NCBI RefSeq assembly: GCF_006912135.1
Contig: NZ_VIRS01000001.1
Location: 1 to 64,000, forward strand
Length of the DNA stretch: 64,000 nt
Source of the DNA: Cryptosporangium phraense
Lineage (GTDB): Bacteria > Actinomycetota > Actinomycetes > Mycobacteriales > Cryptosporangiaceae
Direction: 5' to 3'
Shown one piece after another: positions 1 through 64,000 of this stretch (position 1 is the first letter of the stretch; each line of letters begins with the position of its first letter). The position numbers and the translations under genes were made by a program. Below the pieces are notes generated by a model. The model saw only the letters and a program-made list of their open reading frames with translations, was not told the origin of the DNA and made no database searches.

Positions 1-271
1 CCAGCAGGGCCTGGCCGGTCGGGCTCTCGGCGTCGGCGACCGCGACGACGCCCGCCCCGCGGGCGGCGGCCAGCACCGCGCCGGCCACCGCGCCCTCGTC
101 GGCGACCGGGCCGGTGACGACCGTACGGGTCGGGGTCAGGTCCCAGGGCTCGTCCGGCACCGCCAGCCCGGTGCGGACCGCCCAGCCGTCCGCGGCCAGC
201 TGCCGCACCACCGCGGCCAGGTCGCCGGGGCTGCGCAGCACGTAGAGCGGACGCGCCGCCGGGCCGGTCAT
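1..271 (-). CDS. Unknown protein, N-terminal part (runs off the left edge)
   Basis: Reading leftwards from an ATG at 271 there are about 90 codons with no stop before the window edge. The start overlaps the stop of the upstream LuxR-type regulator in an ATGA, so the two are probably translated as a coupled pair. The visible protein begins MTGPAARPLYVLRSPGDLAA and is Ala/Val/Asp-rich with alternating strand- and helix-like stretches. I see no signal peptide and recognise no family. Coding support comes from the open frame, strong third-position GC and the overlap. The function is unknown; the coupling suggests a product needed together with, or controlled by, the regulator. Confidence 0.6.
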   Translation of the reverse strand, partial: MTGPAARPLYVLRSPGDLAAVVRQLAADGWAVRTGLAVPDEPWDLTPTRTVVTGPVADEGAVAGAVLAAARGAGVVAVADAESPTGQALL

Positions 272-3200
272 CCGGCGCCCTCCAGGACGAGCGTGGCCGC
301 TTCGGTGCGGGTCCGGGCGCCGAGCTTGCGCATCCCCGAGCGGACGTGGGTCTCGACGGTCTCGCGCGAGATGCCGAGCTGACCGGCGATGCGCCGGGTC
401 GGTTCACCGGCCGCGACCAGGGCCAGCACCTCGCGTTCCCGGGCGGTGAGCGTGCTGGTGCGGGTGCGGTCGATCGTCGAGCGCCGGACCGAGAACTGGC
501 GGAGCGCCCGGTGGACCCGGCCGAGCAGCACGGTGAGCCCGGCGTGCTCGGCGTACTTCTCGGCGGCCAGGAGCGGCGGGAGCGCGCGGTCGACGTCCCC
601 GGTGGACAGCCCGGCGGCGAGCAGGCAGCGGACCTGCTCGCGCAGCGCGCTGCCCTGCCAGAGCGCGGCCGCGGCCTCGAACGCGGTCGGACCGCCCGAG
701 ACCGGGCCGCCCGGGGTCGGGCCTTCCGAGGCCGAGCCGCCCGAGGCCGAGCCGCCCGAGGCCGAGCCGCCCGAGGCCGAGCCGCCCGAGGCCGAGCCGC
801 CCGAGGCCGGGTGCCCCGGGGCGCTCGCGGAGCCGGCGCCGGAGCGAGCGGGACCCGCCGCTGATTCGGCCCAGGCCGAGAGGGTGGCTCGCACCGGGAG
901 CAGCCGGTGCCGGGCCGGGGCGTCGGCGTCGGCGCCGAGGTCGTGGCGGGCCCAGCGGGCGGTCACGGCGCCCAGGCCGCCGGCCAGTGACCCGTCGGCG
1001 GGCCCTACGGCGGACAGCGCCCGATCGGGCTGGCCGTCGAGCCACGCGACCTCGGAGTCCACCCACTGAACGAGCTCGGACATCCCGTCCCGAGCGGTCC
1101 CGTCGCGGCCGGTCCCGTCCCGGCCGGTCCCGTCCCGGCCGGACCCGTCCCGGCCGGTCCCGTCTCGGCGGGCGCGGCCGGCGCGGTCTCGGTCGAGGCG
1201 GGCGCGGGCCGGGGCCAGCGCGCCGGTGTCGGCCAGGGCGAGCGCGGCCGCGGCCAGTGCATAGCTGCGGGCCTGGGCCGGGAGCGTGCGGTCGAGCAGG
1301 TCCACCGCGCCACGGACGACCGCGTCGAGGTCGGCGCCGAGCAGCGCGCCGCACCAGAGCTCGGCGGCCGCGAACCGGGTCTCCCAGGAGTAGGCGAGCT
1401 GCCCGGCGCAGGCCGCCCGGTACTGACCGGCGACGGCGTGCGCCTCGGTGACGCGCCCGTCGGCCAGCAGGTTCTCGGTGAGGAGCCAGCCGCTCCACCA
1501 GGCGTCGACCGGGCGCCCGTCGGCCAGTGCGGCGCCGGCCGCGGCGGTCAGCGAGTCGACCCAGCCGTCGCGCCGTTCCCGGGCCCCGACCGCGGCCAGC
1601 GCGACCCGCACGGCCGGGAACCCGGCGAGCTCGGCCGGCACCGCGCCGGCCCATCCGCCGGCCCATCCGCCGGCCCATTCGCCGGCGCGGTCCGGGTCGA
1701 TCGCCAATTCGGCCAGCAGCGTGACCCGCACGTGCTCGGCCCGCAACACGTCCGGAGCCCCGTCCGCGGCGACCCAGCCCGAAGCGCCCCAGCCCGCGGC
1801 GACCCCCTCCGCCGCGACCCCCTCCGCCGCGACCCCCTCCGCCGCGACCCCCGGCGCCGCGACCCCCGGCGCCGCGATCCCCGGCGCCGCGGCGGCGCGC
1901 GCCGCCGCGACCGCCCCAGCCGCGTCCCCGCCCTGCAGCAACGCCTCCGCCCGCAACACCGCCGCCCGAACCCGATCCCCCGCACTCACCCACCCACCGC
2001 CCGCGCCACCCCAACCGGCGCCACCGGCCACGCCCCCCGCAGCACCGCCGCCCGCAGCCACACCACCCGCCGCGCCCCGCGCAGCCACCCCACCCGCCGC
2101 GCCACCCACAGCCACACCACCCGCCGCCCCGCGCGCAGCCACGCCACCCGCCGCGCCCCGCGCAGCCACACCACCCGCCGTGCCCCGCGCAGCCACACCA
2201 CCCGCAGCCGCGCCACCCGCCGCGCCCCGCGCAGCCACGCCACCCGCAGCCGCGCCACCCGCCGTGCCGCGCGCAGCCGCGCCGTCGCCGTCGGGCGCGT
2301 AGCCGTCCCCTGAGGGCGCATAGCCGTCGCCGAAGGGCGCGTAGCCGTCGCCTGAGGGCGCATGGCCGAGTACGCGGTGGCAGCCGGCGAGGTCGCCGGC
2401 GGCCAGCGCGGCCTCGGCCGCCTCCAACCGCAACGCCCCCAACGACCGCACCCTCCCCCCGACCCGCTCGGCCGGCGCCTCACCCGGTCGGACGCCGTCC
2501 GCGCCGGTGGCCCCGGCCTCCATCGCCGCGTCCGCCGCGAGCAGCAGCGCGGCGGCCCGGTCGCCGACCGTCGGGGCGCTCCGGGCCGCGGCCAGCGCCG
2601 ACCGGTACGCGCCGACCGGGTCGCCACCCGCCTGGCTGTGCCGGGCCGACTCGAGCCCGCTCAGCAGGTCGGCCAACCGCCGGTGCAACCCCGACCGCTC
2701 CGCCGACGGCAACACCGCCGCCGCCACCTCGGCCAGATACCGCGGCGACGGCGTGACCACCTCACCGTCCACAGTGACCCACCCGGCGTCCACCAGCTCC
2801 GGCACCCCCGGCCCGAGCAGCAGCGGCGACGCCGGTCGCCCGAGCAACCCCAGCGCGGCGAGCGCGGTCCGGGCCGGCCGCGGCAGGTCGGCCACCGCCG
2901 CCGCGACCGCCCGGTCGAGCGCCCCGGCCGCGCTGTCTTCGGCCGCCGAGGGCGGTGGATCGTCCGATTCCGGGCCGGACGAAACGGCGCGCATCGCCAG
3001 CGCCCGGATCGCCAGCGGGTTCCCGCCCGCCCGGTCGAGGACGGCGTCGAGAGCCCGCGCGTCCAGCGCCGGAGCCACCGACCGGGCCAGGTCCCGGGCC
3101 GGGCCGGCGTCGAGGCCGGTCAGCACCGTCCACCGGCTCGCCGCCGAACGCAACGCCTCCTCCGCGCCCGGCGGCAACCCGCCGGGCGTCCGAATGGCGA

Positions 3201-3615
3201 CGAGCACTCGGCAGACGTCCGCCAGTAACGGGAGCACAGCCAGTGACAGCGGGTCGGCGTGGTGCACGTCGTCGACCACCAGGAGGCCCTCGCCGACGCG
3301 GGCCCGCACGGCCTCGGCGGCGAGCGGCGCATCGCGCTCGGGAAGCCGGGCGCGCACCGCGCGCGCCAGCGCCATCCCCGGCAGGTGACGCAGGGTAGCC
3401 AGACCGCCACCGGTGAACACCGGTCCGCGGAACGAGGAGGCGAGCGACCGCAGCGCGGTGGTGCGGCCCGTTCCGGGCCCGCCGGCGAGTACCACCAGCC
3501 CCGGCCGTCTCAGCCGGTCGATGACCTCCAACCGGTCGGCCGGCGTTCCCCCGTCGGCGTCGACCACCGCGTTTCCTCCCGCTGCCTGCTGCGAAGCGCC
3601 CCATCCGACTGGCAC
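268..3615 (-). CDS. Large LuxR-family (LAL-type) transcriptional regulator with N-terminal P-loop ATPase
   Basis: 1115 aa from a GTG start. A Walker A motif GGPGTGRTT lies at residues 45-53 and a Walker B-like LLVVDDVHHAD near 110, followed by a winged-helix-like and TPR-like helical region. The last 60 residues are a LuxR HTH (LTAREREVLALVAAGEPTRRIAGQLGISRE is the core, residues about 1055-1085). This is the LAL/MalT-type architecture of ATP-dependent activators. Unusually, the middle third carries several in-frame expansions of short repeats (GGSAS, RDGTG, GWAG, GVAAE, GVAARGAAG, GDGYAP units; listed separately), which look like disordered linkers inserted between helical repeats. It is cytoplasmic and probably an activator; the target is unknown. 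The neighbour at 1-271 is translationally coupled to it. Confidence 0.85.
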   Translation of the reverse strand: MPVGWGASQQAAGGNAVVDADGGTPADRLEVIDRLRRPGLVVLAGGPGTGRTTALRSLASSFRGPVFTGGGLATLRHLPGMALARAVRARLPERDAPLAAEAVRARVGEGLLVVDDVHHADPLSLAVLPLLADVCRVLVAIRTPGGLPPGAEEALRSAASRWTVLTGLDAGPARDLARSVAPALDARALDAVLDRAGGNPLAIRALAMRAVSSGPESDDPPPSAAEDSAAGALDRAVAAAVADLPRPARTALAALGLLGRPASPLLLGPGVPELVDAGWVTVDGEVVTPSPRYLAEVAAAVLPSAERSGLHRRLADLLSGLESARHSQAGGDPVGAYRSALAAARSAPTVGDRAAALLLAADAAMEAGATGADGVRPGEAPAERVGGRVRSLGALRLEAAEAALAAGDLAGCHRVLGHAPSGDGYAPFGDGYAPSGDGYAPDGDGAAARGTAGGAAAGGVAARGAAGGAAAGGVAARGTAGGVAARGAAGGVAARGAAGGVAVGGAAGGVAARGAAGGVAAGGGAAGGVAGGAGWGGAGGGWVSAGDRVRAAVLRAEALLQGGDAAGAVAAARAAAAPGIAAPGVAAPGVAAEGVAAEGVAAEGVAAGWGASGWVAADGAPDVLRAEHVRVTLLAELAIDPDRAGEWAGGWAGGWAGAVPAELAGFPAVRVALAAVGARERRDGWVDSLTAAAGAALADGRPVDAWWSGWLLTENLLADGRVTEAHAVAGQYRAACAGQLAYSWETRFAAAELWCGALLGADLDAVVRGAVDLLDRTLPAQARSYALAAAALALADTGALAPARARLDRDRAGRARRDGTGRDGSGRDGTGRDGTGRDGTARDGMSELVQWVDSEVAWLDGQPDRALSAVGPADGSLAGGLGAVTARWARHDLGADADAPARHRLLPVRATLSAWAESAAGPARSGAGSASAPGHPASGGSASGGSASGGSASGGSASGGSASEGPTPGGPVSGGPTAFEAAAALWQGSALREQVRCLLAAGLSTGDVDRALPPLLAAEKYAEHAGLTVLLGRVHRALRQFSVRRSTIDRTRTSTLTAREREVLALVAAGEPTRRIAGQLGISRETVETHVRSGMRKLGARTRTEAATLVLEGAG
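728..815. repeat. 15-bp tandem repeat inside the LuxR regulator gene
   Basis: About six copies of a 15-bp unit (plus strand gaggccgagccgccc) encode five to six GGSAS pentapeptides on the minus strand. The unit is a multiple of three, so copy-number change keeps the reading frame. The copies are almost identical, which suggests recent expansion. Confidence 0.9.
1093..1170. repeat. 15-bp tandem repeat inside the LuxR regulator gene
   Basis: About five copies of a 15-bp unit (plus strand ggtcccgtcccggcc with single-base variants) encode a run of RDGTG units on the minus strand. This is the second in-frame expansion in the same gene, in a different frame context and with a different peptide. Confidence 0.85.
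1651..1686. repeat. 12-bp tandem repeat inside the LuxR regulator gene
   Basis: Three copies of ccatccgccggc (one base differs in the last) encode a GWAG repeat on the minus strand. In-frame. Confidence 0.8.
1798..1890. repeat. 15-bp tandem repeat inside the LuxR regulator gene
   Basis: Six or seven copies of a 15-bp unit built on gccgcgaccccctcc and its variant gccgcgacccccggc encode GVAAE and GVAAP pentapeptides on the minus strand. In-frame. Confidence 0.85.
2035..2363. repeat. Compound imperfect repeats inside the LuxR regulator gene
   Basis: From 2035 to about 2285 a mosaic of 24-30 bp units built on ccacccgccgcgccccgcgc encodes a long Gly/Ala/Val/Arg tract (GGVAARGAAG type). Immediately after it, at about 2290-2363, a 21-bp unit occurs about 3.5 times and encodes GDGYAPS-like heptads. 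All units are multiples of three. Confidence 0.85.
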
Positions 3616-3771
3616 GAACTAGGGATGGAACCGCCGCAGGATATGCCTAGGGTCAGTGCTGCGAATCCTGCACAGTCAAACCCCCGACACAGCTCCCGGC
3701 GGAGGACCCCTCCTCGGCACGATGAGCCCAACCGGGATCCCCCACCAGACAACCCCGAAAGGAACACCCCC

Positions 3772-4275
3772 ATGAGTGACGACGGCACCGACGCCACCTT
3801 CGACGACCACAGCGCCCCGGACGGTGCCACGGAAGTCGACTACAACAGCGACGGCACCGCCGACGGCTACCTGGTCGAGAACACCGACGGCACCGCGTAC
3901 GAGGTGATCGACACCAACAGCGACGGCGCCTACGACACCGTCCTGGTCGACACCGACGGTGACGGCGACGCCGACGCGGCCGGCTACGACTCGAACAACG
4001 ACGGTGTCGTCGACCAGATCGCCTACGACGCCGACGGCGACGGCGACGCGGACATCGTGGGCGCCGACACCGACGGTAACGGCACGATCGACACGTACGT
4101 CGCGGACACGAACAACGACGGCGTCGCCGACACCGAGTACATCGACAGCGACGGCGACGGCACCATCGACGCGACCTACACCGACGCCGACGGCGACGGC
4201 CAGTGGGACACGACGCCGGGCACGACGACCGGCGGCTCGACGGCGACCACGGCGCCGGACCTCACGACGGCCTGA
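3772..4275 (+). CDS. Cytosolic EF-hand-like / thrombospondin-3-like Ca-binding repeat protein
   Basis: 167 aa from ATG at 3772 with a GAAAGGA ribosome site about ten bases upstream; the frame is open further upstream but without a ribosome site. After an acidic N-terminus, about ten loops of the form D-x-(D/N)-x-D-G-x-x-D recur every 12-13 residues (for example DTDGDGDADA, DSNNDGVVDQ, DADGDGQWDT). That spacing is typical of Ca-binding loops in EF-hand-like, type-3 thrombospondin and dockerin repeats. There is no signal peptide or membrane segment, so unlike most such proteins it appears to stay inside the cell. It sits about 90 bp upstream of the dynamin operon on the same strand. A role in Ca sensing for that module is inference. 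Confidence 0.8.
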   Translation: MSDDGTDATFDDHSAPDGATEVDYNSDGTADGYLVENTDGTAYEVIDTNSDGAYDTVLVDTDGDGDADAAGYDSNNDGVVDQIAYDADGDGDADIVGADTDGNGTIDTYVADTNNDGVADTEYIDSDGDGTIDATYTDADGDGQWDTTPGTTTGGSTATTAPDLTTA

Positions 4276-4367
4276 TCATCGACGGTCGTCGGGGCCGCGG
4301 TACCGGCCGCGACCCGGCGACCGGCATGATCAGGTAAACACCAGCAGCAGCACTCGAGGAGTTCACC

Positions 4368-5870
4368 GTGGGGCCAGGTCCGCTGAGCCAGCGCGTCGCC
4401 GGACTGTGCCGGGAGGTAGGTCCCCGGCTCGGCGGCGGTACCGGCACGGCGGTCGCCGATCTCTCCCGGCGGCTCGGCGAGCCGCTGCGGGTGGCGATCG
4501 CCGGACGGCTCAAGGCCGGCAAGTCGACGCTGGTCAACGCGTTGATCGGGCGCCGGGTCGCGCCGACCGAGGTCGGCGAGTGCACCCGCCTGGTGACACA
4601 GTTCCGCTACGGCCCGGCCGACCGGGTCGACGTCGTCCGGCGCGACGGCCTGCGGGTCAGCCTCCCGCTGGACGAATCGGGCATGATCCCGCAGCGCCTC
4701 GGCATCCCCCGCCAGGAGGTGTCCTATGTCGACGTCACGCTGGCCAGCGACCGGCTGCGCGACCTGACCGTCGTCGACACCCCCGGCCTCAGCTCGACGA
4801 ACGCGCAGGTCAGCGCGGGCACCCGGCGCTTCCTGTTCAACGACAACCCGGTCGACGACGACCTCGACTCGGACTCGCAGAGCGCGCTGTCCGGGGCCGA
4901 GGCGATCATTTACGTCTTCACGCAGTCGGTCCGCGAGGACGACCTGGAGGCCCTGGAGGCGTTCCGGTCGATCTCGGCCCGGCTGTCGTCGAACCCGATC
5001 AACTCGCTCGGGCTGTTCAACAAGGTCGACAAGCTGGGCGGCGGCGGCGACCCCTGGCCGGTGGCCGGTCCGCTGGCCGAGACCCAGGCCCAGGCGCTGC
5101 GCCGCCAGGTCGCGGACGTGGTCCCGGTCGTCGGGCTGCTGGCCGAGACCACCGAGGCCGGACGCCTGACCGCGGCCGACTGCGAGAGCCTGCGCGCGCT
5201 GGCGGCGCTGTCGGCGGTCGACCGGGCCGTGCTGATGGCCTCGGTCGACCTGTTCACGACCCGCGAGTGCGAGGTCCCGGCCGAGCAGCGCGAGCGGCTG
5301 CTGCGCCTGCTCGACCTGTACGGCATCCAGTTCGCGGTGGCCTCGCTGGCCGCCGACCCCACGCTGGCCACCGGTGAGCTGATCCGGCGCCTGTACCGTG
5401 CCTCCGGCTTCCCCCGGGTCCGGCAGACGCTCGACCAGGCGTTCCGCTGGCGCACCGACGCGATCAAGGCCGGCTGGGCGCTCACCACGCTGGAGCAGAT
5501 CGCGGCCCGGGCCGAGCGTCCGGCCGACCGGGAACTGCTCCGGGACGCGGTCGAGCGCCTGCTCCAGCAACCCGAGTACCACCAGCTCCGCCTGCTCGAG
5601 GTGGCCCAGCAGGTCACCACCGGCGCGGTCGAGCTGCCGTCGGGGATGGAGTCCGAGCTGACCCGGCTCGCGCTCTCCGACGACCCCGGCTGGATCCTCC
5701 AACTGGCCGGCGCTCCGACCCCGCAGCTGGCCCAGGCCGCGCTCGAGGCGGCCACCCGCTGGCGGACGTTCGCGGTCGCCAGCGCCAGCCCGGCCCAGGC
5801 CCGGATCGCCCACGTCGCCCACCGCGGCTTCTACCTGCTGTCCCAGCGCGTTCGCGCGAACGCCTCCTAA
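4368..5870 (+). CDS. Dynamin-like GTPase (first of two; IniC/IniA-type)
   Basis: 500 aa from GTG at 4368 with GAGGAG just upstream. P-loop GRLKAGKST at residues 46-54, switch II DTPGL near 136 and NKVD (G4) near 218 define a dynamin-superfamily GTPase. The long C-terminal half is helical, as expected for the stalk. No clear transmembrane hairpin is seen in this copy, in contrast with the second GTPase. It is first in an operon with the GrpE-like membrane protein, the second GTPase and the acidic protein. Bacterial dynamin-like proteins often occur in pairs and act on membranes; mycobacterial IniA/IniC are the nearest familiar relatives. The ribosome site for the next gene overlaps the TAA stop. 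Confidence 0.85.
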   Translation: MGPGPLSQRVAGLCREVGPRLGGGTGTAVADLSRRLGEPLRVAIAGRLKAGKSTLVNALIGRRVAPTEVGECTRLVTQFRYGPADRVDVVRRDGLRVSLPLDESGMIPQRLGIPRQEVSYVDVTLASDRLRDLTVVDTPGLSSTNAQVSAGTRRFLFNDNPVDDDLDSDSQSALSGAEAIIYVFTQSVREDDLEALEAFRSISARLSSNPINSLGLFNKVDKLGGGGDPWPVAGPLAETQAQALRRQVADVVPVVGLLAETTEAGRLTAADCESLRALAALSAVDRAVLMASVDLFTTRECEVPAEQRERLLRLLDLYGIQFAVASLAADPTLATGELIRRLYRASGFPRVRQTLDQAFRWRTDAIKAGWALTTLEQIAARAERPADRELLRDAVERLLQQPEYHQLRLLEVAQQVTTGAVELPSGMESELTRLALSDDPGWILQLAGAPTPQLAQAALEAATRWRTFAVASASPAQARIAHVAHRGFYLLSQRVRANAS

Positions 5871-5884
5871 GGAGCTTCCCCACC

Positions 5885-6790
5885 ATGCCGACCAGCTTCG
5901 TCCGGCTCATCGTGGCCGGGCTGACCCTTGTCCTGGCCGTGCTGACCGGCCTGGTCACCGGTTTCGTCGCTGGCGGACCCGGGTGCGACGAGATCTCGCC
6001 GACGTCGACCGTCTCGACCGGTCCGTCGACCGCGGTCAACGGACCGGCGAACGCGCCGCAGAACGCGTCGCCGAGCGCGACCGGCGACATCAAGAAGGAC
6101 AAGCTCGACCCGGGCGGGAACAACGACACCCAGGGCGGCTCCCCGAAGAACGAGAACGGCGCGAGCCAGAACAGCAACCTCCCCGGCATCAACGAGTCGC
6201 TGACGCTCACCGGCGCGACCGCCGACTGCAGCGGGTTCTCGGCCCTGACCGCGGTGTTCGGGTTCCTCGGCGCGCTGTTCACCGGCGCGATCGTCGGAGG
6301 CGTGGCGCTGTTCCTGCCCCGGACCGACGCGCCGGCATCGGGCGCCGGGTACGTCTCCGGCTCCCGCGGACCGGGCGACGGGGGCGGGTTCGGTGCCGTG
6401 GGGCAGCCGCTCGGCGGCCGCCCGACCGGGACCGCGACCGCGACCGGCACCCACGCGGTGCTCACCGAGACCGGTGCGCCGGCCGAGACCGGCCTGCTCA
6501 AGCGCGAGCGCAAGACGCTCGTCGAGACCTGTATCTACGTCCGCGACCGGGCCACCAGCAAGGCGATCGCCGACCGCCTGGCCTGGGCGCTGAACGAGGT
6601 CGGCGTGGTCGAGGACCGGCCCGCCGGTGAACCGTTCGACACCGCGCGGCACGAGGCCGGCGGCACCACGCCGACCGCCGACGGGCGGCTGGCCGGCACG
6701 ATCGCCGCCGTCGAGATCTCCGGCTACACCGACCGCGGCCAGGTGCTGCGTGCGCCGGTCGTGACCGTCTACCAGGGGGACGCCCGATGA
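5885..6790 (+). CDS. Membrane-anchored GrpE-like protein
   Basis: 301 aa, ATG 14 bp after the preceding stop, with AAGGAG over that stop. Transmembrane segments lie at about residues 8-29 and 119-142, separated by a Ser/Thr/Asn/Gly-rich, probably extracytoplasmic stretch. Both ends should face the cytoplasm. The last ~90 residues resemble the beta-domain of GrpE, the nucleotide-exchange factor of Hsp70: the order GEPFDTARHEA, then a short Gly-rich turn, then GYTDRGQVLRAPVV matches the GrpE pattern GE-x-FDP-xx-HEA ... GY-x-xx-R-(V/L)LRPA-V. The coiled-coil dimerisation helix of ordinary GrpE is shortened or missing. It is translationally coupled (ATGA) to the second dynamin-like GTPase. I infer that it serves the membrane-anchored Hsp70-like protein at 15681-17189. 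The GrpE assignment rests on motif reading only. Confidence 0.7.
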   Translation: MPTSFVRLIVAGLTLVLAVLTGLVTGFVAGGPGCDEISPTSTVSTGPSTAVNGPANAPQNASPSATGDIKKDKLDPGGNNDTQGGSPKNENGASQNSNLPGINESLTLTGATADCSGFSALTAVFGFLGALFTGAIVGGVALFLPRTDAPASGAGYVSGSRGPGDGGGFGAVGQPLGGRPTGTATATGTHAVLTETGAPAETGLLKRERKTLVETCIYVRDRATSKAIADRLAWALNEVGVVEDRPAGEPFDTARHEAGGTTPTADGRLAGTIAAVEISGYTDRGQVLRAPVVTVYQGDAR

Positions 6791-8730
6791 CGGCCCCGAA
6801 GCCGGACCCCGCGGCGGCCCTGAAAGCGGTCGAGGAACAGATCCGCGGTGCGGTCGACACCGGCCTCGGCCACATCCGCCGGCTCGACCCCGACCTGGCC
6901 TCCGACCTCGACCAGGTCCGCCGGGCCGACGTCGGTCACCCGACCGTCGTCGTGGTCGGCGAGACCAAGCGCGGCAAGAGCTCGCTGATCAACGCCCTGC
7001 TGGCGACGCCGGGCCTGTCCCCGGTGGACGCCGCGGTCGCGACCAGCGCGTACCTGGAGTTCGCGGCGGGCGACCCGGCCCGGGCGCTGGCCCACGTGCC
7101 CGGCGACCCCTCGCCGCACCCGCTCTCGCTCGAGGCCCTGCGCGACTGGGGCACGGTGCTCGGCGCGATGCCCGACGGCCAGCGCCCGCCCCGGCACATC
7201 CAGGTGTTCCACCCGGCGCCGCTGCTCCAGCACGTCACGATCATCGACACGCCCGGCGTCGGCGGCCTGGACTCCACCCACGCCGAGATCGCGCTCGACG
7301 CGGTCGAGAAGGCCACCGCGCTGCTGTTCGTCGTCGACGCCTCGTCGCCGTTCTCCAAGCCCGAGCTGGACTTCCTGCTCGAGGCCAGCAAGCGCGTCAA
7401 CCTGGTGATGTTCGCGCTGACCAAGACCGACGCGTTCCCGGGCTGGCGCACGGTGCTCGACGACGACAAGGCGCTGCTGCACACCCACGCGCCGAGGTTC
7501 GCGCAGGCCGCGTTCTTCCCGGTCTCGGCCCGGCTGGCCGAGCTGGCCGACCAGATGCCGATTCCCGAGGCGGCCGACGAGGTCCGCAAGGAGTCCCGGA
7601 TCGCCGACCTGCGGAACGCGCTGCAACGCCAGGTCGCGGTGCGGAACGCGCTGCTCGTGCAGGCCAACCTCCTGCGGACGGTCCGCTCGGAACTCGTCGG
7701 CATGGACACGCAGATCGGCGAGAAGATGCGCGCGGTCGACCCCGATCCGGGGATGGCCGAGAAGCTCAAGGCCGAGCGGGCCGAGTTCGTCCAGCGCAAG
7801 CGCAAGGACGCCCGCACCTGGACGCTGACGCTCAACACGGAGGTGCAGCGCGCCCGCACCGACGCGACGTCGCTGCTCCGCGCCGAGGTGACCAAGGCGT
7901 CCGAGCACTACCTGACGATCGTCGAGAAGGCCACCGGCGAGCGCATCAAGCGGCTGCCGACCGACGTCGACCAGGCACTACAGGCGATCGCGCTGCGGAT
8001 CTCGGCCGAGATGGAGCGCCGGTTCCGGCTGATCGGCGCGAAGGTGCTGCGCGAGGTCTTCTCCGACGCCGAGCTCTCGCAGATCCTCACCCGGCTCAAC
8101 GCCCGGCTGCGCGCGGTCGCGTCGGCTCGTCCGCAGCGCGACGGTGGGGGCGCGGACAACGCGCTGGTCATCACCGGGGCCGCCGGTACCGCGTCGCTGA
8201 TGGGCAACCTGGCCATGCACGGCGGTGGCGTGGTGCTGGCCGGCACGGCCGCGGCCGGGATCGCGATCCCGGTCATCGGCCTGGGTGTCGGCCTCGCGGC
8301 CGGCGCGTTCATGCTCTACCGCCGCCGGGTCGGGAACGACCGGCAGCAGGCCAAGATCTGGCTCCGCGAGGTCTTCAACGAGGCCCGGGCGTCGATCGCC
8401 GAGGAGGTCCAGCACCGGTTCACCGACCTGCAGTTCGCGCTGACCGTGGCGCTGGACGAGGCGGTCGAGCGGAGGGTCGAGCAACTCGACGCGCAGATCG
8501 CCGAGATCGACAAGTCGCTGGCCGACGACAAGGCCAACCGGGCCAAGAAGCGGACCGTGCTGCAGGCCGACCGGGACGGGATCCGGGGGCGGATCAAGCA
8601 GCTGGACGAGGTGCTGGGCAAGGCCAAGGCGGCCACCCGGATCACGGTCCCGCCGATCGCGGCGGCCGCGGCCCCCGCTTCGGCGGGGGCGCCGGCCTCG
8701 GCCTCGGCCGCGGCCTCGGGGAAGGCGTAG
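6787..8730 (+). CDS. Dynamin-like GTPase with membrane hairpin (second of two; IniA-type)
   Basis: 647 aa, start overlapping the previous stop by four bases. P-loop GETKRGKSS at residues 58-66, DTPGVGG near 154-160 and TKTD near 212. A helical stalk follows, then two hydrophobic segments at about residues 460-515 (Gly/Ala-rich, ending before MLYRRRVG) that form a probable membrane hairpin, then a charged coiled coil and an Ala/Ser-rich tail. This is the bacterial dynamin-like arrangement with a membrane paddle. With the GTPase at 4368 it probably forms a hetero-oligomer, as in other tandem bacterial dynamins; that is inference. Confidence 0.85.
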   Translation: MTAPKPDPAAALKAVEEQIRGAVDTGLGHIRRLDPDLASDLDQVRRADVGHPTVVVVGETKRGKSSLINALLATPGLSPVDAAVATSAYLEFAAGDPARALAHVPGDPSPHPLSLEALRDWGTVLGAMPDGQRPPRHIQVFHPAPLLQHVTIIDTPGVGGLDSTHAEIALDAVEKATALLFVVDASSPFSKPELDFLLEASKRVNLVMFALTKTDAFPGWRTVLDDDKALLHTHAPRFAQAAFFPVSARLAELADQMPIPEAADEVRKESRIADLRNALQRQVAVRNALLVQANLLRTVRSELVGMDTQIGEKMRAVDPDPGMAEKLKAERAEFVQRKRKDARTWTLTLNTEVQRARTDATSLLRAEVTKASEHYLTIVEKATGERIKRLPTDVDQALQAIALRISAEMERRFRLIGAKVLREVFSDAELSQILTRLNARLRAVASARPQRDGGGADNALVITGAAGTASLMGNLAMHGGGVVLAGTAAAGIAIPVIGLGVGLAAGAFMLYRRRVGNDRQQAKIWLREVFNEARASIAEEVQHRFTDLQFALTVALDEAVERRVEQLDAQIAEIDKSLADDKANRAKKRTVLQADRDGIRGRIKQLDEVLGKAKAATRITVPPIAAAAAPASAGAPASASAAASGKA

Positions 8731-8733
8731 GTC

Positions 8734-9552
8734 ATGGACGGCCACGTAGGCGACGACTTCCCGGACGACGGCCTACCGGACGACGCGCCGGACGCTGACC
8801 TCCCCGAGGTCGGTGACGGCTGGGACCAGATCACCGTAGATCTGGACGACGGCCCGGATGCCGACGATCCGGGCGCAGTAGACCTGGACGCCGATCATCC
8901 GGACGCCGACCATCCGGGAGAAGTGGGTCTTAGCAGCGACGGGGACGATGCCTTCGACGAGGCGGCGCCCGTGGACTATACGGCCGCCGACCACGTCCCG
9001 GGAGACGGAGCCGCCAACGACCACACCGGCGCAGCGGATCCCGACGCCGGCGACGAGCCGGACACAGACGAAGGCCAGCCGGACGCCGACGACGAGCCGT
9101 CCGCGGACGGTGAGCCGGCCGCGGACGGTGAGCCGGCCGTGGACGTCACCCACCCGGGCGACGGAGCCGCCAACGACCACACCCCCGACCCAGAGGCCAT
9201 CCCCGACACCGAAGACCCGGTAGGCGCCGACCCGGACCTCACGTTCGCGGACTCCACCGACACCGGCTGGCTGGACCTTCCCGACCTGGCCGACATCGAC
9301 GTCCCGGACCCCATCGGCGGCCCACCCTGGGTGGACACCGCCCTCCTGGGCCAGCAAGACGCCGCACCCGAGCCCGCGGTCACCGGCGACAGCGTCCCCC
9401 CGACCCCGGACGGCGGCGCCGAAGACCTCCGAGCCGCCCTCGGCGAACCGGCGGACGTCGGCGACCCCACCCAGGACGCCTACCAGGACCTGGTCACCAG
9501 CGAAGACCCGGCCGTCCGCAATCTGGCCCGCCTCTGGGGACCCCCGGCGTAA
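8734..9552 (+). CDS. Very acidic, Asp/Pro-rich protein of the dynamin operon
   Basis: 272 aa, starting three bases after the GTPase stop, so last in the operon. The sequence is dominated by Asp, Glu, Pro, Ala and Gly (DDAPDADLPEV, PDADHPDADHPGEVG). It contains a degenerate GEPAADGEPA-type repeat (9090-9150), and the phrase GDGAANDHT occurs twice. A less biased C-terminus (about residues 225-272) ends DPAVRNLARLWGPPA and could be a short docking helix. No signal peptide, membrane segment or known domain is visible. It is probably largely disordered. Its place in the operon suggests an accessory or scaffold for the GTPases or chaperone. Confidence 0.65.
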   Translation: MDGHVGDDFPDDGLPDDAPDADLPEVGDGWDQITVDLDDGPDADDPGAVDLDADHPDADHPGEVGLSSDGDDAFDEAAPVDYTAADHVPGDGAANDHTGAADPDAGDEPDTDEGQPDADDEPSADGEPAADGEPAVDVTHPGDGAANDHTPDPEAIPDTEDPVGADPDLTFADSTDTGWLDLPDLADIDVPDPIGGPPWVDTALLGQQDAAPEPAVTGDSVPPTPDGGAEDLRAALGEPADVGDPTQDAYQDLVTSEDPAVRNLARLWGPPA

Positions 9553-9594
9553 TACCTGACACAAGATGGCAGGATCACCCGTCAGGCTCAGCTC

Positions 9595-9975
9595 ATGTCT
9601 GAACCGACCCCGCTGGCCACGCTGGCCATGGTGAACCTGGACGCCCCCGACCCGGGCGCGCTGGCCGACTTCTACAGCGCGATCCTCGGCTGGCCGGTGG
9701 TCCACCGGCAGGCCGAGTACGCGATGATCAGCCCCGAGGCCGGGGCCCCGATCGGCTTCGGCCGCGTAGAGGGTCATGTGCCTCCGGAGTGGTCCGAGGA
9801 TGCCGCCCCCGACAAGCGCTTCCACCTGGATCTCTCGGTGGACGACCCGGACGAGGCCGCCGCCCGCTGCGTCGCGCTGGGCGCCACCAAGCCCACCTTT
9901 CAGCCGGGCGCCGACCGCTGGACCGTACTCCAAGACCCCGCCGGCCACCCCTTCTGCCTCTGCCGACGCCCCTGA
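9595..9975 (+). CDS. VOC (glyoxalase/bleomycin-resistance fold) family protein
   Basis: 126 aa from ATG at 9595. It begins with the VOC pattern (LATLAMVNLDAPDPGALADFY, then SAILGWPV) and ends WTVLQDPAGHPFCLC, the usual last strand with a metal-site-like His near the end. It is the length of one glyoxalase_6-type subunit, which would dimerise. The substrate cannot be told. It lies 42 bp after the acidic protein gene and may be read with it or have its own promoter. Confidence 0.85.
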   Translation: MSEPTPLATLAMVNLDAPDPGALADFYSAILGWPVVHRQAEYAMISPEAGAPIGFGRVEGHVPPEWSEDAAPDKRFHLDLSVDDPDEAAARCVALGATKPTFQPGADRWTVLQDPAGHPFCLCRRP

Positions 9976-10191
9976 CGAACGCTGCCACGGCGACCGGCGC
10001 CCGCTGCCGGGCCACGGCCCGCCCACGCGCACCCACTAGCGCGACGGCCACCCGATTCCACCGGGCGGGCGTGCCGCTCCGAGCCAGCTTGCGCTGACCG
10101 GGGCGGCCTTCCGGCCAAGAGATGTCGGCATGCCTGTGTCACCAGCAAACAGCAATGCCGGCTGCTCGCGCCGTCGAACTATGACTGAAGG

Positions 10192-13100
10192 TCAACTCGA
10201 GCGCTTTCGGCTTCCGACAGTGTCGCTCATCTCGAGCATTTTCCGCTGCTGTACTACGGACCAATCGCCGACCTGGATGGAACTCTCGATCAGAGTGTAT
10301 ATGCGGCTCAGCCAGTTATTTGCGGATTGAAGCCCCTCACGACGAATCTCGGCAGTGTTGCCCAGCGCCACGGTTTGTACGAGTAGCGAGCAGAATTCTC
10401 GCAGTTGTGGCCGAAGCGAGGGAGTCCCCGAGGCAACCTCCGCGACCCGAACCAGAAAATCGCCCAGCCAGTGCTGCCGATCGATGAGTACGTACGGCGC
10501 TTCACTGCAGTCGGCACGCAGCATCGCCGCGCCGCGCCCACGGCTGACAGTCTTTTTGCTGATGGGAACAATCACAATCGCCGTCGTAGGTTTGTAGTCG
10601 CCGAACTCTGCTATTCCGGCGGACGCGTGCAGATAGAAGTCGATGCCACTAGGCACGATTTCGTAGTGGATTGCCTGTTGCAATTGCGCTGCATCGAGCT
10701 CCGCGATGTCGCGTTGATAGCCGAGTCTCCGCGCACTTCGAAGCAACAATGCAGCTTCGCGAATCGTCCGGGTGAAGAAGACCTTCGTATCAATCCGCTG
10801 CTCGGAAAGCCAAGCAGCAAATAGCGGGTCGGCGTTGATGTCTTGTATCTTGGTATAAAAAACGCGCACATTGTGAGCGCCAGCACCGCGAGCCAACACG
10901 TCCGAAAGGGTCTGGTTCCGCCGCTCAGTCGAAGTTAGTTGGTCCAGTAGAACGTGTTGACCATAGACATCGGCCATCGCATCGGTCAGAACATCGGAGT
11001 TGCTATAAGAGTAGTTGGACGCCGGGGTCCGGGCAGGAGTGTAGTAGAATTGCTGCCCATCCTCGACCGCACCGAAGATTGCCGAGCGAAGATAGTCGCT
11101 CCGCTCGCGAGGATTAGGTATCTTGTCGACCGCATCGATCAGATGTCTCTTCAACGCAGCGGTGGTCTTGGTAATCAAGTCCGACTTCAATTTGTTTTGT
11201 GAATTTGAATCGAGCATGAATTCATTGCGAGATACATTTAGCTTGAGAACGTCCGCATCAAAATTTATGAGGCCGTAGATCCGTCGGAAGTAGGCGTGAT
11301 AAGTCTCCCCGTGACCTCTCCGTTCTCCGAAGATCTTGTTATCATCTTTGACCCATATTCCTGCCTGAGCGAGGGCGATCCGATTATCCGGCGAATTCTG
11401 CCAAAAGAATTCTCCACGCCTTTCGCCTGACGAGGGGCCGACCTTCGGAACGGCAATACAGACGGTACCGGAGTACCCGCGTCCTTCTATTTCGACCTCG
11501 ATCAGCTCGACCGAAGAGCGCCAGGCACCCGAGGGCACAATCGTCGGGACGATAGGTGGTGTAGCGTTCGCAGGGATGTGCTCCTGCGCATCGTCGTCAA
11601 TAATCGAGATATCTACTACGGGACAAAGAAAGTGACGATGAACGAGCTTTGAGATTGATTCTTGCAGTTCGTCCTTGAGTTCGAGTGAGATCAGGGTGCC
11701 AGGCGCCGCAGACGGTATACGCTGAAGGTAGAAATCCTCCATCAATCCCGGAATGTAGATGTCAAGTCCCTCGCGAGGTCCATCATCTGCTGCGTGAAAC
11801 GTAGTGATCCTCGCTGACGTCGCTGCCATAAATACCGATAGAAAGCCCACTCCGAACTTGCTGATCGGGCTGAAAGTGCGGCTCCTGCTGCGAAGCTCGT
11901 CCTCTAGCTCGGGTGATCGATAATAGGACCTACCCACTTTTGAGAAAAACTTCCTGACGTGATATAGCGACATTCCGATACCATTATCATGGACGCGTAC
12001 CTCCCGGTCCCGTCGGCTATGAACGATCGTCACCTTCGGCCGATAATCGCGCTCACCCAGCAAGACCTTACGGAGCAACGTCGCGTCGATTGCGTTCTGC
12101 AGCAACTCTCGCACCCACACGTCTTTATTCCCGTACAACTCCTCACCCATGAAGATCTTCAGGATGTGCTCGCTTTCGAGTTCGAAATAGCAGTCGACTA
12201 CCTCGAAGTTTGCACGTTGGACAAGGGGTTGAACTCGAGTAAACGGTAGTTGGGAGTCCGATCGGCCGAGCACGTCCTCCGCTCGTTCGAGCGCTGTCTG
12301 GATCAATGAGCGATTAGTGGTGACGAGTCGATGAACGCGGGGATTAGGCGCCTCGACCACTATTTTCAATAGCTGCAAGTCGTGCTCAATCCAGCAACTT
12401 TCAAACGTCGGAGAATCATTTAGATCCGGAACCGTATCAGGCAGCACTTGGTGGTGCAGCGCCGATCGGTATTGTTCACAGTACGGTCCAAATGCCGCAG
12501 CGAGGTGGATACACAGGGCCGCTGTGACATGGAGTTGGCCTACCGGTCGGGCACCCGTGGAAGGCGCATGTTGGGGATCGGAAATAGCCGTAACGGCAGA
12601 GTCGATATTTGAGACCACCAGAGGCAGGGAGTCCGCCCACGTGGAGTCGAAGTTCACACTTTCGACTAGGCGCTCGATAAAGGCGGGGAGACTTCCGACC
12701 GACTTCCAGTTTCTATTATGAATCCATTTCGACGAATACCACAGGGCCGCTAGGCGCACGGCCGTGACGGCCATCGCCACACGATGCTCATCCGAAGTTG
12801 GCGGCTCGAACTCTTCGGCTCTATCGAGTGCTTCTCGACTCGAAATGCCACTAAACATCGTCAGGGCAAGCCGCTCGAAATCGATGCACACGGCATCACG
12901 GCGCTCCGCGCAAAGGGCCCGTCTCCCCGCCGACACGATTGTTTCGACCTGTTGCCGCAACCGACGATTGGAGTCCAGAATCGCGAATAGACCGTCATCG
13001 ATCGACTCGGACTTCCCACGAATCAGCGGAGCCACCGGAGCAGCCAATGACGTGTACTTCTCGTTGCCAACAGAGGCATATTGCAAAGCGGGGAGGACGC

Positions 13101-13728
13101 TCTGGATCTCAATCCATGGAAGACGCTCAATTGCGTCCGTCTTGAGGAGCACGCCAAGGGGGTCGCATATTAGGTAACGGTGGAGCGAACTGTCAACTTC
13201 CACTGCCCAAAAGCGGAGGGCTTGGCCGAGAACGAGATCTATTCTGATAACGTTCAATCCGGCTTTTTCTTCGACCCATCGCTTCAACTGGTCGATTGGC
13301 AGAATTCTTTTCTGCCGTGCCACCGCCTCAAGCATATCTTCGGCATCATAGAACCGAAAATTCTCATTCGATGACTGCTGGCGTATTACGTTGTATTGCG
13401 CTCTCGGGCCGCCGATTGGGTCCGCTGGCACTTCATCGATCGCAAGCAGGATCGCGATGCGTTCGGGGTGACTCTGGCGAGCGAGCGCGAAGTCGCCGTA
13501 GAATGATGTCAAGGAGTCCTTGCGCAGAGGGGTGTCGTCTGCGTGGCAGCGGATTGTCAACGGCGTCGGCGAGTGCGCTCGATACTCCCAGTTGAGCCCT
13601 CCGGCGGGGATCGTTTCCAATTCTTCGACTCGGCATACGCCAGATATGACCTCCTTAGCGAACGGCTTGAAGATCCGCGCTTTTTCGATTGGCGTAGTCG
13701 AGGCGGGGGCGGCGATCAGAATAGACAT
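10192..13728 (-). CDS. Giant Hsp90-like (GHKL) ATPase, candidate defence protein
   Basis: 1178 aa from ATG at 13728 with AAAGGA upstream. The ATPase core is intact: catalytic Glu and Mg-binding Asn in RELLQNAIDA (about residue 540), DNGIGM near 581, GVGFLSVFM near 626 and GTLISLEL near 677. These are the N, G1, G2 and G3 boxes of the Hsp90/HtpG type of GHKL fold. A middle-domain-like region with LNVSRNEFM (about residue 820) follows, and then ~300 residues of unassigned C-terminus. Unlike HtpG, about 500 residues precede the ATPase. The first ~110 of these alternate strands and helices and might be a degenerate restriction-endonuclease-like fold (weak). GC is about 55% in a line I counted, far below the neighbours. 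It lies 34 bp after the DUF4062-like gene, so the two form an operon. It is not a housekeeping HtpG. Confidence 0.8.
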   Translation of the reverse strand: MSILIAAPASTTPIEKARIFKPFAKEVISGVCRVEELETIPAGGLNWEYRAHSPTPLTIRCHADDTPLRKDSLTSFYGDFALARQSHPERIAILLAIDEVPADPIGGPRAQYNVIRQQSSNENFRFYDAEDMLEAVARQKRILPIDQLKRWVEEKAGLNVIRIDLVLGQALRFWAVEVDSSLHRYLICDPLGVLLKTDAIERLPWIEIQSVLPALQYASVGNEKYTSLAAPVAPLIRGKSESIDDGLFAILDSNRRLRQQVETIVSAGRRALCAERRDAVCIDFERLALTMFSGISSREALDRAEEFEPPTSDEHRVAMAVTAVRLAALWYSSKWIHNRNWKSVGSLPAFIERLVESVNFDSTWADSLPLVVSNIDSAVTAISDPQHAPSTGARPVGQLHVTAALCIHLAAAFGPYCEQYRSALHHQVLPDTVPDLNDSPTFESCWIEHDLQLLKIVVEAPNPRVHRLVTTNRSLIQTALERAEDVLGRSDSQLPFTRVQPLVQRANFEVVDCYFELESEHILKIFMGEELYGNKDVWVRELLQNAIDATLLRKVLLGERDYRPKVTIVHSRRDREVRVHDNGIGMSLYHVRKFFSKVGRSYYRSPELEDELRSRSRTFSPISKFGVGFLSVFMAATSARITTFHAADDGPREGLDIYIPGLMEDFYLQRIPSAAPGTLISLELKDELQESISKLVHRHFLCPVVDISIIDDDAQEHIPANATPPIVPTIVPSGAWRSSVELIEVEIEGRGYSGTVCIAVPKVGPSSGERRGEFFWQNSPDNRIALAQAGIWVKDDNKIFGERRGHGETYHAYFRRIYGLINFDADVLKLNVSRNEFMLDSNSQNKLKSDLITKTTAALKRHLIDAVDKIPNPRERSDYLRSAIFGAVEDGQQFYYTPARTPASNYSYSNSDVLTDAMADVYGQHVLLDQLTSTERRNQTLSDVLARGAGAHNVRVFYTKIQDINADPLFAAWLSEQRIDTKVFFTRTIREAALLLRSARRLGYQRDIAELDAAQLQQAIHYEIVPSGIDFYLHASAGIAEFGDYKPTTAIVIVPISKKTVSRGRGAAMLRADCSEAPYVLIDRQHWLGDFLVRVAEVASGTPSLRPQLREFCSLLVQTVALGNTAEIRREGLQSANNWLSRIYTLIESSIQVGDWSVVQQRKMLEMSDTVGSRKRSS

Positions 13729-13762
13729 TGTGTCCTTTGCTGACTAGAACCTAGAAGTGTTG

Positions 13763-14665
13763 CTATACGAGGTGCAATTGTTCTTCGATTTGCTGGGTGC
13801 CTTGCCGGTCGATCCATGAGATGACGCAGCGAACTCTGCGTGAGGAATCGTCGGTCGCAACGATGTGAAAGCGGATCTCGTCGCCGGAATCGATCTTCTC
13901 CGCCGCGCACTCGTCATGGTTGGCGCCTAGGATGCGCCATGGTTTCTCACCCCTGGAGACCGACTCCAGCTCGATCCTTACTTGCTCGGCAGGCGCCTTC
14001 CCGGTGTTTTGCAGTACGAGATACCAGTCGCGACTGCTAAACGACCGGTGAGAAGCGAATGTGCGAAATCGTTCGCTCGACTCGACCCTTACATGAACTT
14101 CTGCGGCCTCAGCCGTCGCAATATCCGCGTGCCCGAGCTGCTGATGAATTTTTGCGTTCTCCTTGGTCATTACGCTAGTCAAAACCAGATCGATGAGGTG
14201 GATGAGCTCGGCGTCGTCTTTGTATGTGCGCACCAGGCATTCGTCCGTGATGCTGGTGAGGTAAGAACGCAGATTCGCGGCCTGCATATGATCAATTTCG
14301 TCGGGATCGATGTCCCTGCGGCAATGAAGAATCCCGACATACTTGTCGCGGCTTCGGAATCTATTGATCTCGTGCACCGTACCGGACGAGTAAAGGCCGG
14401 TTGGGGTTCCCAACCGGTTGGCGAAGATTGCCAGACAGCAGTCACATTCGTCGGCTATCTGCTCATCAATCGTTTCTTGAGGCGATCGTCCGTAGTCCGG
14501 CGCAACCGCGCCGTACCAGTCCGCCACGATGAACGTCGTGCTGTAATTTCGACTGTGCCGTAGATTCCAGCGGTTCACTTCATGTCGGACAACGTCGAGA
14601 TCGGAACGCGGCACATCTTGAGGGCAGGACAAGAGTATCGTTCGAATCGTGGCCGTATATGCCAT
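13763..14665 (-). CDS. DUF4062/TIR-like protein with C-terminal beta-sandwich, partner of the Hsp90-like ATPase
   Basis: 300 aa from ATG at 14665, chosen over a GTG at 14701 because GGGAG lies eight bases upstream. Residues about 5-135 look like the DUF4062/nucleosidase-TIR-like Rossmann fold: ILLSCPQDVPRSDLDVVRHE, ADWYG, then DEQIADECDCCLAIFANRLG and a Ser-Gly-Thr-x-x-Glu (SGTVHEINRF) in the place of the catalytic Glu. A helical link follows (about 160-200), then an Ig-like beta-sandwich (YLVLQNTGKAPAEQVRIELE). Such folds serve as NAD- or nucleotide-cleaving effectors or as sensor domains in bacterial immune proteins. It is first gene of the operon, with low GC. Effector or sensor activity is inferred. 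Confidence 0.75.
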   Translation of the reverse strand: MAYTATIRTILLSCPQDVPRSDLDVVRHEVNRWNLRHSRNYSTTFIVADWYGAVAPDYGRSPQETIDEQIADECDCCLAIFANRLGTPTGLYSSGTVHEINRFRSRDKYVGILHCRRDIDPDEIDHMQAANLRSYLTSITDECLVRTYKDDAELIHLIDLVLTSVMTKENAKIHQQLGHADIATAEAAEVHVRVESSERFRTFASHRSFSSRDWYLVLQNTGKAPAEQVRIELESVSRGEKPWRILGANHDECAAEKIDSGDEIRFHIVATDDSSRRVRCVISWIDRQGTQQIEEQLHLV

Positions 14666-15680
14666 CGAGTCACTCCCGACGTGTCGCCGTGGAGGGCGCA
14701 CCGGTGAGCGGCATGCCCAGACCGCTCAAGGTAGTGCCCCTGCGCCACCTTCGTCGCTATTTGACACATCGTCCGAAGGGCTTGTACTGCACTCGTCGCC
14801 GCCTGCAATGTTTCGGTATGGTGCGATGGCTCAACGTGATATGCGCATATCTCTAGGAGTGGCCGTGAGCCTTGCGTACGGTGACCCTGGCCCGGACGAG
14901 CGTTCGCACAGCACAACTCGAGCGTCGGATAGACGTCCAAATGCTCGGTCATAGCTGCCTGGCGCCCTGGCTGTGGGCCTGCGGCTGGGCACCTCAGCTG
15001 CGCTCGCACGGAGCAGCCGTGTTTTGATTATGGCTTTCACGAATGACAACAATGCATCCCGCCCGTGGGCCGGCGCGGCGGTCGCTCGCTCGGGAGGTGC
15101 CCACTCACATTCTTGCGCGCCTTCCAGCTAGCGCCGAGTGTGATGTTTGATCGTGGCTCAAGACGAGTTGGCGTTGCCCGCCGGAAGCCTCGGATACCGC
15201 ACCGGTCGCGCGATGCTGCAGCGCTCGCTCGCCCACGATCGGAGGATCGAGTGCGCTAGCGCCTTCAACGGCTCTGCGCGCGCCAACACTCCCCGGTTGC
15301 CGAGCAAAACCAGCGATCAGGCGGCGCGTTCCGTCTCAGCCCGGCAACGTCAAAGGGGTCGCACCTCGACCACTCCGTACCGTGGCTCTCTCACGCCGAC
15401 CAGGGCCGTTTAGGTGGCTGGTGCTCCGTCTGACCACGCCTGGTTTACCGAAGTGAGGTCCCCCAGTAGGGAGCGTCGGCAACTGAGGGCTGCGAAGGTC
15501 AGCGGTGGACGTACCTTAACCATCTGCGGCCGCCCATTTACCGCCGCAGCCGTAATGCAACCTCAACCCGCGCATGGCGATGGGCCAGCGGCCGCGGCAT
15601 TACCCGACGCCTCGCCGACCAGTATTCGCGGGCAGCCCGCCCGGGCATCGGCGCCCCATCGGCCCGACGCGACACATCAA
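14666..15680. other. About 1 kb without a recognisable gene, beside the low-GC island
   Basis: No recognisable reading frame, RNA gene or clear terminator is seen. Composition is mixed, lower in GC than the surroundings over 14666-15250 and rising towards 15680. The part next to 14665 must hold the promoter of the DUF4062/Hsp90 operon. A minus-strand frame beginning at ATG 14952 (MTEHLDVYPTLEL) is open but overlaps the DUF4062 start, has mixed codon use and matches nothing I know. The stretch may be the decayed edge of the inserted island. Confidence 0.6.
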
Positions 15681-17189
15681 TTATGCGTTACTCCCCAACG
15701 CCAAACACAAAATAATGAAGAACCCCAACAACAACACCAGCGCCACGATCAGCGTCACCACCACCGCCGGCTCCTGGTACCACCGCTTCCGCTCCACCGC
15801 CGCCGGCTTCACCGACGAAATCGGCGGAATCGGCGCCGCCACCCTCGGCGGCATCGGGTTCGCGACCCGGGGCGGCATCGGCGTCCGGATCGGCGCCGGG
15901 CTGGCCGGCGGACCCGACAACGGACGGGCCTGCACGTGCGGCGGCGGCCCACTCACCGGGCGAGCCGGAGCCGACACCGGACGCCCCGTCGGCGCACCCG
16001 ACACCTGCGGCCCCGCAGGCCCCGCAGGCCGCACCGGCGGCCCCGAGCGCGGAGCCACCGGCGCCGCCGCCGGCCGGACACCCGGCGTCGCCGGCCGCAC
16101 GCCCGACGGGGCCCCCGCTTCGCCGGGCAGCGAACCGACCCGCAGGCTGCCCTCGGCGACCACGGTCTCCGGCTGCTCCAGCGCGGTCGGCGCGACCTGC
16201 AGCTGGCTGTGGATCAGGTGCGCGGCCAGCGGGATCCGGCTCGACCCACCGACCAGGAAGATGCCGACCAGATCACGCGGGTTGAGGTGCGCCTCGGTGA
16301 TCGTCGTCGTGAGGCAGTTGACGGTCCGCTCCAGGTACGGGCGGATCAGCTGCTCGAGTTCGTCGCGCGTGAGGTGGGCGTCGATCTCCATGGCCGGCAG
16401 GTGGATGTCAGCGCTGGTCGTGCGGGAGAGCATCTCCTTGGCGCCGCGGACGTCCTCCCAGAGCATCCGCCGGTTCCGCCGGTCGGTGGCGTCGACCGGG
16501 TTCTGCAGGCGCTGCCAGAAGTCGCCGTTGGTGCGCGAGTAGACCTGCCCGAGGTGCTCGATGACCGCGTGGTCGAAGTCCACGCCACCGACGTCGGGCA
16601 GACCGCCCTCGGCCAGCACCTCGAAGCCGGCCGGAGTGCGCCGGACGACCGTCGCGTCGAACGTGCCGCCGCCGAGGTCGTAGATGGCCAGCGAGCGGCC
16701 GACCGGCACCGCGGTCTGCAGCTCGGCGGTGAAGTACGACGCCGCGGCGACCGGCTCGGCGATCAGCTTGGGGCGGGGTAACCCGGCCCGGACCGCGCCC
16801 TCGATCAGCACGTTGCGGCGCCGCTCGGCCCAGCGGGCCGGGTGGGTCATCCGGACCTCGTCGGGGAGAGCGCCGATCTGGCGGCGGGCCTCGGTGGCGA
16901 CGGTGCCGAGCACGGTCGCGAACACCTCGGGCACGGTCAGCTCGCGGTCGCCCAGAAAGATGGTGCCGTCGTCGACCCGGCGCTTGGGGTTGGGCTCGAA
17001 CCGCCCGGGGTCGACCCGCGCGTTGCGCTCGGCGTCGCGGCCCACCACCATCCGGCCGTCGGTCCCGAGGTAGACCGCCGACGGCAGCAACGGTGAACCG
17101 TCGAACAACAGCGGCCGAACCCGGCCGTCCGGCGTGCGGAGCATCGCCACTGTGTTCGACGTGCCGAAGTCGATACCCAGCACGCGCAT
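15681..17189 (-). CDS. Hsp70-like ATPase with C-terminal membrane anchor instead of a substrate-binding domain
   Basis: 502 aa from ATG at 17189 with GGGGGAG upstream. A full Hsp70/actin-fold nucleotide-binding domain is present: phosphate 1 GIDFGTSNTVAML at residues 4-16, IAEPVAAASYF, phosphate 2 IYDLGGGTFDATVV and adenosine VGIFLVGGSSRIPL. It ends near residue 360, where DnaK would begin its beta-sandwich substrate domain. Here a Pro/Ala/Gly/Arg-rich linker of ~100 residues follows, and one hydrophobic helix (VVVTLIVALVLLLGFFIILC) ends the protein. The NBD should therefore face the cytoplasm, tethered to the membrane. It is not DnaK. It fits with the GrpE-like membrane protein and the dynamin-like GTPases, from which the Hsp90 island separates it. 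Confidence 0.9.
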   Translation of the reverse strand: MRVLGIDFGTSNTVAMLRTPDGRVRPLLFDGSPLLPSAVYLGTDGRMVVGRDAERNARVDPGRFEPNPKRRVDDGTIFLGDRELTVPEVFATVLGTVATEARRQIGALPDEVRMTHPARWAERRRNVLIEGAVRAGLPRPKLIAEPVAAASYFTAELQTAVPVGRSLAIYDLGGGTFDATVVRRTPAGFEVLAEGGLPDVGGVDFDHAVIEHLGQVYSRTNGDFWQRLQNPVDATDRRNRRMLWEDVRGAKEMLSRTTSADIHLPAMEIDAHLTRDELEQLIRPYLERTVNCLTTTITEAHLNPRDLVGIFLVGGSSRIPLAAHLIHSQLQVAPTALEQPETVVAEGSLRVGSLPGEAGAPSGVRPATPGVRPAAAPVAPRSGPPVRPAGPAGPQVSGAPTGRPVSAPARPVSGPPPHVQARPLSGPPASPAPIRTPMPPRVANPMPPRVAAPIPPISSVKPAAVERKRWYQEPAVVVTLIVALVLLLGFFIILCLALGSNA

Positions 17190-17282
17190 GAGGCTCCCCC
17201 TTTCGCCGGTCACCTTATCGGGGCCGTACGACAGCCCGGATCGCCCATGTCGGTTCCCCGACCGACCGCGATACTGAACCGC

Positions 17283-18044
17283 GTGCCACCCCCCTTTCTC
17301 GATGCTCCGCGTCCCCTCGCGTTCGCTCACCGTGGCGGCGCGGCCGACGGCCTCGAGAACACGATGACCGCGTTCGCGCAGGCCGTCGCGGCCGGCTACC
17401 GGTACCTCGAGACCGACGTCCACGCCACCGCCGACGGCCAGCTCGTCGCCTTCCACGATCGGACCCTCGACCGGGTCACCGACCGTAGCGGCGCGATCGC
17501 TGCGCTCCCGCTCGCCGAGGTCCGCGCCGCCCGCGTCCGCGGCACCGAGAAAGTCCCCCTCTTCGACGAACTTCTCGACGCCTGGCCCGACGTCCGCCTC
17601 AACATCGACGTGAAGGCGGACGCGGCGGTCGAGCCGCTGATCGCCACCATCACCACCCACCAGGCGGAAGACCGGGTGTGCGTCGGGAGCTTCTCCGACG
17701 CGCGCCTCAACCGGGTCAGAGCCGCCTTCGGCGGGAGCGTGGCGACGAGCCTCGGCCCGCGGGACGTGGCCCGCCTCAAGCTGGCCTCGCTCACTCGGAG
17801 CCGGCCGACCTTCGCTCCCGGCGTCTGCGCGGCCCAGGTCCCGATCCGGCACAGCGGCCTGAGGCTGGTCGACGCCCGGTTCGTCGACAAGGCCCACCAG
17901 GCCGGCCTCCAGGTCCACGTCTGGACGATCGACGACCCGGCGACCATGCACCGTCTGCTCGACCTCGGTGTGGATGGCATCATGACCGACCGGATCGACG
18001 TCCTCCGTGACGTGCTCACCGCCCGCGGCTCCTGGGCCGCCTGA
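17283..18044 (+). CDS. Glycerophosphodiester phosphodiesterase (GDPD family)
   Basis: About 253 aa from GTG at 17283; an in-frame ATG at 17247 would add 12 residues, and neither has a clear ribosome site. The family signature is complete: FAHRGG, GLENT, ETDVHATADGQLVAFHD (catalytic His and metal ligands), LNIDVKAD and the closing VWTIDDPATMHRLLDLGVDGIMTDR (quoted in parts). It hydrolyses glycerophosphodiesters to glycerol-3-phosphate and an alcohol. No signal peptide, so cytoplasmic. It is divergent from the Hsp70-like gene and lies 19 bp before the MFS gene, a likely two- or three-gene operon with tdk. Confidence 0.9.
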   Translation: MPPPFLDAPRPLAFAHRGGAADGLENTMTAFAQAVAAGYRYLETDVHATADGQLVAFHDRTLDRVTDRSGAIAALPLAEVRAARVRGTEKVPLFDELLDAWPDVRLNIDVKADAAVEPLIATITTHQAEDRVCVGSFSDARLNRVRAAFGGSVATSLGPRDVARLKLASLTRSRPTFAPGVCAAQVPIRHSGLRLVDARFVDKAHQAGLQVHVWTIDDPATMHRLLDLGVDGIMTDRIDVLRDVLTARGSWAA

Positions 18045-18063
18045 ACCTCCCGAGGACGCCGCC

Positions 18064-19422
18064 GTGACCACCGAGACGGTGACCGAACCCGTGTCCACAC
18101 CCCGCGAACGTCGGGGCTGGTACTTCTACGACTGGGCGGCGTCGGCCTACAACACGACGGTCACCACCGTCTTCCTCGGGCCGTACCTGACCTCGATCGC
18201 GGAGAAGGCCGCGGGCTGCGCCGAGGAGGGTCAGACGTGCGCGGACCTGCACCCCCTCGGGATCCCGGTCGCGCCGGGGTCGTTCTTCGCCTACGCGCTC
18301 TCGCTGTCGGTGTTCGCGCAGGTCCTGGTGCTGCCGATCGTCGGCGCGTACGCCGACCGGTCCTGGCACAAGAAGCGCCTGCTGGCCTGGCTGACCGCGT
18401 TCGGCGCCGGCACGACGCTGGCGATGCTGTTCGTCACCGGTGACCGGTACCTGCTCGGCGGGGCGCTGCTGGTCGTCTCGAACATCCTGTTCGGCGCGGC
18501 CGAGACCGTGTACTACTCCTACCTCCCGCAAATCTCGGATCCGGACGAACGGGACGCGGTCAGCAGTCGCGGCTGGGCGATCGGCTACCTCGGCGGCGGT
18601 CTGCTGTTGCTGTTCAACGTCATCGCGGTGCTGGCCGGCGACAGCCTCGGCTGGTCGACCGCCGAGATCGCCCGGTGGAGCATCGTGTCGGCCGGCGCCT
18701 GGTGGGCGGTCTTCGCCGTGTACGCGATCCGGCCGCTCCGCGACCGGCCACCGGTCGAGACCTCCCGCAGCCGGTCGGTCTTCTACGCCTTCAATCAACT
18801 CGGGCGGACGCTCCGCGAGCTCGGTTCGCTGCGCCTGACGCTGTTCTTCCTCATCGCGTACCTGGTCTACAACGACGGCATCCAGACCGTGATCACGCTG
18901 TCGGCGACGTACGCGACGGAGGAGCTGAAGCTCGAGCAGACCGCGCTGGTGCCGACGATCCTGATGATCCAGTTCCTGGCGTTCGGAGGCGCGCTGCTGC
19001 TGGGCGCGGTGGCCCGGCGGATCGGGGCCTGGAAGGCGGTGCTGGCCAGCCTGGTGCTGTGGGCGGTCGTGCTGGTCGCCGCGTACTTCGTGCCGGCCAG
19101 GGCGCCGCTGCAGTTCGTCGCGCTGGGGGCGGCGATCGGACTGGTGCTCGGCGGCAGCCAGGCGCTGTCGCGGTCGTTGTTCAGCCAGCTGATCCCGGCC
19201 GGCAAGGAGGCCGAGTACTACGGGATCTACCAGATCAGCGACCGGGGCACGAGCTGGCTCGGCCCGCTGCTGTTCGGGCTGGCCTACCAGCTGACCGACA
19301 GCTATCGGATCTCGATCGTGTCGCTGATCGTGTTCTTCGTCGTCGGGTTCTTCCTGCTGCTCGCGGTGCCGATGCGGCGGGCGATTCTCGCGGCCGGGAA
19401 CGAGCCACCTAGGCTGCTCTGA
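18064..19422 (+). CDS. MFS transporter, UMF1/Atg22-like
   Basis: 452 aa from GTG at 18064 with CGAGGA upstream. About twelve membrane segments. The N-terminal RGWYFYDWAASAYNTTV motif and the loop GAYADRSWHKKRL are characteristic of the Atg22/UMF1 group of major-facilitator permeases. It probably exports or imports amino acids or small solutes; the substrate is unknown. Its TGA stop overlaps the ATG of thymidine kinase by one base, so the two are co-translated. Confidence 0.85.
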   Translation: MTTETVTEPVSTPRERRGWYFYDWAASAYNTTVTTVFLGPYLTSIAEKAAGCAEEGQTCADLHPLGIPVAPGSFFAYALSLSVFAQVLVLPIVGAYADRSWHKKRLLAWLTAFGAGTTLAMLFVTGDRYLLGGALLVVSNILFGAAETVYYSYLPQISDPDERDAVSSRGWAIGYLGGGLLLLFNVIAVLAGDSLGWSTAEIARWSIVSAGAWWAVFAVYAIRPLRDRPPVETSRSRSVFYAFNQLGRTLRELGSLRLTLFFLIAYLVYNDGIQTVITLSATYATEELKLEQTALVPTILMIQFLAFGGALLLGAVARRIGAWKAVLASLVLWAVVLVAAYFVPARAPLQFVALGAAIGLVLGGSQALSRSLFSQLIPAGKEAEYYGIYQISDRGTSWLGPLLFGLAYQLTDSYRISIVSLIVFFVVGFFLLLAVPMRRAILAAGNEPPRLL

Positions 19423-20087
19423 TGGCTGCCGCACGATCCGTCCGCGTCCCTACCGGCTCGCCGGGGATGCTCCGCTTCTTCTACGGACCGATGGACTGCG
19501 GGAAGTCCACGCTGGCCTTACAGATCAATCACAACCACGCCCGGCAGGGACGCCACGGCCTGCTGCTGACCAAGCTCGACCGGGCCGGCAGCGCCCGGAT
19601 CTCCAGCCGGGTCGGGCTGGACGCGCCGGCGTTCGAGGTCGGCGCCGACACCGACCTGCACGAGGTCGTCGGCGCCGAATGGCGGGCCGGTCGGCGGGTC
19701 GACTACCTGATCTGCGACGAAGCCCAGTTCTACACCTGCGAGCAGATCGAGCAGGCCGCCGATCTGGCCGACCGGGCCGGCGTCGACGTGTACGCGTTCG
19801 GGCTCGCGACCGACTTCCGCAGCGAGCTGTTCCCGGGCACCAAGCGGCTGTTCGAGCTGGCCGACGAGCTGATCCGGCTCCAGGTCGAGGTGCTGTGCTG
19901 GTGCGGACGCCCCGGGCAGCAGAACGCCCGTGTGGTGAAGGGCGAGGTGACCCGCACGGGCGATCAGATCCTGGTCGCCGACACGGACGCGGCCGACGTG
20001 CACTACCAGGTGCTGTGCCGACGCCACTACCGCGACGGCGACCTCGGCCCCGCCGTACCCACGGCCGGCCAGCTGTCCCTGGCCTGA
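19422..20087 (+). CDS. tdk: Thymidine kinase (type II)
   Basis: 221 aa. P-loop GPMDCGKST at residues 22-30, the catalytic Glu and Walker B in YLICDEAQFYTC, the lasso-type FELADELIRLQ, and a zinc-binding set (CWCGRPG and the later CRRHY). It phosphorylates thymidine to dTMP in the salvage pathway, in the cytoplasm as a tetramer. The start overlaps the stop of the MFS gene. A short 13-base spacer separates its stop from a MITE. Confidence 0.92.
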   Translation: MAAARSVRVPTGSPGMLRFFYGPMDCGKSTLALQINHNHARQGRHGLLLTKLDRAGSARISSRVGLDAPAFEVGADTDLHEVVGAEWRAGRRVDYLICDEAQFYTCEQIEQAADLADRAGVDVYAFGLATDFRSELFPGTKRLFELADELIRLQVEVLCWCGRPGQQNARVVKGEVTRTGDQILVADTDAADVHYQVLCRRHYRDGDLGPAVPTAGQLSLA

Positions 20088-20100
20088 GCGAACTGGCCTA

Positions 20101-20264
20101 GGCCCTGTCCTGCGAATCCGTGCTCGGCTGCGGCTCCGCTCAGCCGCCGCCAGGCCGCGTTGTCGGGATGTCCGGATACAACAGCGGTATCCGGACATCC
20201 CTCCGCCTTGCCTGACGACGGCTGAGCGGTGCCTCGCTGCGAGCGAGATTCGCAGGACAGGGCC
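20101..20264. mobile_element. MITE-like hairpin element, copy 1 (164 bp)
   Basis: Perfect 18-bp terminal inverted repeats GGCCCTGTCCTGCGAATC (20101-20118) and its complement (20247-20264), flanked on both sides by TA, within CTAG. Inside, nested inverted repeats around CGCTCAGCCG make nearly the whole element one hairpin. The core arms GGGATGTCCGGATA (20165-20178) and TATCCGGACATCCC (20188-20201) enclose loop CAACAGCGG. There is no coding capacity. The right end lies on the TAG stop of the small gene at 20264-20353. The TA/CTAG target is what IS5-family (IS427-type) elements use. Confidence 0.85.
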
Positions 20265-20353
20265 TAGTTGAACTGGGCGAAGTACAGGATTCCCAGCAGA
20301 ACGACGATCACCAGGGCCAGACCCACGAACACGGCCAGGGTCACGCCGTCCAT
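20264..20353 (-). CDS. Small single-pass membrane protein (29 aa)
   Basis: ATG at 20353, stop TAG at 20264-20266. The peptide begins MDGVTLAVFVGLALVIVVLL and ends FAQFN: an acidic residue, then one long hydrophobic helix and a short polar tail. Codon use has the strong third-position GC of the genome. Small hydrophobic proteins like this are common and rarely annotated. The stop codon is the target site of the adjacent MITE, so the coding sequence appears intact. Function unknown. Confidence 0.6.
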   Translation of the reverse strand: MDGVTLAVFVGLALVIVVLLGILYFAQFN

Positions 20354-20418
20354 ACGCACGCGCGCAGTATTACGGGCGGGCGCACGTCAGTGCGAGCCGG
20401 GTGACCCCTTGACGGTGG

Positions 20419-20925
20419 TCAGCGTTCGCCGATGTCTTCGACGGCCTGACAGGCGTTGTGGATCGGGTCGGCCAGGTTGACGTTCGCGGCCAGCCGCTGG
20501 AGCAGCTCGCGGAACGTCGCCCGCTCGCCGTCGGGCAAGCCGGCCAGCAGGCGGTCCTCCGCCTCGCACAGGCCCTTGTCGAGCTCGGCCAGCGTGGCCC
20601 GACCGGTCTCGGTGGCGACGATGCGCCGGGCCCGCCGATCGGCCGGGTCGGGCTGACGGGTGACCAGACCGGCCTTCTCCAGGTCGTCGAGCAGGTACGT
20701 CATCACCGTGCGGTCGACGCCGAGCTGGTGGGCGAGCGCGAGCTGGGTACCCGGGGTGTCGCGGACACACGTCGCCAGGATCTGGTAGCCGCGCGGCCCG
20801 CCGGGGACGTCGGCCATCACGAAGCCGGCAGCCTTGGTGTAGGCGCGGAAGAGCACGCCGAGGGACCACCCGAGGTCGTCGCTGAGCGGGAGCGACGGGG
20901 GTGCCGGAGCGGGGACCACGGCCAT
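20419..20925 (-). CDS. MarR-family transcriptional regulator
   Basis: 168 aa from ATG at 20925, preferred over ATG at 20934 because AGGA sits nine bases before it; the open frame continues upstream to 21009 but crosses the promoter region. The winged helix is clear: TQLALAHQLGVDRTVMTYLLDDLEKAGLV, then wing QPDPADRRARRIVAT (quoted in parts), followed by the dimerisation helix. It is divergent from a flavodoxin-fold reductase, the usual arrangement for MarR/AzoR-type electrophile or quinone sensors. It probably represses itself and the reductase. Confidence 0.88.
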   Translation of the reverse strand: MAVVPAPAPPSLPLSDDLGWSLGVLFRAYTKAAGFVMADVPGGPRGYQILATCVRDTPGTQLALAHQLGVDRTVMTYLLDDLEKAGLVTRQPDPADRRARRIVATETGRATLAELDKGLCEAEDRLLAGLPDGERATFRELLQRLAANVNLADPIHNACQAVEDIGER

Positions 20926-20983
20926 GGTGTCCATCCTACGGGTCGCCACCACCAATCTCCGTAAAAGCAAAATCACAGAAGGG

Positions 20984-21026
20984 TTGTCGTTGAGATCGTC
21001 TGCTGGCAATACTATCTCTCGTACAA
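20984..21026. promoter_or_regulatory. Candidate MarR operator between the divergent genes
   Basis: An imperfect inverted repeat, TTGTCGTTGAGAT (20984-20996) and ATCTCTCGTACAA (21014-21026), matches at 9 of 13 positions. It lies between the MarR start at 20925 and the GTG of the reductase at 21048, covering the likely promoter positions. The GAGGAG ribosome site of the reductase is at 21037-21042. Confidence 0.45.
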
Positions 21027-21047
21027 CTCGTCTGCTGAGGAGATCTC

Positions 21048-21707
21048 GTGACCCTGTACCGCCTCGACGCCAGCATCCGCACCGAGGGCTCCGTGAGCCG
21101 GGCGGTCGCCGACACCGTCCAGGCCGCCTGGCGCGCCCAGCACCCGGACGCGTCGATCACCCGGCGCGACATCGGCCTCGACCCGCTGCCCGCGGACACC
21201 TGGTCGACGATCATCCGCTCGGTCATGAACCCAGGCGCGGAGCCGACCCCCGCGGTGACCGCCGCGACCTCGCTCGCCGCCACGCTGGCCGACGAACTGG
21301 TCGCCGCGGACGCCTACCTGTTCGCGATCCCGCTCTACAACTACGGCGTGCCGGCCTCGGTCAAGAACTGGGTCGACACACTGATCACCACGCCGGCGTT
21401 CGCGCCCGGCGCCCCGTCGGCGATCGCCGGTCGTCCGGGGATCCTGGTGACGGTCCGGGGCGGCGGCTACGCGCCGGGAACCCCGCGCGAGGGCTGGGAC
21501 CACAACACGCCGTACCTGCGCCGCGTGCTCGTCGACATGTGGGGGCTCGACCTCGAGATCGTCGAGGCCGAGCTGACGCTGGCCGAGGTCACCCCGGCCA
21601 TGGCCGAGCTCCGGCCGCTGGCCGCGGAGTCGCTGGCCAACGCCCACACCAACGCCGAGCTCACCGGCAAGGCCCTAGCCGAGCGCCTGTCCGCGTCAGC
21701 CGCGTGA
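21048..21707 (+). CDS. FMN-dependent NADH-azoreductase / quinone reductase (flavodoxin-2 fold)
   Basis: 219 aa from GTG at 21048 with GAGGAG nearby. Family marks: the N-terminal phosphate-binding DASIRTEGSVSR, the FMN-ring motif PLYNYGVPASVKNWVD and a later VRGGGYAPGTPREGWDH. It reduces quinones or azo compounds with NADH. It is transcribed away from the MarR gene, which probably controls it. Its 3' end overlaps the convergent oxidoreductase by 12 bases. Confidence 0.88.
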   Translation: MTLYRLDASIRTEGSVSRAVADTVQAAWRAQHPDASITRRDIGLDPLPADTWSTIIRSVMNPGAEPTPAVTAATSLAATLADELVAADAYLFAIPLYNYGVPASVKNWVDTLITTPAFAPGAPSAIAGRPGILVTVRGGGYAPGTPREGWDHNTPYLRRVLVDMWGLDLEIVEAELTLAEVTPAMAELRPLAAESLANAHTNAELTGKALAERLSASAA

Positions 21708-23126
21708 CGCTTCCAGCAGCCGGAGCCACACCTCGCTGATCGTCGGGAACGAGGGCACCGCGTGCCAGAGGCGGGCCAGCGGTACCTCGCCGACGATCGC
21801 GATGGTGGCCGCGTGCACCAGCTCGGCCGCGGTCGTCCCGACGAACGTGGCGCCGAGGATCACGTCGCGTTCGGCGTCGAGCACCAGCTTGGCCCGGCCG
21901 GTGTACCCGTCGGCATACAGGGCGGCCCCGGCGACCTGGCCGAGGTCGTACTCGACGGTCCGGACCGGCAGGCCGGCCTCCCGGGCCTCGGCCTCGGTCC
22001 GGCCGACCGCGCCGACCTCCGGGTCGGTGAAGACCGCCTGCGGCACCGCGACGTGGTCCGCGGTCGCGGCGTACGGGCTCCACGGGCCCAGCTCGACCGG
22101 CTGGCCGGCCGCTCGCGCCACGATCGCGGCCCCGGCCGCGCGGGCCTGGTACTTGCCCTGATGGGTGAGGAGCGCCCGGTTGTTCACGTCGCCGACGGCG
22201 TAGAGCCAGTCGACGCCGGTCACCCGGCAGCTGTCGTCGACGTCGAGCACGTTCTCGAGGCCGGCGACGTCCAGGCCGAGGCCGTCGGTGGCCGGGCGGC
22301 GTCCGGTGGCCACCAGTACCTCGTCGGCCCGGATCGTGCGGGTCCCGTCGGCGTCCTCGAGGTCGATCCGGACGCCGGCCGTGTCCCGGTCGACCGCGGT
22401 GACCGTCGCCCCGAGGCGGACGTCGACCCCGGCGTTCTTCAGGCCGGTGGCGACCGCCTCACCCGCGAACGGCTCCAGCCGGGGCAGCAGCCCGCTCCCC
22501 CGGGCCACGAGCGTCACGCGGCTGCCGAGCGCGGCGAACGCGGTCGCCATCTCGCACCCGACGACGCCCCCGCCGAGGATCGCCAGATTGTCCGGGACCG
22601 CGGTGGCCGAGGTGGCGTCCCGGCTGGTCCAGGGGTCGGCCTCGGCCAGCCCGGGGACGTCCGGGACGACCGCGCGGCTGCCGGTGGCCAGTGCGACCGC
22701 GTGCCGGGCGGTGAGCCGACGGGCGCCGCCGTCGCGGGTCCGCACCTCGACCTGACGCTCGCCGACCAGGCGGGCACTGCCCCGCATGAGCGCGATGCCG
22801 GCCGAGTCGAGCCACCCGACCTGGGAGTCGTCCGACCAGTTGTGGACGAACGCCGTGCGCCGCTCCAGGACCTGGACCGCGTTCGGACCGCCCCGCACCG
22901 CCGACGCGGCGCCGTCGACCCGGCGGGCGTCGGCCAGCGCGGCCGCCGGTCGCAGCAGCGCCTTGCTCGGTATACAGGCCCAGTACGAGCATTCACCGCC
23001 GACGAGTTCGCGCTCGACGATCAGCGCCGACAAGCCACCGCGGACGACCGTGTCGGCGACGTTCTCCCCGACCGGTCCGGCACCGACGACGATCACGTCG
23101 TACTCGTCCCCGCCCGACACCGTCAT
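21696..23126 (-). CDS. Class I pyridine-nucleotide disulfide oxidoreductase
   Basis: 476 aa from ATG at 23126; the frame is open to 23186, but the FAD-binding motif follows immediately here. FAD site DVIVVGAGPVGENVA at the N-terminus, redox-active disulfide in GGECSYWACIPSKALL, NAD(P) site LAILGGGVVGCEMATAF, second FAD motif YAVGDVN, and a dimerisation domain ending VPSFPTISEVW. The last part keeps the His-Pro-like position as HAVPSFPT, a variation from the canonical HAHPT. It could be a dihydrolipoamide-dehydrogenase-like, mercuric-reductase-like or mycothione-reductase-like enzyme. The substrate is not decidable from sequence. Confidence 0.88.
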   Translation of the reverse strand: MTVSGGDEYDVIVVGAGPVGENVADTVVRGGLSALIVERELVGGECSYWACIPSKALLRPAAALADARRVDGAASAVRGGPNAVQVLERRTAFVHNWSDDSQVGWLDSAGIALMRGSARLVGERQVEVRTRDGGARRLTARHAVALATGSRAVVPDVPGLAEADPWTSRDATSATAVPDNLAILGGGVVGCEMATAFAALGSRVTLVARGSGLLPRLEPFAGEAVATGLKNAGVDVRLGATVTAVDRDTAGVRIDLEDADGTRTIRADEVLVATGRRPATDGLGLDVAGLENVLDVDDSCRVTGVDWLYAVGDVNNRALLTHQGKYQARAAGAAIVARAAGQPVELGPWSPYAATADHVAVPQAVFTDPEVGAVGRTEAEAREAGLPVRTVEYDLGQVAGAALYADGYTGRAKLVLDAERDVILGATFVGTTAAELVHAATIAIVGEVPLARLWHAVPSFPTISEVWLRLLEASRG

Positions 23127-23275
23127 GCTCGCCGCCACCTGTCGTCTCCGCCCGTCGTTGATGGGCCGCCCGTGCCCGATGGCCACTGTCCGCAGCCGTG
23201 CGCACGGTATCCAATCCGGTTTCGGTCACTGCACGTGACATCCCGGCTGGAGGTTCGGAGTCGGCGTCCGGCGGC

Positions 23276-23680
23276 CTAGCGACGGGTCGCGGCGTACCAG
23301 AGGGCGCCACCCACGGCCGCTACCGCGCCGGCCGCGGCGGCATAGCTGCCGAGCTTCGCGGCCCGGCCCGACCGCGCCGCCGTGACGAGCGTCACCGCGT
23401 CGAATCCGTCGGCCAATGCCGAGGCCAGCACCCAGGATCGGGCGCCCGAGCCGCCTTTGACGACCGCCGCACCGGTCCCGAGGGCGAGCGCAATCTCCCG
23501 AGTCGCGAACATCCGGGTGATAAACGCCATTCGCCCCGCGGTGGCGCTATCGATACCCAGGCTGCGGGGCAGGACGGTATCCTGAGCAGTGGAGACGGCA
23601 CCGACGGCCAATCGGATCAACGCGACCGCGAGCACGATCTGCCGAGCGCGATCGGCGGGAGCGGATTGAGCCTGGTCCAC
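23276..23680 (-). CDS. Small membrane protein, DUF4267-like
   Basis: 134 aa from GTG at 23680 with a very strong AAGGAGG ribosome site, preferred over an in-frame ATG further upstream. Three or four hydrophobic segments (ARQIVLAVALIRLAVGAVS; EIALALGTGAAVV; AVGGALWYAATRR) are linked by short polar loops. The pattern of an early Arg, a middle ATREIALALG and an aspartate before a Val/Thr helix resembles actinobacterial DUF4267-type proteins. Function unknown. It is divergent from rbpA. Confidence 0.7.
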   Translation of the reverse strand: MDQAQSAPADRARQIVLAVALIRLAVGAVSTAQDTVLPRSLGIDSATAGRMAFITRMFATREIALALGTGAAVVKGGSGARSWVLASALADGFDAVTLVTAARSGRAAKLGSYAAAAGAVAAVGGALWYAATRR

Positions 23681-23823
23681 GCGTGTCCTCCTTGTAATGA
23701 GTTGCCGCATGTGCGCATGCGGTGCTGTGCTGCTGGGCACATATCTCCACGGCGGCGGAATCTTCTGTCCGTCATCGTCGTTGGTACCGGTGGCTGACCG
23801 CAGACGCCAGGGGGTTGATGCAG

Positions 23824-24168
23824 ATGGGTGAGCGCACGCTGCGCGGTAGTCGGCTCGGAGCAGTGAGCTACGAGACCGACCGCAACACGGAGCTGGCGCC
23901 CCGCCAGCAGGGAGAGTACCTGTGCCCGCGTGGGCACCGGTTCACGGTTCCCTTCGCGGCTGATGCCGAGATCCCGATCACGTGGGAATGCCGGGCCGAT
24001 GGCACGGTGGCCCGCATCATCGACGGTGACGAGCCTGAGGCCAAGAAGGCCAAGCCACCGCGAACGCACTGGGACATGCTCCTCGAGCGGCGCACCGTCG
24101 CCGAGCTGGAAGAGGTTCTGGCGGAGCGTCTGGAGGTCCTCCGGGGCCGCCGTAGCCGCTCGGCCTGA
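23824..24168 (+). CDS. rbpA: RNA polymerase-binding protein RbpA
   Basis: 114 aa from ATG at 23824 (another ATG two codons upstream). The opening MGERTLRGSRLGAVSYETD is the RbpA N-terminal tail. It is followed by the core domain with Cys/His residues CPRGHRF and WECR, the basic linker DEPEAKKAKPPRTHWDML, and the sigma-interaction domain RRTVAELEEVLAERL. RbpA binds RNA polymerase and principal sigma factors and stabilises open complexes. It is followed by a strong terminator. The position near fxsA and ppm1 matches M. tuberculosis Rv2050. Confidence 0.97.
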   Translation: MGERTLRGSRLGAVSYETDRNTELAPRQQGEYLCPRGHRFTVPFAADAEIPITWECRADGTVARIIDGDEPEAKKAKPPRTHWDMLLERRTVAELEEVLAERLEVLRGRRSRSA

Positions 24169-24190
24169 CGAGGTAACCCAGCCAACGACG

Positions 24191-24224
24191 AAGCCCGCCA
24201 CCCCTCCGGGGGTGGCGGGCTTTT
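24191..24224 (+). terminator. Rho-independent terminator of rbpA
   Basis: Twelve-base arms GCCCGCCACCCC (24193-24204) and GGGGTGGCGGGC (24209-24220) with a short loop, followed by TTTT. It begins 22 bases after the rbpA stop. Confidence 0.92.
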
Positions 24225-24241
24225 CGTGTGCCGTGATCTAA

Positions 24242-25813
24242 CTTGCTGTTTAACCTTCGGGTTTTTGTCGTTGTGTGAGGGTGCGGGCTCGGAGGACGGT
24301 TTTTCCGACGTGGTGGTGGGGTGCCCGGTTTTGGTTGGGGCGTCCGGGTGGGCGTCCTGGTCCGGGTCGGCCGGGTTTTGGTGCTCTGGCTGGTAGTGGG
24401 GTTTTCGGGCGGAGGTTCCGAAATCCGCGGCGGACCCGGGCGGGGCTGAGCCTGCCGGTCATGGCGGGTTTCTCCCAGGGCAGCCGCAGGTCGGTGACGA
24501 GGTCGCGGGCGAGGCGTAGCTGGGTGTGGGCGGCGATCAGTAGCCAGGTCCAGGTGTCGGCGGCTTCGGGTTCGCGCAGGCGGGGGCGGGTCCAGCCGAG
24601 GGTTTGTTTGAGCAGACGGAAGGTGTGTTCGAGGTCGAAGCGGCGGAGGTAGGCCTGCCAGAGCCGGTCGACCTGGCCGGCGTCGAGGTCGACCGCTGAG
24701 CACCAGAGCCAGATGGGTTTGGGGTCGTGCCCGGAGGGGACGTGCTCGACCTGCAACCGGATCAGGGTGCCTTCCAGGACGGGGAGCGGGCCGTTGTGGT
24801 CGATCCAGGCGGCGCGGTGAGTCAGCCGGGGATGCAGCCGGTTCCAGGAGCGTGCGTCGGCGTCGCCGTATCGGCTGGTCGCGGTGCTGGTGTGACAGGC
24901 CGGTTGCGGCCAGGTGGCCGGGTCGGCCAGGCGGAACTCGCCGCCGTGGCGGCGGGGCCTGCCCCAGGTGCCCGGTGGCCGGGGCGGGGCGGGCAGGCGC
25001 AGGACCCGGTCGGCGCGGATGCGTCCGAGGATGGTCACCGGAAGGTCGGCCAGGTCGTGGGTCAGGCGGGCGCAGTCGTAACCGGAGTCGGCGACGATGA
25101 GGATGTCCGGGTCGCCGGGCTGCCAGTGCCCGGCGCCGGTCAGTCGGTCGATGACCTCACGCAGCTGGGCGGCGGTGACCGCGGCGTCGTCGTCGGCCGG
25201 CCCGAGACGCACGGCGTCCAGGATCGCTGTCCAGGAGGTCCGGCCGGTCTCCAGGGCGGCCACGATCGAGTAGGGCCAGCCCGGGATGCGCTGGTCGGAG
25301 GCCCGGGTCTGCCCGGTGACGTGGCAGAACAACCGGCGGGGACTGGTGTGTGCTTCGGGGCGCAGCCACGGGCTCACGTCCACGGCCAGCACGATCCGGC
25401 CGCCGGCGGCGCGTGGCAGCGGCAGCCCGGCCACGGCCCGGCGCAGCCGTCCGAGTTCGACGTGTCCGTTGTTGACCGCGTCATACAACGCGCCGTGACC
25501 GCGGCGATGCTCTGGGGCCAGACTCAGCCCGGCCAGGGTCCGGACCGGCCCGTCGGCGCAGAGCACCGCGTCGACCAGCTCGAACAACGTATCGGCGCGG
25601 CGGGTCAGACAGCCATAGAACTCTTCGCGGAACCCGGCGAGTCTCTCCAACGATTCGACGCGGTCACCCGCGTCGGGCACACTGCTCATCACGGCCTTCG
25701 GTTGCGTTCATGTTCATCTTTGGCGAGACGACATGATCACCGAAGGCCGCCCTCGTGTCCAATCACGACCACACGAAACCGCAGGCCACACCGCCCCAGG
25801 TTAAAAGACAAGA
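24242..25813 (-). mobile_element. IS701-like insertion sequence (about 1.57 kb)
   Basis: Imperfect terminal inverted repeats CTTGCTGTTTAACCT (24242-24256) and AGGTTAAAAGACAAGA (25798-25813), with one transposase between them. CTAA stands directly outside both ends (24238-24241 and 25814-25817), a 4-bp duplication of the kind IS701-type elements make. The right-hand CTAA is the tip of a MITE, so the IS appears to have inserted into that junction. Ends were read by eye and may shift by a base. Confidence 0.7.
24250..25689 (-). CDS. DDE transposase, IS4/IS701-like
   Basis: 479 aa from ATG at 25689 (GTG directly before). Catalytic residues are visible: first Asp in IVLAVDVSPWLRPEA, second in ILIVADSGYDCARL, and the Glu in a YREK-type signature YLRRFDLEHTFRLLK. 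The C-terminus is Pro/Arg/Gly-rich. The gene fills the element almost end to end and appears intact, so the copy may be active. The assignment to IS701 rather than another IS4-superfamily group is by architecture. Confidence 0.85.
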   Translation of the reverse strand: MSSVPDAGDRVESLERLAGFREEFYGCLTRRADTLFELVDAVLCADGPVRTLAGLSLAPEHRRGHGALYDAVNNGHVELGRLRRAVAGLPLPRAAGGRIVLAVDVSPWLRPEAHTSPRRLFCHVTGQTRASDQRIPGWPYSIVAALETGRTSWTAILDAVRLGPADDDAAVTAAQLREVIDRLTGAGHWQPGDPDILIVADSGYDCARLTHDLADLPVTILGRIRADRVLRLPAPPRPPGTWGRPRRHGGEFRLADPATWPQPACHTSTATSRYGDADARSWNRLHPRLTHRAAWIDHNGPLPVLEGTLIRLQVEHVPSGHDPKPIWLWCSAVDLDAGQVDRLWQAYLRRFDLEHTFRLLKQTLGWTRPRLREPEAADTWTWLLIAAHTQLRLARDLVTDLRLPWEKPAMTGRLSPARVRRGFRNLRPKTPLPARAPKPGRPGPGRPPGRPNQNRAPHHHVGKTVLRARTLTQRQKPEG

Positions 25814-25816
25814 CTA

Positions 25817-25981
25817 AGGCGTGTTTCATAAGCCAGCAGCCCACCGTGGGCGCGACCCAGACGACGACCGGCGGCGTTGTCGCCTTGTCCGGATACAACA
25901 GCGGTATCCGGACAAGGCTCCGCCTTGCCGGATCGCCGCCTGGGCCGCGCCCACGGCGTCCTGAACTTATGAAACACGCCT
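25817..25981. mobile_element. MITE-like hairpin element, copy 2 (165 bp)
   Basis: Perfect 16-bp terminal repeats AGGCGTGTTTCATAAG (25817-25832) and complement (25966-25981), flanked by TA on both sides. The centre carries the same TGTCCGGATA ... TATCCGGACA hairpin with loop CAACAGCGG, and the same CTCCGCCTTGCC, as the element at 20101-20264, but the termini differ completely. Its right end supplies the last base of the fxsA stop codon. Confidence 0.82.
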
Positions 25982-26508
25982 TAGCGGTCGATCTCGCCCT
26001 CGATGACGGTGCCGGCCCCGGCGTTCGTCGTCCTCGCCGGCATCTGCTCACCCTGGCCGGGCGACGCCGCGCCGGCCGGCGTCCGCATGCGCTTGGAACG
26101 GACCTGCATCGGGCCCAGCAGGGCCGTGCTGACCTCGGGCGGGAGGCGCCGGGCGGCCGACCGGAGCACGAGCCGTCCGGCGAGCGTCCGAACGGGTGGC
26201 AGGAGCAGCAGGATGCCGACGACGTCGGACAGGAAGCCCGGCAGGATCATCAGCAGACTGCCGGCCAGCACGACGGCACCCTCGGCCGTCTCCTTGGCCG
26301 GCGTGCGGCCCTCCCGCGCGGCTTCACGCAGCGCGCGGAAGGCGCGGCCGCCCTCGCGGCGGAGCAGCCAGCTGCCGAGCACGGCGCTGGCGAGCATCAG
26401 CAGCAGCGTCCAACCGAGGCCGATCGCCTGACCGATCTGCACCAGGACGGCGATCTCGGCGACGGCGAAGACGATCGACAGAACGAAGGCCGCGGGCAAG
26501 GCTCTCAT
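25981..26508 (-). CDS. fxsA: FxsA-family membrane protein
   Basis: 175 aa from ATG at 26508. Two hydrophobic segments at the N-terminus (PAAFVLSIVFAVAEIAVLV and GWTLLLMLASAVLGSWLL), then LLMILPGFLSDVVGILLLLPP, the defining FxsA stretch, then a basic hydrophilic tail. It is an inner-membrane protein; the E. coli homologue affects phage T7 exclusion by the F plasmid, while the actinobacterial role is unknown. The place between rbpA and ppm1 is conserved in mycobacteria. The TAA stop is formed at the junction with the MITE; before insertion it would have been TAG. Confidence 0.9.
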   Translation of the reverse strand: MRALPAAFVLSIVFAVAEIAVLVQIGQAIGLGWTLLLMLASAVLGSWLLRREGGRAFRALREAAREGRTPAKETAEGAVVLAGSLLMILPGFLSDVVGILLLLPPVRTLAGRLVLRSAARRLPPEVSTALLGPMQVRSKRMRTPAGAASPGQGEQMPARTTNAGAGTVIEGEIDR

Positions 26509-26560
26509 AAATCAAGCGTACGTCCGGTTCGCAGCCTTGAGATGAACTCTCAGGAGGCTC

Positions 26561-27364
26561 TCAGCGCAGCCGGTCGAGCGCCTTCTTCGCCGATCCGAGC
26601 CGAGCCTGCACGCCCCACAGGCCGACCCGCCAGAGTGCCTCCCGGACGATGTCCGGGCTCATCTTGCTCTGGCCGCGCTCGCGCTCGACGAACGTGACCG
26701 GCACCTCGACGACGCGATATCCGGACCGCCAGGCCCGGTAGACCATGTCGATCTGGAAGCAGTACCCCTGCGACGCGACGCCGCTGAGATTCTTCGCGGC
26801 CAGCACCTCGGCCCGGTACGCGCGGAAGCCGGCCGTGCTGTCCTTCACCGGGAAGCTCAGCGCCAGCCGGGTGTAGAGGTTGCCGACCGAGGAGATCATC
26901 ACCCGCGACATCGGCCAGTTGACGATCTTGCCACCCGGCACCTTCCGGGACCCGATCACGACGTCGGCGTCGCGGAGCGCGTTGAGCAGGCGGGGCAGCT
27001 CCTCCGGGTTGTGCGAGCCGTCGGCGTCCATCTCGACCATGACGTCGGCGCCGTGCTCGGCCGCCCAGGCGAACCCGGCCAGGTAGGCGGCGCCCAGGCC
27101 CTCCTTGCCCGCCCGGTGCAGCACGTGCACCAGCCGGTCGGCCGCGGCCAGCTCGTCGGCGATCTCGCCGGTGCCGTCGGGTGACCCGTCGTCGGCGATC
27201 AGCACCTCGACGTCGGGCACCGCGGCGCGCAGCCGGGAGACGATCACCCGGATGTTGTCGGCCTCGTTGTACGTCGGGATGACGACCACGACGTGCCCCA
27301 GCCCGGGGTACTCGGGAGCCCGGTCATCGTCGGAGATCTCGGGATCCATCTTCTCGGCCGTCAC
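26561..27364 (-). CDS. ppm1: Polyprenol monophosphomannose synthase (Ppm1/DPM1-like)
   Basis: 267 aa from GTG at 27364 with AAGG upstream, five bases after the lnt stop. GT2 fold: VIPTYNEADNI, LIADDGSPDGTGEIA, the metal DxD in VEMDADGSHNPEEL, GFRAYR, and the acceptor region QGYCFQIDM. It transfers mannose from GDP-mannose to polyprenyl phosphate at the cytoplasmic membrane face, providing donor for lipoglycans and protein O-mannosylation. In M. tuberculosis the Lnt-like and Ppm1 parts are one polypeptide; here they are adjacent separate genes. Confidence 0.93.
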   Translation of the reverse strand: MTAEKMDPEISDDDRAPEYPGLGHVVVVIPTYNEADNIRVIVSRLRAAVPDVEVLIADDGSPDGTGEIADELAAADRLVHVLHRAGKEGLGAAYLAGFAWAAEHGADVMVEMDADGSHNPEELPRLLNALRDADVVIGSRKVPGGKIVNWPMSRVMISSVGNLYTRLALSFPVKDSTAGFRAYRAEVLAAKNLSGVASQGYCFQIDMVYRAWRSGYRVVEVPVTFVERERGQSKMSPDIVREALWRVGLWGVQARLGSAKKALDRLR

Positions 27365-27369
27365 CAGTG

Positions 27370-29049
27370 TCAGCCTTCCCTCGTCGTTCGCCGGCGCACG
27401 ATCCCGGCCGCGGCCAGTGCGGCGCCGCTGAGCGCGCAGAACACCGCTTCCGGCCACCTGCCCAGTGCGGTCGCTAGCGTACGGTCATCCGACAACGCGA
27501 GTGACCGGATCAAGGTTCCGGCTTCGAACATGCCCGCGTGGTCATGAATCGTCCCGTCCGGTCCTATTGTGGCGGAGATTCCGCTCGTCGACGCCACGAC
27601 CGCCCACATTCCGTGTTCCACGGCCCGCAGCCGGGCCATCGCGACCTGCTGGGGGCTCTCGCCCGACTTGCCGAACGTCGCGTTGTTCGTCTGGACCGCG
27701 AGGATCTGCGCCCCCGCGTTCACCGTGTCGGTGACCAGCCCGTCGTACGCCACCTCGAAGCAGATGACGTCGCCGACGCGGACCGTGCCGGCGTCGGTGG
27801 TGGGCATGCCGACCGTGCCGATCTCGGTGCCGGCCTTGAAGTCGCGGCGGATCAGGTCGACCTTCGTCGTGACCTTGCGGGCGATCGAGCGCAGCGGGAC
27901 GTACTCGCCGAACGGGACCGGGTGGCGCTTGGCATACCGGTCGGTCGGGCCCTTGCCGGCCTCCCAGACCAGGCCGGCGTTGGTGAGGTAGTCGCCGGGG
28001 CCCTGGAGGACGGCGCCGACCAGGATCGGGGCCTTGATGGCGGCGACCGCCTCGCTGATCTCGCTGTAGGCGTCGTCGTTGAGGAGCGGGTCGATGTCGG
28101 AGGCGTTCTCGGGCCAGATGACGATGTCGGGCTGCGGACGGCGGCCGGCCGCGACGTCCTGGGCGAGGGCGAAAGTGCGCGAGACGTGGTTGTCGAGCAC
28201 GGCGCGGCGCTGGGCGTTGAACTCGAGCCCGAGCCGCGGCACGTTGCCCTGGATCACCGCGACCGTGATCGTCCTCCCGCTCGCGGTCGGCGAGGGCACG
28301 AACCAGGCCGCGAGCAGCACGAGCCCGGCCGCGGCCAGCCAGGCCACGGACCGGACGGCGACCGGACCCGCCGCGGCCGCCGGACCCGCCGCGCCCGCGC
28401 GGGGCCACCGTCGCCACGCCGCGGCGGCCAGGAGGCCGCCGACGGCGGCCGTGGCGAACGTCACCAGCGGAGCCCCGCCGAGCACGGCGAGCTTGAGCAG
28501 CGGGCCGTCGGTCTCGGCAAACGCGAGCCGTCCCCACGGGAACCCGCCGAACGGCCAGCGCGACCGCACCGCCTCCTGCGTGACCCACGCGGCCCCGACC
28601 ACGAGCGGCCAGGTCCACCGCCAGCGGTCGATCACCCGCGACGACGCGGCCAGCAGCGCGCCGAATCCGGCCAGGTACACCGCCTCGACCCCGGCCAGCA
28701 GGTAGGCGAACGGCGCGCCGACGTAGATGCCGACCCACTGCAGCAGAATCCCGAAGAACACCGCGCCGTGCAGCAGCCCCAGCCAGGCCCCCCGGCGCGC
28801 CCGCTGACGGTGCGCCGCGGCAGCCAGCAACGCGACCGAGATCGGGGCGAGCCACCACTGGTCGTACGGCGGGAACGCGGGCACGAGCAGCGCGCCCGAC
28901 GCGACCGCGAGCAGCGCGGCGATCCAGCCCGGCAACGGAGGCTCACCCGGCGGCCGACTCTTCCAGCGCCGTCCCTGGCGCACCTCGGGAGCGTCTTCCG
29001 CTTCGGGCGGAGGAGCAGCGACGGCCCCGCCGTCCTTCTCGCGCAGCAC
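27370..29049 (-). CDS. lnt: Apolipoprotein N-acyltransferase (Lnt/Ppm2-like)
   Basis: 559 aa from GTG at 29049 behind GGGAGGGAGGATC; the frame is open ~100 codons further upstream but without coding character. A charged N-terminus is followed by six or seven membrane helices and a nitrilase-fold catalytic domain. The triad is visible: Glu in IVIWPENASD, Lys in DRYAKRHPVPFGEY and Cys in VGDVICFEVAYDG. A last helix ends the protein. It N-acylates the lipoprotein N-terminal cysteine at the outer face of the membrane. In this phylum it works beside Ppm1, whose gene follows. Confidence 0.93.
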   Translation of the reverse strand: MLREKDGGAVAAPPPEAEDAPEVRQGRRWKSRPPGEPPLPGWIAALLAVASGALLVPAFPPYDQWWLAPISVALLAAAAHRQRARRGAWLGLLHGAVFFGILLQWVGIYVGAPFAYLLAGVEAVYLAGFGALLAASSRVIDRWRWTWPLVVGAAWVTQEAVRSRWPFGGFPWGRLAFAETDGPLLKLAVLGGAPLVTFATAAVGGLLAAAAWRRWPRAGAAGPAAAAGPVAVRSVAWLAAAGLVLLAAWFVPSPTASGRTITVAVIQGNVPRLGLEFNAQRRAVLDNHVSRTFALAQDVAAGRRPQPDIVIWPENASDIDPLLNDDAYSEISEAVAAIKAPILVGAVLQGPGDYLTNAGLVWEAGKGPTDRYAKRHPVPFGEYVPLRSIARKVTTKVDLIRRDFKAGTEIGTVGMPTTDAGTVRVGDVICFEVAYDGLVTDTVNAGAQILAVQTNNATFGKSGESPQQVAMARLRAVEHGMWAVVASTSGISATIGPDGTIHDHAGMFEAGTLIRSLALSDDRTLATALGRWPEAVFCALSGAALAAAGIVRRRTTREG

Positions 29050-29591
29050 CGATCCTCCCTCCCGACCCGGGAGGGGGTCGTGTCCGAGAACGATTGTGCC
29101 CACTCCCCCGGCGCACTGCGGCACGGTGGCCGGACCGAGACCGAAGAACTCCCTGTGGTAGGCGCCGGGAACGTCACAGGGGCCGCGGCGTGCACGCCGC
29201 GGCCCCTGTGCAGTGAAACTCCCCGACCGGTGCAGGAGGAGGGTGGGAGGACCTTCGGACCGACTGCGCACCGGCTGGCTGCCACCGCGCGAGACGTTGT
29301 CTACTGATCCTTCCGAACCTCCATCACCACGACCTGGCGCCGGACGCGACCGTCGTCGTCCCGCCACCCCTCGAGTGCTGGACCTGGCCCCTGCGGTGGC
29401 GCCACCGCGTTTGCCCAGCGCGCGAGGGCACGTTCCGTCGCCGTCCGGTGCCCGCGGAAGTTACCGGTTCACCGTAATTGCCATCCGTCTCCTGTCAATA
29501 GGGACGAATCGGTACAGAGCGGACATCGTCCCTGGTCAACCGAGCCGCTCGGGCGGGGCAGAAGTCCCGGCGTGTCGTCCTCGTCGGCGTG
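29050..29591. other. 540 bp without a gene, containing a 36-bp perfect palindrome
   Basis: No coding frame is credible here. The main structure is the palindrome at 29175-29210. The stretch holds the promoter of lnt-ppm1 and the region downstream of the amidohydrolase. A short AT-richer patch at about 29460-29520 (TACCGGTTCACCGTAATTGC) could carry a promoter. Confidence 0.6.
29175..29210. repeat. Perfect 36-bp palindrome
   Basis: The left half CACAGGGGCCGCGGCGTG is followed directly by its exact complement with no loop. There is no T-run on either side, so a classic terminator is unlikely but a transcript hairpin is possible. It lies about 130 bases upstream of the lnt start and would fall in its leader if transcribed. 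Confidence 0.85.
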
Positions 29592-31184
29592 TCACGCCAC
29601 GTACACGGTCTCGCCGCGCACGACGGTGCGCAGACACCGCGGCGGCGTCGCTCCCCCGCTCAGCGCGGGCAGGCCGTGCACGCCGGCCCGCGGATCGGTG
29701 CTCCAGCGCGCCACCCGGTCGTCCGGGGCCTGGATGACCAGCTCCTCGACGTCCCAGACCGCGAACGACGCCACCGCGCCCGGCACCAGCATCCCGCCGT
29801 CGTCGCGGCCGAGGGCCCGCCACCCACCGCGGGTGTGGGCCGCGAACGCGGCCCGGACGCTGATCGCGTGCCCAGGGTCGTGCGGGAACGCCGCCGCCCG
29901 CACGGTGCCCCACGGGTCGAGCGGCGTCACCGGGGCGTCCGATCCGAACGCCAGCGGCACCCCGACCCCGGCCAGCGCGTTGAACGGGTTCAGCCCGGCG
30001 GCCCGGGCCGGGCCGAGCCGGCGCTCGTACATCCCCGACGGACCGCCCCAGAGCGCGTCGAAGGCCGGTTGCACGCTCGCCACCACACCGTGGTTGACCA
30101 GCGCCTTGATCAGCCCGCCGTCGAGCATCGCAGCGTGCTCGACGCGGTGCCGCCCGACCCGCACCCGATCGAGCCCGACGACGTCGGCCGCGCCGGCCAG
30201 CCCGTCGGCCAGCGCGGTCAGGGCCGCGTCGCCGATCGCATGGAACCCGGCCTGGGTGTCGTGCCGGACGCAGTCGACGACGTGCTCGGCGATCTGATCG
30301 GCGTCGAGGTAGAGGTGGCCGCGGGTGTCGGCGTCCGCGTAGGGGGCCGACAGGGCCGCGGTGTGCGAGCCCAGGGCCCCGTCGATGAACAGGTCGCCAC
30401 CGGCGCCGACCGCGCCGAGTTCGCGCGCCTTCGCCGCCGAGCGCCACTCGCCCCAGTACCCGAAGACGTCCGGGCCCGGCTCGGCCGCGGCGAGCGCGAG
30501 CAGGCCGGTGAAGTCGTCCTCGCCACCGATGTCGGGCCCGCCGCACTCGTGCAGCGCGACGATGCCCCGGGCGGCCGCGTGCGCCCGGGTCGCCCGCTGG
30601 GCCTCACCCCGCTGACCGGCCGAGATCGCTCCGAGCGCGACCGTGCGCACCGCGTGGTGGGCGTCCCGCTTCAGCGGGCCGTCGGGGTCGTGACCGGCCA
30701 TCCCGGCCAGGTCGGGCACCGCGGCCCGCAGCGCGGCCGACGCGACCGCCGAGTGCACGTCGACCCGGGAGAGATAGACCAGCCGGTCGGCTCCGGCCGC
30801 CCGGGCCAGCTCCTCGACCGACGGCGCCCGGCCCTCCGGCCAGGCCGTCTCGTCCCAGCCGTGGCCGAGCACGGGGCCGGGGCGCGAGGCCGCGAAGCGC
30901 TCGACCGCGTCCAGGGCCGCGGCCAGCGTCGGCAGCCCGGACAGGTCGAGCCCGACCAGCGTCAGGCCGGTCTGGGTCGCGTGCACGTGAGCGTCCACGA
31001 ACCCCGGGACGACCAGCGCGCCCTCGAGATCGACGACCTCGCCGGCCCCGAACGCGGCCGCGTCGGCGGCGTCGTCGGAGCCGACGAACAGCACCCGGTC
31101 ACCGTCCACCAGCAGCGCGGTCGCGAAGGGATCGGCGGGGCTGTAGATCTCACCGTTGCGGTAGAGCGTCGCCATACGGGTCAT
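29592..31184 (-). CDS. Amidohydrolase family (YtcJ-like) metal-dependent hydrolase
   Basis: 530 aa from ATG at 31184, in an ATGA overlap with the membrane-protein gene upstream. Metal ligands: HxH in GFVDAHVHAT, HECGG, FHAIGDAAL, HRVEHAAML, and the terminal Asp in AFGSDAPV. The architecture is amidohydrolase_3 (composite beta-sandwich plus barrel), as in YtcJ and exoenzyme-regulatory-type enzymes. The natural substrate is unknown. Cytoplasmic; no signal sequence. Confidence 0.88.
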   Translation of the reverse strand: MTRMATLYRNGEIYSPADPFATALLVDGDRVLFVGSDDAADAAAFGAGEVVDLEGALVVPGFVDAHVHATQTGLTLVGLDLSGLPTLAAALDAVERFAASRPGPVLGHGWDETAWPEGRAPSVEELARAAGADRLVYLSRVDVHSAVASAALRAAVPDLAGMAGHDPDGPLKRDAHHAVRTVALGAISAGQRGEAQRATRAHAAARGIVALHECGGPDIGGEDDFTGLLALAAAEPGPDVFGYWGEWRSAAKARELGAVGAGGDLFIDGALGSHTAALSAPYADADTRGHLYLDADQIAEHVVDCVRHDTQAGFHAIGDAALTALADGLAGAADVVGLDRVRVGRHRVEHAAMLDGGLIKALVNHGVVASVQPAFDALWGGPSGMYERRLGPARAAGLNPFNALAGVGVPLAFGSDAPVTPLDPWGTVRAAAFPHDPGHAISVRAAFAAHTRGGWRALGRDDGGMLVPGAVASFAVWDVEELVIQAPDDRVARWSTDPRAGVHGLPALSGGATPPRCLRTVVRGETVYVA

Positions 31185-31771
31185 TCTGCCCGGCTACGGA
31201 GAGTCGCTCCGACGGGCCGGTCCACCGGACCGCCGGTCCACAGGACCCAGGACAGGCCGAGGACCCCGACCGACCCGAGCAGGAAGCCGAGCGACACCAC
31301 CGGATCCGGCACCGCCCCACGGCCCGCGGCGAGCAGGAACCCGACCGCGTAGAGCACCACCGCCCAGCGTGGATACACCGCCCAGGAGGTCACCGCGAAC
31401 AGCACGACCCCGGCCGCGAACACGCCGGCGATCACCAGGAACGCCACCGACGTCCGGCCCGCGACCAGGTCCTCGCGCTCGGCCGTCGTCAGCCCGGCGA
31501 ACACGAAGTGCGCGAGGAACTCCAGGACCAGCAGCCCGGCGATCCCGGCGAAGTTCAGCGCGTAGCCGACCAGCGCGAGCACCCGCCGGCGCCGGTACAG
31601 GTAGAGCCCGGTCAGCGTGAACAGCGCGAGCAGGGCCGGGATCGGCGCGATGCTCTCGGTCAGCGCGTTCTCCGGGACGAGGTCCTCGCGCCGGAGGTCG
31701 TTGAACAGCAGCAGCACCCCGGTCAGCAGGCCGGCCAGGCCGGCCAGGCGAAACAGCGCAGAGTCGGTCAT
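31181..31771 (-). CDS. Six-helix membrane protein of unknown function
   Basis: 196 aa from ATG at 31771 with GGAGG upstream. Six hydrophobic segments with very short loops (for example LAGLAGLLTGVLLLFN, LLALFTLTGLYLY, VVSLGFLLGSVGVLGLSWVL). No motif I recognise. It is translationally coupled to the amidohydrolase and could be a permease-like or stress-related membrane protein. Confidence 0.8.
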   Translation of the reverse strand: MTDSALFRLAGLAGLLTGVLLLFNDLRREDLVPENALTESIAPIPALLALFTLTGLYLYRRRRVLALVGYALNFAGIAGLLVLEFLAHFVFAGLTTAEREDLVAGRTSVAFLVIAGVFAAGVVLFAVTSWAVYPRWAVVLYAVGFLLAAGRGAVPDPVVSLGFLLGSVGVLGLSWVLWTGGPVDRPVGATLRSRAE

Positions 31772-31940
31772 CGGACGCCTCCGTTGATGAGGAAGAGGGC
31801 TCGACCGTAGGGAGCGCACCCGCCCCGGCAGGAGTGCCGGGAGACCCCTCTGCGCGCCGCCCGGCACCCCCTCCCCTGCCGTCCGGCCTATGCCGAACGG
31901 CCTATTTCGACGGCGTCGGCCCGGCGGTTAGCGTGAGGGC

Positions 31941-33071
31941 GTGTTCACCCGTCCCTTGGCCGGCGTGGCGTCCGCTCTCTACGTGACCGTCCTGGTGGGC
32001 GGGCTCTACTTCGCCGTCGCCGGCCTCGCCCACGGCCCGGCCTGGCGGCTGACCTGCTTCGTCGTCGGTCTGCTCGCGCTGCTCGTCGTGGAGCGGATCG
32101 ACCGCGGGACCGTCCCGGGCCTGGTGGCCCGGGCGCTGCTCATCCACGCGGTCGCGGCCGCGGACGGCTCCGGCCTGGCCCGGATCCTGTTCCTGCTGGT
32201 CCCGTTCGCGGTCTACCTCACGCTCGGCCGCCGGGCCGGCTCCCTCACCGCGCTCGCCTACGGCTCGGTACTCGTGCTCTGGACGCTCACCCGGCCGACG
32301 GATCGGGAGGCCGTCGGTGACCTGGTCATGTTCCTCGTCGGGCTGGTGCTCGCGGTGGCGATGGCGGCGGTCGCGGTGACCGCCGACGCCCAGCGCGCGC
32401 GGGCCGAGCGGCTGCTGGACGAGGTCGCCGCGCTGGCCGCGGCCGACGAGCGCAACCGGGTCGCCCGCGACATCCACGACAGCCTCGGCCACCACCTCAC
32501 CGCGATCGCGATCCAGCTCGAGAAGGCCACCGCCTACCGCACCCGCGATGCCGACGTCGCCGCCCGGGCCGTCTCCGACGCCCACGGCTCCGCCCGCGAG
32601 GCCCTGGCCGAGGTCCGCCGCTCGGTTTCGGCCCTGCGCGCCGACCCGCTGTCGCTCCGGACCCGGCTCGCCGCCCTGGCCGCGCGTCTGCGGACGGCGT
32701 CCATGTCCGTGACGTCCGCCGTGAGCGGTGAAGAGGGCCTCGGCGGGGCCGAGGTCCGGGACGCGGTCTACCGCGTCGCCCAGGAGGGACTGACCAACGC
32801 GGTCCGGCACGCGGGTGCCCGCCGGGTGACGGTGACCGTCCACTTCGATCCGGACGCTCCGCGGGCGGGCGGGGTCGAAGTGGTCGTCGCGGACGACGGG
32901 ATCGGGCTGCCGGAGTCGCTCGACCGGGTGAGCGGGTTCGGTCTCGCGGGCATGCGGGAGCGGGTGGCCGCGCTCGGCGGGACGCTCGTGCTCGACGGGC
33001 CGCCGGGCCGGGGCACCACGCTGACCGCGCGGTTCCCGGCGGCGGCCGAGGCCCGGGTTCCGGCGCGGTGA
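31941..33071 (+). CDS. NarL-type sensor histidine kinase (HisKA_3)
   Basis: 376 aa from GTG at 31941 with GTGAGGG upstream. About six membrane helices fill the first ~150 residues with almost no extracytoplasmic loop, so it probably senses a membrane signal. The phospho-acceptor helix is ERNRVARDIHDSLGHHLTAI, the HisKA_3 form. The ATPase domain has DAVYRVAQEGLTNAVRHAGA, VVADDGIGLPES and GLAGMRERV. It overlaps the response regulator by four bases (GTGA), forming a two-component pair. Confidence 0.92.
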   Translation: MFTRPLAGVASALYVTVLVGGLYFAVAGLAHGPAWRLTCFVVGLLALLVVERIDRGTVPGLVARALLIHAVAAADGSGLARILFLLVPFAVYLTLGRRAGSLTALAYGSVLVLWTLTRPTDREAVGDLVMFLVGLVLAVAMAAVAVTADAQRARAERLLDEVAALAAADERNRVARDIHDSLGHHLTAIAIQLEKATAYRTRDADVAARAVSDAHGSAREALAEVRRSVSALRADPLSLRTRLAALAARLRTASMSVTSAVSGEEGLGGAEVRDAVYRVAQEGLTNAVRHAGARRVTVTVHFDPDAPRAGGVEVVVADDGIGLPESLDRVSGFGLAGMRERVAALGGTLVLDGPPGRGTTLTARFPAAAEARVPAR

Positions 33072-33730
33072 GCACGATCCGGGTGCTGGTGGTCGACGAC
33101 CAGCGGCTGGTGCGGGAGGGCGTGGCGTCGTTGCTGGCGCTGGAGGACGGGATCGCGGTGGTCGGCACGGCCGCCGACGGGCGGGAGGCGGTGGCCGAGG
33201 CCGTGGCCCGCCAGCCGGACGTCGTGCTGATGGACGTCCGGATGCCGTCGGCCGACGGACTGGAGGCCGCCGCGGCCGTCCGGCGACGCGCGCCGAACTG
33301 CAAGATCCTCATGCTGACGACGTTCGACGACGAGGAGTACGTGGTCCGGGCGCTGCGGGCCGGTGCCAGCGGTTACCTGCTCAAGGACCTGCCGGCCGCG
33401 GAGTTGGCACGCGCGGTGCGGATGGCGCACGCCGGTGTCGATCAGTTCGACCCGGCGGCGACTGCGCGGCTGCTGAACGCGCTGGAGGCGCGGGGCGGGG
33501 CTGGGGTCGTTCCGGGGGCGCGGGCGGGGTCGGCCGGGCTGACCTCGCGCGAGGTCGACGTCCTCCGGCTGCTCGCCCGGGGCGCGACCAACCGGGAGAT
33601 CGCGACCGCGCTCGTGGTCAGCGAGGGCACCGTGAAGAACCACGTCTCGGCAATTCTGGGCCGCCTCGGTGTGCGCGACCGCACCCAGGCGGCGCTGTAC
33701 GCCCGGGATCACGGGCTCACAGCAACGTGA
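33068..33730 (+). CDS. NarL/LuxR-type response regulator
   Basis: 220 aa. Receiver domain with acidic pocket VVDDQ, phospho-acceptor Asp in VVLMDVRMPSADG and Lys in GYLLKDLPA; C-terminal HTH LTSREVDVLRLLARGATNREIA followed by SEGTVKNHVS. It is the partner of the kinase at 31941. It overlaps the convergent M24 peptidase by 14 bases. The target genes are unknown; kinases of this type often control cell-envelope or antibiotic-stress genes. Confidence 0.94.
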   Translation: MSTIRVLVVDDQRLVREGVASLLALEDGIAVVGTAADGREAVAEAVARQPDVVLMDVRMPSADGLEAAAAVRRRAPNCKILMLTTFDDEEYVVRALRAGASGYLLKDLPAAELARAVRMAHAGVDQFDPAATARLLNALEARGGAGVVPGARAGSAGLTSREVDVLRLLARGATNREIATALVVSEGTVKNHVSAILGRLGVRDRTQAALYARDHGLTAT

Positions 33731-34826
33731 GCGTTCTCGGCGTCACGTTCAAGCGGTCCGGGCCGTCCTCGCCGCACACCACGATGTCCTCGATCCGGGC
33801 CCCGTACCGCCCGGACAGGTAGAACCCCGGCTCGACGCTGAACGCCATGCCCGGCTCCAGCACGGTCTCGTTGCCGCCGATGATCCACGGCTCCTCGTGC
33901 TCCTCCAGCCCGATGCCGTGCCCCGTCCGGTGAATGAACGCATCGCCGTAACCGGCCGCGGTCAGGACGTCCCGGCAGGCGGCGTCGACCGAGGCGGCGG
34001 TGACACCCGGACGGACCGCGGCCACCCCCGCCTCCTGGGCCTCGAAGAGGACCGCGTACGCGGTCGCGAAGCCCTCGGGCGGGTCACCGACGACGTAGGT
34101 GCGGGTCGAGTCGGAGCAGTAGCCCTCGGCGGTGATGCCGCCGATGTCGACGACGACCGGGTCACCGTCCTCGATGACCCGGCCGGACACCGCGTGGTGC
34201 GGGCTGGCGCCGTTCGGACCGGAGCCGACGATGACGAACGAGACCTGCGCGTGGCCCTCCTCGAGGATCGCGTCGGCGATGTCGCGGCCCACCGCGGCCT
34301 CGGTGCGCCCGGCGATCAGCCACTCGCCCATCCGCGCGTGCACGCGGTCGATCGCCGCACCGGCCCGGCGCAGCGCCTCGACCTCGGCGGCCGACTTCCG
34401 CACCCGCAGCGGACGCAGCACCCCACCGGCCAGCACCTGCTCCGCGTCCGGGAACGTGCCCCGGAACGCCAGCACCTGCTCGGCCCACATCCGGTCGGCC
34501 AGCCCGAGCCGCCGCGGACCGGCGCCCAGCAGGCCACGGATCAGCGCGTACGCGTCGTCGCCCTCGGGGAACGCGCGGATCTCCAGGTCGATGCCCCCGG
34601 CCGGGGACGCCTTGGCGGCCGCCTCCTCCAGCGCCGGGACGACCAGGACCGGGTCGCCGGTCGCCGGCAGGACCAGGCAGGTCAGCCGCTCGAGCGCATG
34701 GGCGTCGTAGCCGGTGAGGTAGCGGAGGTCGGCACCGGGCGTGAGCAGGAGCGCGTCCAGGCCGGCGGCCGCGGTGGCCCGCTGGGCCATCCGCAGCCGG
34801 CCGGACGGGTAGAGCGATTCAGACAT
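33717..34826 (-). CDS. M24 family Xaa-Pro peptidase
   Basis: 369 aa from ATG at 34826. Creatinase-type N-terminal domain, then the pita-bread catalytic domain with all five metal ligands: Asp in VVVDIGG, Asp in YCSDSTRTY, His in HRTGHGIGLEEHE, Glu in FSVEPGFYL and Glu in ARIEDIVV. It removes an N-terminal residue before proline from peptides (or is a dipeptidase) in the cytoplasm. M. tuberculosis pepE (Rv2089c) occupies the corresponding position near the exonuclease and helY. Confidence 0.93.
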   Translation of the reverse strand: MSESLYPSGRLRMAQRATAAAGLDALLLTPGADLRYLTGYDAHALERLTCLVLPATGDPVLVVPALEEAAAKASPAGGIDLEIRAFPEGDDAYALIRGLLGAGPRRLGLADRMWAEQVLAFRGTFPDAEQVLAGGVLRPLRVRKSAAEVEALRRAGAAIDRVHARMGEWLIAGRTEAAVGRDIADAILEEGHAQVSFVIVGSGPNGASPHHAVSGRVIEDGDPVVVDIGGITAEGYCSDSTRTYVVGDPPEGFATAYAVLFEAQEAGVAAVRPGVTAASVDAACRDVLTAAGYGDAFIHRTGHGIGLEEHEEPWIIGGNETVLEPGMAFSVEPGFYLSGRYGARIEDIVVCGEDGPDRLNVTPRTLTLL

Positions 34827-34870
34827 GCCGCCAGGCTAGATGGTCGGTTGAGCCTCTGCGGGCAGGTCGG

Positions 34871-35194
34871 TCAGGCCTCGGCGGGCAGCTTGTACCTCAC
34901 TCGGGAGGCCGGCGGCACCAGGTCGAGGTACTCGAGGTGCCTCGCGATCCAGCCCGCGATGTACGGGCAACGCGGCAGCACGTCCAGGCCGCGGCTGCGT
35001 GCGTCGTCGAGCACGTACCGGGCCAGCTGCGACGCGATGCCCCGCCCCTCGAACTCCGACGGCACGCCGGTGTGCGTGAACATGATGACGTCGCCGTCGA
35101 GCTGGTACTCGACCACGCCCGCGACGACGCCGTCGAGCGTCGCCTCGTAGCGACTCTCGTCTTTTACATCCGAAATGGCCAGTTCGTCCGCCAC
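34871..35194 (-). CDS. Small GNAT-fold N-acetyltransferase (YjdJ type)
   Basis: 107 aa from ATG at 35194. The short GNAT form: AGVVEYQLDGDVIMFTHTGV, then the acetyl-CoA loop FEGRGIASQLARYVLDDAR and a Cys-containing RCPYIAGWIARH. This size and CPY motif are typical of YjdJ-like acetyltransferases. Substrate unknown. It is divergent from the exonuclease gene, with about 95 bp between. Confidence 0.9.
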   Translation of the reverse strand: MADELAISDVKDESRYEATLDGVVAGVVEYQLDGDVIMFTHTGVPSEFEGRGIASQLARYVLDDARSRGLDVLPRCPYIAGWIARHLEYLDLVPPASRVRYKLPAEA

Positions 35195-35290
35195 GACTGC
35201 CTCCCCAGGTCGTCGTCAGGAAAACGTATCTACCCCGCTCGGTGTTTCTCAGACGCGACTCGAATCACTCGAATCTGGCAGTCTGACGCC

Positions 35291-36205
35291 GTGGGTTCAC
35301 TCATGCTCCTGGACGCGGCCAGCCTGTACTTCCGCGCGTTCTACGGCGTACCGACGTCGATCACCGCGCCGGACGGGACGCCGATCAACGCCGTGCGTGG
35401 CTTCCTCGACATGGTCTCGACCCTGGTCACCCGGTACCAGCCGGCGCGGCTGGTCGCGTGCCTCGACGAGGACTGGCGGCCGGCCTGGCGGGTCGCGCTG
35501 GTGCCGTCGTACAAGGAGCACCGGCTGGCCGAGGTCGGCGGCGACCCGACCGTCGAGGAGGTTCCCGACCAGCTCGCGCCGCAGGTCCCGGTGCTGCTCG
35601 AGGTGCTGGCCGCGGTCGGCATCGCGACCGCGGGCGCGCCGCACTACGAGGCCGACGACGTGATCGGGACGCTGGCCACCCGCGGCCCCGGCCCGGTCGA
35701 CGTGGTGACCGGCGACCGCGACCTGTTCCAGCTGGTCGACGACGACCGCGGCGTCCGCGTGCTCTACACCGGACGCGGGGTCGCGAAGCTGGAGGAACTG
35801 GACGCCCCGGCCGTGCGCGCGAAGTACGGCATCGAGCCGAGCCAGTACGCCGACTTCGCCACGCTGCGCGGCGACCCCAGCGACGGGCTGCCCGGCGTCG
35901 CCGGGATCGGCGAGAAGACCGCGGCCGGCCTGCTCGGACGCTGGGGCGACCTGGCCGGCCTGATGGCCGCGGTGGACGCCAAGGCACAAGCGCTCCCGGC
36001 CACGCACTGGCGCAAACTGGACGCGGCCCGGGAGTACCTCGCGGTCGCCCCGGACGTCGTGAAGGTGGCCCGGGAAGCGCCGATTCCCGAGGTGATCGAC
36101 GAGCTGCCGGACGCGCCGGTCGACCCCGAGCGGGTCGCGGCGCTGGCCGAGCGCTGGGGCCTGGAGAGCGCGGTCGGCCGCCTCGAGAAGGCCCTGGCCG
36201 GCTGA
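35291..36205 (+). CDS. 5'-3' exonuclease (FEN family, stand-alone)
   Basis: 304 aa from GTG at 35291; an ATG four codons later is an alternative. Metal-binding acidic residues are in LMLLDAASLYFRAFYG, ACLDEDW, HYEADDVIGTLA and VTGDRDLFQLVDD. The helix-hairpin-helix is GLPGVAGIGEKTAAGLL. It corresponds to the 5' nuclease domain of PolA without the polymerase, likely acting in Okazaki-fragment or flap processing. The neighbour helY and the M24 peptidase reproduce the Rv2089c-Rv2092c order. Confidence 0.93.
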   Translation: MGSLMLLDAASLYFRAFYGVPTSITAPDGTPINAVRGFLDMVSTLVTRYQPARLVACLDEDWRPAWRVALVPSYKEHRLAEVGGDPTVEEVPDQLAPQVPVLLEVLAAVGIATAGAPHYEADDVIGTLATRGPGPVDVVTGDRDLFQLVDDDRGVRVLYTGRGVAKLEELDAPAVRAKYGIEPSQYADFATLRGDPSDGLPGVAGIGEKTAAGLLGRWGDLAGLMAAVDAKAQALPATHWRKLDAAREYLAVAPDVVKVAREAPIPEVIDELPDAPVDPERVAALAERWGLESAVGRLEKALAG

Positions 36206-36209
36206 CCGC

Positions 36210-37052
36210 TCAGTTCAGCGCCGGCAACCTCAGGCGGAACGTGGTGCCCGTACCCGGCGACGACCTCACGTCGAGGTCGCCGTGGTGCGCCTGGGCGATC
36301 GCGCTGATCGTGCCCAACCCGAGGTGGGTTTCCCCCTCGCCTTCGGCCGAGCCGCCGTCGACGCCGGCCACCAGACGCAGCGGGCGCAGCAGCCCGGGCT
36401 GGAGCTCGGGCGCGATGCCGATGCCGGTGTCCTGCACCTCGACGACCGGCTCGGGTCCGGCCAGGGCCCGCAGGCTCAGCCGGCCGCCGCGGTCGGTGAA
36501 CCGCAGCGCGTTGCCGGCCAGGTGCTCGATCGCCTGTTCCAGCAGCACCGGGTCCCCCACCGTCCAGACCGGATGCGTCGCCTCGACCGTCACCGCGACC
36601 CCGCTGCCGTTCGCGGCCGGCGCGACCGCGGTCCCGACCCGGTCGACGACCGCGGCCAGGTCCACCGGCACGTGATCGGTGTTCGACTGCCGGGCCCGGG
36701 CCAGCAGGAACAGCGTGTCGATGACGCGCAGCATCCGGTCGGAGTTGGACTTGACCGCGCCGACCAGCCGCTGGGCCGTCGCCGCGTCGAGCCCGCCCGC
36801 GCTGTCGTCGGCCAGCAGCTCGAGCAACGTCCGGATCGCGGTCAGCGGCGTCCGTAGGTGATGCCCGACGAGATCGACGAAGTCGTCGATGAAGTCACCG
36901 GCGGCCGGACCGCCGCCGCGGGCACCGAACGCGGCCTGGAAGGCCGCGTGGTCCGCGGCCGGGTCCACACCGTCGGCCGCGGACCGAGCGCTGGGAACGC
37001 CACCGGCATCGTCGGTGAGGAACCCCCGGTCGTACTGCCCATCGTGCGGCAC
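36210..37052 (-). CDS. Orphan soluble sensor histidine kinase
   Basis: 280 aa from ATG at 37052. A short unstructured N-terminus, then HisKA helix DLVGHHLRTPLTAIRTLLEL, and HATPase_c with EHLAGNALRFTDRGG, VEVQDTGIGIAPEL and GLGTISAIAQAHHGD (quoted in parts). There are no membrane segments and no recognisable sensor domain, and no response regulator lies beside it. The input is presumably a protein partner. It converges on the exonuclease with a four-base gap. Confidence 0.85.
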   Translation of the reverse strand: MPHDGQYDRGFLTDDAGGVPSARSAADGVDPAADHAAFQAAFGARGGGPAAGDFIDDFVDLVGHHLRTPLTAIRTLLELLADDSAGGLDAATAQRLVGAVKSNSDRMLRVIDTLFLLARARQSNTDHVPVDLAAVVDRVGTAVAPAANGSGVAVTVEATHPVWTVGDPVLLEQAIEHLAGNALRFTDRGGRLSLRALAGPEPVVEVQDTGIGIAPELQPGLLRPLRLVAGVDGGSAEGEGETHLGLGTISAIAQAHHGDLDVRSSPGTGTTFRLRLPALN

Positions 37053-37120
37053 TCAGCCCCCACTTGCCCAGATAACTGACTAGAACGCCCGGTATGCCGG
37101 AGATCTAATCACACAGGGCG

Positions 37121-39844
37121 TTAAGCGACAGCCGTATACGCGACGATGCCTCGGCGAGTGGCTTCGATCGCCTCGCGGGCGGTCTTGCGGAGTCCGCTCT
37201 CGGCCGAGGCCGCGCCGGCGATCTGGTCGAGCAGGTCGAGGACCTGCCGGCACCAGCGGACGAAGTCCCCGGCCGGCATCTCGCCCTCGATACCGGCCAC
37301 CGACGTGAGCACCCGCTCCAGCGCCTCGCCGCGCGCCCATCGGAACGCCGGCCACACGAACCCGTAGTCGGGCTCGCGGGTCAGCGACAACCCACGCTGG
37401 CTCTCCTCGGCGTGCAGCTCGGAGGCGAGCCGGCCGATCACCGCCAGCGTGTCCCGGAGCGGCCCGTTCGGCACCGGCGCCGGGCTCTCGTCGGCCCGCC
37501 GCGCCTCGTACACCAGCGCGGACACCGCGCCGGCCAGCTCGGGCGCCGACAGGCCCTCCCAGACCCCGGCGCGCAGGCACTCGGCGACCAGCAGGTCGGA
37601 CTCCGACCAGATCCGGGCCAGCCCGCGACCGGCGTCGGTGACCCGCTCGCCGTCGAGGTAGCCCCGGCTCTCCAGCAGGCCGCAGACCTGGTCGAACGTC
37701 CGCGCGAGGGAGTTCGTGCGGTTGTGGACGCGCTGCTCGAGCTGGTGCGTCTCCCGCGAGAGCCGGTCGAACCGCTCGGCCCAGCGGGCGTGGTCCTCGC
37801 GGTCGTTGCAGCCGTGGCACGGGTGCCTGCGCAGCGCGGCGCGCAGCTCGGCCAGCACGTCGTCGTCGGCCGCGGCCGCGCGGCCCTTCCGCCGCTTGAC
37901 CGCGGCCACGTCGGCCCCGGCCGTCCGCAGAGCGGACGCGAGGTCCCGGCGCGCCTGCGGCGACCGGTGATTGAAGTGCTTCGGCACCCGCATCCGGGTC
38001 AGGACGTCGATCTCCTGCGTGAAATCGGCCAGCGACAGGCGTCCGGCCCACCGGTCCGCGGTGAGGACGAGCGGCCGCGCCTCGCCGAGCGGCTGCGTCC
38101 CGGGGTCGAGGACGACGGCCAGGCCCGCGCGACGGCCGGTCGGCACCATCACGACGTCGCCGATCCGCAGCTTCTCCAGCGAGTCGGCCGCGGCCGCCCG
38201 GCGCTGGGCCGCACCCTGCTTGGCCAGCGAGTTCTCGCGCTCCTTGATCTGCCGCCGGAGCGCCGCGTACTCGGCGAAGTCACCGAGGTGGCAGGTCATC
38301 GACTCCTGGTAGGCGTCGAGCGCGTCGTGCTGCCGCTGGGCCTGCTTGGCCAGGCCGACCACCGCCCGGTCGGCCTGGAACTGCGCGAACGACGTCTCCA
38401 GCAGCTCGCGGGCGCGTTCGCGCCCGACCGACCCGACCAGGTTGACCGCCATGTTGTAGGACGGCCGGAAGCTGGACCGCAGCGGATACGTGCGGGTCGA
38501 GGCCAGGCCGGCCACGTGCCGGGGGTCGATCTCGGGCGACCAGACCACGACCGCGTGGCCCTCGACGTCGATACCGCGCCGTCCGGCGCGTCCGGTGAGC
38601 TGCGTGTACTCCCCCGCGGTCAGGTCGACGTGCGTCTCGCCGTTGAACTTGACCAGACGTTCGAGGACGACGGACCGGGCCGGCATGTTGATGCCCAGCG
38701 CCAGCGTCTCGGTGGCGAACACCGCCTTGACCAGCCCGCGGACGAACAGCTCCTCGACGACCTCCTTGTAGACCGGCAGCAGGCCGGCGTGGTGGGCGGC
38801 CAGCCCGCGCTGCAGCCCGTCGAGCCACTCCCAGTAGCCGAGCACCTGCAGGTCTTCGGCCGCGAGGTCCTTGGTGCGCTCCTCGGCGATGCGCCGGATC
38901 TCGGCCCGCTCGTCCGGCGTGGTCAGGCGCAGGCCCGCGGCCATGCACTGCTGGACGGCCGCGTCGCAGCCGGCCCGGCTGAACACGAACGTGATCGCCG
39001 GGAGCAGGCCCTCGGCGTCCAGGCGCTCAATGACGTCGGACCGGAACGGCACCAGGTTCTTGGCCCGGATCGGCCGGCCGCTGCGGGTGTACTGGACCCG
39101 GCGGAGCTGGTCCCGGACGAACCGGGTCAGGTCGGGGTCGACGTCCTTCTGGGTCGCCTCGGCGGTCGACTTCTCGGTGAACAGGTCGAACATCCGGCGG
39201 CCGACCAGCATGTGCTGCCAGAGCGGCACCGGGCGGTGCTCGGACACCACGACGGCGGTGTCACCGCGGACCGTGACCAGCCACTCCGCGAACTCCTCGG
39301 CGTTGCTGACCGTCGCCGACAGCGAGACCAGCGCGACCGACTCGGGGAGGTGGATGATCACCTCCTCCCAGACCGCACCGCGGAACCGGTCGGCCAGGTA
39401 GTGCACCTCGTCCATGACGACGAACGCGAGGTTGGTCAGCGCGGCGGAACCGGCGTACAGCATGTTCCGCAGGACCTCGGTGGTCATCACGACCACGGGC
39501 GCGTCGCCGTTGATCGCGTTGTCACCGGTGAGGAGGCCGACCTGCTCGGCGCCGTACCGGGCGACCAGGTCGTTGTACTTCTGGTTGGACAGCGCCTTGA
39601 TCGGCGTCGTGTAGAAGCACTTGGTGCCGTGACGCAGCGCCAGGTGGACCGCGAACTCGCCGACGACGGTCTTGCCGGCCCCGGTCGGGGCGCAGACCAG
39701 CACCCCTCCACCGTCTTCGAGTGCCTGGCAGGCCTCCCGCTGGAAATCATCGAGGTCGAACGACAGCTGCGCGGTGAAGTCGGTGTAGGCCGGGTAGGAG
39801 GCCCTCCGACGAGCCGCCGCGTACTGCTCGGCGGGGGAGCTCAT
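37121..39844 (-). CDS. helY: Mtr4/Ski2-like DEAD-box RNA helicase HelY
   Basis: 907 aa from ATG at 39844. Motif I VCAPTGAGKTVVGEFAV, Ia TPIKALSNQKY, II VVMDEVHYLADRFRG, III VSLSATVSNAEEFAEW, V ETLALGINMPARSVV and VI TQLTGRAGRRGIDVEG, followed by a long C-terminal arm and a helical domain with a CHGC pair. Ski2-like helicases unwind structured RNA for decay; the actinobacterial enzyme is annotated helY and sits by tatC in mycobacteria. Here an insertion of other genes separates it from tatC. Confidence 0.93.
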   Translation of the reverse strand: MSSPAEQYAAARRRASYPAYTDFTAQLSFDLDDFQREACQALEDGGGVLVCAPTGAGKTVVGEFAVHLALRHGTKCFYTTPIKALSNQKYNDLVARYGAEQVGLLTGDNAINGDAPVVVMTTEVLRNMLYAGSAALTNLAFVVMDEVHYLADRFRGAVWEEVIIHLPESVALVSLSATVSNAEEFAEWLVTVRGDTAVVVSEHRPVPLWQHMLVGRRMFDLFTEKSTAEATQKDVDPDLTRFVRDQLRRVQYTRSGRPIRAKNLVPFRSDVIERLDAEGLLPAITFVFSRAGCDAAVQQCMAAGLRLTTPDERAEIRRIAEERTKDLAAEDLQVLGYWEWLDGLQRGLAAHHAGLLPVYKEVVEELFVRGLVKAVFATETLALGINMPARSVVLERLVKFNGETHVDLTAGEYTQLTGRAGRRGIDVEGHAVVVWSPEIDPRHVAGLASTRTYPLRSSFRPSYNMAVNLVGSVGRERARELLETSFAQFQADRAVVGLAKQAQRQHDALDAYQESMTCHLGDFAEYAALRRQIKERENSLAKQGAAQRRAAAADSLEKLRIGDVVMVPTGRRAGLAVVLDPGTQPLGEARPLVLTADRWAGRLSLADFTQEIDVLTRMRVPKHFNHRSPQARRDLASALRTAGADVAAVKRRKGRAAAADDDVLAELRAALRRHPCHGCNDREDHARWAERFDRLSRETHQLEQRVHNRTNSLARTFDQVCGLLESRGYLDGERVTDAGRGLARIWSESDLLVAECLRAGVWEGLSAPELAGAVSALVYEARRADESPAPVPNGPLRDTLAVIGRLASELHAEESQRGLSLTREPDYGFVWPAFRWARGEALERVLTSVAGIEGEMPAGDFVRWCRQVLDLLDQIAGAASAESGLRKTAREAIEATRRGIVAYTAVA

Positions 39845-40012
39845 ACCGCCCAGGCTACGCGAGTGCGCGATCGATTCACGCGGCGCGCGGGCGGCGTTAC
39901 GACGTCACCCCCGGTGAGCAGCTTGGTACTGAGCCGTATTCCGACACTTCGGGCCGTTACCGGCGATTCACCAACGATTCCTGGCAAGCGAAAGAATTGG
40001 TCGCGGAAAGCG

Positions 40013-40052
40013 CGAATCCCCGGGTGTGGCCGCAGCCGCACCCGGGGATTCG
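40013..40052 (-). terminator. Hairpin terminator after the CapD-like gene
   Basis: Fourteen-base perfect arms CGAATCCCCGGGTG (40013-40026) and CACCCGGGGATTCG (40039-40052), eleven bases past the stop at 40063 on the minus strand. No T-run follows, which is common in high-GC actinomycetes. Confidence 0.75.
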
Positions 40053-40062
40053 GAAATGTCAC

Positions 40063-41577
40063 TCAGGCGGTGGCCGCGACCGGATTCGGCGCCGGGTTGA
40101 TCGCGTCGACCATCGGCTTCAATTCCGGCTCCTCGGCCAAGCTGCGCAGCGTCCGGCTGACGCGGTCGGCGTTCAGCGTGGCGAATTCCGGGCCGAATTG
40201 CACACCCTGCAAAGAATCGATCAGCATCGGGACCACCGGGCCCAATTCGCCGACCGTGGCGCCTTCCCGCGCGAGCACCTCGGGGTCGCAGCCCCACATC
40301 AGCATGCGCATCCGCTGCACGGCGTCCGAGCTCTCGAACGTCGCCTTGCAACCCCACTGCAGGAACTCGGCCAGCCGCCGCTTGTGGGTGTCGCGGTCCT
40401 CGACGTCGGACGCCTCGACGTCCGAACAGAGCCGGTCGACCTCGGCGAGCACCGACGCCGCCGGACGCGACGGGCGGGAGATCATCATGCCCTCGTCGTC
40501 GGTGAGGTGCGCGCCCTCGGACTCGAGCGCGTTGAGCATCGGGTGCGTCTTCCACGGGGCCGACCAGTCGAGCTGCCCGAGGAACGTGTGCTTCTCGTAG
40601 CCGGCCGGGAGACCCATGAAGCAGAGCGGAACCTCCTGGCCGCTGATCGCGATCGTGTGCAGCGCGAGGCGGAGGATGTCGAGCGGCCAGCCCAGGTCAC
40701 CGACCGTGACCAGCGTCGCCTCGCCGTCGTCGACGTAGAGCGTCGTGTTGAGCACCAGCGCGACGGCCTCGACCATGCTCTGGACGTACATCAGCCGGTA
40801 CGGCTCGTGAATGTTGAGGACCCCGTTGCCGACCTTCCGGCGGAAGTCGTCGAACACGATGCTGTTCTCGGCGATGTGCGTGAACCGCACCATGCCGACC
40901 TTGGTCGTCATCGCCGGCGCGAGCTCGGCGATCATGTACTCGGCGACCTTCTTGCTACCCGCGTAGACGTCCGGCGTGTAGTAGCGCGCGGCCTTGCCGG
41001 TGGACGCGTGGACGAAGATCTCGACGCCGAACTGCTCGCACAGCGTGACGATGTTGCGGGTGCCGGAGATGTTCGTCGTGATCGTGAACGCGGTCTCGAA
41101 CTCGGCCAGGCCCGGCTCGCGCTGCGCGGCCAGGTGGTAGACGATCTCCGGGTTGAACTCGGCGAACACCTTGCCGGTGGCCTCGACGTCCCGGATGTCG
41201 CAGACGACCGGGATCACGCGGCCCTCGGCGCCGGCCGGAACCGGCGACTCCTTGAGGTCGAGCGCCAGGATCGCGCCGGTCGGCAGCCGGTTGGCCAGCG
41301 CCTCGACGACCTCGGACCCGACCGCGCCCGCGGCGCCGGTGACCAGCACGCGCCGGCCGCGCAGGAAGTCGGCCAGGCGGGCCTCCTCCAGCGGTACCGC
41401 GCGCTGCCGGTAGATGTCCATGGGATCGACCGTGATCGGCTCGTCGTTGTTGTACGAGCTGATCAGGGTGCTCGTCAGCTCCCATAAGCGGGCGCGCACG
41501 GCCTCCGGGTCGGCACCGAACTCGCCTGCCGGCGCCAGCGTCAGTATTTCCTCGATGATCTCGGCGCGACTGAGCAT
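40063..41577 (-). CDS. NAD-dependent epimerase/dehydratase, CapD/polysaccharide-biosynthesis type
   Basis: 504 aa from ATG at 41577. Residues 1-75 are a helical extension; the Rossmann dinucleotide site VLVTGAAGAVGSEVVEAL follows, then VVCDIRDVEA, IVYHLAAQREPG, and the catalytic Tyr/Lys in DVYAGSKKVAEYM. A ~170-residue C-terminal part after about residue 330 has no domain I recognise (LQWGCKATFESSDAVQRM). CapD/FlaA1-like enzymes act on UDP-linked sugars for surface polysaccharides. It stands alone, with a long AT-richer leader upstream and a hairpin downstream. Confidence 0.85.
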   Translation of the reverse strand: MLSRAEIIEEILTLAPAGEFGADPEAVRARLWELTSTLISSYNNDEPITVDPMDIYRQRAVPLEEARLADFLRGRRVLVTGAAGAVGSEVVEALANRLPTGAILALDLKESPVPAGAEGRVIPVVCDIRDVEATGKVFAEFNPEIVYHLAAQREPGLAEFETAFTITTNISGTRNIVTLCEQFGVEIFVHASTGKAARYYTPDVYAGSKKVAEYMIAELAPAMTTKVGMVRFTHIAENSIVFDDFRRKVGNGVLNIHEPYRLMYVQSMVEAVALVLNTTLYVDDGEATLVTVGDLGWPLDILRLALHTIAISGQEVPLCFMGLPAGYEKHTFLGQLDWSAPWKTHPMLNALESEGAHLTDDEGMMISRPSRPAASVLAEVDRLCSDVEASDVEDRDTHKRRLAEFLQWGCKATFESSDAVQRMRMLMWGCDPEVLAREGATVGELGPVVPMLIDSLQGVQFGPEFATLNADRVSRTLRSLAEEPELKPMVDAINPAPNPVAATA

Positions 41578-42132
41578 GGACTGCCCCCCATCCTCGCTGT
41601 TCGTGACCGTCTGGCTGTGGGGACATACGGCGGTCCCAGGCGGCGTACCGACGCCGCACAGACCTGTCCGACCGCCTCACAATCGACGCGGAGCTTTCGA
41701 AAAAGCCTCTGGTTAACGGAAAGTTTCAAATTGCTTTGGCCCGTTGCGAAAAGACAATACAGGCCCGTTCAAGTCTCACGCTATCGGTCCCCGCAAGCGA
41801 AGCGGTGCCCGAAGCGATCATGAACCACAAAATCCGGGAGTGACCACCACTACGATGCCGAGGTAACAGCGAGTACTAGGCCGACCACGTCCGTTCGTCG
41901 AAACAAAACCGCCGTTCGGTCAACTACTGGCCGGTCACCTGGGCTTTCGTCGCAACAGAAAACGGTGCAACCGTCACGGACGGTCGCCACCAAAGTAATA
42001 CCATTACATTGTTATTTCCGAATAGCGGCCCTGTTTCACGCGGGCCGGACGCAATACCTACCAGCTCGATAGGTTTTTGCGCGGGATCACCACGGAGGCC
42101 TGTGGTTCGCGCGGTGCGTTAGCGTGAGGACC
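41578..42132. other. 550-bp intergenic region, locally AT-rich
   Basis: No coding frame, RNA gene or known riboswitch is recognised. AT-rich patches at about 41695-41770 and 41985-42060 (for example CATTACATTGTTATTTCCG) contrast with the genome and are likely promoter or upstream regulatory regions for the divergent CapD-like gene and HAD gene. A long untranslated leader for the CapD-like gene is possible. Confidence 0.55.
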
Positions 42133-42843
42133 GTGTCCGATGCCCGACAGCTCCGTCCTATTGACGCCGTCTTCTTCGATTTTTCCGGCACGTTGCTGTC
42201 GGTCGAACCGGCCGCCGACTGGCTCGTCCGGGCGGCCACTCCCCTCGGTCTGCAGTTCACCGACGCCGAATCCGGCGAGATGATCGAGCGGCTGATCCGG
42301 TCCGGACGTCCGGGTGGCCCGGCGCCGACCGGGCTCTCCGGTGCGTTGGCCGAGCTCTACGCGGCCCGCGATCTCACTCCCGAGCAGCACCGGGAGGCCT
42401 ACGTCGCGCTGATGGCCCGCGCCGACCTGCCCGATCCGCGGCTGGCCGAGGCGCTGTACGACGCGATGTTCCCGCCGGAGGCCTGGGTGCCGTATCCGGA
42501 CGCTCCCCACGTCCTGGAGACGCTGCACGCGCACGGAATCAAGGTGGCCGTGGTCAGCAACATCGCCCACGACCTGCGGCCGACGTTCGACCACCACGGG
42601 CTGACGCAGTGGGTGGACGCGTTCGTGTTCTCGTACGAGGTCGACGCGATGAAGCCGAGCCCGAAGATCTTCGCGGCCGCGTGCGAGGCGGTCGGGGTCG
42701 AGCCGGAGCGGGCGCTGATGGTCGGCGACACGCTCGCGGACGCCGGCGCGGCCGAGAGCGGGATCCAAGCTCTGGTGCTGCCGGCGAGCCCGCCCGGCGA
42801 GGTACACGGCCTGGCCGCGGTCCTGGCCCTGGCCGGCCTCTGA
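42133..42843 (+). CDS. HAD-superfamily hydrolase
   Basis: 236 aa from GTG at 42133 (GAGG close upstream; GTG at 42124 is the alternative). Motif I is DAVFFDFSGTLL, with the nucleophile Asp kept but the usual second Asp replaced by Ser. Motif II VAVVSNIAHD, motif III KPSPKIFAAA, motif IV MVGDTLADAGAAESG. A cap domain occupies residues about 20-110. Likely a phosphatase or dehalogenase-type enzyme of unknown substrate; the Ser at the DxD position makes ordinary phosphatase chemistry less certain. Confidence 0.85.
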   Translation: MSDARQLRPIDAVFFDFSGTLLSVEPAADWLVRAATPLGLQFTDAESGEMIERLIRSGRPGGPAPTGLSGALAELYAARDLTPEQHREAYVALMARADLPDPRLAEALYDAMFPPEAWVPYPDAPHVLETLHAHGIKVAVVSNIAHDLRPTFDHHGLTQWVDAFVFSYEVDAMKPSPKIFAAACEAVGVEPERALMVGDTLADAGAAESGIQALVLPASPPGEVHGLAAVLALAGL

Positions 42844-42900
42844 CCGAAGCGAGGCCGCGCGCGGCCTGCACCGCCGGCGGCCGGTCCGAAGGGCGGCGGT

Positions 42901-42951
42901 GCGGCAGGGCGGTGCGGCAGGGCGGTGCGGCAGGGCGGTGCGGCAGGGCGG
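42901..42951. repeat. 13-bp tandem repeat, four copies
   Basis: Four exact copies of gcggcagggcggt (the last lacks its final base) lie between the HAD gene and the first TIG-protein gene. Non-coding; a likely slippage hotspot. Confidence 0.9.
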
Positions 42952-43050
42952 CGCCGCCGCCGGCGACCGGGGCCGTGGGGGGCTCAGGCGCTGCCGCGGC
43001 GTGCCGATGTCTTCTCCGGTACCGCCTTGGTCTCACGGAGGAGACGACTC

Positions 43051-44142
43051 GTGAAGCTCGACACCCGCGCGGCCGCCGCGGCCGCCGCTCTCCTGTGCGC
43101 GAGCGCGCTCGGAATCGGCACGCTCGCCGCCGCGACCCCCGCGCTGGCCAATTCCGGCCCGACGACCAAGAGGACGCCTCCCGCGGCGGCCAAGCGTGCC
43201 CCCAAACCGAGGGCAAAAGCACGCGCCAAGGCGACCCCGAAAGCGTCGACCACGCCCAAGCCCACCCCCACCGGCCCGGTCGTCATCTCGGTCGCGTCTC
43301 TGAGCAGCGCCTACGGCAGCACCGCGGGCGGCACCACGGTCGTCCTCACCGGCAAGGGCTTCAGCCGCGTCGACGCCACGAAGAAGTCGTCGGTGCTGTT
43401 CGGCACGACCCCCGCCACCACGTTCCTCGTCCTCTCCGACACCCAGATCGCGGCCACCGCCCCGGCCGGCACCGGCACGAAGGTGCAGGTCTCGGTCACC
43501 GACGGCACATACACCAGCCCCGACACCACCGGCGACGACTTCACCTACCTCGACCCGATCACGGTCGCCGTCCCGGACAGGACCGAGCTGTCCGCGGCCG
43601 GCGGCACGGTCGTCCGCCTGACGCTCTCCGGCAAGAACCTCGACCTCGGCACCTCCCAGAGCACGTTCGCGGCCAAGAAGATCACCGCCACCGTCGACGG
43701 CACGACCGCCCCGCTCACCTGGGTCGATGCCACCCACGTCGACCTGACCGCCCCGGCCGGACTGCCGACGAAGACCGGCGCCAAGCTCCCGATCGTCGTC
43801 TACAACAACGGGGTCGCCGGACCGGCCGACAGCACCCACGCCCGCTACGACGCGGTCGTCACCAAGCTGTCGGTGACCAGCGGAAAGCTCGCCGGCACGA
43901 CCGGCTCGACGGCCAAGCCGGCGCTGACGATCACCGGCGTCGGCCTGGCCACGGCGACCGGCTTCACGTTCGGCAAGACCCCGGGGACGTGCACCGCGGC
44001 CGCCGGCAAGGAGTCGACGACGTGGACGTGCGTGAACATCCCGGCCGGCCCGGCGGGCGCGGTCCCGGTCCTCCCGACGTTCACCGACGGCACGACCGCC
44101 GGCCTCACCGCGGGCTCCATCTACACGTACACGAACCTCTGA
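43051..44142 (+). CDS. Secreted TIG/IPT-domain protein, paralogue 1
   Basis: 363 aa from GTG at 43051 with ACGGAGGAG upstream. Signal peptide through about residue 34 (hydrophobic core then PALA-NS), a Lys/Ala/Pro-rich basic segment (about 35-75), then a TIG/IPT domain beginning VVISVASLSSAYGSTAGGTT with the typical TGKGF and SDTQIAATAPAG. A middle beta-domain and a final TIG-like repeat (KPALTITGVGLATATG) ending YTYTNL follow. No sortase or membrane anchor is seen. The basic region could bind the cell wall. TIG domains are Ig-like and occur in adhesins and surface proteins. Confidence 0.85.
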   Translation: MKLDTRAAAAAAALLCASALGIGTLAAATPALANSGPTTKRTPPAAAKRAPKPRAKARAKATPKASTTPKPTPTGPVVISVASLSSAYGSTAGGTTVVLTGKGFSRVDATKKSSVLFGTTPATTFLVLSDTQIAATAPAGTGTKVQVSVTDGTYTSPDTTGDDFTYLDPITVAVPDRTELSAAGGTVVRLTLSGKNLDLGTSQSTFAAKKITATVDGTTAPLTWVDATHVDLTAPAGLPTKTGAKLPIVVYNNGVAGPADSTHARYDAVVTKLSVTSGKLAGTTGSTAKPALTITGVGLATATGFTFGKTPGTCTAAAGKESTTWTCVNIPAGPAGAVPVLPTFTDGTTAGLTAGSIYTYTNL

Positions 44143-44278
44143 CCCGGCCGCATCAGGCCATTTGACCGTTTAGTGTTGTTATTAGTCTTTCGGTATGTTT
44201 GTCTGGCGACGAGCGTTCGGCGGCGTGTAGGCGCCGTCTGGATCCGGGGCTCCGTCCCCGCCGTCGCATGGAGAACAC

Positions 44279-45247
44279 ATGCTGGAGAGTTACCGCGGCC
44301 GCACCCGGACCGCAGCGACGTTCGTCGTCGCCACCACCGTCGTCGGAAGTCTGGTCGGGCTGGCCGGAGTCGCGCAGGCGGCCGATCTGCCCACCGTCAA
44401 ATCACTCAGCGTCGTGAAAGGCAGCACCGCGGGCGGCACGAACGTGCTGATCACCGGCACCGGGTTCACCGGCGTCTCGGAGACCACCTCGGACGGCGAC
44501 GTCACGTTCGGCGGCAACAACGCGATGAGCATCATCGTGCTGTCCGACACCCAGATCGCCGCGAAGGCGCCGGCCGGCACCGGCACCAACGTGCAGGTCC
44601 AGGTGACGAACGCGAACGGCGGCAGCGCGGACACCGCGACCGACAACTTCACCTACATCCAGCCGCTCACTCCGACGGTCGCCAACACGGTGAAGCTGAG
44701 CGCCGCCGGTGGCACGACCTTCACGGCCACCGTGGCTCCCTCCGGTTCGGTCGGGCAGTCGTCGGACGTCACGAGCAAGAAGATCACGGCAACCGTGAAC
44801 GGTGCGGTCGCGAAGGTCGCCTACTCGGCGGCGGACACGCTCTCGATCACCGCCCCGGCGGGCACACCGACCGGTACCGGCGGAACGGTGTCGGTGGTCC
44901 TCTACAGCGACGGTGTGGCCGGAACCGCGGACACGAACGCGAAGTACGTCGCGGTCATCACGAAGCTCAGCGTCATCACGGGGCCGACCTCGGGCATCAC
45001 CGGCGCCAGCGGCAAGCCGGCGCTGTCGATCACCGGCGCCGGCCTGAAGAACGCCACCGGGTGGCTGTTCGGCACGGGCAACTCGGCCACCTGCACCAAC
45101 GTCACCGGTAAGGAAGACACTCAGGTCACCTGCCAGGACGTCCCCGGGCACGCGGCCGGGCCGGTGTCGGTGACGTTCACGCCGGACAACAGCGCTGCCT
45201 ACGGCATCACCAGCGGCGCGACCTTCACCTACAGCGATCTCGGCTGA
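44279..45247 (+). CDS. Secreted TIG/IPT-domain protein, paralogue 2
   Basis: 322 aa from ATG at 44279 with GGAG upstream. Signal peptide cleaved after VAQA (about residue 34). Same order as paralogue 1 but without the basic segment: TIG domain LPTVKSLSVVKGSTAGGTN, SDTQIAAKAPAGTGTN, middle domain with LSAAGGT and TSKKITATV, and C-terminal KPALSITGAGLKNATG. Tandem duplication with the gene at 43051 is evident. Function unknown; extracellular. Confidence 0.85.
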   Translation: MLESYRGRTRTAATFVVATTVVGSLVGLAGVAQAADLPTVKSLSVVKGSTAGGTNVLITGTGFTGVSETTSDGDVTFGGNNAMSIIVLSDTQIAAKAPAGTGTNVQVQVTNANGGSADTATDNFTYIQPLTPTVANTVKLSAAGGTTFTATVAPSGSVGQSSDVTSKKITATVNGAVAKVAYSAADTLSITAPAGTPTGTGGTVSVVLYSDGVAGTADTNAKYVAVITKLSVITGPTSGITGASGKPALSITGAGLKNATGWLFGTGNSATCTNVTGKEDTQVTCQDVPGHAAGPVSVTFTPDNSAAYGITSGATFTYSDLG

Positions 45248-45262
45248 CGCCGGTAGGTGACG

Positions 45263-45294
45263 AAGCGGCGGGTCCGACCGGGCCCGCCGCTCTT
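45263..45294. terminator. Terminator between convergent TIG and SDR genes
   Basis: Arms GCGGCGGG (45265-45272) and CCCGCCGC (45283-45290), extended by a few pairs in the loop, followed by TCTT. It lies 16 bases after the TIG stop and at the 3' end of the SDR gene, so it may serve both strands. Confidence 0.75.
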
Positions 45295-46067
45295 CAATGC
45301 ACCGAGAAGCCGCCGTCTACGAAGACCGTCTGACCGGTCACGTAGGCGGCGGCTTCGCTCGCCAGGAAGACGGCCACGCCCGCGTAGTCCTCGGGCTCTC
45401 CGTTACGGCCGATCATCGTGCGCGCCGCCATCGCCGCGGCCTTCTCCTCGTCGGCGAAGACCGGCGCGGTCAGCGGCGTGCGGACCACCCCCGGGGCGAC
45501 CGCGTTGCAGGTCACCCCTCGGGACGACCAGGCCTCGGCCTGGGAGCGGGTCAGCGCCACGACTCCGCCCTTCGAGGCTCCGTAGGCGCCGCTGTTCAGG
45601 TACGCCCGCACGGCCTGCTGGGACGCCACGTGGATGATCCGGCCCCAGCCGCGGTCGGCCATGGCGGTCCCGAAGCGCTGCCCGAGCAGGAACGGCGCGG
45701 TCAGGTTGAGCTCGAGCGTCGCGTCCCACTCCTCGAGCGTGAGCGCGTCCATCGGCGGCCGGTGGTTCACCGCGGCCGCGGTCACCAGGATGTCGGGCTC
45801 GCCGAACGCGTCGACGGCCTCCGCGGCCGCACGCCACACGTCGTGCCGCCGGCCGAGGTCCGCGCTCACCGCGACGGCCTCGACGCCCTGGGCGGTCAGC
45901 TCGGCGACGGTCTCGGCCAGCGCGTCCTGCCGTCGCGCCACGACCACGACCCGCGCTCCGGACCGGCCCAGCGCCGACGCCATCGTCCGGCCGATGCCCG
46001 AGCTCCCGCCGGTCACCAGCGCGACCCGCCCGCGCAGCGAGAACAGCTCCTCCAGATACCCGCTCAT
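45294..46067 (-). CDS. Short-chain dehydrogenase/reductase
   Basis: 257 aa from ATG at 46067. Classical SDR: VALVTGGSSGIGRTMA cofactor site, NAG-like region altered to VTAAAVNHRP, and catalytic Ser/Tyr/Lys in HVASQQAVRAYLNSGAYGASKG (in parts); terminal VTGQTVFVDGGFSVH. The NNAG motif is changed to TAAA, seen in some gluconate-5-dehydrogenase-like members. It overlaps the stop of the upstream methyltransferase in ATGA. Substrate unknown. Confidence 0.9.
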   Translation of the reverse strand: MSGYLEELFSLRGRVALVTGGSSGIGRTMASALGRSGARVVVVARRQDALAETVAELTAQGVEAVAVSADLGRRHDVWRAAAEAVDAFGEPDILVTAAAVNHRPPMDALTLEEWDATLELNLTAPFLLGQRFGTAMADRGWGRIIHVASQQAVRAYLNSGAYGASKGGVVALTRSQAEAWSSRGVTCNAVAPGVVRTPLTAPVFADEEKAAAMAARTMIGRNGEPEDYAGVAVFLASEAAAYVTGQTVFVDGGFSVH

Positions 46068-47026
46068 ACCGCCCTCTCGTACACGCTGAGCGTGACCGAC
46101 ACGGTCACCTCGATCGGCGCGGGCAGCGCCCCGATGCGCGCCGCCAGCTCGTCCGGCTCGACGTGCCAGGCCGACGGCCCCATCGCGACCGCGGTCACCG
46201 CGGCCGCGTGGTCCAGCCGCACCGTCGTCTCGATCGTCTCGCTGCCCGCCGCGGTCAGGTACGGCCCGAGGGCCGCATCCACCCGGTCGGACTTCCGCGG
46301 GTCGACCGACACCGCGCCCACCGCGCTCGCGAGCTCCCGCAGGTGCCGGTCGGTCGGCGCGACGGTCAGGACCACCCCTCCGGGCCTGAGGACGCGGGAG
46401 AGCTCGCCGCCGTTGCGCGGGGCGAAGACGTTGAGGACGACGTCCACCGCGCCCGTTCTCACCGGCAGCGGACGCCAGGCGTCGCATCGGACGGCCCCGA
46501 TCCGCGGATGCGCCCGGGCCGCCCGGCGCAACGCGTACCCCGAGATGTCGGCCGCGATCCCCACGGCGCCGGGCACGGCCTCCAGCGCGGCCGCCAGGTA
46601 GTAGCCGGTACCCGCGCCGAGATCGAGCAGCCCGAGGCCCTCCCGCCCGCCCAGGCCGGCACCCGGCCCGCCGACACCCGGCCCGCCGACACCCGGCCCG
46701 CCCGCGCTCGGCCCGCCCGCGCTCGGCCCGGCCGCGGCCGGGCCGGGGGCGGTTGTCGCGGCGGCCCTCGCGGCGACCGCCTGGGCGATCGGCGCGAAAT
46801 GGCCGCCGCCGAGGAACGACTCCCGGGCCGCGACCATCGCCGCGGTATCCCCGGGCACGGCCGGCGCCTGGCCGGTCAGCAGGCTGACGTAACCCTGCCG
46901 AGCGACGTCGAACGTGTGGCCGGCCGCGCAGCGCAGGACCCGGCCGTCGTCGGTCAGGGCCACCGGGACGTCGGCAGCGGTGTCGCAGTGCGGGCAGCGG
47001 AGCGAGGACACCACATCGGCCAGCAC
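46064..47026 (-). CDS. RlmA-like rRNA (guanine-N1) methyltransferase
   Basis: 320 aa from ATG at 47026. N-terminal zinc site (LRCPHCDTA and CAAGHTFDVA), the RlmA signature GYVSLL, then SAM-binding LLDLGAGTGYYLAAAL and VVLNVFAPRNGGELSRVLRP (in parts). These are features of RlmA(I)/(II), which methylate 23S rRNA at G745/G748 and, in some actinomycetes, affect macrolide or tylosin response. The linker between zinc finger and SAM domain is expanded by a GGPSA/GGPGV repeat from a 15-bp DNA repeat. Confidence 0.88.
   Translation of the reverse strand: MLADVVSSLRCPHCDTAADVPVALTDDGRVLRCAAGHTFDVARQGYVSLLTGQAPAVPGDTAAMVAARESFLGGGHFAPIAQAVAARAAATTAPGPAAAGPSAGGPSAGGPGVGGPGVGGPGAGLGGREGLGLLDLGAGTGYYLAAALEAVPGAVGIAADISGYALRRAARAHPRIGAVRCDAWRPLPVRTGAVDVVLNVFAPRNGGELSRVLRPGGVVLTVAPTDRHLRELASAVGAVSVDPRKSDRVDAALGPYLTAAGSETIETTVRLDHAAAVTAVAMGPSAWHVEPDELAARIGALPAPIEVTVSVTLSVYERAV
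46661..46731. repeat. 15-bp tandem repeat inside the RlmA-like gene
   Basis: About five copies of a 15-bp unit, first acccggcccgccgac then a variant containing gctcggcccgcccgc, encode GGPGV and GGPSA on the minus strand. The repeat is in-frame and lies between two domains. Confidence 0.85.
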
Positions 47027-47036
47027 GCCCCAGAGC

Positions 47037-47432
47037 TTAGGTCGGCACGCACACCCGGGTCGTAGCGACCTGCATGGTGATCGGACCGTTCCGGAAGTAG
47101 CTCGGGAACGACGCCTCGAGCCAGAACACGTACGGCGCGCCCTTGGTCAGCGCACCGACCTTCACGGTCTTCGTGGTCCCGGGCGACTGCGGCGTCACCG
47201 GGATCTTCCGATACGTCTGCGGGGCATTGATCAGGACGTTCTGCGGCACCACCCAGACCGTGTATCCGTTCACCGGCCCGTCGTAGTAGTCCCGGATCCA
47301 GGTCAGCGTGCACGACGCCTTGCCCGGCGCCACGGTGACGCTCACCCGCCAGTACGGGTTCGCCCGCGCGGGCGACGCGGCCCCGAGGGCAACACCGAGG
47401 ACGACGAGGACGACCAGCAGGCGACGGAGCAC
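47037..47432 (-). CDS. Small secreted protein of unknown function
   Basis: 131 aa from GTG at 47432, chosen because GAGG lies nine bases upstream; an ATG at 47453 in the same frame is the alternative. Signal peptide LRRLLVVLVVLGVALGAASPARA, then ~100 residues rich in Thr, Val and Tyr with two Cys (SCTLTW and TRVCVP), likely one disulfide around a fibronectin-III/Ig-like beta-sandwich (YTVWVVPQ, YVFWLEASFP). No enzyme motif. Confidence 0.7.
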   Translation of the reverse strand: MLRRLLVVLVVLGVALGAASPARANPYWRVSVTVAPGKASCTLTWIRDYYDGPVNGYTVWVVPQNVLINAPQTYRKIPVTPQSPGTTKTVKVGALTKGAPYVFWLEASFPSYFRNGPITMQVATTRVCVPT

Positions 47433-47490
47433 GAATACCTCATCGGCACGCACGGACCCGACCTGAGCGGTCTCAGCCTGAGGTCGAGAG

Positions 47491-48432
47491 TCAGCCCGGT
47501 AGCCGCGCCCCGAGCAGCCGGAGCGCCCGCGGTACCACGGTCAGCGTCAGCGGGAGCGTCAGGAACGGCTCCCCGTCGGCGAAAACGGCCGCTCCCGGAG
47601 CGTCCACCTCGATCGTGGCGGCGCGGTAGGTACGGGCGGAGGGGTGCGTCACGTGGGAACCGTCGTAGAGGCGCGGTTTGACGCGGATCAGCTCCAGGCG
47701 GGAGACCGGGCTGACGACCGTGACGTCGAGCAGGCCGTCGGTGGGGTCGGCGTCCGGGCACATGCGCATGCCGCCGCCGTACGAGCGGGTGTTGCCGAAC
47801 GCGGCGAGCAGCGCCGGGGTCTCGACCGGGGTGCCGTCGAGCCGGAGGCTGAGCGAGTACGTGCGGAGGCGGGCCAATTCGGCGAGGATCGCCAGGTCGT
47901 AGCGGCGCGGGCCGCGGGGCCAGCGCATCCGGTTGGCCCGCGCGTTGACCGCGGAGTCGAAGCCGACCGACAGGATCGCCGCGTACCAGTGCGCTTCCCC
48001 GCCGGATTTCGCTCCGGTCACCCGGACCGCGTCGATCGGGGTGGTGCGGGCCTCGGCCAGGTCGGCGACGATCGCGCGGGCCGCCTCGGCCGGGGCGGAC
48101 GGGACCCCCACCGCGTCGGCCAGGTCGTTGCCCGTGCCCAGCGGCACCAGCCCGAGCGGCACCCCGGTGCCCGCGACGGCCTGGATCGCCAGGTGCGCGG
48201 TTCCGTCCCCGCCCACGGCGACCAGCCCGGCGACGTCGGACCGAACCGCGTCGTGAGCGGCGGCGAGCACGTCCGTGGCCGTCGCCGCGGACAGGACCAG
48301 CGGGTCGGCGGGGCCGAGCGCGGCGAGGACCTCGGCCAGATGGCGGCCGACGCGGCCGCGGCCCGCGGACGGGTGGGCCAGCACCCCGACGCGGCCGGCC
48401 AGGTCACCGAGGGCGGGCCGGTCAGCGTGCAT
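47491..48432 (-). CDS. Diacylglycerol kinase-like lipid kinase
   Basis: 313 aa from ATG at 48432. The DAGK catalytic signature is clear: HPSAGRGRVGRHL, VGGDGTAHLAIQAV and VPLGTGNDLADAVG. The C-terminal domain ends with FADGEPFLTLPL. It phosphorylates diacylglycerol or a related lipid at the membrane; M. tuberculosis Rv2252 is the studied homologue. A hairpin separates it from the tat genes upstream on the same strand. Confidence 0.9.
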   Translation of the reverse strand: MHADRPALGDLAGRVGVLAHPSAGRGRVGRHLAEVLAALGPADPLVLSAATATDVLAAAHDAVRSDVAGLVAVGGDGTAHLAIQAVAGTGVPLGLVPLGTGNDLADAVGVPSAPAEAARAIVADLAEARTTPIDAVRVTGAKSGGEAHWYAAILSVGFDSAVNARANRMRWPRGPRRYDLAILAELARLRTYSLSLRLDGTPVETPALLAAFGNTRSYGGGMRMCPDADPTDGLLDVTVVSPVSRLELIRVKPRLYDGSHVTHPSARTYRAATIEVDAPGAAVFADGEPFLTLPLTLTVVPRALRLLGARLPG

Positions 48433-48471
48433 CGGCGCAGCGTACTCCGGGCGCGGGCGCCGGAACAGCGA

Positions 48472-48502
48472 ACGGCCCCGCGCGCGGAGCACGCGGGGCC
48501 GT
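48472..48502 (-). terminator. Terminator after tatC
   Basis: Eleven-base arms ACGGCCCCGCG (48472-48482) and CGCGGGGCCGT (48492-48502), twelve bases past the tatC stop; no T-run. Confidence 0.75.
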
Positions 48503-48514
48503 CGGCGGGACGAC

Positions 48515-49423
48515 TCAGAGGTCTTCGCGACGCGTCGGACGCGGAGCCTCGCTGGGTTCGACCGGACCGCTGCGTTCGACCGGGTCGAGCGCCGGCTCGA
48601 TCTCGGACGCCTCGTCGTCGGACAGGCTGCCGTAGCCGCTCCGCGCGAGGGCCCGGGCCTTGCGACGCTCGTTGAGGAACGCGGCGCCGACCGCGCCGAA
48701 GTAGAGCAGGGTCATGCAGCCGCCGAGCGCGGTCATGCCGAACGGGTCCGGCGTCGGCGTGACGACCGCGGTGAACGCGAACGTCAGGAACACCGCGGCC
48801 CGCCACCAGCCGAGCAGCCGGCGCGCGCTCGCCACCCCGGCCAGGTTCAGCATGAACACCAGCAGCGGGAACTCGAACCCGACGCCGAAGATCAGCAGCA
48901 TGCCGGTGACGAAGTCGATGTAGCCGGCGATGTCGGTGGTGAACTGATAGTCGCCGTTCGTGGGCAACAGGAAGTGGATGCCCTTGTTGATGACGAAGTG
49001 CGCGAGGATGGCGCCGCCGACGAACAGCGGCACCGCGAACGCGATGAACCCGTAGGCCCACCGGCGCTCCCGCCGGTGCAGGCCCGGTGCGACGAACGCC
49101 CAGAGCTGGAACAGCCAGATCGGCGACGAGATGATCAGGCCGATGTACAGCGCGATCTTCAGCTTGACGATGATCGGCTCGAGCGGCGTCTGCGCGTTGA
49201 GCTGGCACTTCTGGTCGACGAATCGGCTGCAGTACGGGTCGGTCAGGAACTTCTGGACCGGCTCGGAGAAGTACAGCCCGACGCACAGACCGAGGACGAT
49301 GCCCACGCACGCCTTGAACAGGCGGTCACGCAACTCACGGATGTGCTCCATGAGCGTCATCGAGCCGTCCGACGACACCGGCCGCTTGGGCGTACGTCGT
49401 CGGAGGCGAAGCGCTGGGCTCAC
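48515..49423 (-). CDS. tatC: Twin-arginine translocase subunit TatC
   Basis: 302 aa from ATG at 49423, overlapping the tatA stop. Six membrane helices; the conserved TatC N-terminus MTLMEHIRELRDRLF, then FLTDPYC, and LWAFVAPGLHRRERRWA (the FxxPGL region that contacts signal peptides). The C-terminal tail is charged and acidic, longer than in E. coli. It forms the receptor of the Tat pathway, exporting folded proteins. Order pafB-pafC-tatA-tatC is as in mycobacteria. Confidence 0.97.
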   Translation of the reverse strand: MSPALRLRRRTPKRPVSSDGSMTLMEHIRELRDRLFKACVGIVLGLCVGLYFSEPVQKFLTDPYCSRFVDQKCQLNAQTPLEPIIVKLKIALYIGLIISSPIWLFQLWAFVAPGLHRRERRWAYGFIAFAVPLFVGGAILAHFVINKGIHFLLPTNGDYQFTTDIAGYIDFVTGMLLIFGVGFEFPLLVFMLNLAGVASARRLLGWWRAAVFLTFAFTAVVTPTPDPFGMTALGGCMTLLYFGAVGAAFLNERRKARALARSGYGSLSDDEASEIEPALDPVERSGPVEPSEAPRPTRREDL

Positions 49424-49716
49424 CGCTGGTCGCGGGTCTCGCTTCGCGAGTCGACCACCCGGGATTCGACGACCGGGTTGGTCCGCTCGCCGAACTGGTC
49501 GGCCGGATCGCCGCGGTCATCGGCCAGCGGCGCACGCTCGTGCTTCGCTTCGGCCTTGCCCTTGACGTCGTCCTTCATGAGACCTTCGGTCTCGGCCTTG
49601 AAGATCCGCAGCGAGCGGCCCAGGCCACGCGCCGCGTCCGGGAGACGCTTGGCCCCGAACAGCAAGAGCAGCACGACGACGAGCACTGCGATATGCCAGG
49701 GCTTGAGAGCACCCAT
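49420..49716 (-). CDS. tatA: Twin-arginine translocase subunit TatA
   Basis: 98 aa from ATG at 49716. N-terminal membrane helix HIAVLVVVLLLLFGAKRLPD with the FG hinge, an amphipathic helix ARGLGRSLRIFKAE, then a charged unstructured tail. It forms the transient pore of the Tat system. Overlaps tatC by four bases. Confidence 0.97.
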   Translation of the reverse strand: MGALKPWHIAVLVVVLLLLFGAKRLPDAARGLGRSLRIFKAETEGLMKDDVKGKAEAKHERAPLADDRGDPADQFGERTNPVVESRVVDSRSETRDQR

Positions 49717-49851
49717 GACGACACCTCTCGAATCGGATACCGGTTCATCCTACGTCTCACCGGCCCTGCGGTTCGAAGGATAGGCCCTGAGAATGAGCCC
49801 CGGGAACCGCCCCTACGCTGGGAGGTGGCTATTTCGACGCGTTGTAGACAT

Positions 49852-50079
49852 TTAGCGCGCCGGGCGTAGCGTCTCGATCTTGGTCTGCACGTCGAGGACC
49901 TGTCCCTGCAGCCGCTCGAGTTCGGCCTGCAGCGCCTGCGCCTCCGCCGCCTTGCCCTTGGCGACGTCGGCGGCGCGCTTCAGCCGGCCCAGCTTGGGCA
50001 GCAGCGGCAGCGCGATCAGCACGAGCAGCACGACGCCGAGCACGACCAGGGCCAGGACGATCCAGCTCGCAAGGGTCAC
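49852..50079 (-). CDS. Small membrane protein with coiled coil
   Basis: 75 aa from GTG at 50079. One membrane helix (ASWIVLALVVLGVVLLVLIA), then LPKLGRLKRAADVAKGKAAEAQALQAELERLQGQ and further heptads (quoted in short parts), a cytoplasmic coiled coil. It lies between pafC and tatA on their strand; similar small proteins occur at this spot in other actinomycetes. Function unknown. Confidence 0.7.
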   Translation of the reverse strand: MTLASWIVLALVVLGVVLLVLIALPLLPKLGRLKRAADVAKGKAAEAQALQAELERLQGQVLDVQTKIETLRPAR

Positions 50080-50112
50080 GGGAGGAGGTTAGCTTTCCGG
50101 TCCGGGCGGGCG

Positions 50113-50177
50113 GGTGGGGGGTGCAGGGCCGGAGGGTGGGGGGTGCAGGGCCGGAGGGTGGGGGGTGCAGGGCCGGA
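50113..50177. repeat. 22-bp G-rich tandem repeat, three copies
   Basis: Three copies of a 22-bp unit (ggtggggggtgcagggccgg plus ag) directly after the pafC stop. Each unit has a run of six guanines on the plus strand, so it could form G-quadruplex or hairpin DNA. Confidence 0.9.
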
Positions 50178-51131
50178 CTAGTACGCGGCCAGGGCGGCCC
50201 GCGCCTCGGAGCGGACCAGTTCGGCCAGCTCGGGCGGGCTGACGACCTCGGCGTCCTCGCCCAGGCCCATCGCGAGCCGGCGGGCCCACTCCAGGTCGCT
50301 GGCCCGCAGCGTCACCAGCCAGGTGCCGCCCGGCTCGGCCCGGACGTCGTCGCACGGGTAGTACTCGGTGATCCAGCGGCTGCCCAGGCCGACGCGCAGC
50401 GTGATCAGCGGCGAATCAGGGGCCGGCGCGAAGACCGCGCCGTGGCGGAACCCGCTCTCGGGGCTCATTCCCCGGGCCGGTACCGACGGCTCGGGCAGCT
50501 CCTCCAGCGCGTCGATCCGGTCGATGCGGAACATCCGGACCGCCTCGGCCCGGCGGCACCACGCCTCCACGTAGGCGCGTCCGTCGACGACGAGCAGGCG
50601 CATCGGGTCGATGACCCGCTCACTCGTCGCGTCGCGCCCGGCCGTGTAGTAGACGATCTTCAGCGCGCGGCCGCGCTCGAGCGCGCCGCGCACCTGTGCG
50701 GCGACCCCGGTGTCTTCGTATCCGCCGGTGACCGCGACCTGCTTGGCCGAGCGACCGGCCTCGCCGGCCGCGCCCTCCACCTTGGCCAGGGCCCGGCCGA
50801 CGGCGGCGCCGTCGACGCCCGGGGTCTCGGCCAGTGCTCTCAAGGCGACGATCAGCGCCAGGGCCTCGTCGGCGGTGAGACGGAGGGGCCGGTCGAGCTC
50901 GGCGTGGTAGGTCAGCGTGACCGTGTCGTCGTCCAGCGACATGTCGATCAGGTCGCCGGGGCCGTAGCCGGGGAGGCCGCAGACGAACAGCAGCTGGAGG
51001 TCGTCGCGGAGTTGCCGCTCGGTGACGCCGTGGTCCTCGGCGACCTCGGAGATCAGCGCCCCGGGGCGGGCCTGCAGGTACGGGACCAGCGCCAGCAGGC
51101 GGGCCAGCCGTTCGGTGCCCGCGCCGCTCAT
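50178..51131 (-). CDS. pafC: WYL-domain transcriptional regulator PafC
   Basis: 317 aa from ATG at 51131, overlapping the pafB stop in ATGA. N-terminal winged helix (RLLALVPYLQARPGALISEVAED, in parts), WYL domain with the YYTAGRDATSERVIDPMRLL and GRAYVEAWCRRAEAVRMFRIDRI region, then the WCX domain. With PafB it forms the transcription activator of the RecA/LexA-independent DNA-damage response in mycobacteria, thought to sense single-stranded DNA through the WYL domain. Confidence 0.95.
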   Translation of the reverse strand: MSGAGTERLARLLALVPYLQARPGALISEVAEDHGVTERQLRDDLQLLFVCGLPGYGPGDLIDMSLDDDTVTLTYHAELDRPLRLTADEALALIVALRALAETPGVDGAAVGRALAKVEGAAGEAGRSAKQVAVTGGYEDTGVAAQVRGALERGRALKIVYYTAGRDATSERVIDPMRLLVVDGRAYVEAWCRRAEAVRMFRIDRIDALEELPEPSVPARGMSPESGFRHGAVFAPAPDSPLITLRVGLGSRWITEYYPCDDVRAEPGGTWLVTLRASDLEWARRLAMGLGEDAEVVSPPELAELVRSEARAALAAY

Positions 51132-52312
51132 CGGGAGCCTCCCACGGCGCGGGTCTCCAGAGTCGAGGCCTCGCCCGGGCGGGGGGCCGGGATGCCCGCC
51201 GCCATCCTGGTCAGGTGGCGGATGACCGCGTCGCGGACGTCCGGGGGATCTTGCACGACGACCGCGGAGCCGTAGCCGGCCAGGCGGGCGGCCAGGGCTT
51301 CCGGGTCGGAGTAGCTCAGCGTCACGATGTCCCAGGCCGCCTTGGCGTCGGGGGCCGGTTCGCCGCACTCGTCGGCATCGGGGTCGGGTTCCGCGGCCGG
51401 CGGGACGACCGCCTCCGGCGCGCCCGGATCGTCGAGCAGGGTTACGGCGCCGGCTCCCGTCACGTCCGCCTCGAGCAGTTCGGGGGTCTCTTCTTCCTCG
51501 GGCCGGACCGCGTCGGCCCAGCGACGCAGGCCGGCGGCCGCGCCGACCCGCACGCGGACGCGGGCGGACTTCTGGTCGGTCGGCTCCGGGTCGAACGCGG
51601 CGACCTGCGCGACCAGGTCGAGGCCCTCCGGAGGCGCGTACGCGCCGAGCGGGCCGACCGCGGAGACCGTGCCGACGACGCGGGAGAGCCGGAAGCAGCG
51701 GGTCGCGTTCCGGTCGAGGTCGTGGCCGATGACGTACCAGCGGCCGCGCCAGGACACCACGCCCCAGGGCTGCAGGCGTCGCTGACGGGGCTGGTCGTCG
51801 CGGGGCGTGCGGTAGCCGAACTTCACCGCGCGGCGGACGTCGATCGCCGCGAGCATCGGGGTGAGCGCGGGATCGGCGCTGACCACCGGCTCGATGCCGA
51901 GCGGCGGGCCGTCGGCGAGGTCGACTCCCCCGGCGCGCAGCTTGGTGAGGCCGGAGCTGGCCGCGTTGCTGAGCTCGGCGTGGTGCCAGAGGCGGGCTGC
52001 GATGCCGACGGCGGCGGCCTCCTCCGGGTCGAGGTGGACCTCGGGGAGCGCATAGTCACCGCGGGTGACGCGGTAGCCCGGTTCGCTGTCGAACACGCTG
52101 TTCGTGCCGGTCTCCAACGGGACGCCGAGGTCGCGGAGCTCACCTTTGTCGCGCTCGAACATTCGCTGGAACGCTTCGTGCGATTTCGGGTCGTTCTCAT
52201 CATGCTCGTACCCGGGCACGATGGCCGCGATCTGCGCCGCGGTGAGGTACCGGCGGGTGGAGAGCAGACAGAGCAGCAGGTTGACCAGGCGTTCGGTGCG
52301 TCGACGGGACAC
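51128..52312 (-). CDS. pafB: WYL-domain transcriptional regulator PafB
   Basis: 394 aa from GTG at 52312. Opens with the PafB winged helix SRRRTERLVNLLLCLLSTRR and FQRMFERDKGELRDLGVPLE, then the WYL domain (KFGYRTPRDDQPRQRRLQPW and GRWYVIGHDLDRNATRCFRLSR), then WCX. A long acidic insert (about 290-330, EEEETPELLEAD and DPDADECGEP) expands its C-terminal part compared with mycobacterial PafB. Works with PafC. In this genome pafA is ~4 kb away rather than adjacent. Confidence 0.95.
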   Translation of the reverse strand: MSRRRTERLVNLLLCLLSTRRYLTAAQIAAIVPGYEHDENDPKSHEAFQRMFERDKGELRDLGVPLETGTNSVFDSEPGYRVTRGDYALPEVHLDPEEAAAVGIAARLWHHAELSNAASSGLTKLRAGGVDLADGPPLGIEPVVSADPALTPMLAAIDVRRAVKFGYRTPRDDQPRQRRLQPWGVVSWRGRWYVIGHDLDRNATRCFRLSRVVGTVSAVGPLGAYAPPEGLDLVAQVAAFDPEPTDQKSARVRVRVGAAAGLRRWADAVRPEEEETPELLEADVTGAGAVTLLDDPGAPEAVVPPAAEPDPDADECGEPAPDAKAAWDIVTLSYSDPEALAARLAGYGSAVVVQDPPDVRDAVIRHLTRMAAGIPAPRPGEASTLETRAVGGSR

Positions 52313-52383
52313 ACCAGCCGACGCTACTTCACTTCTGCGACCAGCGTGGCGCAGCCGGGGTGCCTGTTGACAGTGTCGTGCCT

Positions 52384-52496
52384 TGGCGGGGCGCTCCGCG
52401 CGGGGACGTGGCGGGCCGTGGCGGGGCGGGGCGGGGCCGCGCAGCGCCGCGGGGCGGGCCGTGGCGTGGCGGGGCGCGCAGCGCCGCGGGGCGGAG
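52384..52496. repeat. G-rich direct repeats upstream of the DUF3866 gene
   Basis: The 18-bp sequence cgcagcgccgcggggcgg occurs at 52440-52457 and 52477-52494, within a stretch built of gtggcggggcgg-like units. It lies between the divergent pafB and DUF3866 genes, so it overlaps their promoter region. Confidence 0.75.
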
Positions 52497-52512
52497 CACT
52501 ACGGTGGGCCGG

Positions 52513-53583
52513 GTGATTCGCTGGCGGCGGGGAGTCGTGGAGTCGGTCGGACGGTCGTGGGCCGGCGCGGTGGAGCTGTCGGTAGCGGTGGAGGGCTCCT
52601 CCCTGCGCGCGCTGGCGTACCCGGCCCTGGTCGGTGAGCCGGTCGCCGGGGACGACGTGCTGCTGAACACGACGGCGCTGGCGATGGGCTTGGGGACCGG
52701 CGGGTACGCGCTGGTCGTAGCGCTGCCGTCACGGTTGCCGCCGGATCCAGAGGTTCTGGCCGGACCGGGGCACATGGTGAAGGCCCGGTACACGCCGCAG
52801 CAGGTCACGGTTCTGGGCGTGGACGAGCAGGACTCGCCGCACCACGAAGTGCTGGCGGCGGCGTCGTCGCTCGACGGCATGCCGGTCGTGGTCGCCGACC
52901 TGCACTCGGCGCTGCCCGCCGTGCTGGCGGGGGTGCTGGACGCAAGCCCGGCCGCACGGGTGGTCTACGTGATGACCGACGGCGGAGCGCTGCCGCTGTG
53001 GTTCTCCCGGTCGGTGGCCGCCCTGTCGGGCCTGCTGGCCGGGACGGTCACCGTGGGTCAGGCGTTCGGCGGCGACCTGGAGGCGGTCACGCTGCACACC
53101 GGACTACTGGCCGCACGGCACGTGCTGGACGCGGACGTGGCGGTGGTGTCCCAGGGACCGGGAAACCTCGGGACGGGAACGCCGTGGGGGTTCTCGGGCG
53201 TGGCCGCGGGGGAAGCGGTGAACGCCGTTTCCGTGCTGGGCGGCCGGGCGGTGGGGTCGTTGCGGATTTCGTCGGGGGATGCGCGGGAGCGGCATGTGGG
53301 GGTGTCGCATCATTCGTTGACGGCTTACGGGAAGGTGGCTTTGGCGGGCGCCGACCTGCCGGTACCCACGCCGATACCGCAGAATCTGGCGGAGCGGATC
53401 GGCGGTCAGCTAGCACAGCTGCCGCAGCGGCACCGGATAGTGGAAGTGCCTGTCGGTGGGCTCGACGAAGCCCTACGAGCTTCGCCGGTCAGGCTCTCCA
53501 CGATGGGCCGCTCGCTTGACGAGGACCCGCTCTACTTTCTCTCGGCGGCCGCCGCCGGCCGCCACGCCGCCTCCCTGCGGTAG
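52513..53583 (+). CDS. DUF3866 family protein
   Basis: 356 aa from GTG at 52513. The family features are an early beta-rich segment (AYPALVGEPVAGDDVLLNTTAL), GTGGYALVVA, HMVKARYTPQQ, and a large alpha/beta domain with VVYVMTDGGALPLWFS, then VVSQGPGNLGTGTPWGFSG and HHSLTAYGKVAL. No signal peptide. DUF3866 is widespread in actinobacteria and some firmicutes and unstudied. It is divergent from pafB. Confidence 0.85.
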   Translation: MIRWRRGVVESVGRSWAGAVELSVAVEGSSLRALAYPALVGEPVAGDDVLLNTTALAMGLGTGGYALVVALPSRLPPDPEVLAGPGHMVKARYTPQQVTVLGVDEQDSPHHEVLAAASSLDGMPVVVADLHSALPAVLAGVLDASPAARVVYVMTDGGALPLWFSRSVAALSGLLAGTVTVGQAFGGDLEAVTLHTGLLAARHVLDADVAVVSQGPGNLGTGTPWGFSGVAAGEAVNAVSVLGGRAVGSLRISSGDARERHVGVSHHSLTAYGKVALAGADLPVPTPIPQNLAERIGGQLAQLPQRHRIVEVPVGGLDEALRASPVRLSTMGRSLDEDPLYFLSAAAAGRHAASLR

Positions 53584-53590
53584 GCGCTGG

Positions 53591-53623
53591 CGGCCCGGGC
53601 TCGTCTTCCGGGAGCCCGGGCCG
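53591..53623. terminator. Bidirectional terminator between DUF3866 and TIG paralogue 3
   Basis: Twelve-base perfect arms CGGCCCGGGCTC (53591-53602) and GAGCCCGGGCCG (53612-53623) with a nine-base loop, between two convergent genes. Confidence 0.8.
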
Positions 53624-53636
53624 CGTCAGTCGGAGA

Positions 53637-54797
53637 TCAGGCTGTGACGTACGTCAGCGTGTTACCCGTCGTCGCGGTCGTCCCACTTCCACTCGGGCCC
53701 ACGACGGCGACCGGAATGGTCGAGGTCGTCGGGGTGAATGTCAGGGAGTACGCGCCCGCAGTGGTGACCGCCGGAATCGACGCGCAGTTCAACTGCGTAT
53801 CGAGCTTTCCGGTCACACCCGCGCAAGTGAGGCTCGCGTTGGACGCGCCACTGACCGTCAGCTGGGTGACGCCCTGCAGTCCCTTGCCGTAGACCGTCAG
53901 CGCCGGTGTCGGCGGAGTGGTGGACAGGCTTCCGCTCACACCCGACAGCGGCGCAGTTGTCCGGCTCAACGAGCTGATGACGGCGGCGTACTTGGAGTCG
54001 AGCGAGTTGCCCGTACCAGCCACTCCGTCGTTGTAGATGACGACCTTCACCGCGTTCGCGCCTGGCGTTCCAGCGGGAGCCGTGACCTTGAGTGTGCCGG
54101 TGCTGGGCGTCGCGGCGTTGTTGCCGCTCGCAGCGGTTCCCGCTGTCCAGGTGTACGACCCGGTTGTCGTGAGGACTGCTCCGTTCGCGCCGGCGAAGGT
54201 GACGGTGAGCTTGGTCGCCGCAGGTTGAGTAAGCGCTGGAGTCGAGAACCCGAGCGTGACCGTGCTGCCGCCGAGCGGATTGAACAGCGCAAACACGGGT
54301 GTGTTGGCGGTGCTGTCACCGACGACGCCCGACGCACTGGTGATGCTCGTGACGCTGACCGGGTCGATGAACGTGAAGTCGTCCTTCGCGGTGTTCGCTG
54401 TCGTATTGCCGGCCGAGTCCTTGATCGTCACGTCAACCTTGCCGGCCGCCACCGCAGGAGCCTTGGCCAGCAAGAGCGTGTCGTCCACGACCGTCACCAC
54501 CGTCGCGTTGTTCGTGGTGGCCGAGTTGCCGGCGCCGGTCGTGCCGAAATACACGGCGCTCAAATCCGCGAAGCCGTCGAGGTCGGTGTCGGCGACGCTG
54601 TTGAACCCGCTACCAGTGATGACGACATATGTGCCGCCGGCCGTCGAACCCTTCTGCGTGCTCATCGAGGTGATCGTGATCAGCGTGCTGGTATCAGCGG
54701 ATGCCGCCGGCGCCAGCGCGAACGCGCCGCCTCCGGCGCCGAGCAACGCAGCCGTCGCAGCTGCCAGCCGCGCGACCTTGGATGGGGCCTGGAACAT
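53637..54797 (-). CDS. Secreted TIG/IPT-domain protein, paralogue 3
   Basis: 386 aa from ATG at 54797, with a GGAG-type site upstream. Signal peptide through about residue 34 (GGGAFALAPAASA), then TIG domain beginning LITITSMSTQKGSTAGGTY with TGSGF and VTIKDSAGNTTA. A middle domain (FTFIDPVSV...), then NAVKVVIYNDGVAGTGNSLD and a C-terminal TIG-like PALTVYGKGLQGVTQ follow. It shares the STAGGT start, the YNDGVAGT phrase and the overall order with the proteins at 43051 and 44279. GC is lower than its neighbours, as expected for Thr/Asn/Ser-rich secreted repeats or transfer. A DLDGFADL loop in the first domain could bind calcium. Confidence 0.85.
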   Translation of the reverse strand: MFQAPSKVARLAAATAALLGAGGGAFALAPAASADTSTLITITSMSTQKGSTAGGTYVVITGSGFNSVADTDLDGFADLSAVYFGTTGAGNSATTNNATVVTVVDDTLLLAKAPAVAAGKVDVTIKDSAGNTTANTAKDDFTFIDPVSVTSITSASGVVGDSTANTPVFALFNPLGGSTVTLGFSTPALTQPAATKLTVTFAGANGAVLTTTGSYTWTAGTAASGNNAATPSTGTLKVTAPAGTPGANAVKVVIYNDGVAGTGNSLDSKYAAVISSLSRTTAPLSGVSGSLSTTPPTPALTVYGKGLQGVTQLTVSGASNASLTCAGVTGKLDTQLNCASIPAVTTAGAYSLTFTPTTSTIPVAVVGPSGSGTTATTGNTLTYVTA

Positions 54798-55048
54798 GGG
54801 TCTCCTTCATCAGACGTGCTGAGTCTGTGGGAGCGGGTGTCCGGCAGGACGACGCGGATCAGTGCCCCCGGTTTGTACAGCTACCTAATTGCAACATAAC
54901 GTATTAAAACGTCATGAAGGGGTATCGAGAAAGCTCGTCGCGTTCAGGTGCCGCATCCCGACACATCCCGGCGCGCCTGGATCGTCGGCCCTTGAGGCCA
55001 AGGCATCCTTACTGCACTATGTCCGCTCTTGTCGCGATCGCGTCTTTG

Positions 55049-55636
55049 ATGCGTGTCCAGTTGATAGCGCTCGTCGCGGTGATGCTCGCCGCCGGCTGCA
55101 GCTCCGACCGGGACGGGACGCCGGCCGGCGGCGCTCTGCGCCCGGAGCCGGCCACCGCCCAGGGCGGGAGTCACGACGTCCAGGCCACCAACGGGCCTGG
55201 GGGTACGTGTTCAGCCGGGCAGCTACGTATCCGAGTGATTCGTCAACCGCCCGACGCGGTCGGAGGTCCGGTCTACGCCCTCGTGACGCTCACGAACGAT
55301 TCCTCAACCGCGTGCGTTTTGTCGGGCTGGCCCAATACCTCGGTCGCAGGTGACGGCAAGGTGATACCCCGTGAGGTTCCCCAGCCCGCACCTCCGGTCC
55401 GCGTGAGCCTCGCGGACGGCGAATCCGCGTATGCGGCCCTCCGTTGGTCGGCCTGTACCAAGTCCGGCGACGCCTGCGTGACCCGAGCTCGTCTCCATCT
55501 CGGGCCACCCGGTGACCACATCTCCGAAACGACACTCATCGGCGTGCCGTCCGGCGAGTCGCCCGAGCTCGCCATCAGCGCCCTGCAGGTCGGCACGATC
55601 CAGTCTGGAACATCGAACATCCTCAACTGGTCCTGA
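55049..55636 (+). CDS. DUF4232 lipoprotein 1
   Basis: 195 aa from ATG at 55049; ATG at 55019 is an in-frame alternative. Signal peptide with lipobox MLAAGC, so acylated at Cys after export. A Gly/Pro-rich spacer, then a DUF4232 domain: CSAGQLRIRVI, VTLTNDSSTACVLSGWPN, then a Cys pair (SACTKSGDACVTR) and the ending SGTSNILNW. These proteins are surface or periplasmic-space lipoproteins of unknown role. A close relative follows 20 bp downstream. Confidence 0.8.
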   Translation: MRVQLIALVAVMLAAGCSSDRDGTPAGGALRPEPATAQGGSHDVQATNGPGGTCSAGQLRIRVIRQPPDAVGGPVYALVTLTNDSSTACVLSGWPNTSVAGDGKVIPREVPQPAPPVRVSLADGESAYAALRWSACTKSGDACVTRARLHLGPPGDHISETTLIGVPSGESPELAISALQVGTIQSGTSNILNWS

Positions 55637-55656
55637 CCGGCAGTTAGGAGAGCACA

Positions 55657-56352
55657 ATGCAGCGGAGCCTCGTCGGGGCATGCCTGAGCGTGGTCTTGCT
55701 CGCCGGCTGTAGCAGCGGCAGCGGGCCACAAACCCCTACCGTCGGGACGCCCGCTGGACCCGGGACACCCTACGCTTCCCAGGACGACCAGTCCGACGAA
55801 GTCGGCTCCAACCAGCCCGTCGAGCCGCTCAGCGTCGCCCCACCGGAGCCGGGCACGAAGCCGCCGCTCCAACCCGCCACCCAGGCTCCCCCGCCCCCTC
55901 CGGGCGACACGGCACCGTGCAAGACCGCGCAGCTGTCCGCCCGGGTCATCCGACAGCTCGGCACCGGCAAGACGGGCCCCGGCGTCGGGCTCGTCATTCT
56001 GACCAACCTCGGCAGCCGGGAGTGCGCACTCAGCGGCTGGCCCGTCGTCGGTCTGACCAGCAAGGGCACCGCGCTCAGCGTGCCCGCCACGAAGGTCAAC
56101 CGTCCGCACAAACCGGTCGGCATGCTCCTGAAGCCACGGCGAACCGCGTTCGCGGGGATTCAGTGGCGCGGCTGCCCGCCGACCGCGACCGGCTGCCGGA
56201 CCGGCGACGGCTTCCGCGTGGGCGCACCCGGCTCCACGTCGATCCCGGCCGAGCTGGCCGGCTTCTCCTCCGCCGAGAAGAAGGGCTTCCCGGTCAGCGC
56301 GATCGTGGTCGGCTCACTGCAGCCGACCACGACCGACATCCTGAACTGGTGA
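55657..56352 (+). CDS. DUF4232 lipoprotein 2
   Basis: 231 aa from ATG at 55657 with TTAGGAGAG upstream. Lipobox LLAGC, a longer Pro/Thr-rich spacer (PPLQPATQAPPPPPGDTAP), then the same domain: CKTAQLSARVIRQL, VILTNLGSRECALSGWPV, a later Cys pair and the identical type of ending TTTDILNW. It arose by tandem duplication with the gene before it. It converges on pafA with a six-base gap. Confidence 0.85.
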   Translation: MQRSLVGACLSVVLLAGCSSGSGPQTPTVGTPAGPGTPYASQDDQSDEVGSNQPVEPLSVAPPEPGTKPPLQPATQAPPPPPGDTAPCKTAQLSARVIRQLGTGKTGPGVGLVILTNLGSRECALSGWPVVGLTSKGTALSVPATKVNRPHKPVGMLLKPRRTAFAGIQWRGCPPTATGCRTGDGFRVGAPGSTSIPAELAGFSSAEKKGFPVSAIVVGSLQPTTTDILNW

Positions 56353-56358
56353 CCGCTC

Positions 56359-57717
56359 CTACATCGACGCGATCAGGCGATCGACCCGCTCGTCCACGGC
56401 CCGGAACGGGTCCTTGCACAGCACGGTCCGCTGCGCCTGGTCGTTGAGCTTCAGGTGCACCCAGTCCACCGTGAAGTCCCGCCGCCGCTCCTGGGCCCGC
56501 CGGATGAACTCCCCGCGCAGGCGCGCGCGGGTCGTCTGCGGCGGCACCGACTTGGCCGCGAACACGTCGAGATCGCGCGTGACCCGCTCGACCGCGCCGC
56601 GCTTCTCCATCACCGCGAACACGCCGCGACCTCGACGGATGTCGTGATAGGCCAGGTCGAGCTGGGCCACCCGCGGGCTCGACAGCGACAGCTCGTGCCG
56701 CTCCGAGTACCGCTCGATCAGCTTCAGCTTCGTCACCCAGTCGATCTCCCGCTCGACCGAGCCCAGATCGTCGCCCTCGACGGCCTTGAGCACCCGGCCC
56801 CAGAGGTCGATGATCCGGCGCGCGGCCGGGCCGCCGCCGTAGCGCTCGACGAACTCCGACGCCTTGGAGTGGTACTCCATCTGGATGTCGAGCGCGCTGA
56901 TCTCCTTGCCGTTCGCCAGCCGGACCGTGCGGCGGCCGGTGATGTCGTGCGAGACCTCGCGGATCGCCCGGATCGGGTTCTCCAGCGTCAGGTCCTTCAT
57001 CGTGACGCCGGCCTCGATCATCCGCAGCACGATGTCGGCCGCGCCGACCTTCAGCAGCGTCGTGACCTCGTTCATGTTCGAGTCGCCGACGATGACGTGC
57101 AGACGACGGAACCGCTCGGCGTCCGCGTGCGGCTCGTCGCGGGTGTTGATGATCGGGCGCGACCGGGTGGTCGCCGACGAGACGCCCTCCCAGATGTGCT
57201 CGGCCCGCTGGGACAGGCAGTAGACCGCACCCCGGGGCGTCTGCAGCACCTTGCCCGCGCCGCAGATCAGCTGCCGGGTGACCAGGAACGGGATCAGGAC
57301 GTCGGCCAGCCGCGCGAACTCCCCGTGCCGCGAGACCAGGTAGTTCTCGTGGCACCCGTACGAGTTGCCGGCCGAGTCGGTGTTGTTCTTGAACAGGTAG
57401 ATGTCGCCGGCAATGCCCTCGTCGCGCAGCCGACGCTCGGCGTCGACCAGCAGGCCTTCGAGGATCCGCTCGCCGGCCCGGTCGTGGGTGACCAGGTCAG
57501 CGACCGAATCGCACTCCGGCGTGGCGTACTCGGGGTGGGACCCCACATCCAGGTAGAGCCGGGCGCCGTTACGCAGGAAGACGTTGCTCGACCGACCCCA
57601 CGAGACAACACGCCGGAACAAGTACCGCGCCACCTCGTCGGGCGAGAGACGCCGCTGGCCCCGGAACGTGCACGTGACTCCGTACTCGGTCTCGAGACCG
57701 AAGATCCGCCGCTCCAT
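56359..57717 (-). CDS. pafA: Pup ligase PafA
   Basis: 452 aa from ATG at 57717. Glutamine-synthetase-like fold: the metal/ATP motif [12 protein letters not shown] at the start, [41 protein letters not shown] (in parts) and a C-terminal domain ending RVDRLIASM. It ligates the prokaryotic ubiquitin-like protein Pup to lysines of target proteins for proteasomal degradation in the cytoplasm. The proteasome genes are not in the window; they would be expected nearby upstream but the next genes on this strand are rfbC and a two-component system. Confidence 0.97.
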
Positions 57718-57807
57718 GATTGAACATTAGCGGGGGTTTCCCACTCGCACCCGGCAACGGGACGCGTGGTCGATTTGCCCCGTACGGCGGTCGCTCTCCG
57801 TTTCGTT

Positions 57808-58407
57808 TTAGGCGCGATTCAGCGACGCGTAGTAGCGCTGGCACTCTTCGTAGTCGGGAAGCCCGCCGGCCGCGCGCACCTCGGCCAGCGACGGCGCGGC
57901 CGCGTCCTTGGCCGACAGCTGCGGCTCGTCGGCCGGCCAGTCGATGGCGAGATCGGGGTCCAGGGGATGGATCGCGTGCTCCCGGGTCGGCGCGAACGTC
58001 TCCGAGCAGAGGTAGGTCAGCGTCGCGTCGTCGCTCAGCGCGCAGAACCCGTGCCCGAGGCCTTCGGCCACGTACACCGCGCGCCGGTCACCCTCGTCGA
58101 GCGTGACGGTCTCGTGCTGCCCGAACGTCGGCGAACCCACCCGCAGGTCGACGATGACGTCGACGACCGCGCCGCGGACGCAGGTGACGTACTTCGCCTG
58201 GCTCGGCGGCACGTCGGCGAAGTGGATCCCCCGCACGACCCCGCGCGCGGAGACCGACAGGTTCCCCTGCGCGAGCCGGAGCGGATGACCGACCGCTTCC
58301 GCGAGATGGTCGAACCGGTACCACTCGGTGAACAACCCGCGGGGGTCGCCGTGCAGGACCGGGGTGATCTCGAAAGCACCGTCGATGCTCAGCGGTCGAA
58401 TCTTCAC
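57808..58407 (-). CDS. rfbC: dTDP-4-dehydrorhamnose 3,5-epimerase
   Basis: 199 aa from GTG at 58407, overlapping the histidine-kinase stop in GTGA. Cupin fold: DPRGLFTEWYR, the substrate motif RGVVRGIHFAD, VVDVIVDLRVGSPTFGQ, and GLGHGFCALSDDATLTYLCSE (in parts) with the catalytic His. It converts dTDP-4-keto-6-deoxyglucose to dTDP-4-keto-L-rhamnose for cell-wall rhamnose. Coupling of rfbC to a two-component kinase is unusual; rfbA lies 5 kb to the right. Confidence 0.92.
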   Translation of the reverse strand: MKIRPLSIDGAFEITPVLHGDPRGLFTEWYRFDHLAEAVGHPLRLAQGNLSVSARGVVRGIHFADVPPSQAKYVTCVRGAVVDVIVDLRVGSPTFGQHETVTLDEGDRRAVYVAEGLGHGFCALSDDATLTYLCSETFAPTREHAIHPLDPDLAIDWPADEPQLSAKDAAAPSLAEVRAAGGLPDYEECQRYYASLNRA

Positions 58408-59897
58408 GCGGCCACCGTACTGTCCCCGCCGTCGTTCCGTTTCCCGCCCCCGTCGGGCGTCCGCCGGCGGTCCTGCACCCCTTCCCCTTCGATCTTTACG
58501 CCTACCAGGGCACCACCGATGGGCATGTTCCGAGCCACGACCGACCACCCGTGAGCGGCCGCGATCGCGGCCACGATGGCCAGTCCCAGCCCGGCACCGG
58601 AGCTCGGGCCCGGGCTGCGGGTCCCGCCCCGGTAGAAGCGCTCGAACACCCGGTCCGGATCCGGCAGGCCGGGCCCGGAGTCGACGACCGCCAGCAGGAC
58701 GTCGCCGGAGTCCTCGACCGACACCCGCACCTCGGCCGGCGTGCCGGGCGGGGTGTGCCGGGCCGCGTTCGCCAGCAGGTTGTCGAGGATGCGGCGCACG
58801 CCGACCGGATCGGCCGACACGGTCACCGGGTCCGGGGCGTGCACGGTCAGCCCGGACGCCCCGGCCACGGCCGCCGCCGCGGCCGCGTCGGTCGCCACCG
58901 CGACCAGGTCGACCGGCGCGATCACCGGGGCGTGGTCGCGGTCCAGAGCGGCCAGCGCCAGCAGGTCGTCCACCAGGAGCCCCATCCGCTGCGCCTCGGA
59001 CTCGATCCGGCCGATGACCAGGGCCAGATCCTCGGCCGGCACGCCCCGACGGAACAGCTCGGCGTAGCCGCGGATCGTCGCGATCGGCGTGCGCAGTTCG
59101 TGCGAGGCGTCGTCGACGAACCGGCGCAGGCGCTCCTCGGACGCGTCCCGCTCGCGCAGCGCGGTCCCGATCCGATCCAGCATCCGGTTCAGCGCCTGCG
59201 CGACCTGACGCCCCTCGCCGAACCCCTCCGGCACGGCGATCCGCTGACCGACGTCCTCCAGGCTGACGCCGTCGGCCGAGTCGGCGATCCGGGCCAGTGG
59301 CCGCAGGCCGCGGCGGACCAGCCACCAGCTGGCCAGGCCGGTCGCGACCAGCGCGACGATCGGCACGCTCAGGATCGTCGTGAGGACGGTCCGAACCAGC
59401 GCGTCGGTCGCCCCGGTCCGCGAGCCGACGACCAGCGTGGCACCGCCGGACACGCGCAGGACGCGCACCAGCGTCCGCTCGTCCCCGGCCGGGACCCGGC
59501 TCGGCCCCGACCGGTACGGATAGGAGCGGACGGTGTCCGCGGGCAGCGCGCGCCCGTCGGCCGTCCGCACGGCTCCGGCCCGGGTCAGCGCCGCCTCCGG
59601 GACCGCGCCGGACGTCGCCAGCGTGCGGCCCCGGGCATCGACGACGGCCCCGAACGACAGGTGCTCGTTCCGGCTGAGCACCGCCCCCAACGTCGCCTCG
59701 ATCGGAGCGGGGTCGGCCCCCGGCCCCGTGTCCACCAGCGTCAGCACCGCGCCCGCCTGGGCCGCCGCCGACGCCAGGTTCGACTGGGTGCGCTGGTTCG
59801 CCACCGAGTGGATCGACCATGCGCTCACCATCGCGGTCCCCAGCAGGCCCACCGCGAGCAGCGCCACCGTGGTCAGCGCGACCCGGGTCCGCAGCAT
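58404..59897 (-). CDS. Sensor histidine kinase (HAMP/HisKA)
   Basis: 497 aa from ATG at 59897, overlapping the regulator stop (TGATG). Two membrane helices (about residues 8-28 and 170-195) flank an extracytoplasmic sensor with FGAVVDARGRTLAT. Then HAMP, HisKA FVDDASHELRTPIATI, and HATPase ILDNLLANAARHTPPG, VVDSGPGLPDPD and GAGLGLAIVAAIA. Classic OmpR-partner kinase. It is upstream of and coupled to rfbC. Confidence 0.94.
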   Translation of the reverse strand: MLRTRVALTTVALLAVGLLGTAMVSAWSIHSVANQRTQSNLASAAAQAGAVLTLVDTGPGADPAPIEATLGAVLSRNEHLSFGAVVDARGRTLATSGAVPEAALTRAGAVRTADGRALPADTVRSYPYRSGPSRVPAGDERTLVRVLRVSGGATLVVGSRTGATDALVRTVLTTILSVPIVALVATGLASWWLVRRGLRPLARIADSADGVSLEDVGQRIAVPEGFGEGRQVAQALNRMLDRIGTALRERDASEERLRRFVDDASHELRTPIATIRGYAELFRRGVPAEDLALVIGRIESEAQRMGLLVDDLLALAALDRDHAPVIAPVDLVAVATDAAAAAAVAGASGLTVHAPDPVTVSADPVGVRRILDNLLANAARHTPPGTPAEVRVSVEDSGDVLLAVVDSGPGLPDPDRVFERFYRGGTRSPGPSSGAGLGLAIVAAIAAAHGWSVVARNMPIGGALVGVKIEGEGVQDRRRTPDGGGKRNDGGDSTVAA

Positions 59898-60583
59898 CAC
59901 GGTGGGGGCCGCATTGCGTATCCCACCCGCGCGACCGTGTGCAGCAGCGGCGGACCGAGCGGGTCGAGCTTGCGGCGCAGATAGCTGACGTACGTCTGGA
60001 CCGTGTTGTCGCTGGCCCCGAAGTCCCCGCCCCAGACGTGGTCGAGGATCTGGGCCTTGCTCAGCACCCGGCCGGCGTTCGCGGCCAGGTACCGCAGCAG
60101 CCGGAACTCGGTCGGCGTGAGCGTCACCGGGACGCCACCGCGGCGCACCTCGTAGGCGTCCTCGTCGATCTCCAGGTCTCCGCAGGCCAGGAGCGTCCGC
60201 GACGACGGCCCGCTCCGGCGCAGCACGGCCCGGACCCGGGCGACCAGCTCGTCCAGGCTGAACGGCTTGGTGAGGTAGTCGTCGCCGCCGGAGTCGAGCC
60301 CGGCGATCCGGTCGCGGACGTCGTAGCGGGCGGTCAGGAAGATCACCGGAGCGGTCGTCCCGCCGCGACGCAGCCGCGCGCAGGCGTCCACACCGGAACC
60401 GTCGGGAAGGACGACGTCGAGCACGATGAGGTCGGGGCGGAAGCGACCGACCTCGGTCAGCGCACCGCGCACGGAACCGGTGACCGCGGTGCGGTAGCCC
60501 TCGTAGCGCAAGGCCATCGCGACGAGCTCGGCCAGCGCGGTCTCGTCGTCGACGACCAGGACGCGGGACACCTCGTTGGTCAT
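59897..60583 (-). CDS. OmpR/PhoB-type response regulator
   Basis: 228 aa from ATG at 60583. Receiver: VLVVDDETALAELVAMAL, phospho-acceptor in LIVLDVVLPDGSG, Lys in YLTKPFSLDEL; C-terminal winged helix LTPTEFRLLRYLAANAGRVLS and the recognition part DNTVQTYVSYLRRKL. Partner of the kinase at 58404. It is divergent from the MMPL transporter, which it may control through the inverted repeat at 60620-60671. Confidence 0.95.
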   Translation of the reverse strand: MTNEVSRVLVVDDETALAELVAMALRYEGYRTAVTGSVRGALTEVGRFRPDLIVLDVVLPDGSGVDACARLRRGGTTAPVIFLTARYDVRDRIAGLDSGGDDYLTKPFSLDELVARVRAVLRRSGPSSRTLLACGDLEIDEDAYEVRRGGVPVTLTPTEFRLLRYLAANAGRVLSKAQILDHVWGGDFGASDNTVQTYVSYLRRKLDPLGPPLLHTVARVGYAMRPPP

Positions 60584-60619
60584 CCCTCCATCCTGGCGGC
60601 CGGGAGCACGCGAAGGCTG

Positions 60620-60671
60620 GGGAAAACCTGGGAATCCGACGGCCGGGCCGGTGGACTCCCAGGGTTTTCCC
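60620..60671. promoter_or_regulatory. Inverted repeat between the divergent regulator and MMPL genes
   Basis: GGGAAAACCTGGGA (60620-60633) is mirrored by TCCCAGGGTTTTCCC (60657-60671), a 14-bp match with one inserted base. It fills the short gap between the response-regulator start (60583) and the MMPL start (60719), overlapping both promoter regions. Confidence 0.7.
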
Positions 60672-60718
60672 GGCGCGGTCCCAGGGCGGCCGCAGCCGCG
60701 CCCGGTGAGCTGGCGTAC

Positions 60719-62734
60719 ATGCGAACACTCACCGACTTCGTGCTCCGGCACAAGCTCGTGGTCTGCCTGTCGTGGCTGCTGGTGGCCGTCGCCGGGGTGC
60801 TGGTCACGCCCGGCCTCTCGAAGGCGCTCACCGCCGACTTCAGCCAGCCCGGGCAACCCGGCTACGAGGCGAACCAGCGGATCGTGGACCGGTACGGCAG
60901 CGGCGGGGCGGTCACCCCGCAGGTGGTGGTCGTCCGGCTGCCGCCCGGCTCGACGGCCGACGACCCGGCCCTGGGACGGGCCTTCGCGGCCGCCGCGGAC
61001 GCGGTCCGCGGCCGGGCGGTCTCCTATGCCGACACCCGGGACCCCGCGCTGCTCGCCGACTCCGGACGGGTGACCTACGGGCTGGTCTGGGCGTCCGACC
61101 GGCGTGCCGTGCCGGTCGGCGTGGTCCGGGCCGCGCTGCCGGCCGGTTCGTCCGTGCAGGTCACCGGGCTGGCGCAACTCACCGACTCGGGCGGCGGCCG
61201 GCAGGGGCTCAGCATCCTCACCGAGGTCCTGATCGGCGCGGTCGGCGCGCTGGTCGTGCTGGCGTTCGTGTTCGGTTCGTCGCTGGCCGCGCTGCCGGTG
61301 CTGCTCGCCGGTATCGCGATCCTCGGCTCGTTCCTGCTGCTGCGCGGGCTGGCCGAGCTGACCGAGGTCAACACCGTCGTCCAGTTCGTCGTCGCACTGA
61401 TCGGCCTGGGCGTCTCGATCGACTACGCGCTGCTGATCGTCACCCGCTGGCGGGAGGAGCGGGCCTCGACCGACAACGTCGGCGCGGTGCGCCGGGCGAT
61501 GCTGACGGCAGGCCGGTCAGTGCTGGTCAGCGGCGTCAGCGTGGCGATCGGGCTGGTCGCGATGGTGCTCGTCCCGGTGCCGGTGCTGCGCAGCATCGGG
61601 CTCGGAGGGATCCTCATCCCGCTGGTGAGCGTGCTGCTCGTGCTGACGTTGCTGCCGGTGCTGCTGGCCACCGCCGGTCCCCGGCTGGACTGGCCGCACC
61701 GGCCGGTCGGCCGGAACGCCGACCGGCGCTGGAGCGGCTGGGCCCGGCTCGTCCTGCGCCACCGGTGGGCGGCCGCCGCGGCGGGCCTGGTGGTACTGCT
61801 CGCGCTGGCCGGTGCGGCGAGCGGGCTCCGGCTCGGCGACCCCGGTACCGAGTCGTCGACCGCGACCGGCCCGGCGGCCGCGGGCCTGCAGGCCCTGCGG
61901 ACGGCCGGGGTGCCCACGGGCGTCCTCGCCCCGATCGAGGTACTCGCGGGGGATTCCGCGGCGGACGCGCTGCGCGAGATCCCGGGCGTCGTCGCGGTGG
62001 TGACGTCCGAGCCCGGCCTGCTCGAGGTGCTCCCGGCCGACGAGCCGAGCACCGACGCCGGGGCCGAGACCCTCCGGCGGGTCCGTGACGCGGTGCCCGA
62101 GTCTGCCCAGGTCGGCGGGCCAGCGGCCCAGAGCAAGGACGCGATCTCGGCGATCTACGACGTGTTCCCGCTCATGCTCGGCCTGATCGCGCTGGTGACG
62201 TTCGCCGTGCTGACCCGCGCGTTCGGCTCGGTCGTGCTCGCGGTGAAGGCCGTCCTGCTCAACCTGCTCTCGCTGGCCGCGAGCCTCGGCGCGCTGGTGC
62301 TGATCTGGCAGTACGGGTACGGGTCGCAGCTGCTCGGCGGGCTGCCGGCCCTGGGCTCGATCACCGAGTTCATCCCGGCGATCGTGTTCGCGTTCCTCTA
62401 CGGGCTCTCGATGGACTACGAGATCTTCCTGCTGGCCCGGATCCGCGAGGAGTACGACCGCACCGGCTCGACGCCCGAGGCCGTCGTCGGCGGCCTCGGG
62501 AGCACCGGACGGCTGGTCACCAGCGCGGCGCTGATCCTCGCGCTGGCGTTCGCGTCGCTGGCCGCGGCCCCGGCGACCGAGCTCAAGGTGTTCGCGAGCG
62601 CGCTGGCGATCGGCATCCTGCTGGACGCGACCGTGGTGCGGGCGTTGCTGGTGCCCGCACTCATCGGTGTGCTGGGGTCGGCGACCTGGTGGTCACCTCA
62701 GGGCTTGCGCGCCACCACGACGAACTCGTTGTAG
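60719..62734 (+). CDS. MMPL/RND family transporter
   Basis: 671 aa from ATG at 60719. Two six-helix halves with a large extracytoplasmic domain in each: the first half has GLGVSIDYALLIVTRWREE and the second FLYGLSMDYEIFLLARIREEY, both carrying the MMPL Asp/Tyr-bearing motif that couples proton flow. It is shorter than mycobacterial MmpL and of the actinomycete ActII-3/YdgH type, often exporting lipids or antibiotics. Its end overlaps the convergent methyltransferase by 37 bases. It is probably controlled by the adjacent two-component system. Confidence 0.92.
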   Translation: MRTLTDFVLRHKLVVCLSWLLVAVAGVLVTPGLSKALTADFSQPGQPGYEANQRIVDRYGSGGAVTPQVVVVRLPPGSTADDPALGRAFAAAADAVRGRAVSYADTRDPALLADSGRVTYGLVWASDRRAVPVGVVRAALPAGSSVQVTGLAQLTDSGGGRQGLSILTEVLIGAVGALVVLAFVFGSSLAALPVLLAGIAILGSFLLLRGLAELTEVNTVVQFVVALIGLGVSIDYALLIVTRWREERASTDNVGAVRRAMLTAGRSVLVSGVSVAIGLVAMVLVPVPVLRSIGLGGILIPLVSVLLVLTLLPVLLATAGPRLDWPHRPVGRNADRRWSGWARLVLRHRWAAAAAGLVVLLALAGAASGLRLGDPGTESSTATGPAAAGLQALRTAGVPTGVLAPIEVLAGDSAADALREIPGVVAVVTSEPGLLEVLPADEPSTDAGAETLRRVRDAVPESAQVGGPAAQSKDAISAIYDVFPLMLGLIALVTFAVLTRAFGSVVLAVKAVLLNLLSLAASLGALVLIWQYGYGSQLLGGLPALGSITEFIPAIVFAFLYGLSMDYEIFLLARIREEYDRTGSTPEAVVGGLGSTGRLVTSAALILALAFASLAAAPATELKVFASALAIGILLDATVVRALLVPALIGVLGSATWWSPQGLRATTTNSL

Positions 62735-63351
62735 GCGAAGAACTTCCCGGCGAACCGCGGAAACGGGAACGAGTACTTCTTCACGACGGTCAGACCCACG
62801 TCCCGGGCCAGCGCCGAGACCTCGTCGAAGCCGCTGAACCGGATGTGGGTCGCGTCGGTCGTGTAGCCCTTCTCCTGCGGCGTGATGAACACGACGCGGC
62901 CGCCCGAGCGGAGGTAGGGCAGGTACGACTCGACCACGGCCTTGGCGTCCGGCTCGAGCAGGTGCTCGACCAGGTGCGAGGCCAGGATCGCGTCGAACGA
63001 GCCGGGCTGGAAGTCGTCCGAGGCGAAGAAGTCGTCGACCGTGTACGCGGTGAAGCCGCGGGCCCGGGCGAGCTCGATCGACGTGGGGTTGTGGTCGACG
63101 CCGACCGGCGGCGGATTCTTGCCGTCCTGCAGGTGCGAAAGGTTGCGACCGATGCCACAGCCGACATCGAGCGTGCGGCCGAGCTGCAGCCGGCGCAGGT
63201 TCCACCGGTAGGGGGCCTGGACGTTGAGCACCTGCTTCCAGCGGGCCGTCTCCAGCCGCTGCAGCCGCTCGGCGTAGTCCGCGCCGGCGGTGCCGGGTGC
63301 CTCGTTGGTCGCCAACGTCCAAGCCCTTTCGTCTGACGGTGTTTCCGGCAC
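62698..63351 (-). CDS. Class I SAM-dependent methyltransferase
   Basis: 217 aa from GTG at 63351, one base after the rfbA stop. SAM motif I LGRTLDVGCGIGRNLSHL, acidic motif II VGVDHNPTSIELAR, then AILASHLVEHLLEP. Position next to rfbA suggests methylation of a sugar or lipid intermediate of a surface polysaccharide; the substrate is unproved. Confidence 0.88.
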   Translation of the reverse strand: MPETPSDERAWTLATNEAPGTAGADYAERLQRLETARWKQVLNVQAPYRWNLRRLQLGRTLDVGCGIGRNLSHLQDGKNPPPVGVDHNPTSIELARARGFTAYTVDDFFASDDFQPGSFDAILASHLVEHLLEPDAKAVVESYLPYLRSGGRVVFITPQEKGYTTDATHIRFSGFDEVSALARDVGLTVVKKYSFPFPRFAGKFFAYNEFVVVARKP

Positions 63352-63352
63352 C

Positions 63353-64000
63353 CTAGTGCTCGAGGAGCTCGATCAAGTAGTCGCCGTAGCCGGACTTGCG
63401 CAGCGGCTCGGCCAGCGCACGCAGCTGGGCGTCGTCGATGTAACCCTGCCGCCAGGCGACTTCCTCGACGCAGCCGATCTTGAAGCCCTGCCGCTCCTCG
63501 ATCACCCGCACGTACTCCGCCGCCTGAACCAGCGACGTGAACGTGCCGGTGTCCAGCCACGCGGTGCCCCGATCCAGCACGGTCACCTTCAACGCCCCCT
63601 CGTCGAGGTAGGCCTGGTTGACCGCCGTGATCTCCAGCTCACCCCGGGCACTCGGCTTCAGGCCCTTGGTGATCGCCACGACCCGGTTGTCGTAGAAGTA
63701 CAGCCCGGGCACCACGTACTTGCTCTTCGGCTTCTCCGGTTTCTCCTCCAGCGAGAGCACCGTGCCGGTCTCGTCGAACTCCACCACGCCGTAGGCCTCG
63801 GGGTTGGCCACCGGATAGGCGAACACCCGGCCACCGGTCAGCCCGTTGTGCGTCGAGAGCTGCCGGCCCAGACCCGCACCGTGGAAGATGTTGTCGCCCA
63901 ACACCAGCGCCACCGGCTCGTCGCCGATGAACTGCTCACCGATCAGGAACGCCTGCGCGATCCCGTCCGGAGACGGCTGCACCGCGTACTGGATGTCCAT
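63353..64000 (-). CDS. rfbA: Glucose-1-phosphate thymidylyltransferase, C-terminal part (N-terminus beyond the window)
   Basis: The 215 residues visible begin [20 protein letters not shown], which is internal to RfbA; about 75 residues with the GGxGTR nucleotide site lie beyond 64000. [30 protein letters not shown] (in parts), [13 protein letters not shown] and AWLDTGTF are RfbA hallmarks. It makes dTDP-glucose, first step to dTDP-rhamnose, linking to rfbC at 57808. Confidence 0.93.

Follow-up and report, generated by a model that had tools for sequence, protein, structure and literature searches.

A strain-specific gene pair of Cryptosporangium phraense, encoding a DUF4062 TIR-like protein and an Hsp90-like ATPase, as a candidate two-gene immune system

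Introduction

Do two adjacent low-GC genes of Cryptosporangium phraense, coding for a DUF4062/TIR-like protein (gene 1) and a very large Hsp90-like ATPase (gene 2), make up an immune system, and which of the two proteins would then act and which would control? The original prediction, made from the letters of the window (the whole 64,000-nucleotide stretch of DNA analysed here), took the pair for a candidate undescribed defence system, with the ATPase sensing or licensing and the gene 1 product as effector. Immune systems with Hsp90 and Hsp70 modules were reportedly described by Nicastro et al. in 2023 (NAR 51:11479), where Hsp90-like modules are said to be used like STAND switches together with nucleotide-targeting effectors. 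As to the other component, a May 2026 preprint presents DUF4062 proteins as TIR-like NADases with anti-phage activity (Swarozyc), among which KpSwz protects E. coli by abortive infection, requires its catalytic Glu and is activated by a phage portal protein through a C-terminal HTH/winged domain (PMC13174449). The pairing looks undescribed, with no named system of exactly this composition in the open-licence papers searched, whereas the type of effector is now a described one.

Results

The gene pair occupies a strain-specific insert

Both genes lie on the minus strand with a gap of 34 bp, an arrangement first read from the letters and confirmed by the list of open reading frames (Table 1); counted from its first start codon, the frame of gene 1 spans 13763-14701, and the ATG at 14665 is a better start. 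GC content per 1-kb interval is 0.52-0.60 within the pair vs 0.69-0.83 in the intervals clear of it on both sides, in agreement with the dip noticed originally, and third-position GC is 0.62 for the ATPase gene and 0.66 for the DUF4062 gene, compared to 0.85-0.97 for six neighbouring genes measured.

That the pair was inserted between a dynamin/GrpE-like operon and an Hsp70-like gene, as proposed, is borne out by empty sites. The insert, of ~5.7 kb, is absent from 3/3 congeners examined, which are all the same-genus genomes among the 61 relatives searched: alignment to the window ends at 9981 (G001), 9975 (G003) and 9548 (G002) and restarts at 15691, 15691 and 15687, leaving ~106, ~160 and ~58 bp in between, respectively; a 126-aa gene at 9595-9975 is also missing in G002. 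In G008, which belongs to another family of the same order, only ~1.5 kb separates the equivalents of window positions 8622 and 16103. The insert and its borders show no tRNA or Rfam RNA and no clear target duplication, a search on plasmids revealed no mobile-element traces in 14666-15690, and neither a known defence gene nor any gene beyond the pair was recognised between the empty-site borders. The GC profile and the empty sites mark the pair as foreign DNA, probably horizontally acquired.

Two LeoA/LeoB-like dynamin genes surround a GrpE-like gene at 4368-8730, and the Hsp70-like gene lies across the insert at 15681-18098. Because this series of dynamin, GrpE-like, dynamin and Hsp70-like genes is conserved in the three congeners without the insert, its members are older residents that fall outside the two-gene unit.

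Table 1. Features of the locus (window coordinates)
Feature	Position	Strand	Basis
Low-GC strain-specific insert holding the gene pair	9982..15686 (limits approximate)	.	Empty sites in 3/3 congeners and G008; GC profile
Gene 1, 300 aa, TIR-like protein of the DUF4062 family, predicted to be an NADase effector	13763..14665	-	ORF; PADLOC PDC-S60, E 2.2e-8; 11-sequence alignment; profile match to KpSwz (10wc_A), E 4.1e-4
GGGAG, ribosome-binding-site-like, ahead of gene 1	14673..14677	-	Sequence
DUF4062/TIR-like domain, about residues 1-165	14171..14665	-	Conserved part of alignment A1
SGTVHE motif, residues 94-99, with E99 as predicted catalytic Glu	14369..14386	-	S94, G95, T96 and E99 the same in all 11 sequences of A1
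C-terminal tail, about residues 185-300, possibly an Ig-like beta domain	13763..14113	-	Aligned with tails of L029-L033, L013 and L014; no Pfam match
Gene 2, Hsp90-like ATPase, 1178 aa	10192..13728	-	HATPase_c_3, 1e-6; HtpG model, 1.4e-23 over residues 515-693, far under its cut-off
AAAGGA, ribosome-binding-site-like, ahead of the ATPase ATG	13733..13738	-	Sequence
N-terminal module of unknown kind, residues 1-490	12259..13728	-	No relative in searches
GHKL/Hsp90 ATP-binding module, residues 515-692, with E541, N545, D581, G583 and G585	11653..12186	-	Profile matches; alignment A2
R834, an Arg conserved in the Hsp90-like middle segment	11227..11229	-	Invariant in alignment A2, the profile of which extends its TRAP1 match through the middle domain

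Gene 1 encodes a likely TIR-like NADase

With 14.7 bits, gene 1 remains under the Pfam cut-off for DUF4062 (24.7). Its assignment to this family, which upholds the DUF4062/TIR-like identity suggested from the letters, follows from the PADLOC match to PDC-S60, from an alignment of its product with ten relatives (A1) and from the match of the A1 profile, at positions 67-170, to the solved structure of KpSwz. E99 may be the counterpart of KpSwz E97: in the profile match, its column is paired with an Ala in the deposited KpSwz chain (a correspondence by column rather than by chain numbering), and the E97A substitution of the cryo-EM construct would fit; the adjoining, nearly invariant Glu of A1 is replaced by H98 in the gene 1 product. 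The tail aligns with those of other actinobacterial relatives and leaves KpSwz unmatched; its best hits among solved structures have E-values of 1.4 and 1.7, and it is possibly beta-rich with an Ig-like fold. Judged by these similarities, the gene 1 product is likely a TIR-like NADase that acts as a suicide-type effector.

An alternative that stays within the same fold would make the pair a non-immune stress or regulatory unit, its gene 1 product being a nucleoside or nucleotide hydrolase from the deoxyribosyltransferase-like side of the fold instead of an NADase. DUF4062 is indeed distantly similar to nucleoside 2-deoxyribosyltransferases, but the activity shown for its members is NAD+ hydrolysis (PMC13174449); and while the insert adjoins dynamin, GrpE-like and Hsp70-like genes, their presence in congeners that lack it indicates that they are not partners. 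We consider this alternative very improbable.

DUF4062 proteins are encoded in 11/298 genomes of the order and 10/396 genomes of the phylum, both counts including the genome studied here, and in 6 loci of viral contigs; none was found in phages at 1e-3. One of the viral contigs (L076, 4740-6965) carries two DUF4062 genes in tandem.

Gene 2 combines an Hsp90-type ATP site with an unmatched N-terminal module

The ATP-site motifs quoted for gene 2 and its ~500 extra N-terminal residues were read correctly. In an alignment of 20 Hsp90-like proteins (A2), R540, E541, N545, D548, D581, G583, G585, M586 and R834 are invariant, the conservation of K624-M634 in the same alignment being a product of how the motif search was constructed. 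We take E541, N545, D581 and R834 to be the equivalents of the catalytic Glu, Asn, Asp and middle-domain Arg of Hsp90, respectively. Compared with solved structures, the A2 profile matches TRAP1 through its middle domain. Despite sharing ATP-binding and middle-domain residues with HtpG and TRAP1, gene 2 scores 83.2 bits against the HtpG equivalog model, whose cut-off is 371, and carries the large additional N-terminal module; score and architecture together rule out HtpG, or a housekeeping chaperone, as its identity.

Residues 1-500 have no match in Pfam, and the module has no relative in pattern scans of genome and viral contigs, which detect close relatives only. Apart from its own genome, no homologue is found in 396 genomes of the phylum, on plasmids, or in two other phyla sampled with 169 and 159 genomes, for which an empty answer shows little. 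When the full-length protein was compared with the 61 relatives and with 299 genomes of a further phylum, the matches listed (for the latter in order of E-value) consisted only of segments containing the Hsp90 module, and so did the best 20 of 95 plasmid records and the best 20 of 34 phage records, with no relative of the N-terminal module among them. At the other end of the protein, residues 691-1178 found nothing on plasmids, and among the ORFs of the fetched loci none was credibly similar to fragments of the ATPase. By sequence, the N-terminal module thus appears new as far as checked. A nuclease-like fold, suspected by eye for residues 1-120, is unsupported by Pfam or solved structures.

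The ATPase module resembles those of HD-CE and iHD-CE proteins

A scan for the motif KFG-x-GF-x-SVFM returned 3 viral and 17 genome loci. In phmmer comparisons the ATPase module reaches 114.7 bits with L066 and 114.4 bits with L060, and at most 59.1 bits with the remaining motif matches; a family profile built from 19/20 motif loci (L062, whose ORF is cut, was dropped) matches residues 499-717 of gene 2 with 133.5 bits, the value quoted here because the corresponding E-value of 4.8e-43 refers to a one-sequence database. Alignment of the module with the family by hhalign gives 99.8%. Pfam scanning for HD-CE and iHD-CE, which covered 5/22 of the Hsp90-like loci that came from the motif search or have frames over 1100 aa, identified an N-terminal HD-type domain in 5/5 (4 HD-CE, 1 iHD-CE).

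By these comparisons, the closest relatives of gene 2 are the Hsp90-like modules of HD-CE and iHD-CE proteins (Pfam PF24391 and PF24401), with which its ATPase module shares a branch. Unlike them, gene 2 shows neither HD-type domain: residues 1-500 have no Pfam match, and hhalign gives 0.1% for residues 1-520 against the family; in their place stands the unmatched ~490-residue module, and the gene of the predicted effector is adjacent. A 1283-aa frame from another actinobacterium of the order (L089, 6387-10238) consists of iHD-CE followed by an Hsp90-like module.

This architecture bears on a second alternative, in which the Hsp90-like protein would be a chaperone-like inhibitor that folds and silences the NADase until infection releases it, comparable to chaperone-dependent toxin-antitoxin pairs. 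An Hsp90-type fold encoded in one unit with a likely toxic enzyme would suit such a keeper, as would the stabilisation of idle NLR receptors by eukaryotic Hsp90 (PMC12169576); an N-terminal module of ~490 residues, however, exceeds the needs of a plain holdase, and the HD-CE and iHD-CE domains on relatives of the ATPase module suggest a switch rather than an antitoxin, so that we hold inhibition of this kind to be unlikely.

The neighbourhoods of the relatives are mixed. At five Hsp90-like loci, picked by eye as telling, the gene lies between HsdS and HsdM of a type I restriction operon, not far from a Fic gene (L057, 1747-4290), comes after an AAA_21-RloB pair (L067), or is found near a P2-type gpA gene (L040), by AAA genes (L065) or near a subtilase (L082). 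Other relatives, also judged by eye, adjoin ordinary genes, such as GroEL-like (L059) and alanyl-tRNA-synthetase-like (L058) ones. These contexts support mobility and conflict roles for some of the Hsp90-like relatives, not for all. Two viral contigs encode an 874-aa Hsp90-like protein (L039, 3273-5897; L040, 5744-8368) and a third one of 748 aa as cut (L041, 6604-8847); the L039 protein combines HD-CE and HATPase by Pfam, and the protein looks like phage-borne cargo.

The pair is met once, and DUF4062 relatives have other partners

No Hsp90-like gene is present at the 26 other DUF4062 loci fetched, and no DUF4062 gene at the 29 Hsp90-like loci fetched; many of these loci end at contig ends, where a missing neighbour is a weaker absence. 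The 26 derive from 35 loci, considering that L019-L027 duplicate L029-L037, while L073 and L074 have identical coordinates, E-values and sequence start, and L028/L038 have no DUF4062 match at E 0.01; the 29 comprise 22 from the motif search or with frames over 1100 aa and 7 that are HtpG-sized or unclassified (L016, L017, L077-L081). Since the pair is met only here, co-inheritance of its genes is unsupported. The original prediction had named as its refutation that homologues would always be single housekeeping genes without co-occurrence, enrichment near defence genes or a phenotype: co-occurrence is indeed missing from the loci examined, but neither gene is a housekeeping one and the insert is strain-specific.

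Relatives of gene 1 keep varied company. A congener has one of 38% identity elsewhere in its genome, beside PDC-S02/HEPN-like and ParA-like genes (L029); others adjoin a HARE-HTH gene (L030) or a Schlafen/AlbA gene (L033), and a close relative at L083 (689-2787) is followed after ~32 bp by a 390-aa gene of unknown kind, possibly as another two-gene unit. Given these differing neighbours of its closest DUF4062 relatives, the NADase seems to be an exchangeable module that changes partners, with genes 1 and 2 as one rare combination.

The same loci speak for a third alternative, namely that a stand-alone Swarozyc-like NADase merely happens to lie upstream of an Hsp90-like protein with a job of its own: the relatives at L029, L030, L033 and L083 have similar tails and other neighbours, and the pair does not recur. 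Against two independent pieces of cargo speak the 34-bp spacing on the same strand, the matched low GC and the recognition of no further gene within the empty-site borders, and we judge independence to be improbable.

Discussion

Weighing these observations, we give about an even chance to the reading that the pair is an acquired two-gene abortive-infection system in which the Hsp90-like ATPase would gate the TIR-like NADase; within such a system, the clamp would most likely serve as switch and the NADase as executioner. We hold more tentatively to the narrower version, in which the system is an undescribed one whose Hsp90-type clamp, equipped with a new sensor module, would gate the NADase directly and so play a STAND-like role.

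Gating is suggested because DUF4062 relatives are anti-phage NADases and gene 1 keeps the SGTxxE motif with E99, while gene 2 keeps the ATP-site residues and R834; because some of the HD-CE/Hsp90-like relatives lie beside HsdS/HsdM, AAA_21-RloB or a P2-type gpA; and because the two genes share a strand within one strain-specific insert, 34 bp apart. A precedent for a GHKL ATPase needed in defence is VcSduA (Shedu), which has a GHKL N-terminus and is inactive as E27A; the ATPase works there alongside an effector domain as well, but the effector is a nuclease and is fused to it in one protein (PMC12137116). Counted against gating are the single occurrence of the pair, the single-gene nature of KpSwz, H98, the absence of a known defence gene from the insert and the ordinary neighbours of several relatives.

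Starting from what is observed, namely the two ORFs, the insert with its empty sites, the domain relationships and the conserved catalytic residues, we infer the following course of events. The gene 1 product, as a DUF4062 TIR-like NADase, would be held idle until needed. An infection signal, presumably from a phage, would be detected by the N-terminal module of gene 2 and perhaps also by its C-terminal part; ATP binding and clamp closure would then assemble or free the NADase, so that regulation would be activating and would involve contact between the two proteins, probably through the beta-rich tail. As NAD+ drops, the infected cell would halt ahead of phage release.

The closest known counterpart of gene 1 is KpSwz (PDB 10wc, 11cq, 11cv), with which it shares the DUF4062 TIR-like domain, a length of about 300 residues and, it appears, the invariant Glu of the equivalent motif. 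Their match is confined to the profile positions given above, and the HTH/winged portal-binding domain of KpSwz is undetected, by sequence, in the gene 1 tail. Moreover, KpSwz works as one gene whereas gene 1 sits in a two-gene unit, and Hsp90, HATPase or chaperones go unmentioned in the text of the preprint (PMC13174449). Both components are of known kinds; their combination and the N-terminal module of gene 2 are new as far as checked.

If gating holds, an Hsp90-type ATPase would be the switch of an NAD+-depleting immune system, in the form of a compact and testable pair; the DUF4062 family, to which human TEP1 belongs, would comprise not only proteins that sense for themselves, like KpSwz, but also effectors under a separate ATPase; and the unmatched module of gene 2 would be a new candidate sensor.

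Other features of the window

Positions 1-3000, which cover a 1115-aa LuxR-type (GerE) gene, have a GC content of 0.81-0.83, above the rest of the 30 kb profiled. At 37121-39844, a 907-aa helicase-like protein has many PADLOC HamB matches and is probably a generic helicase.
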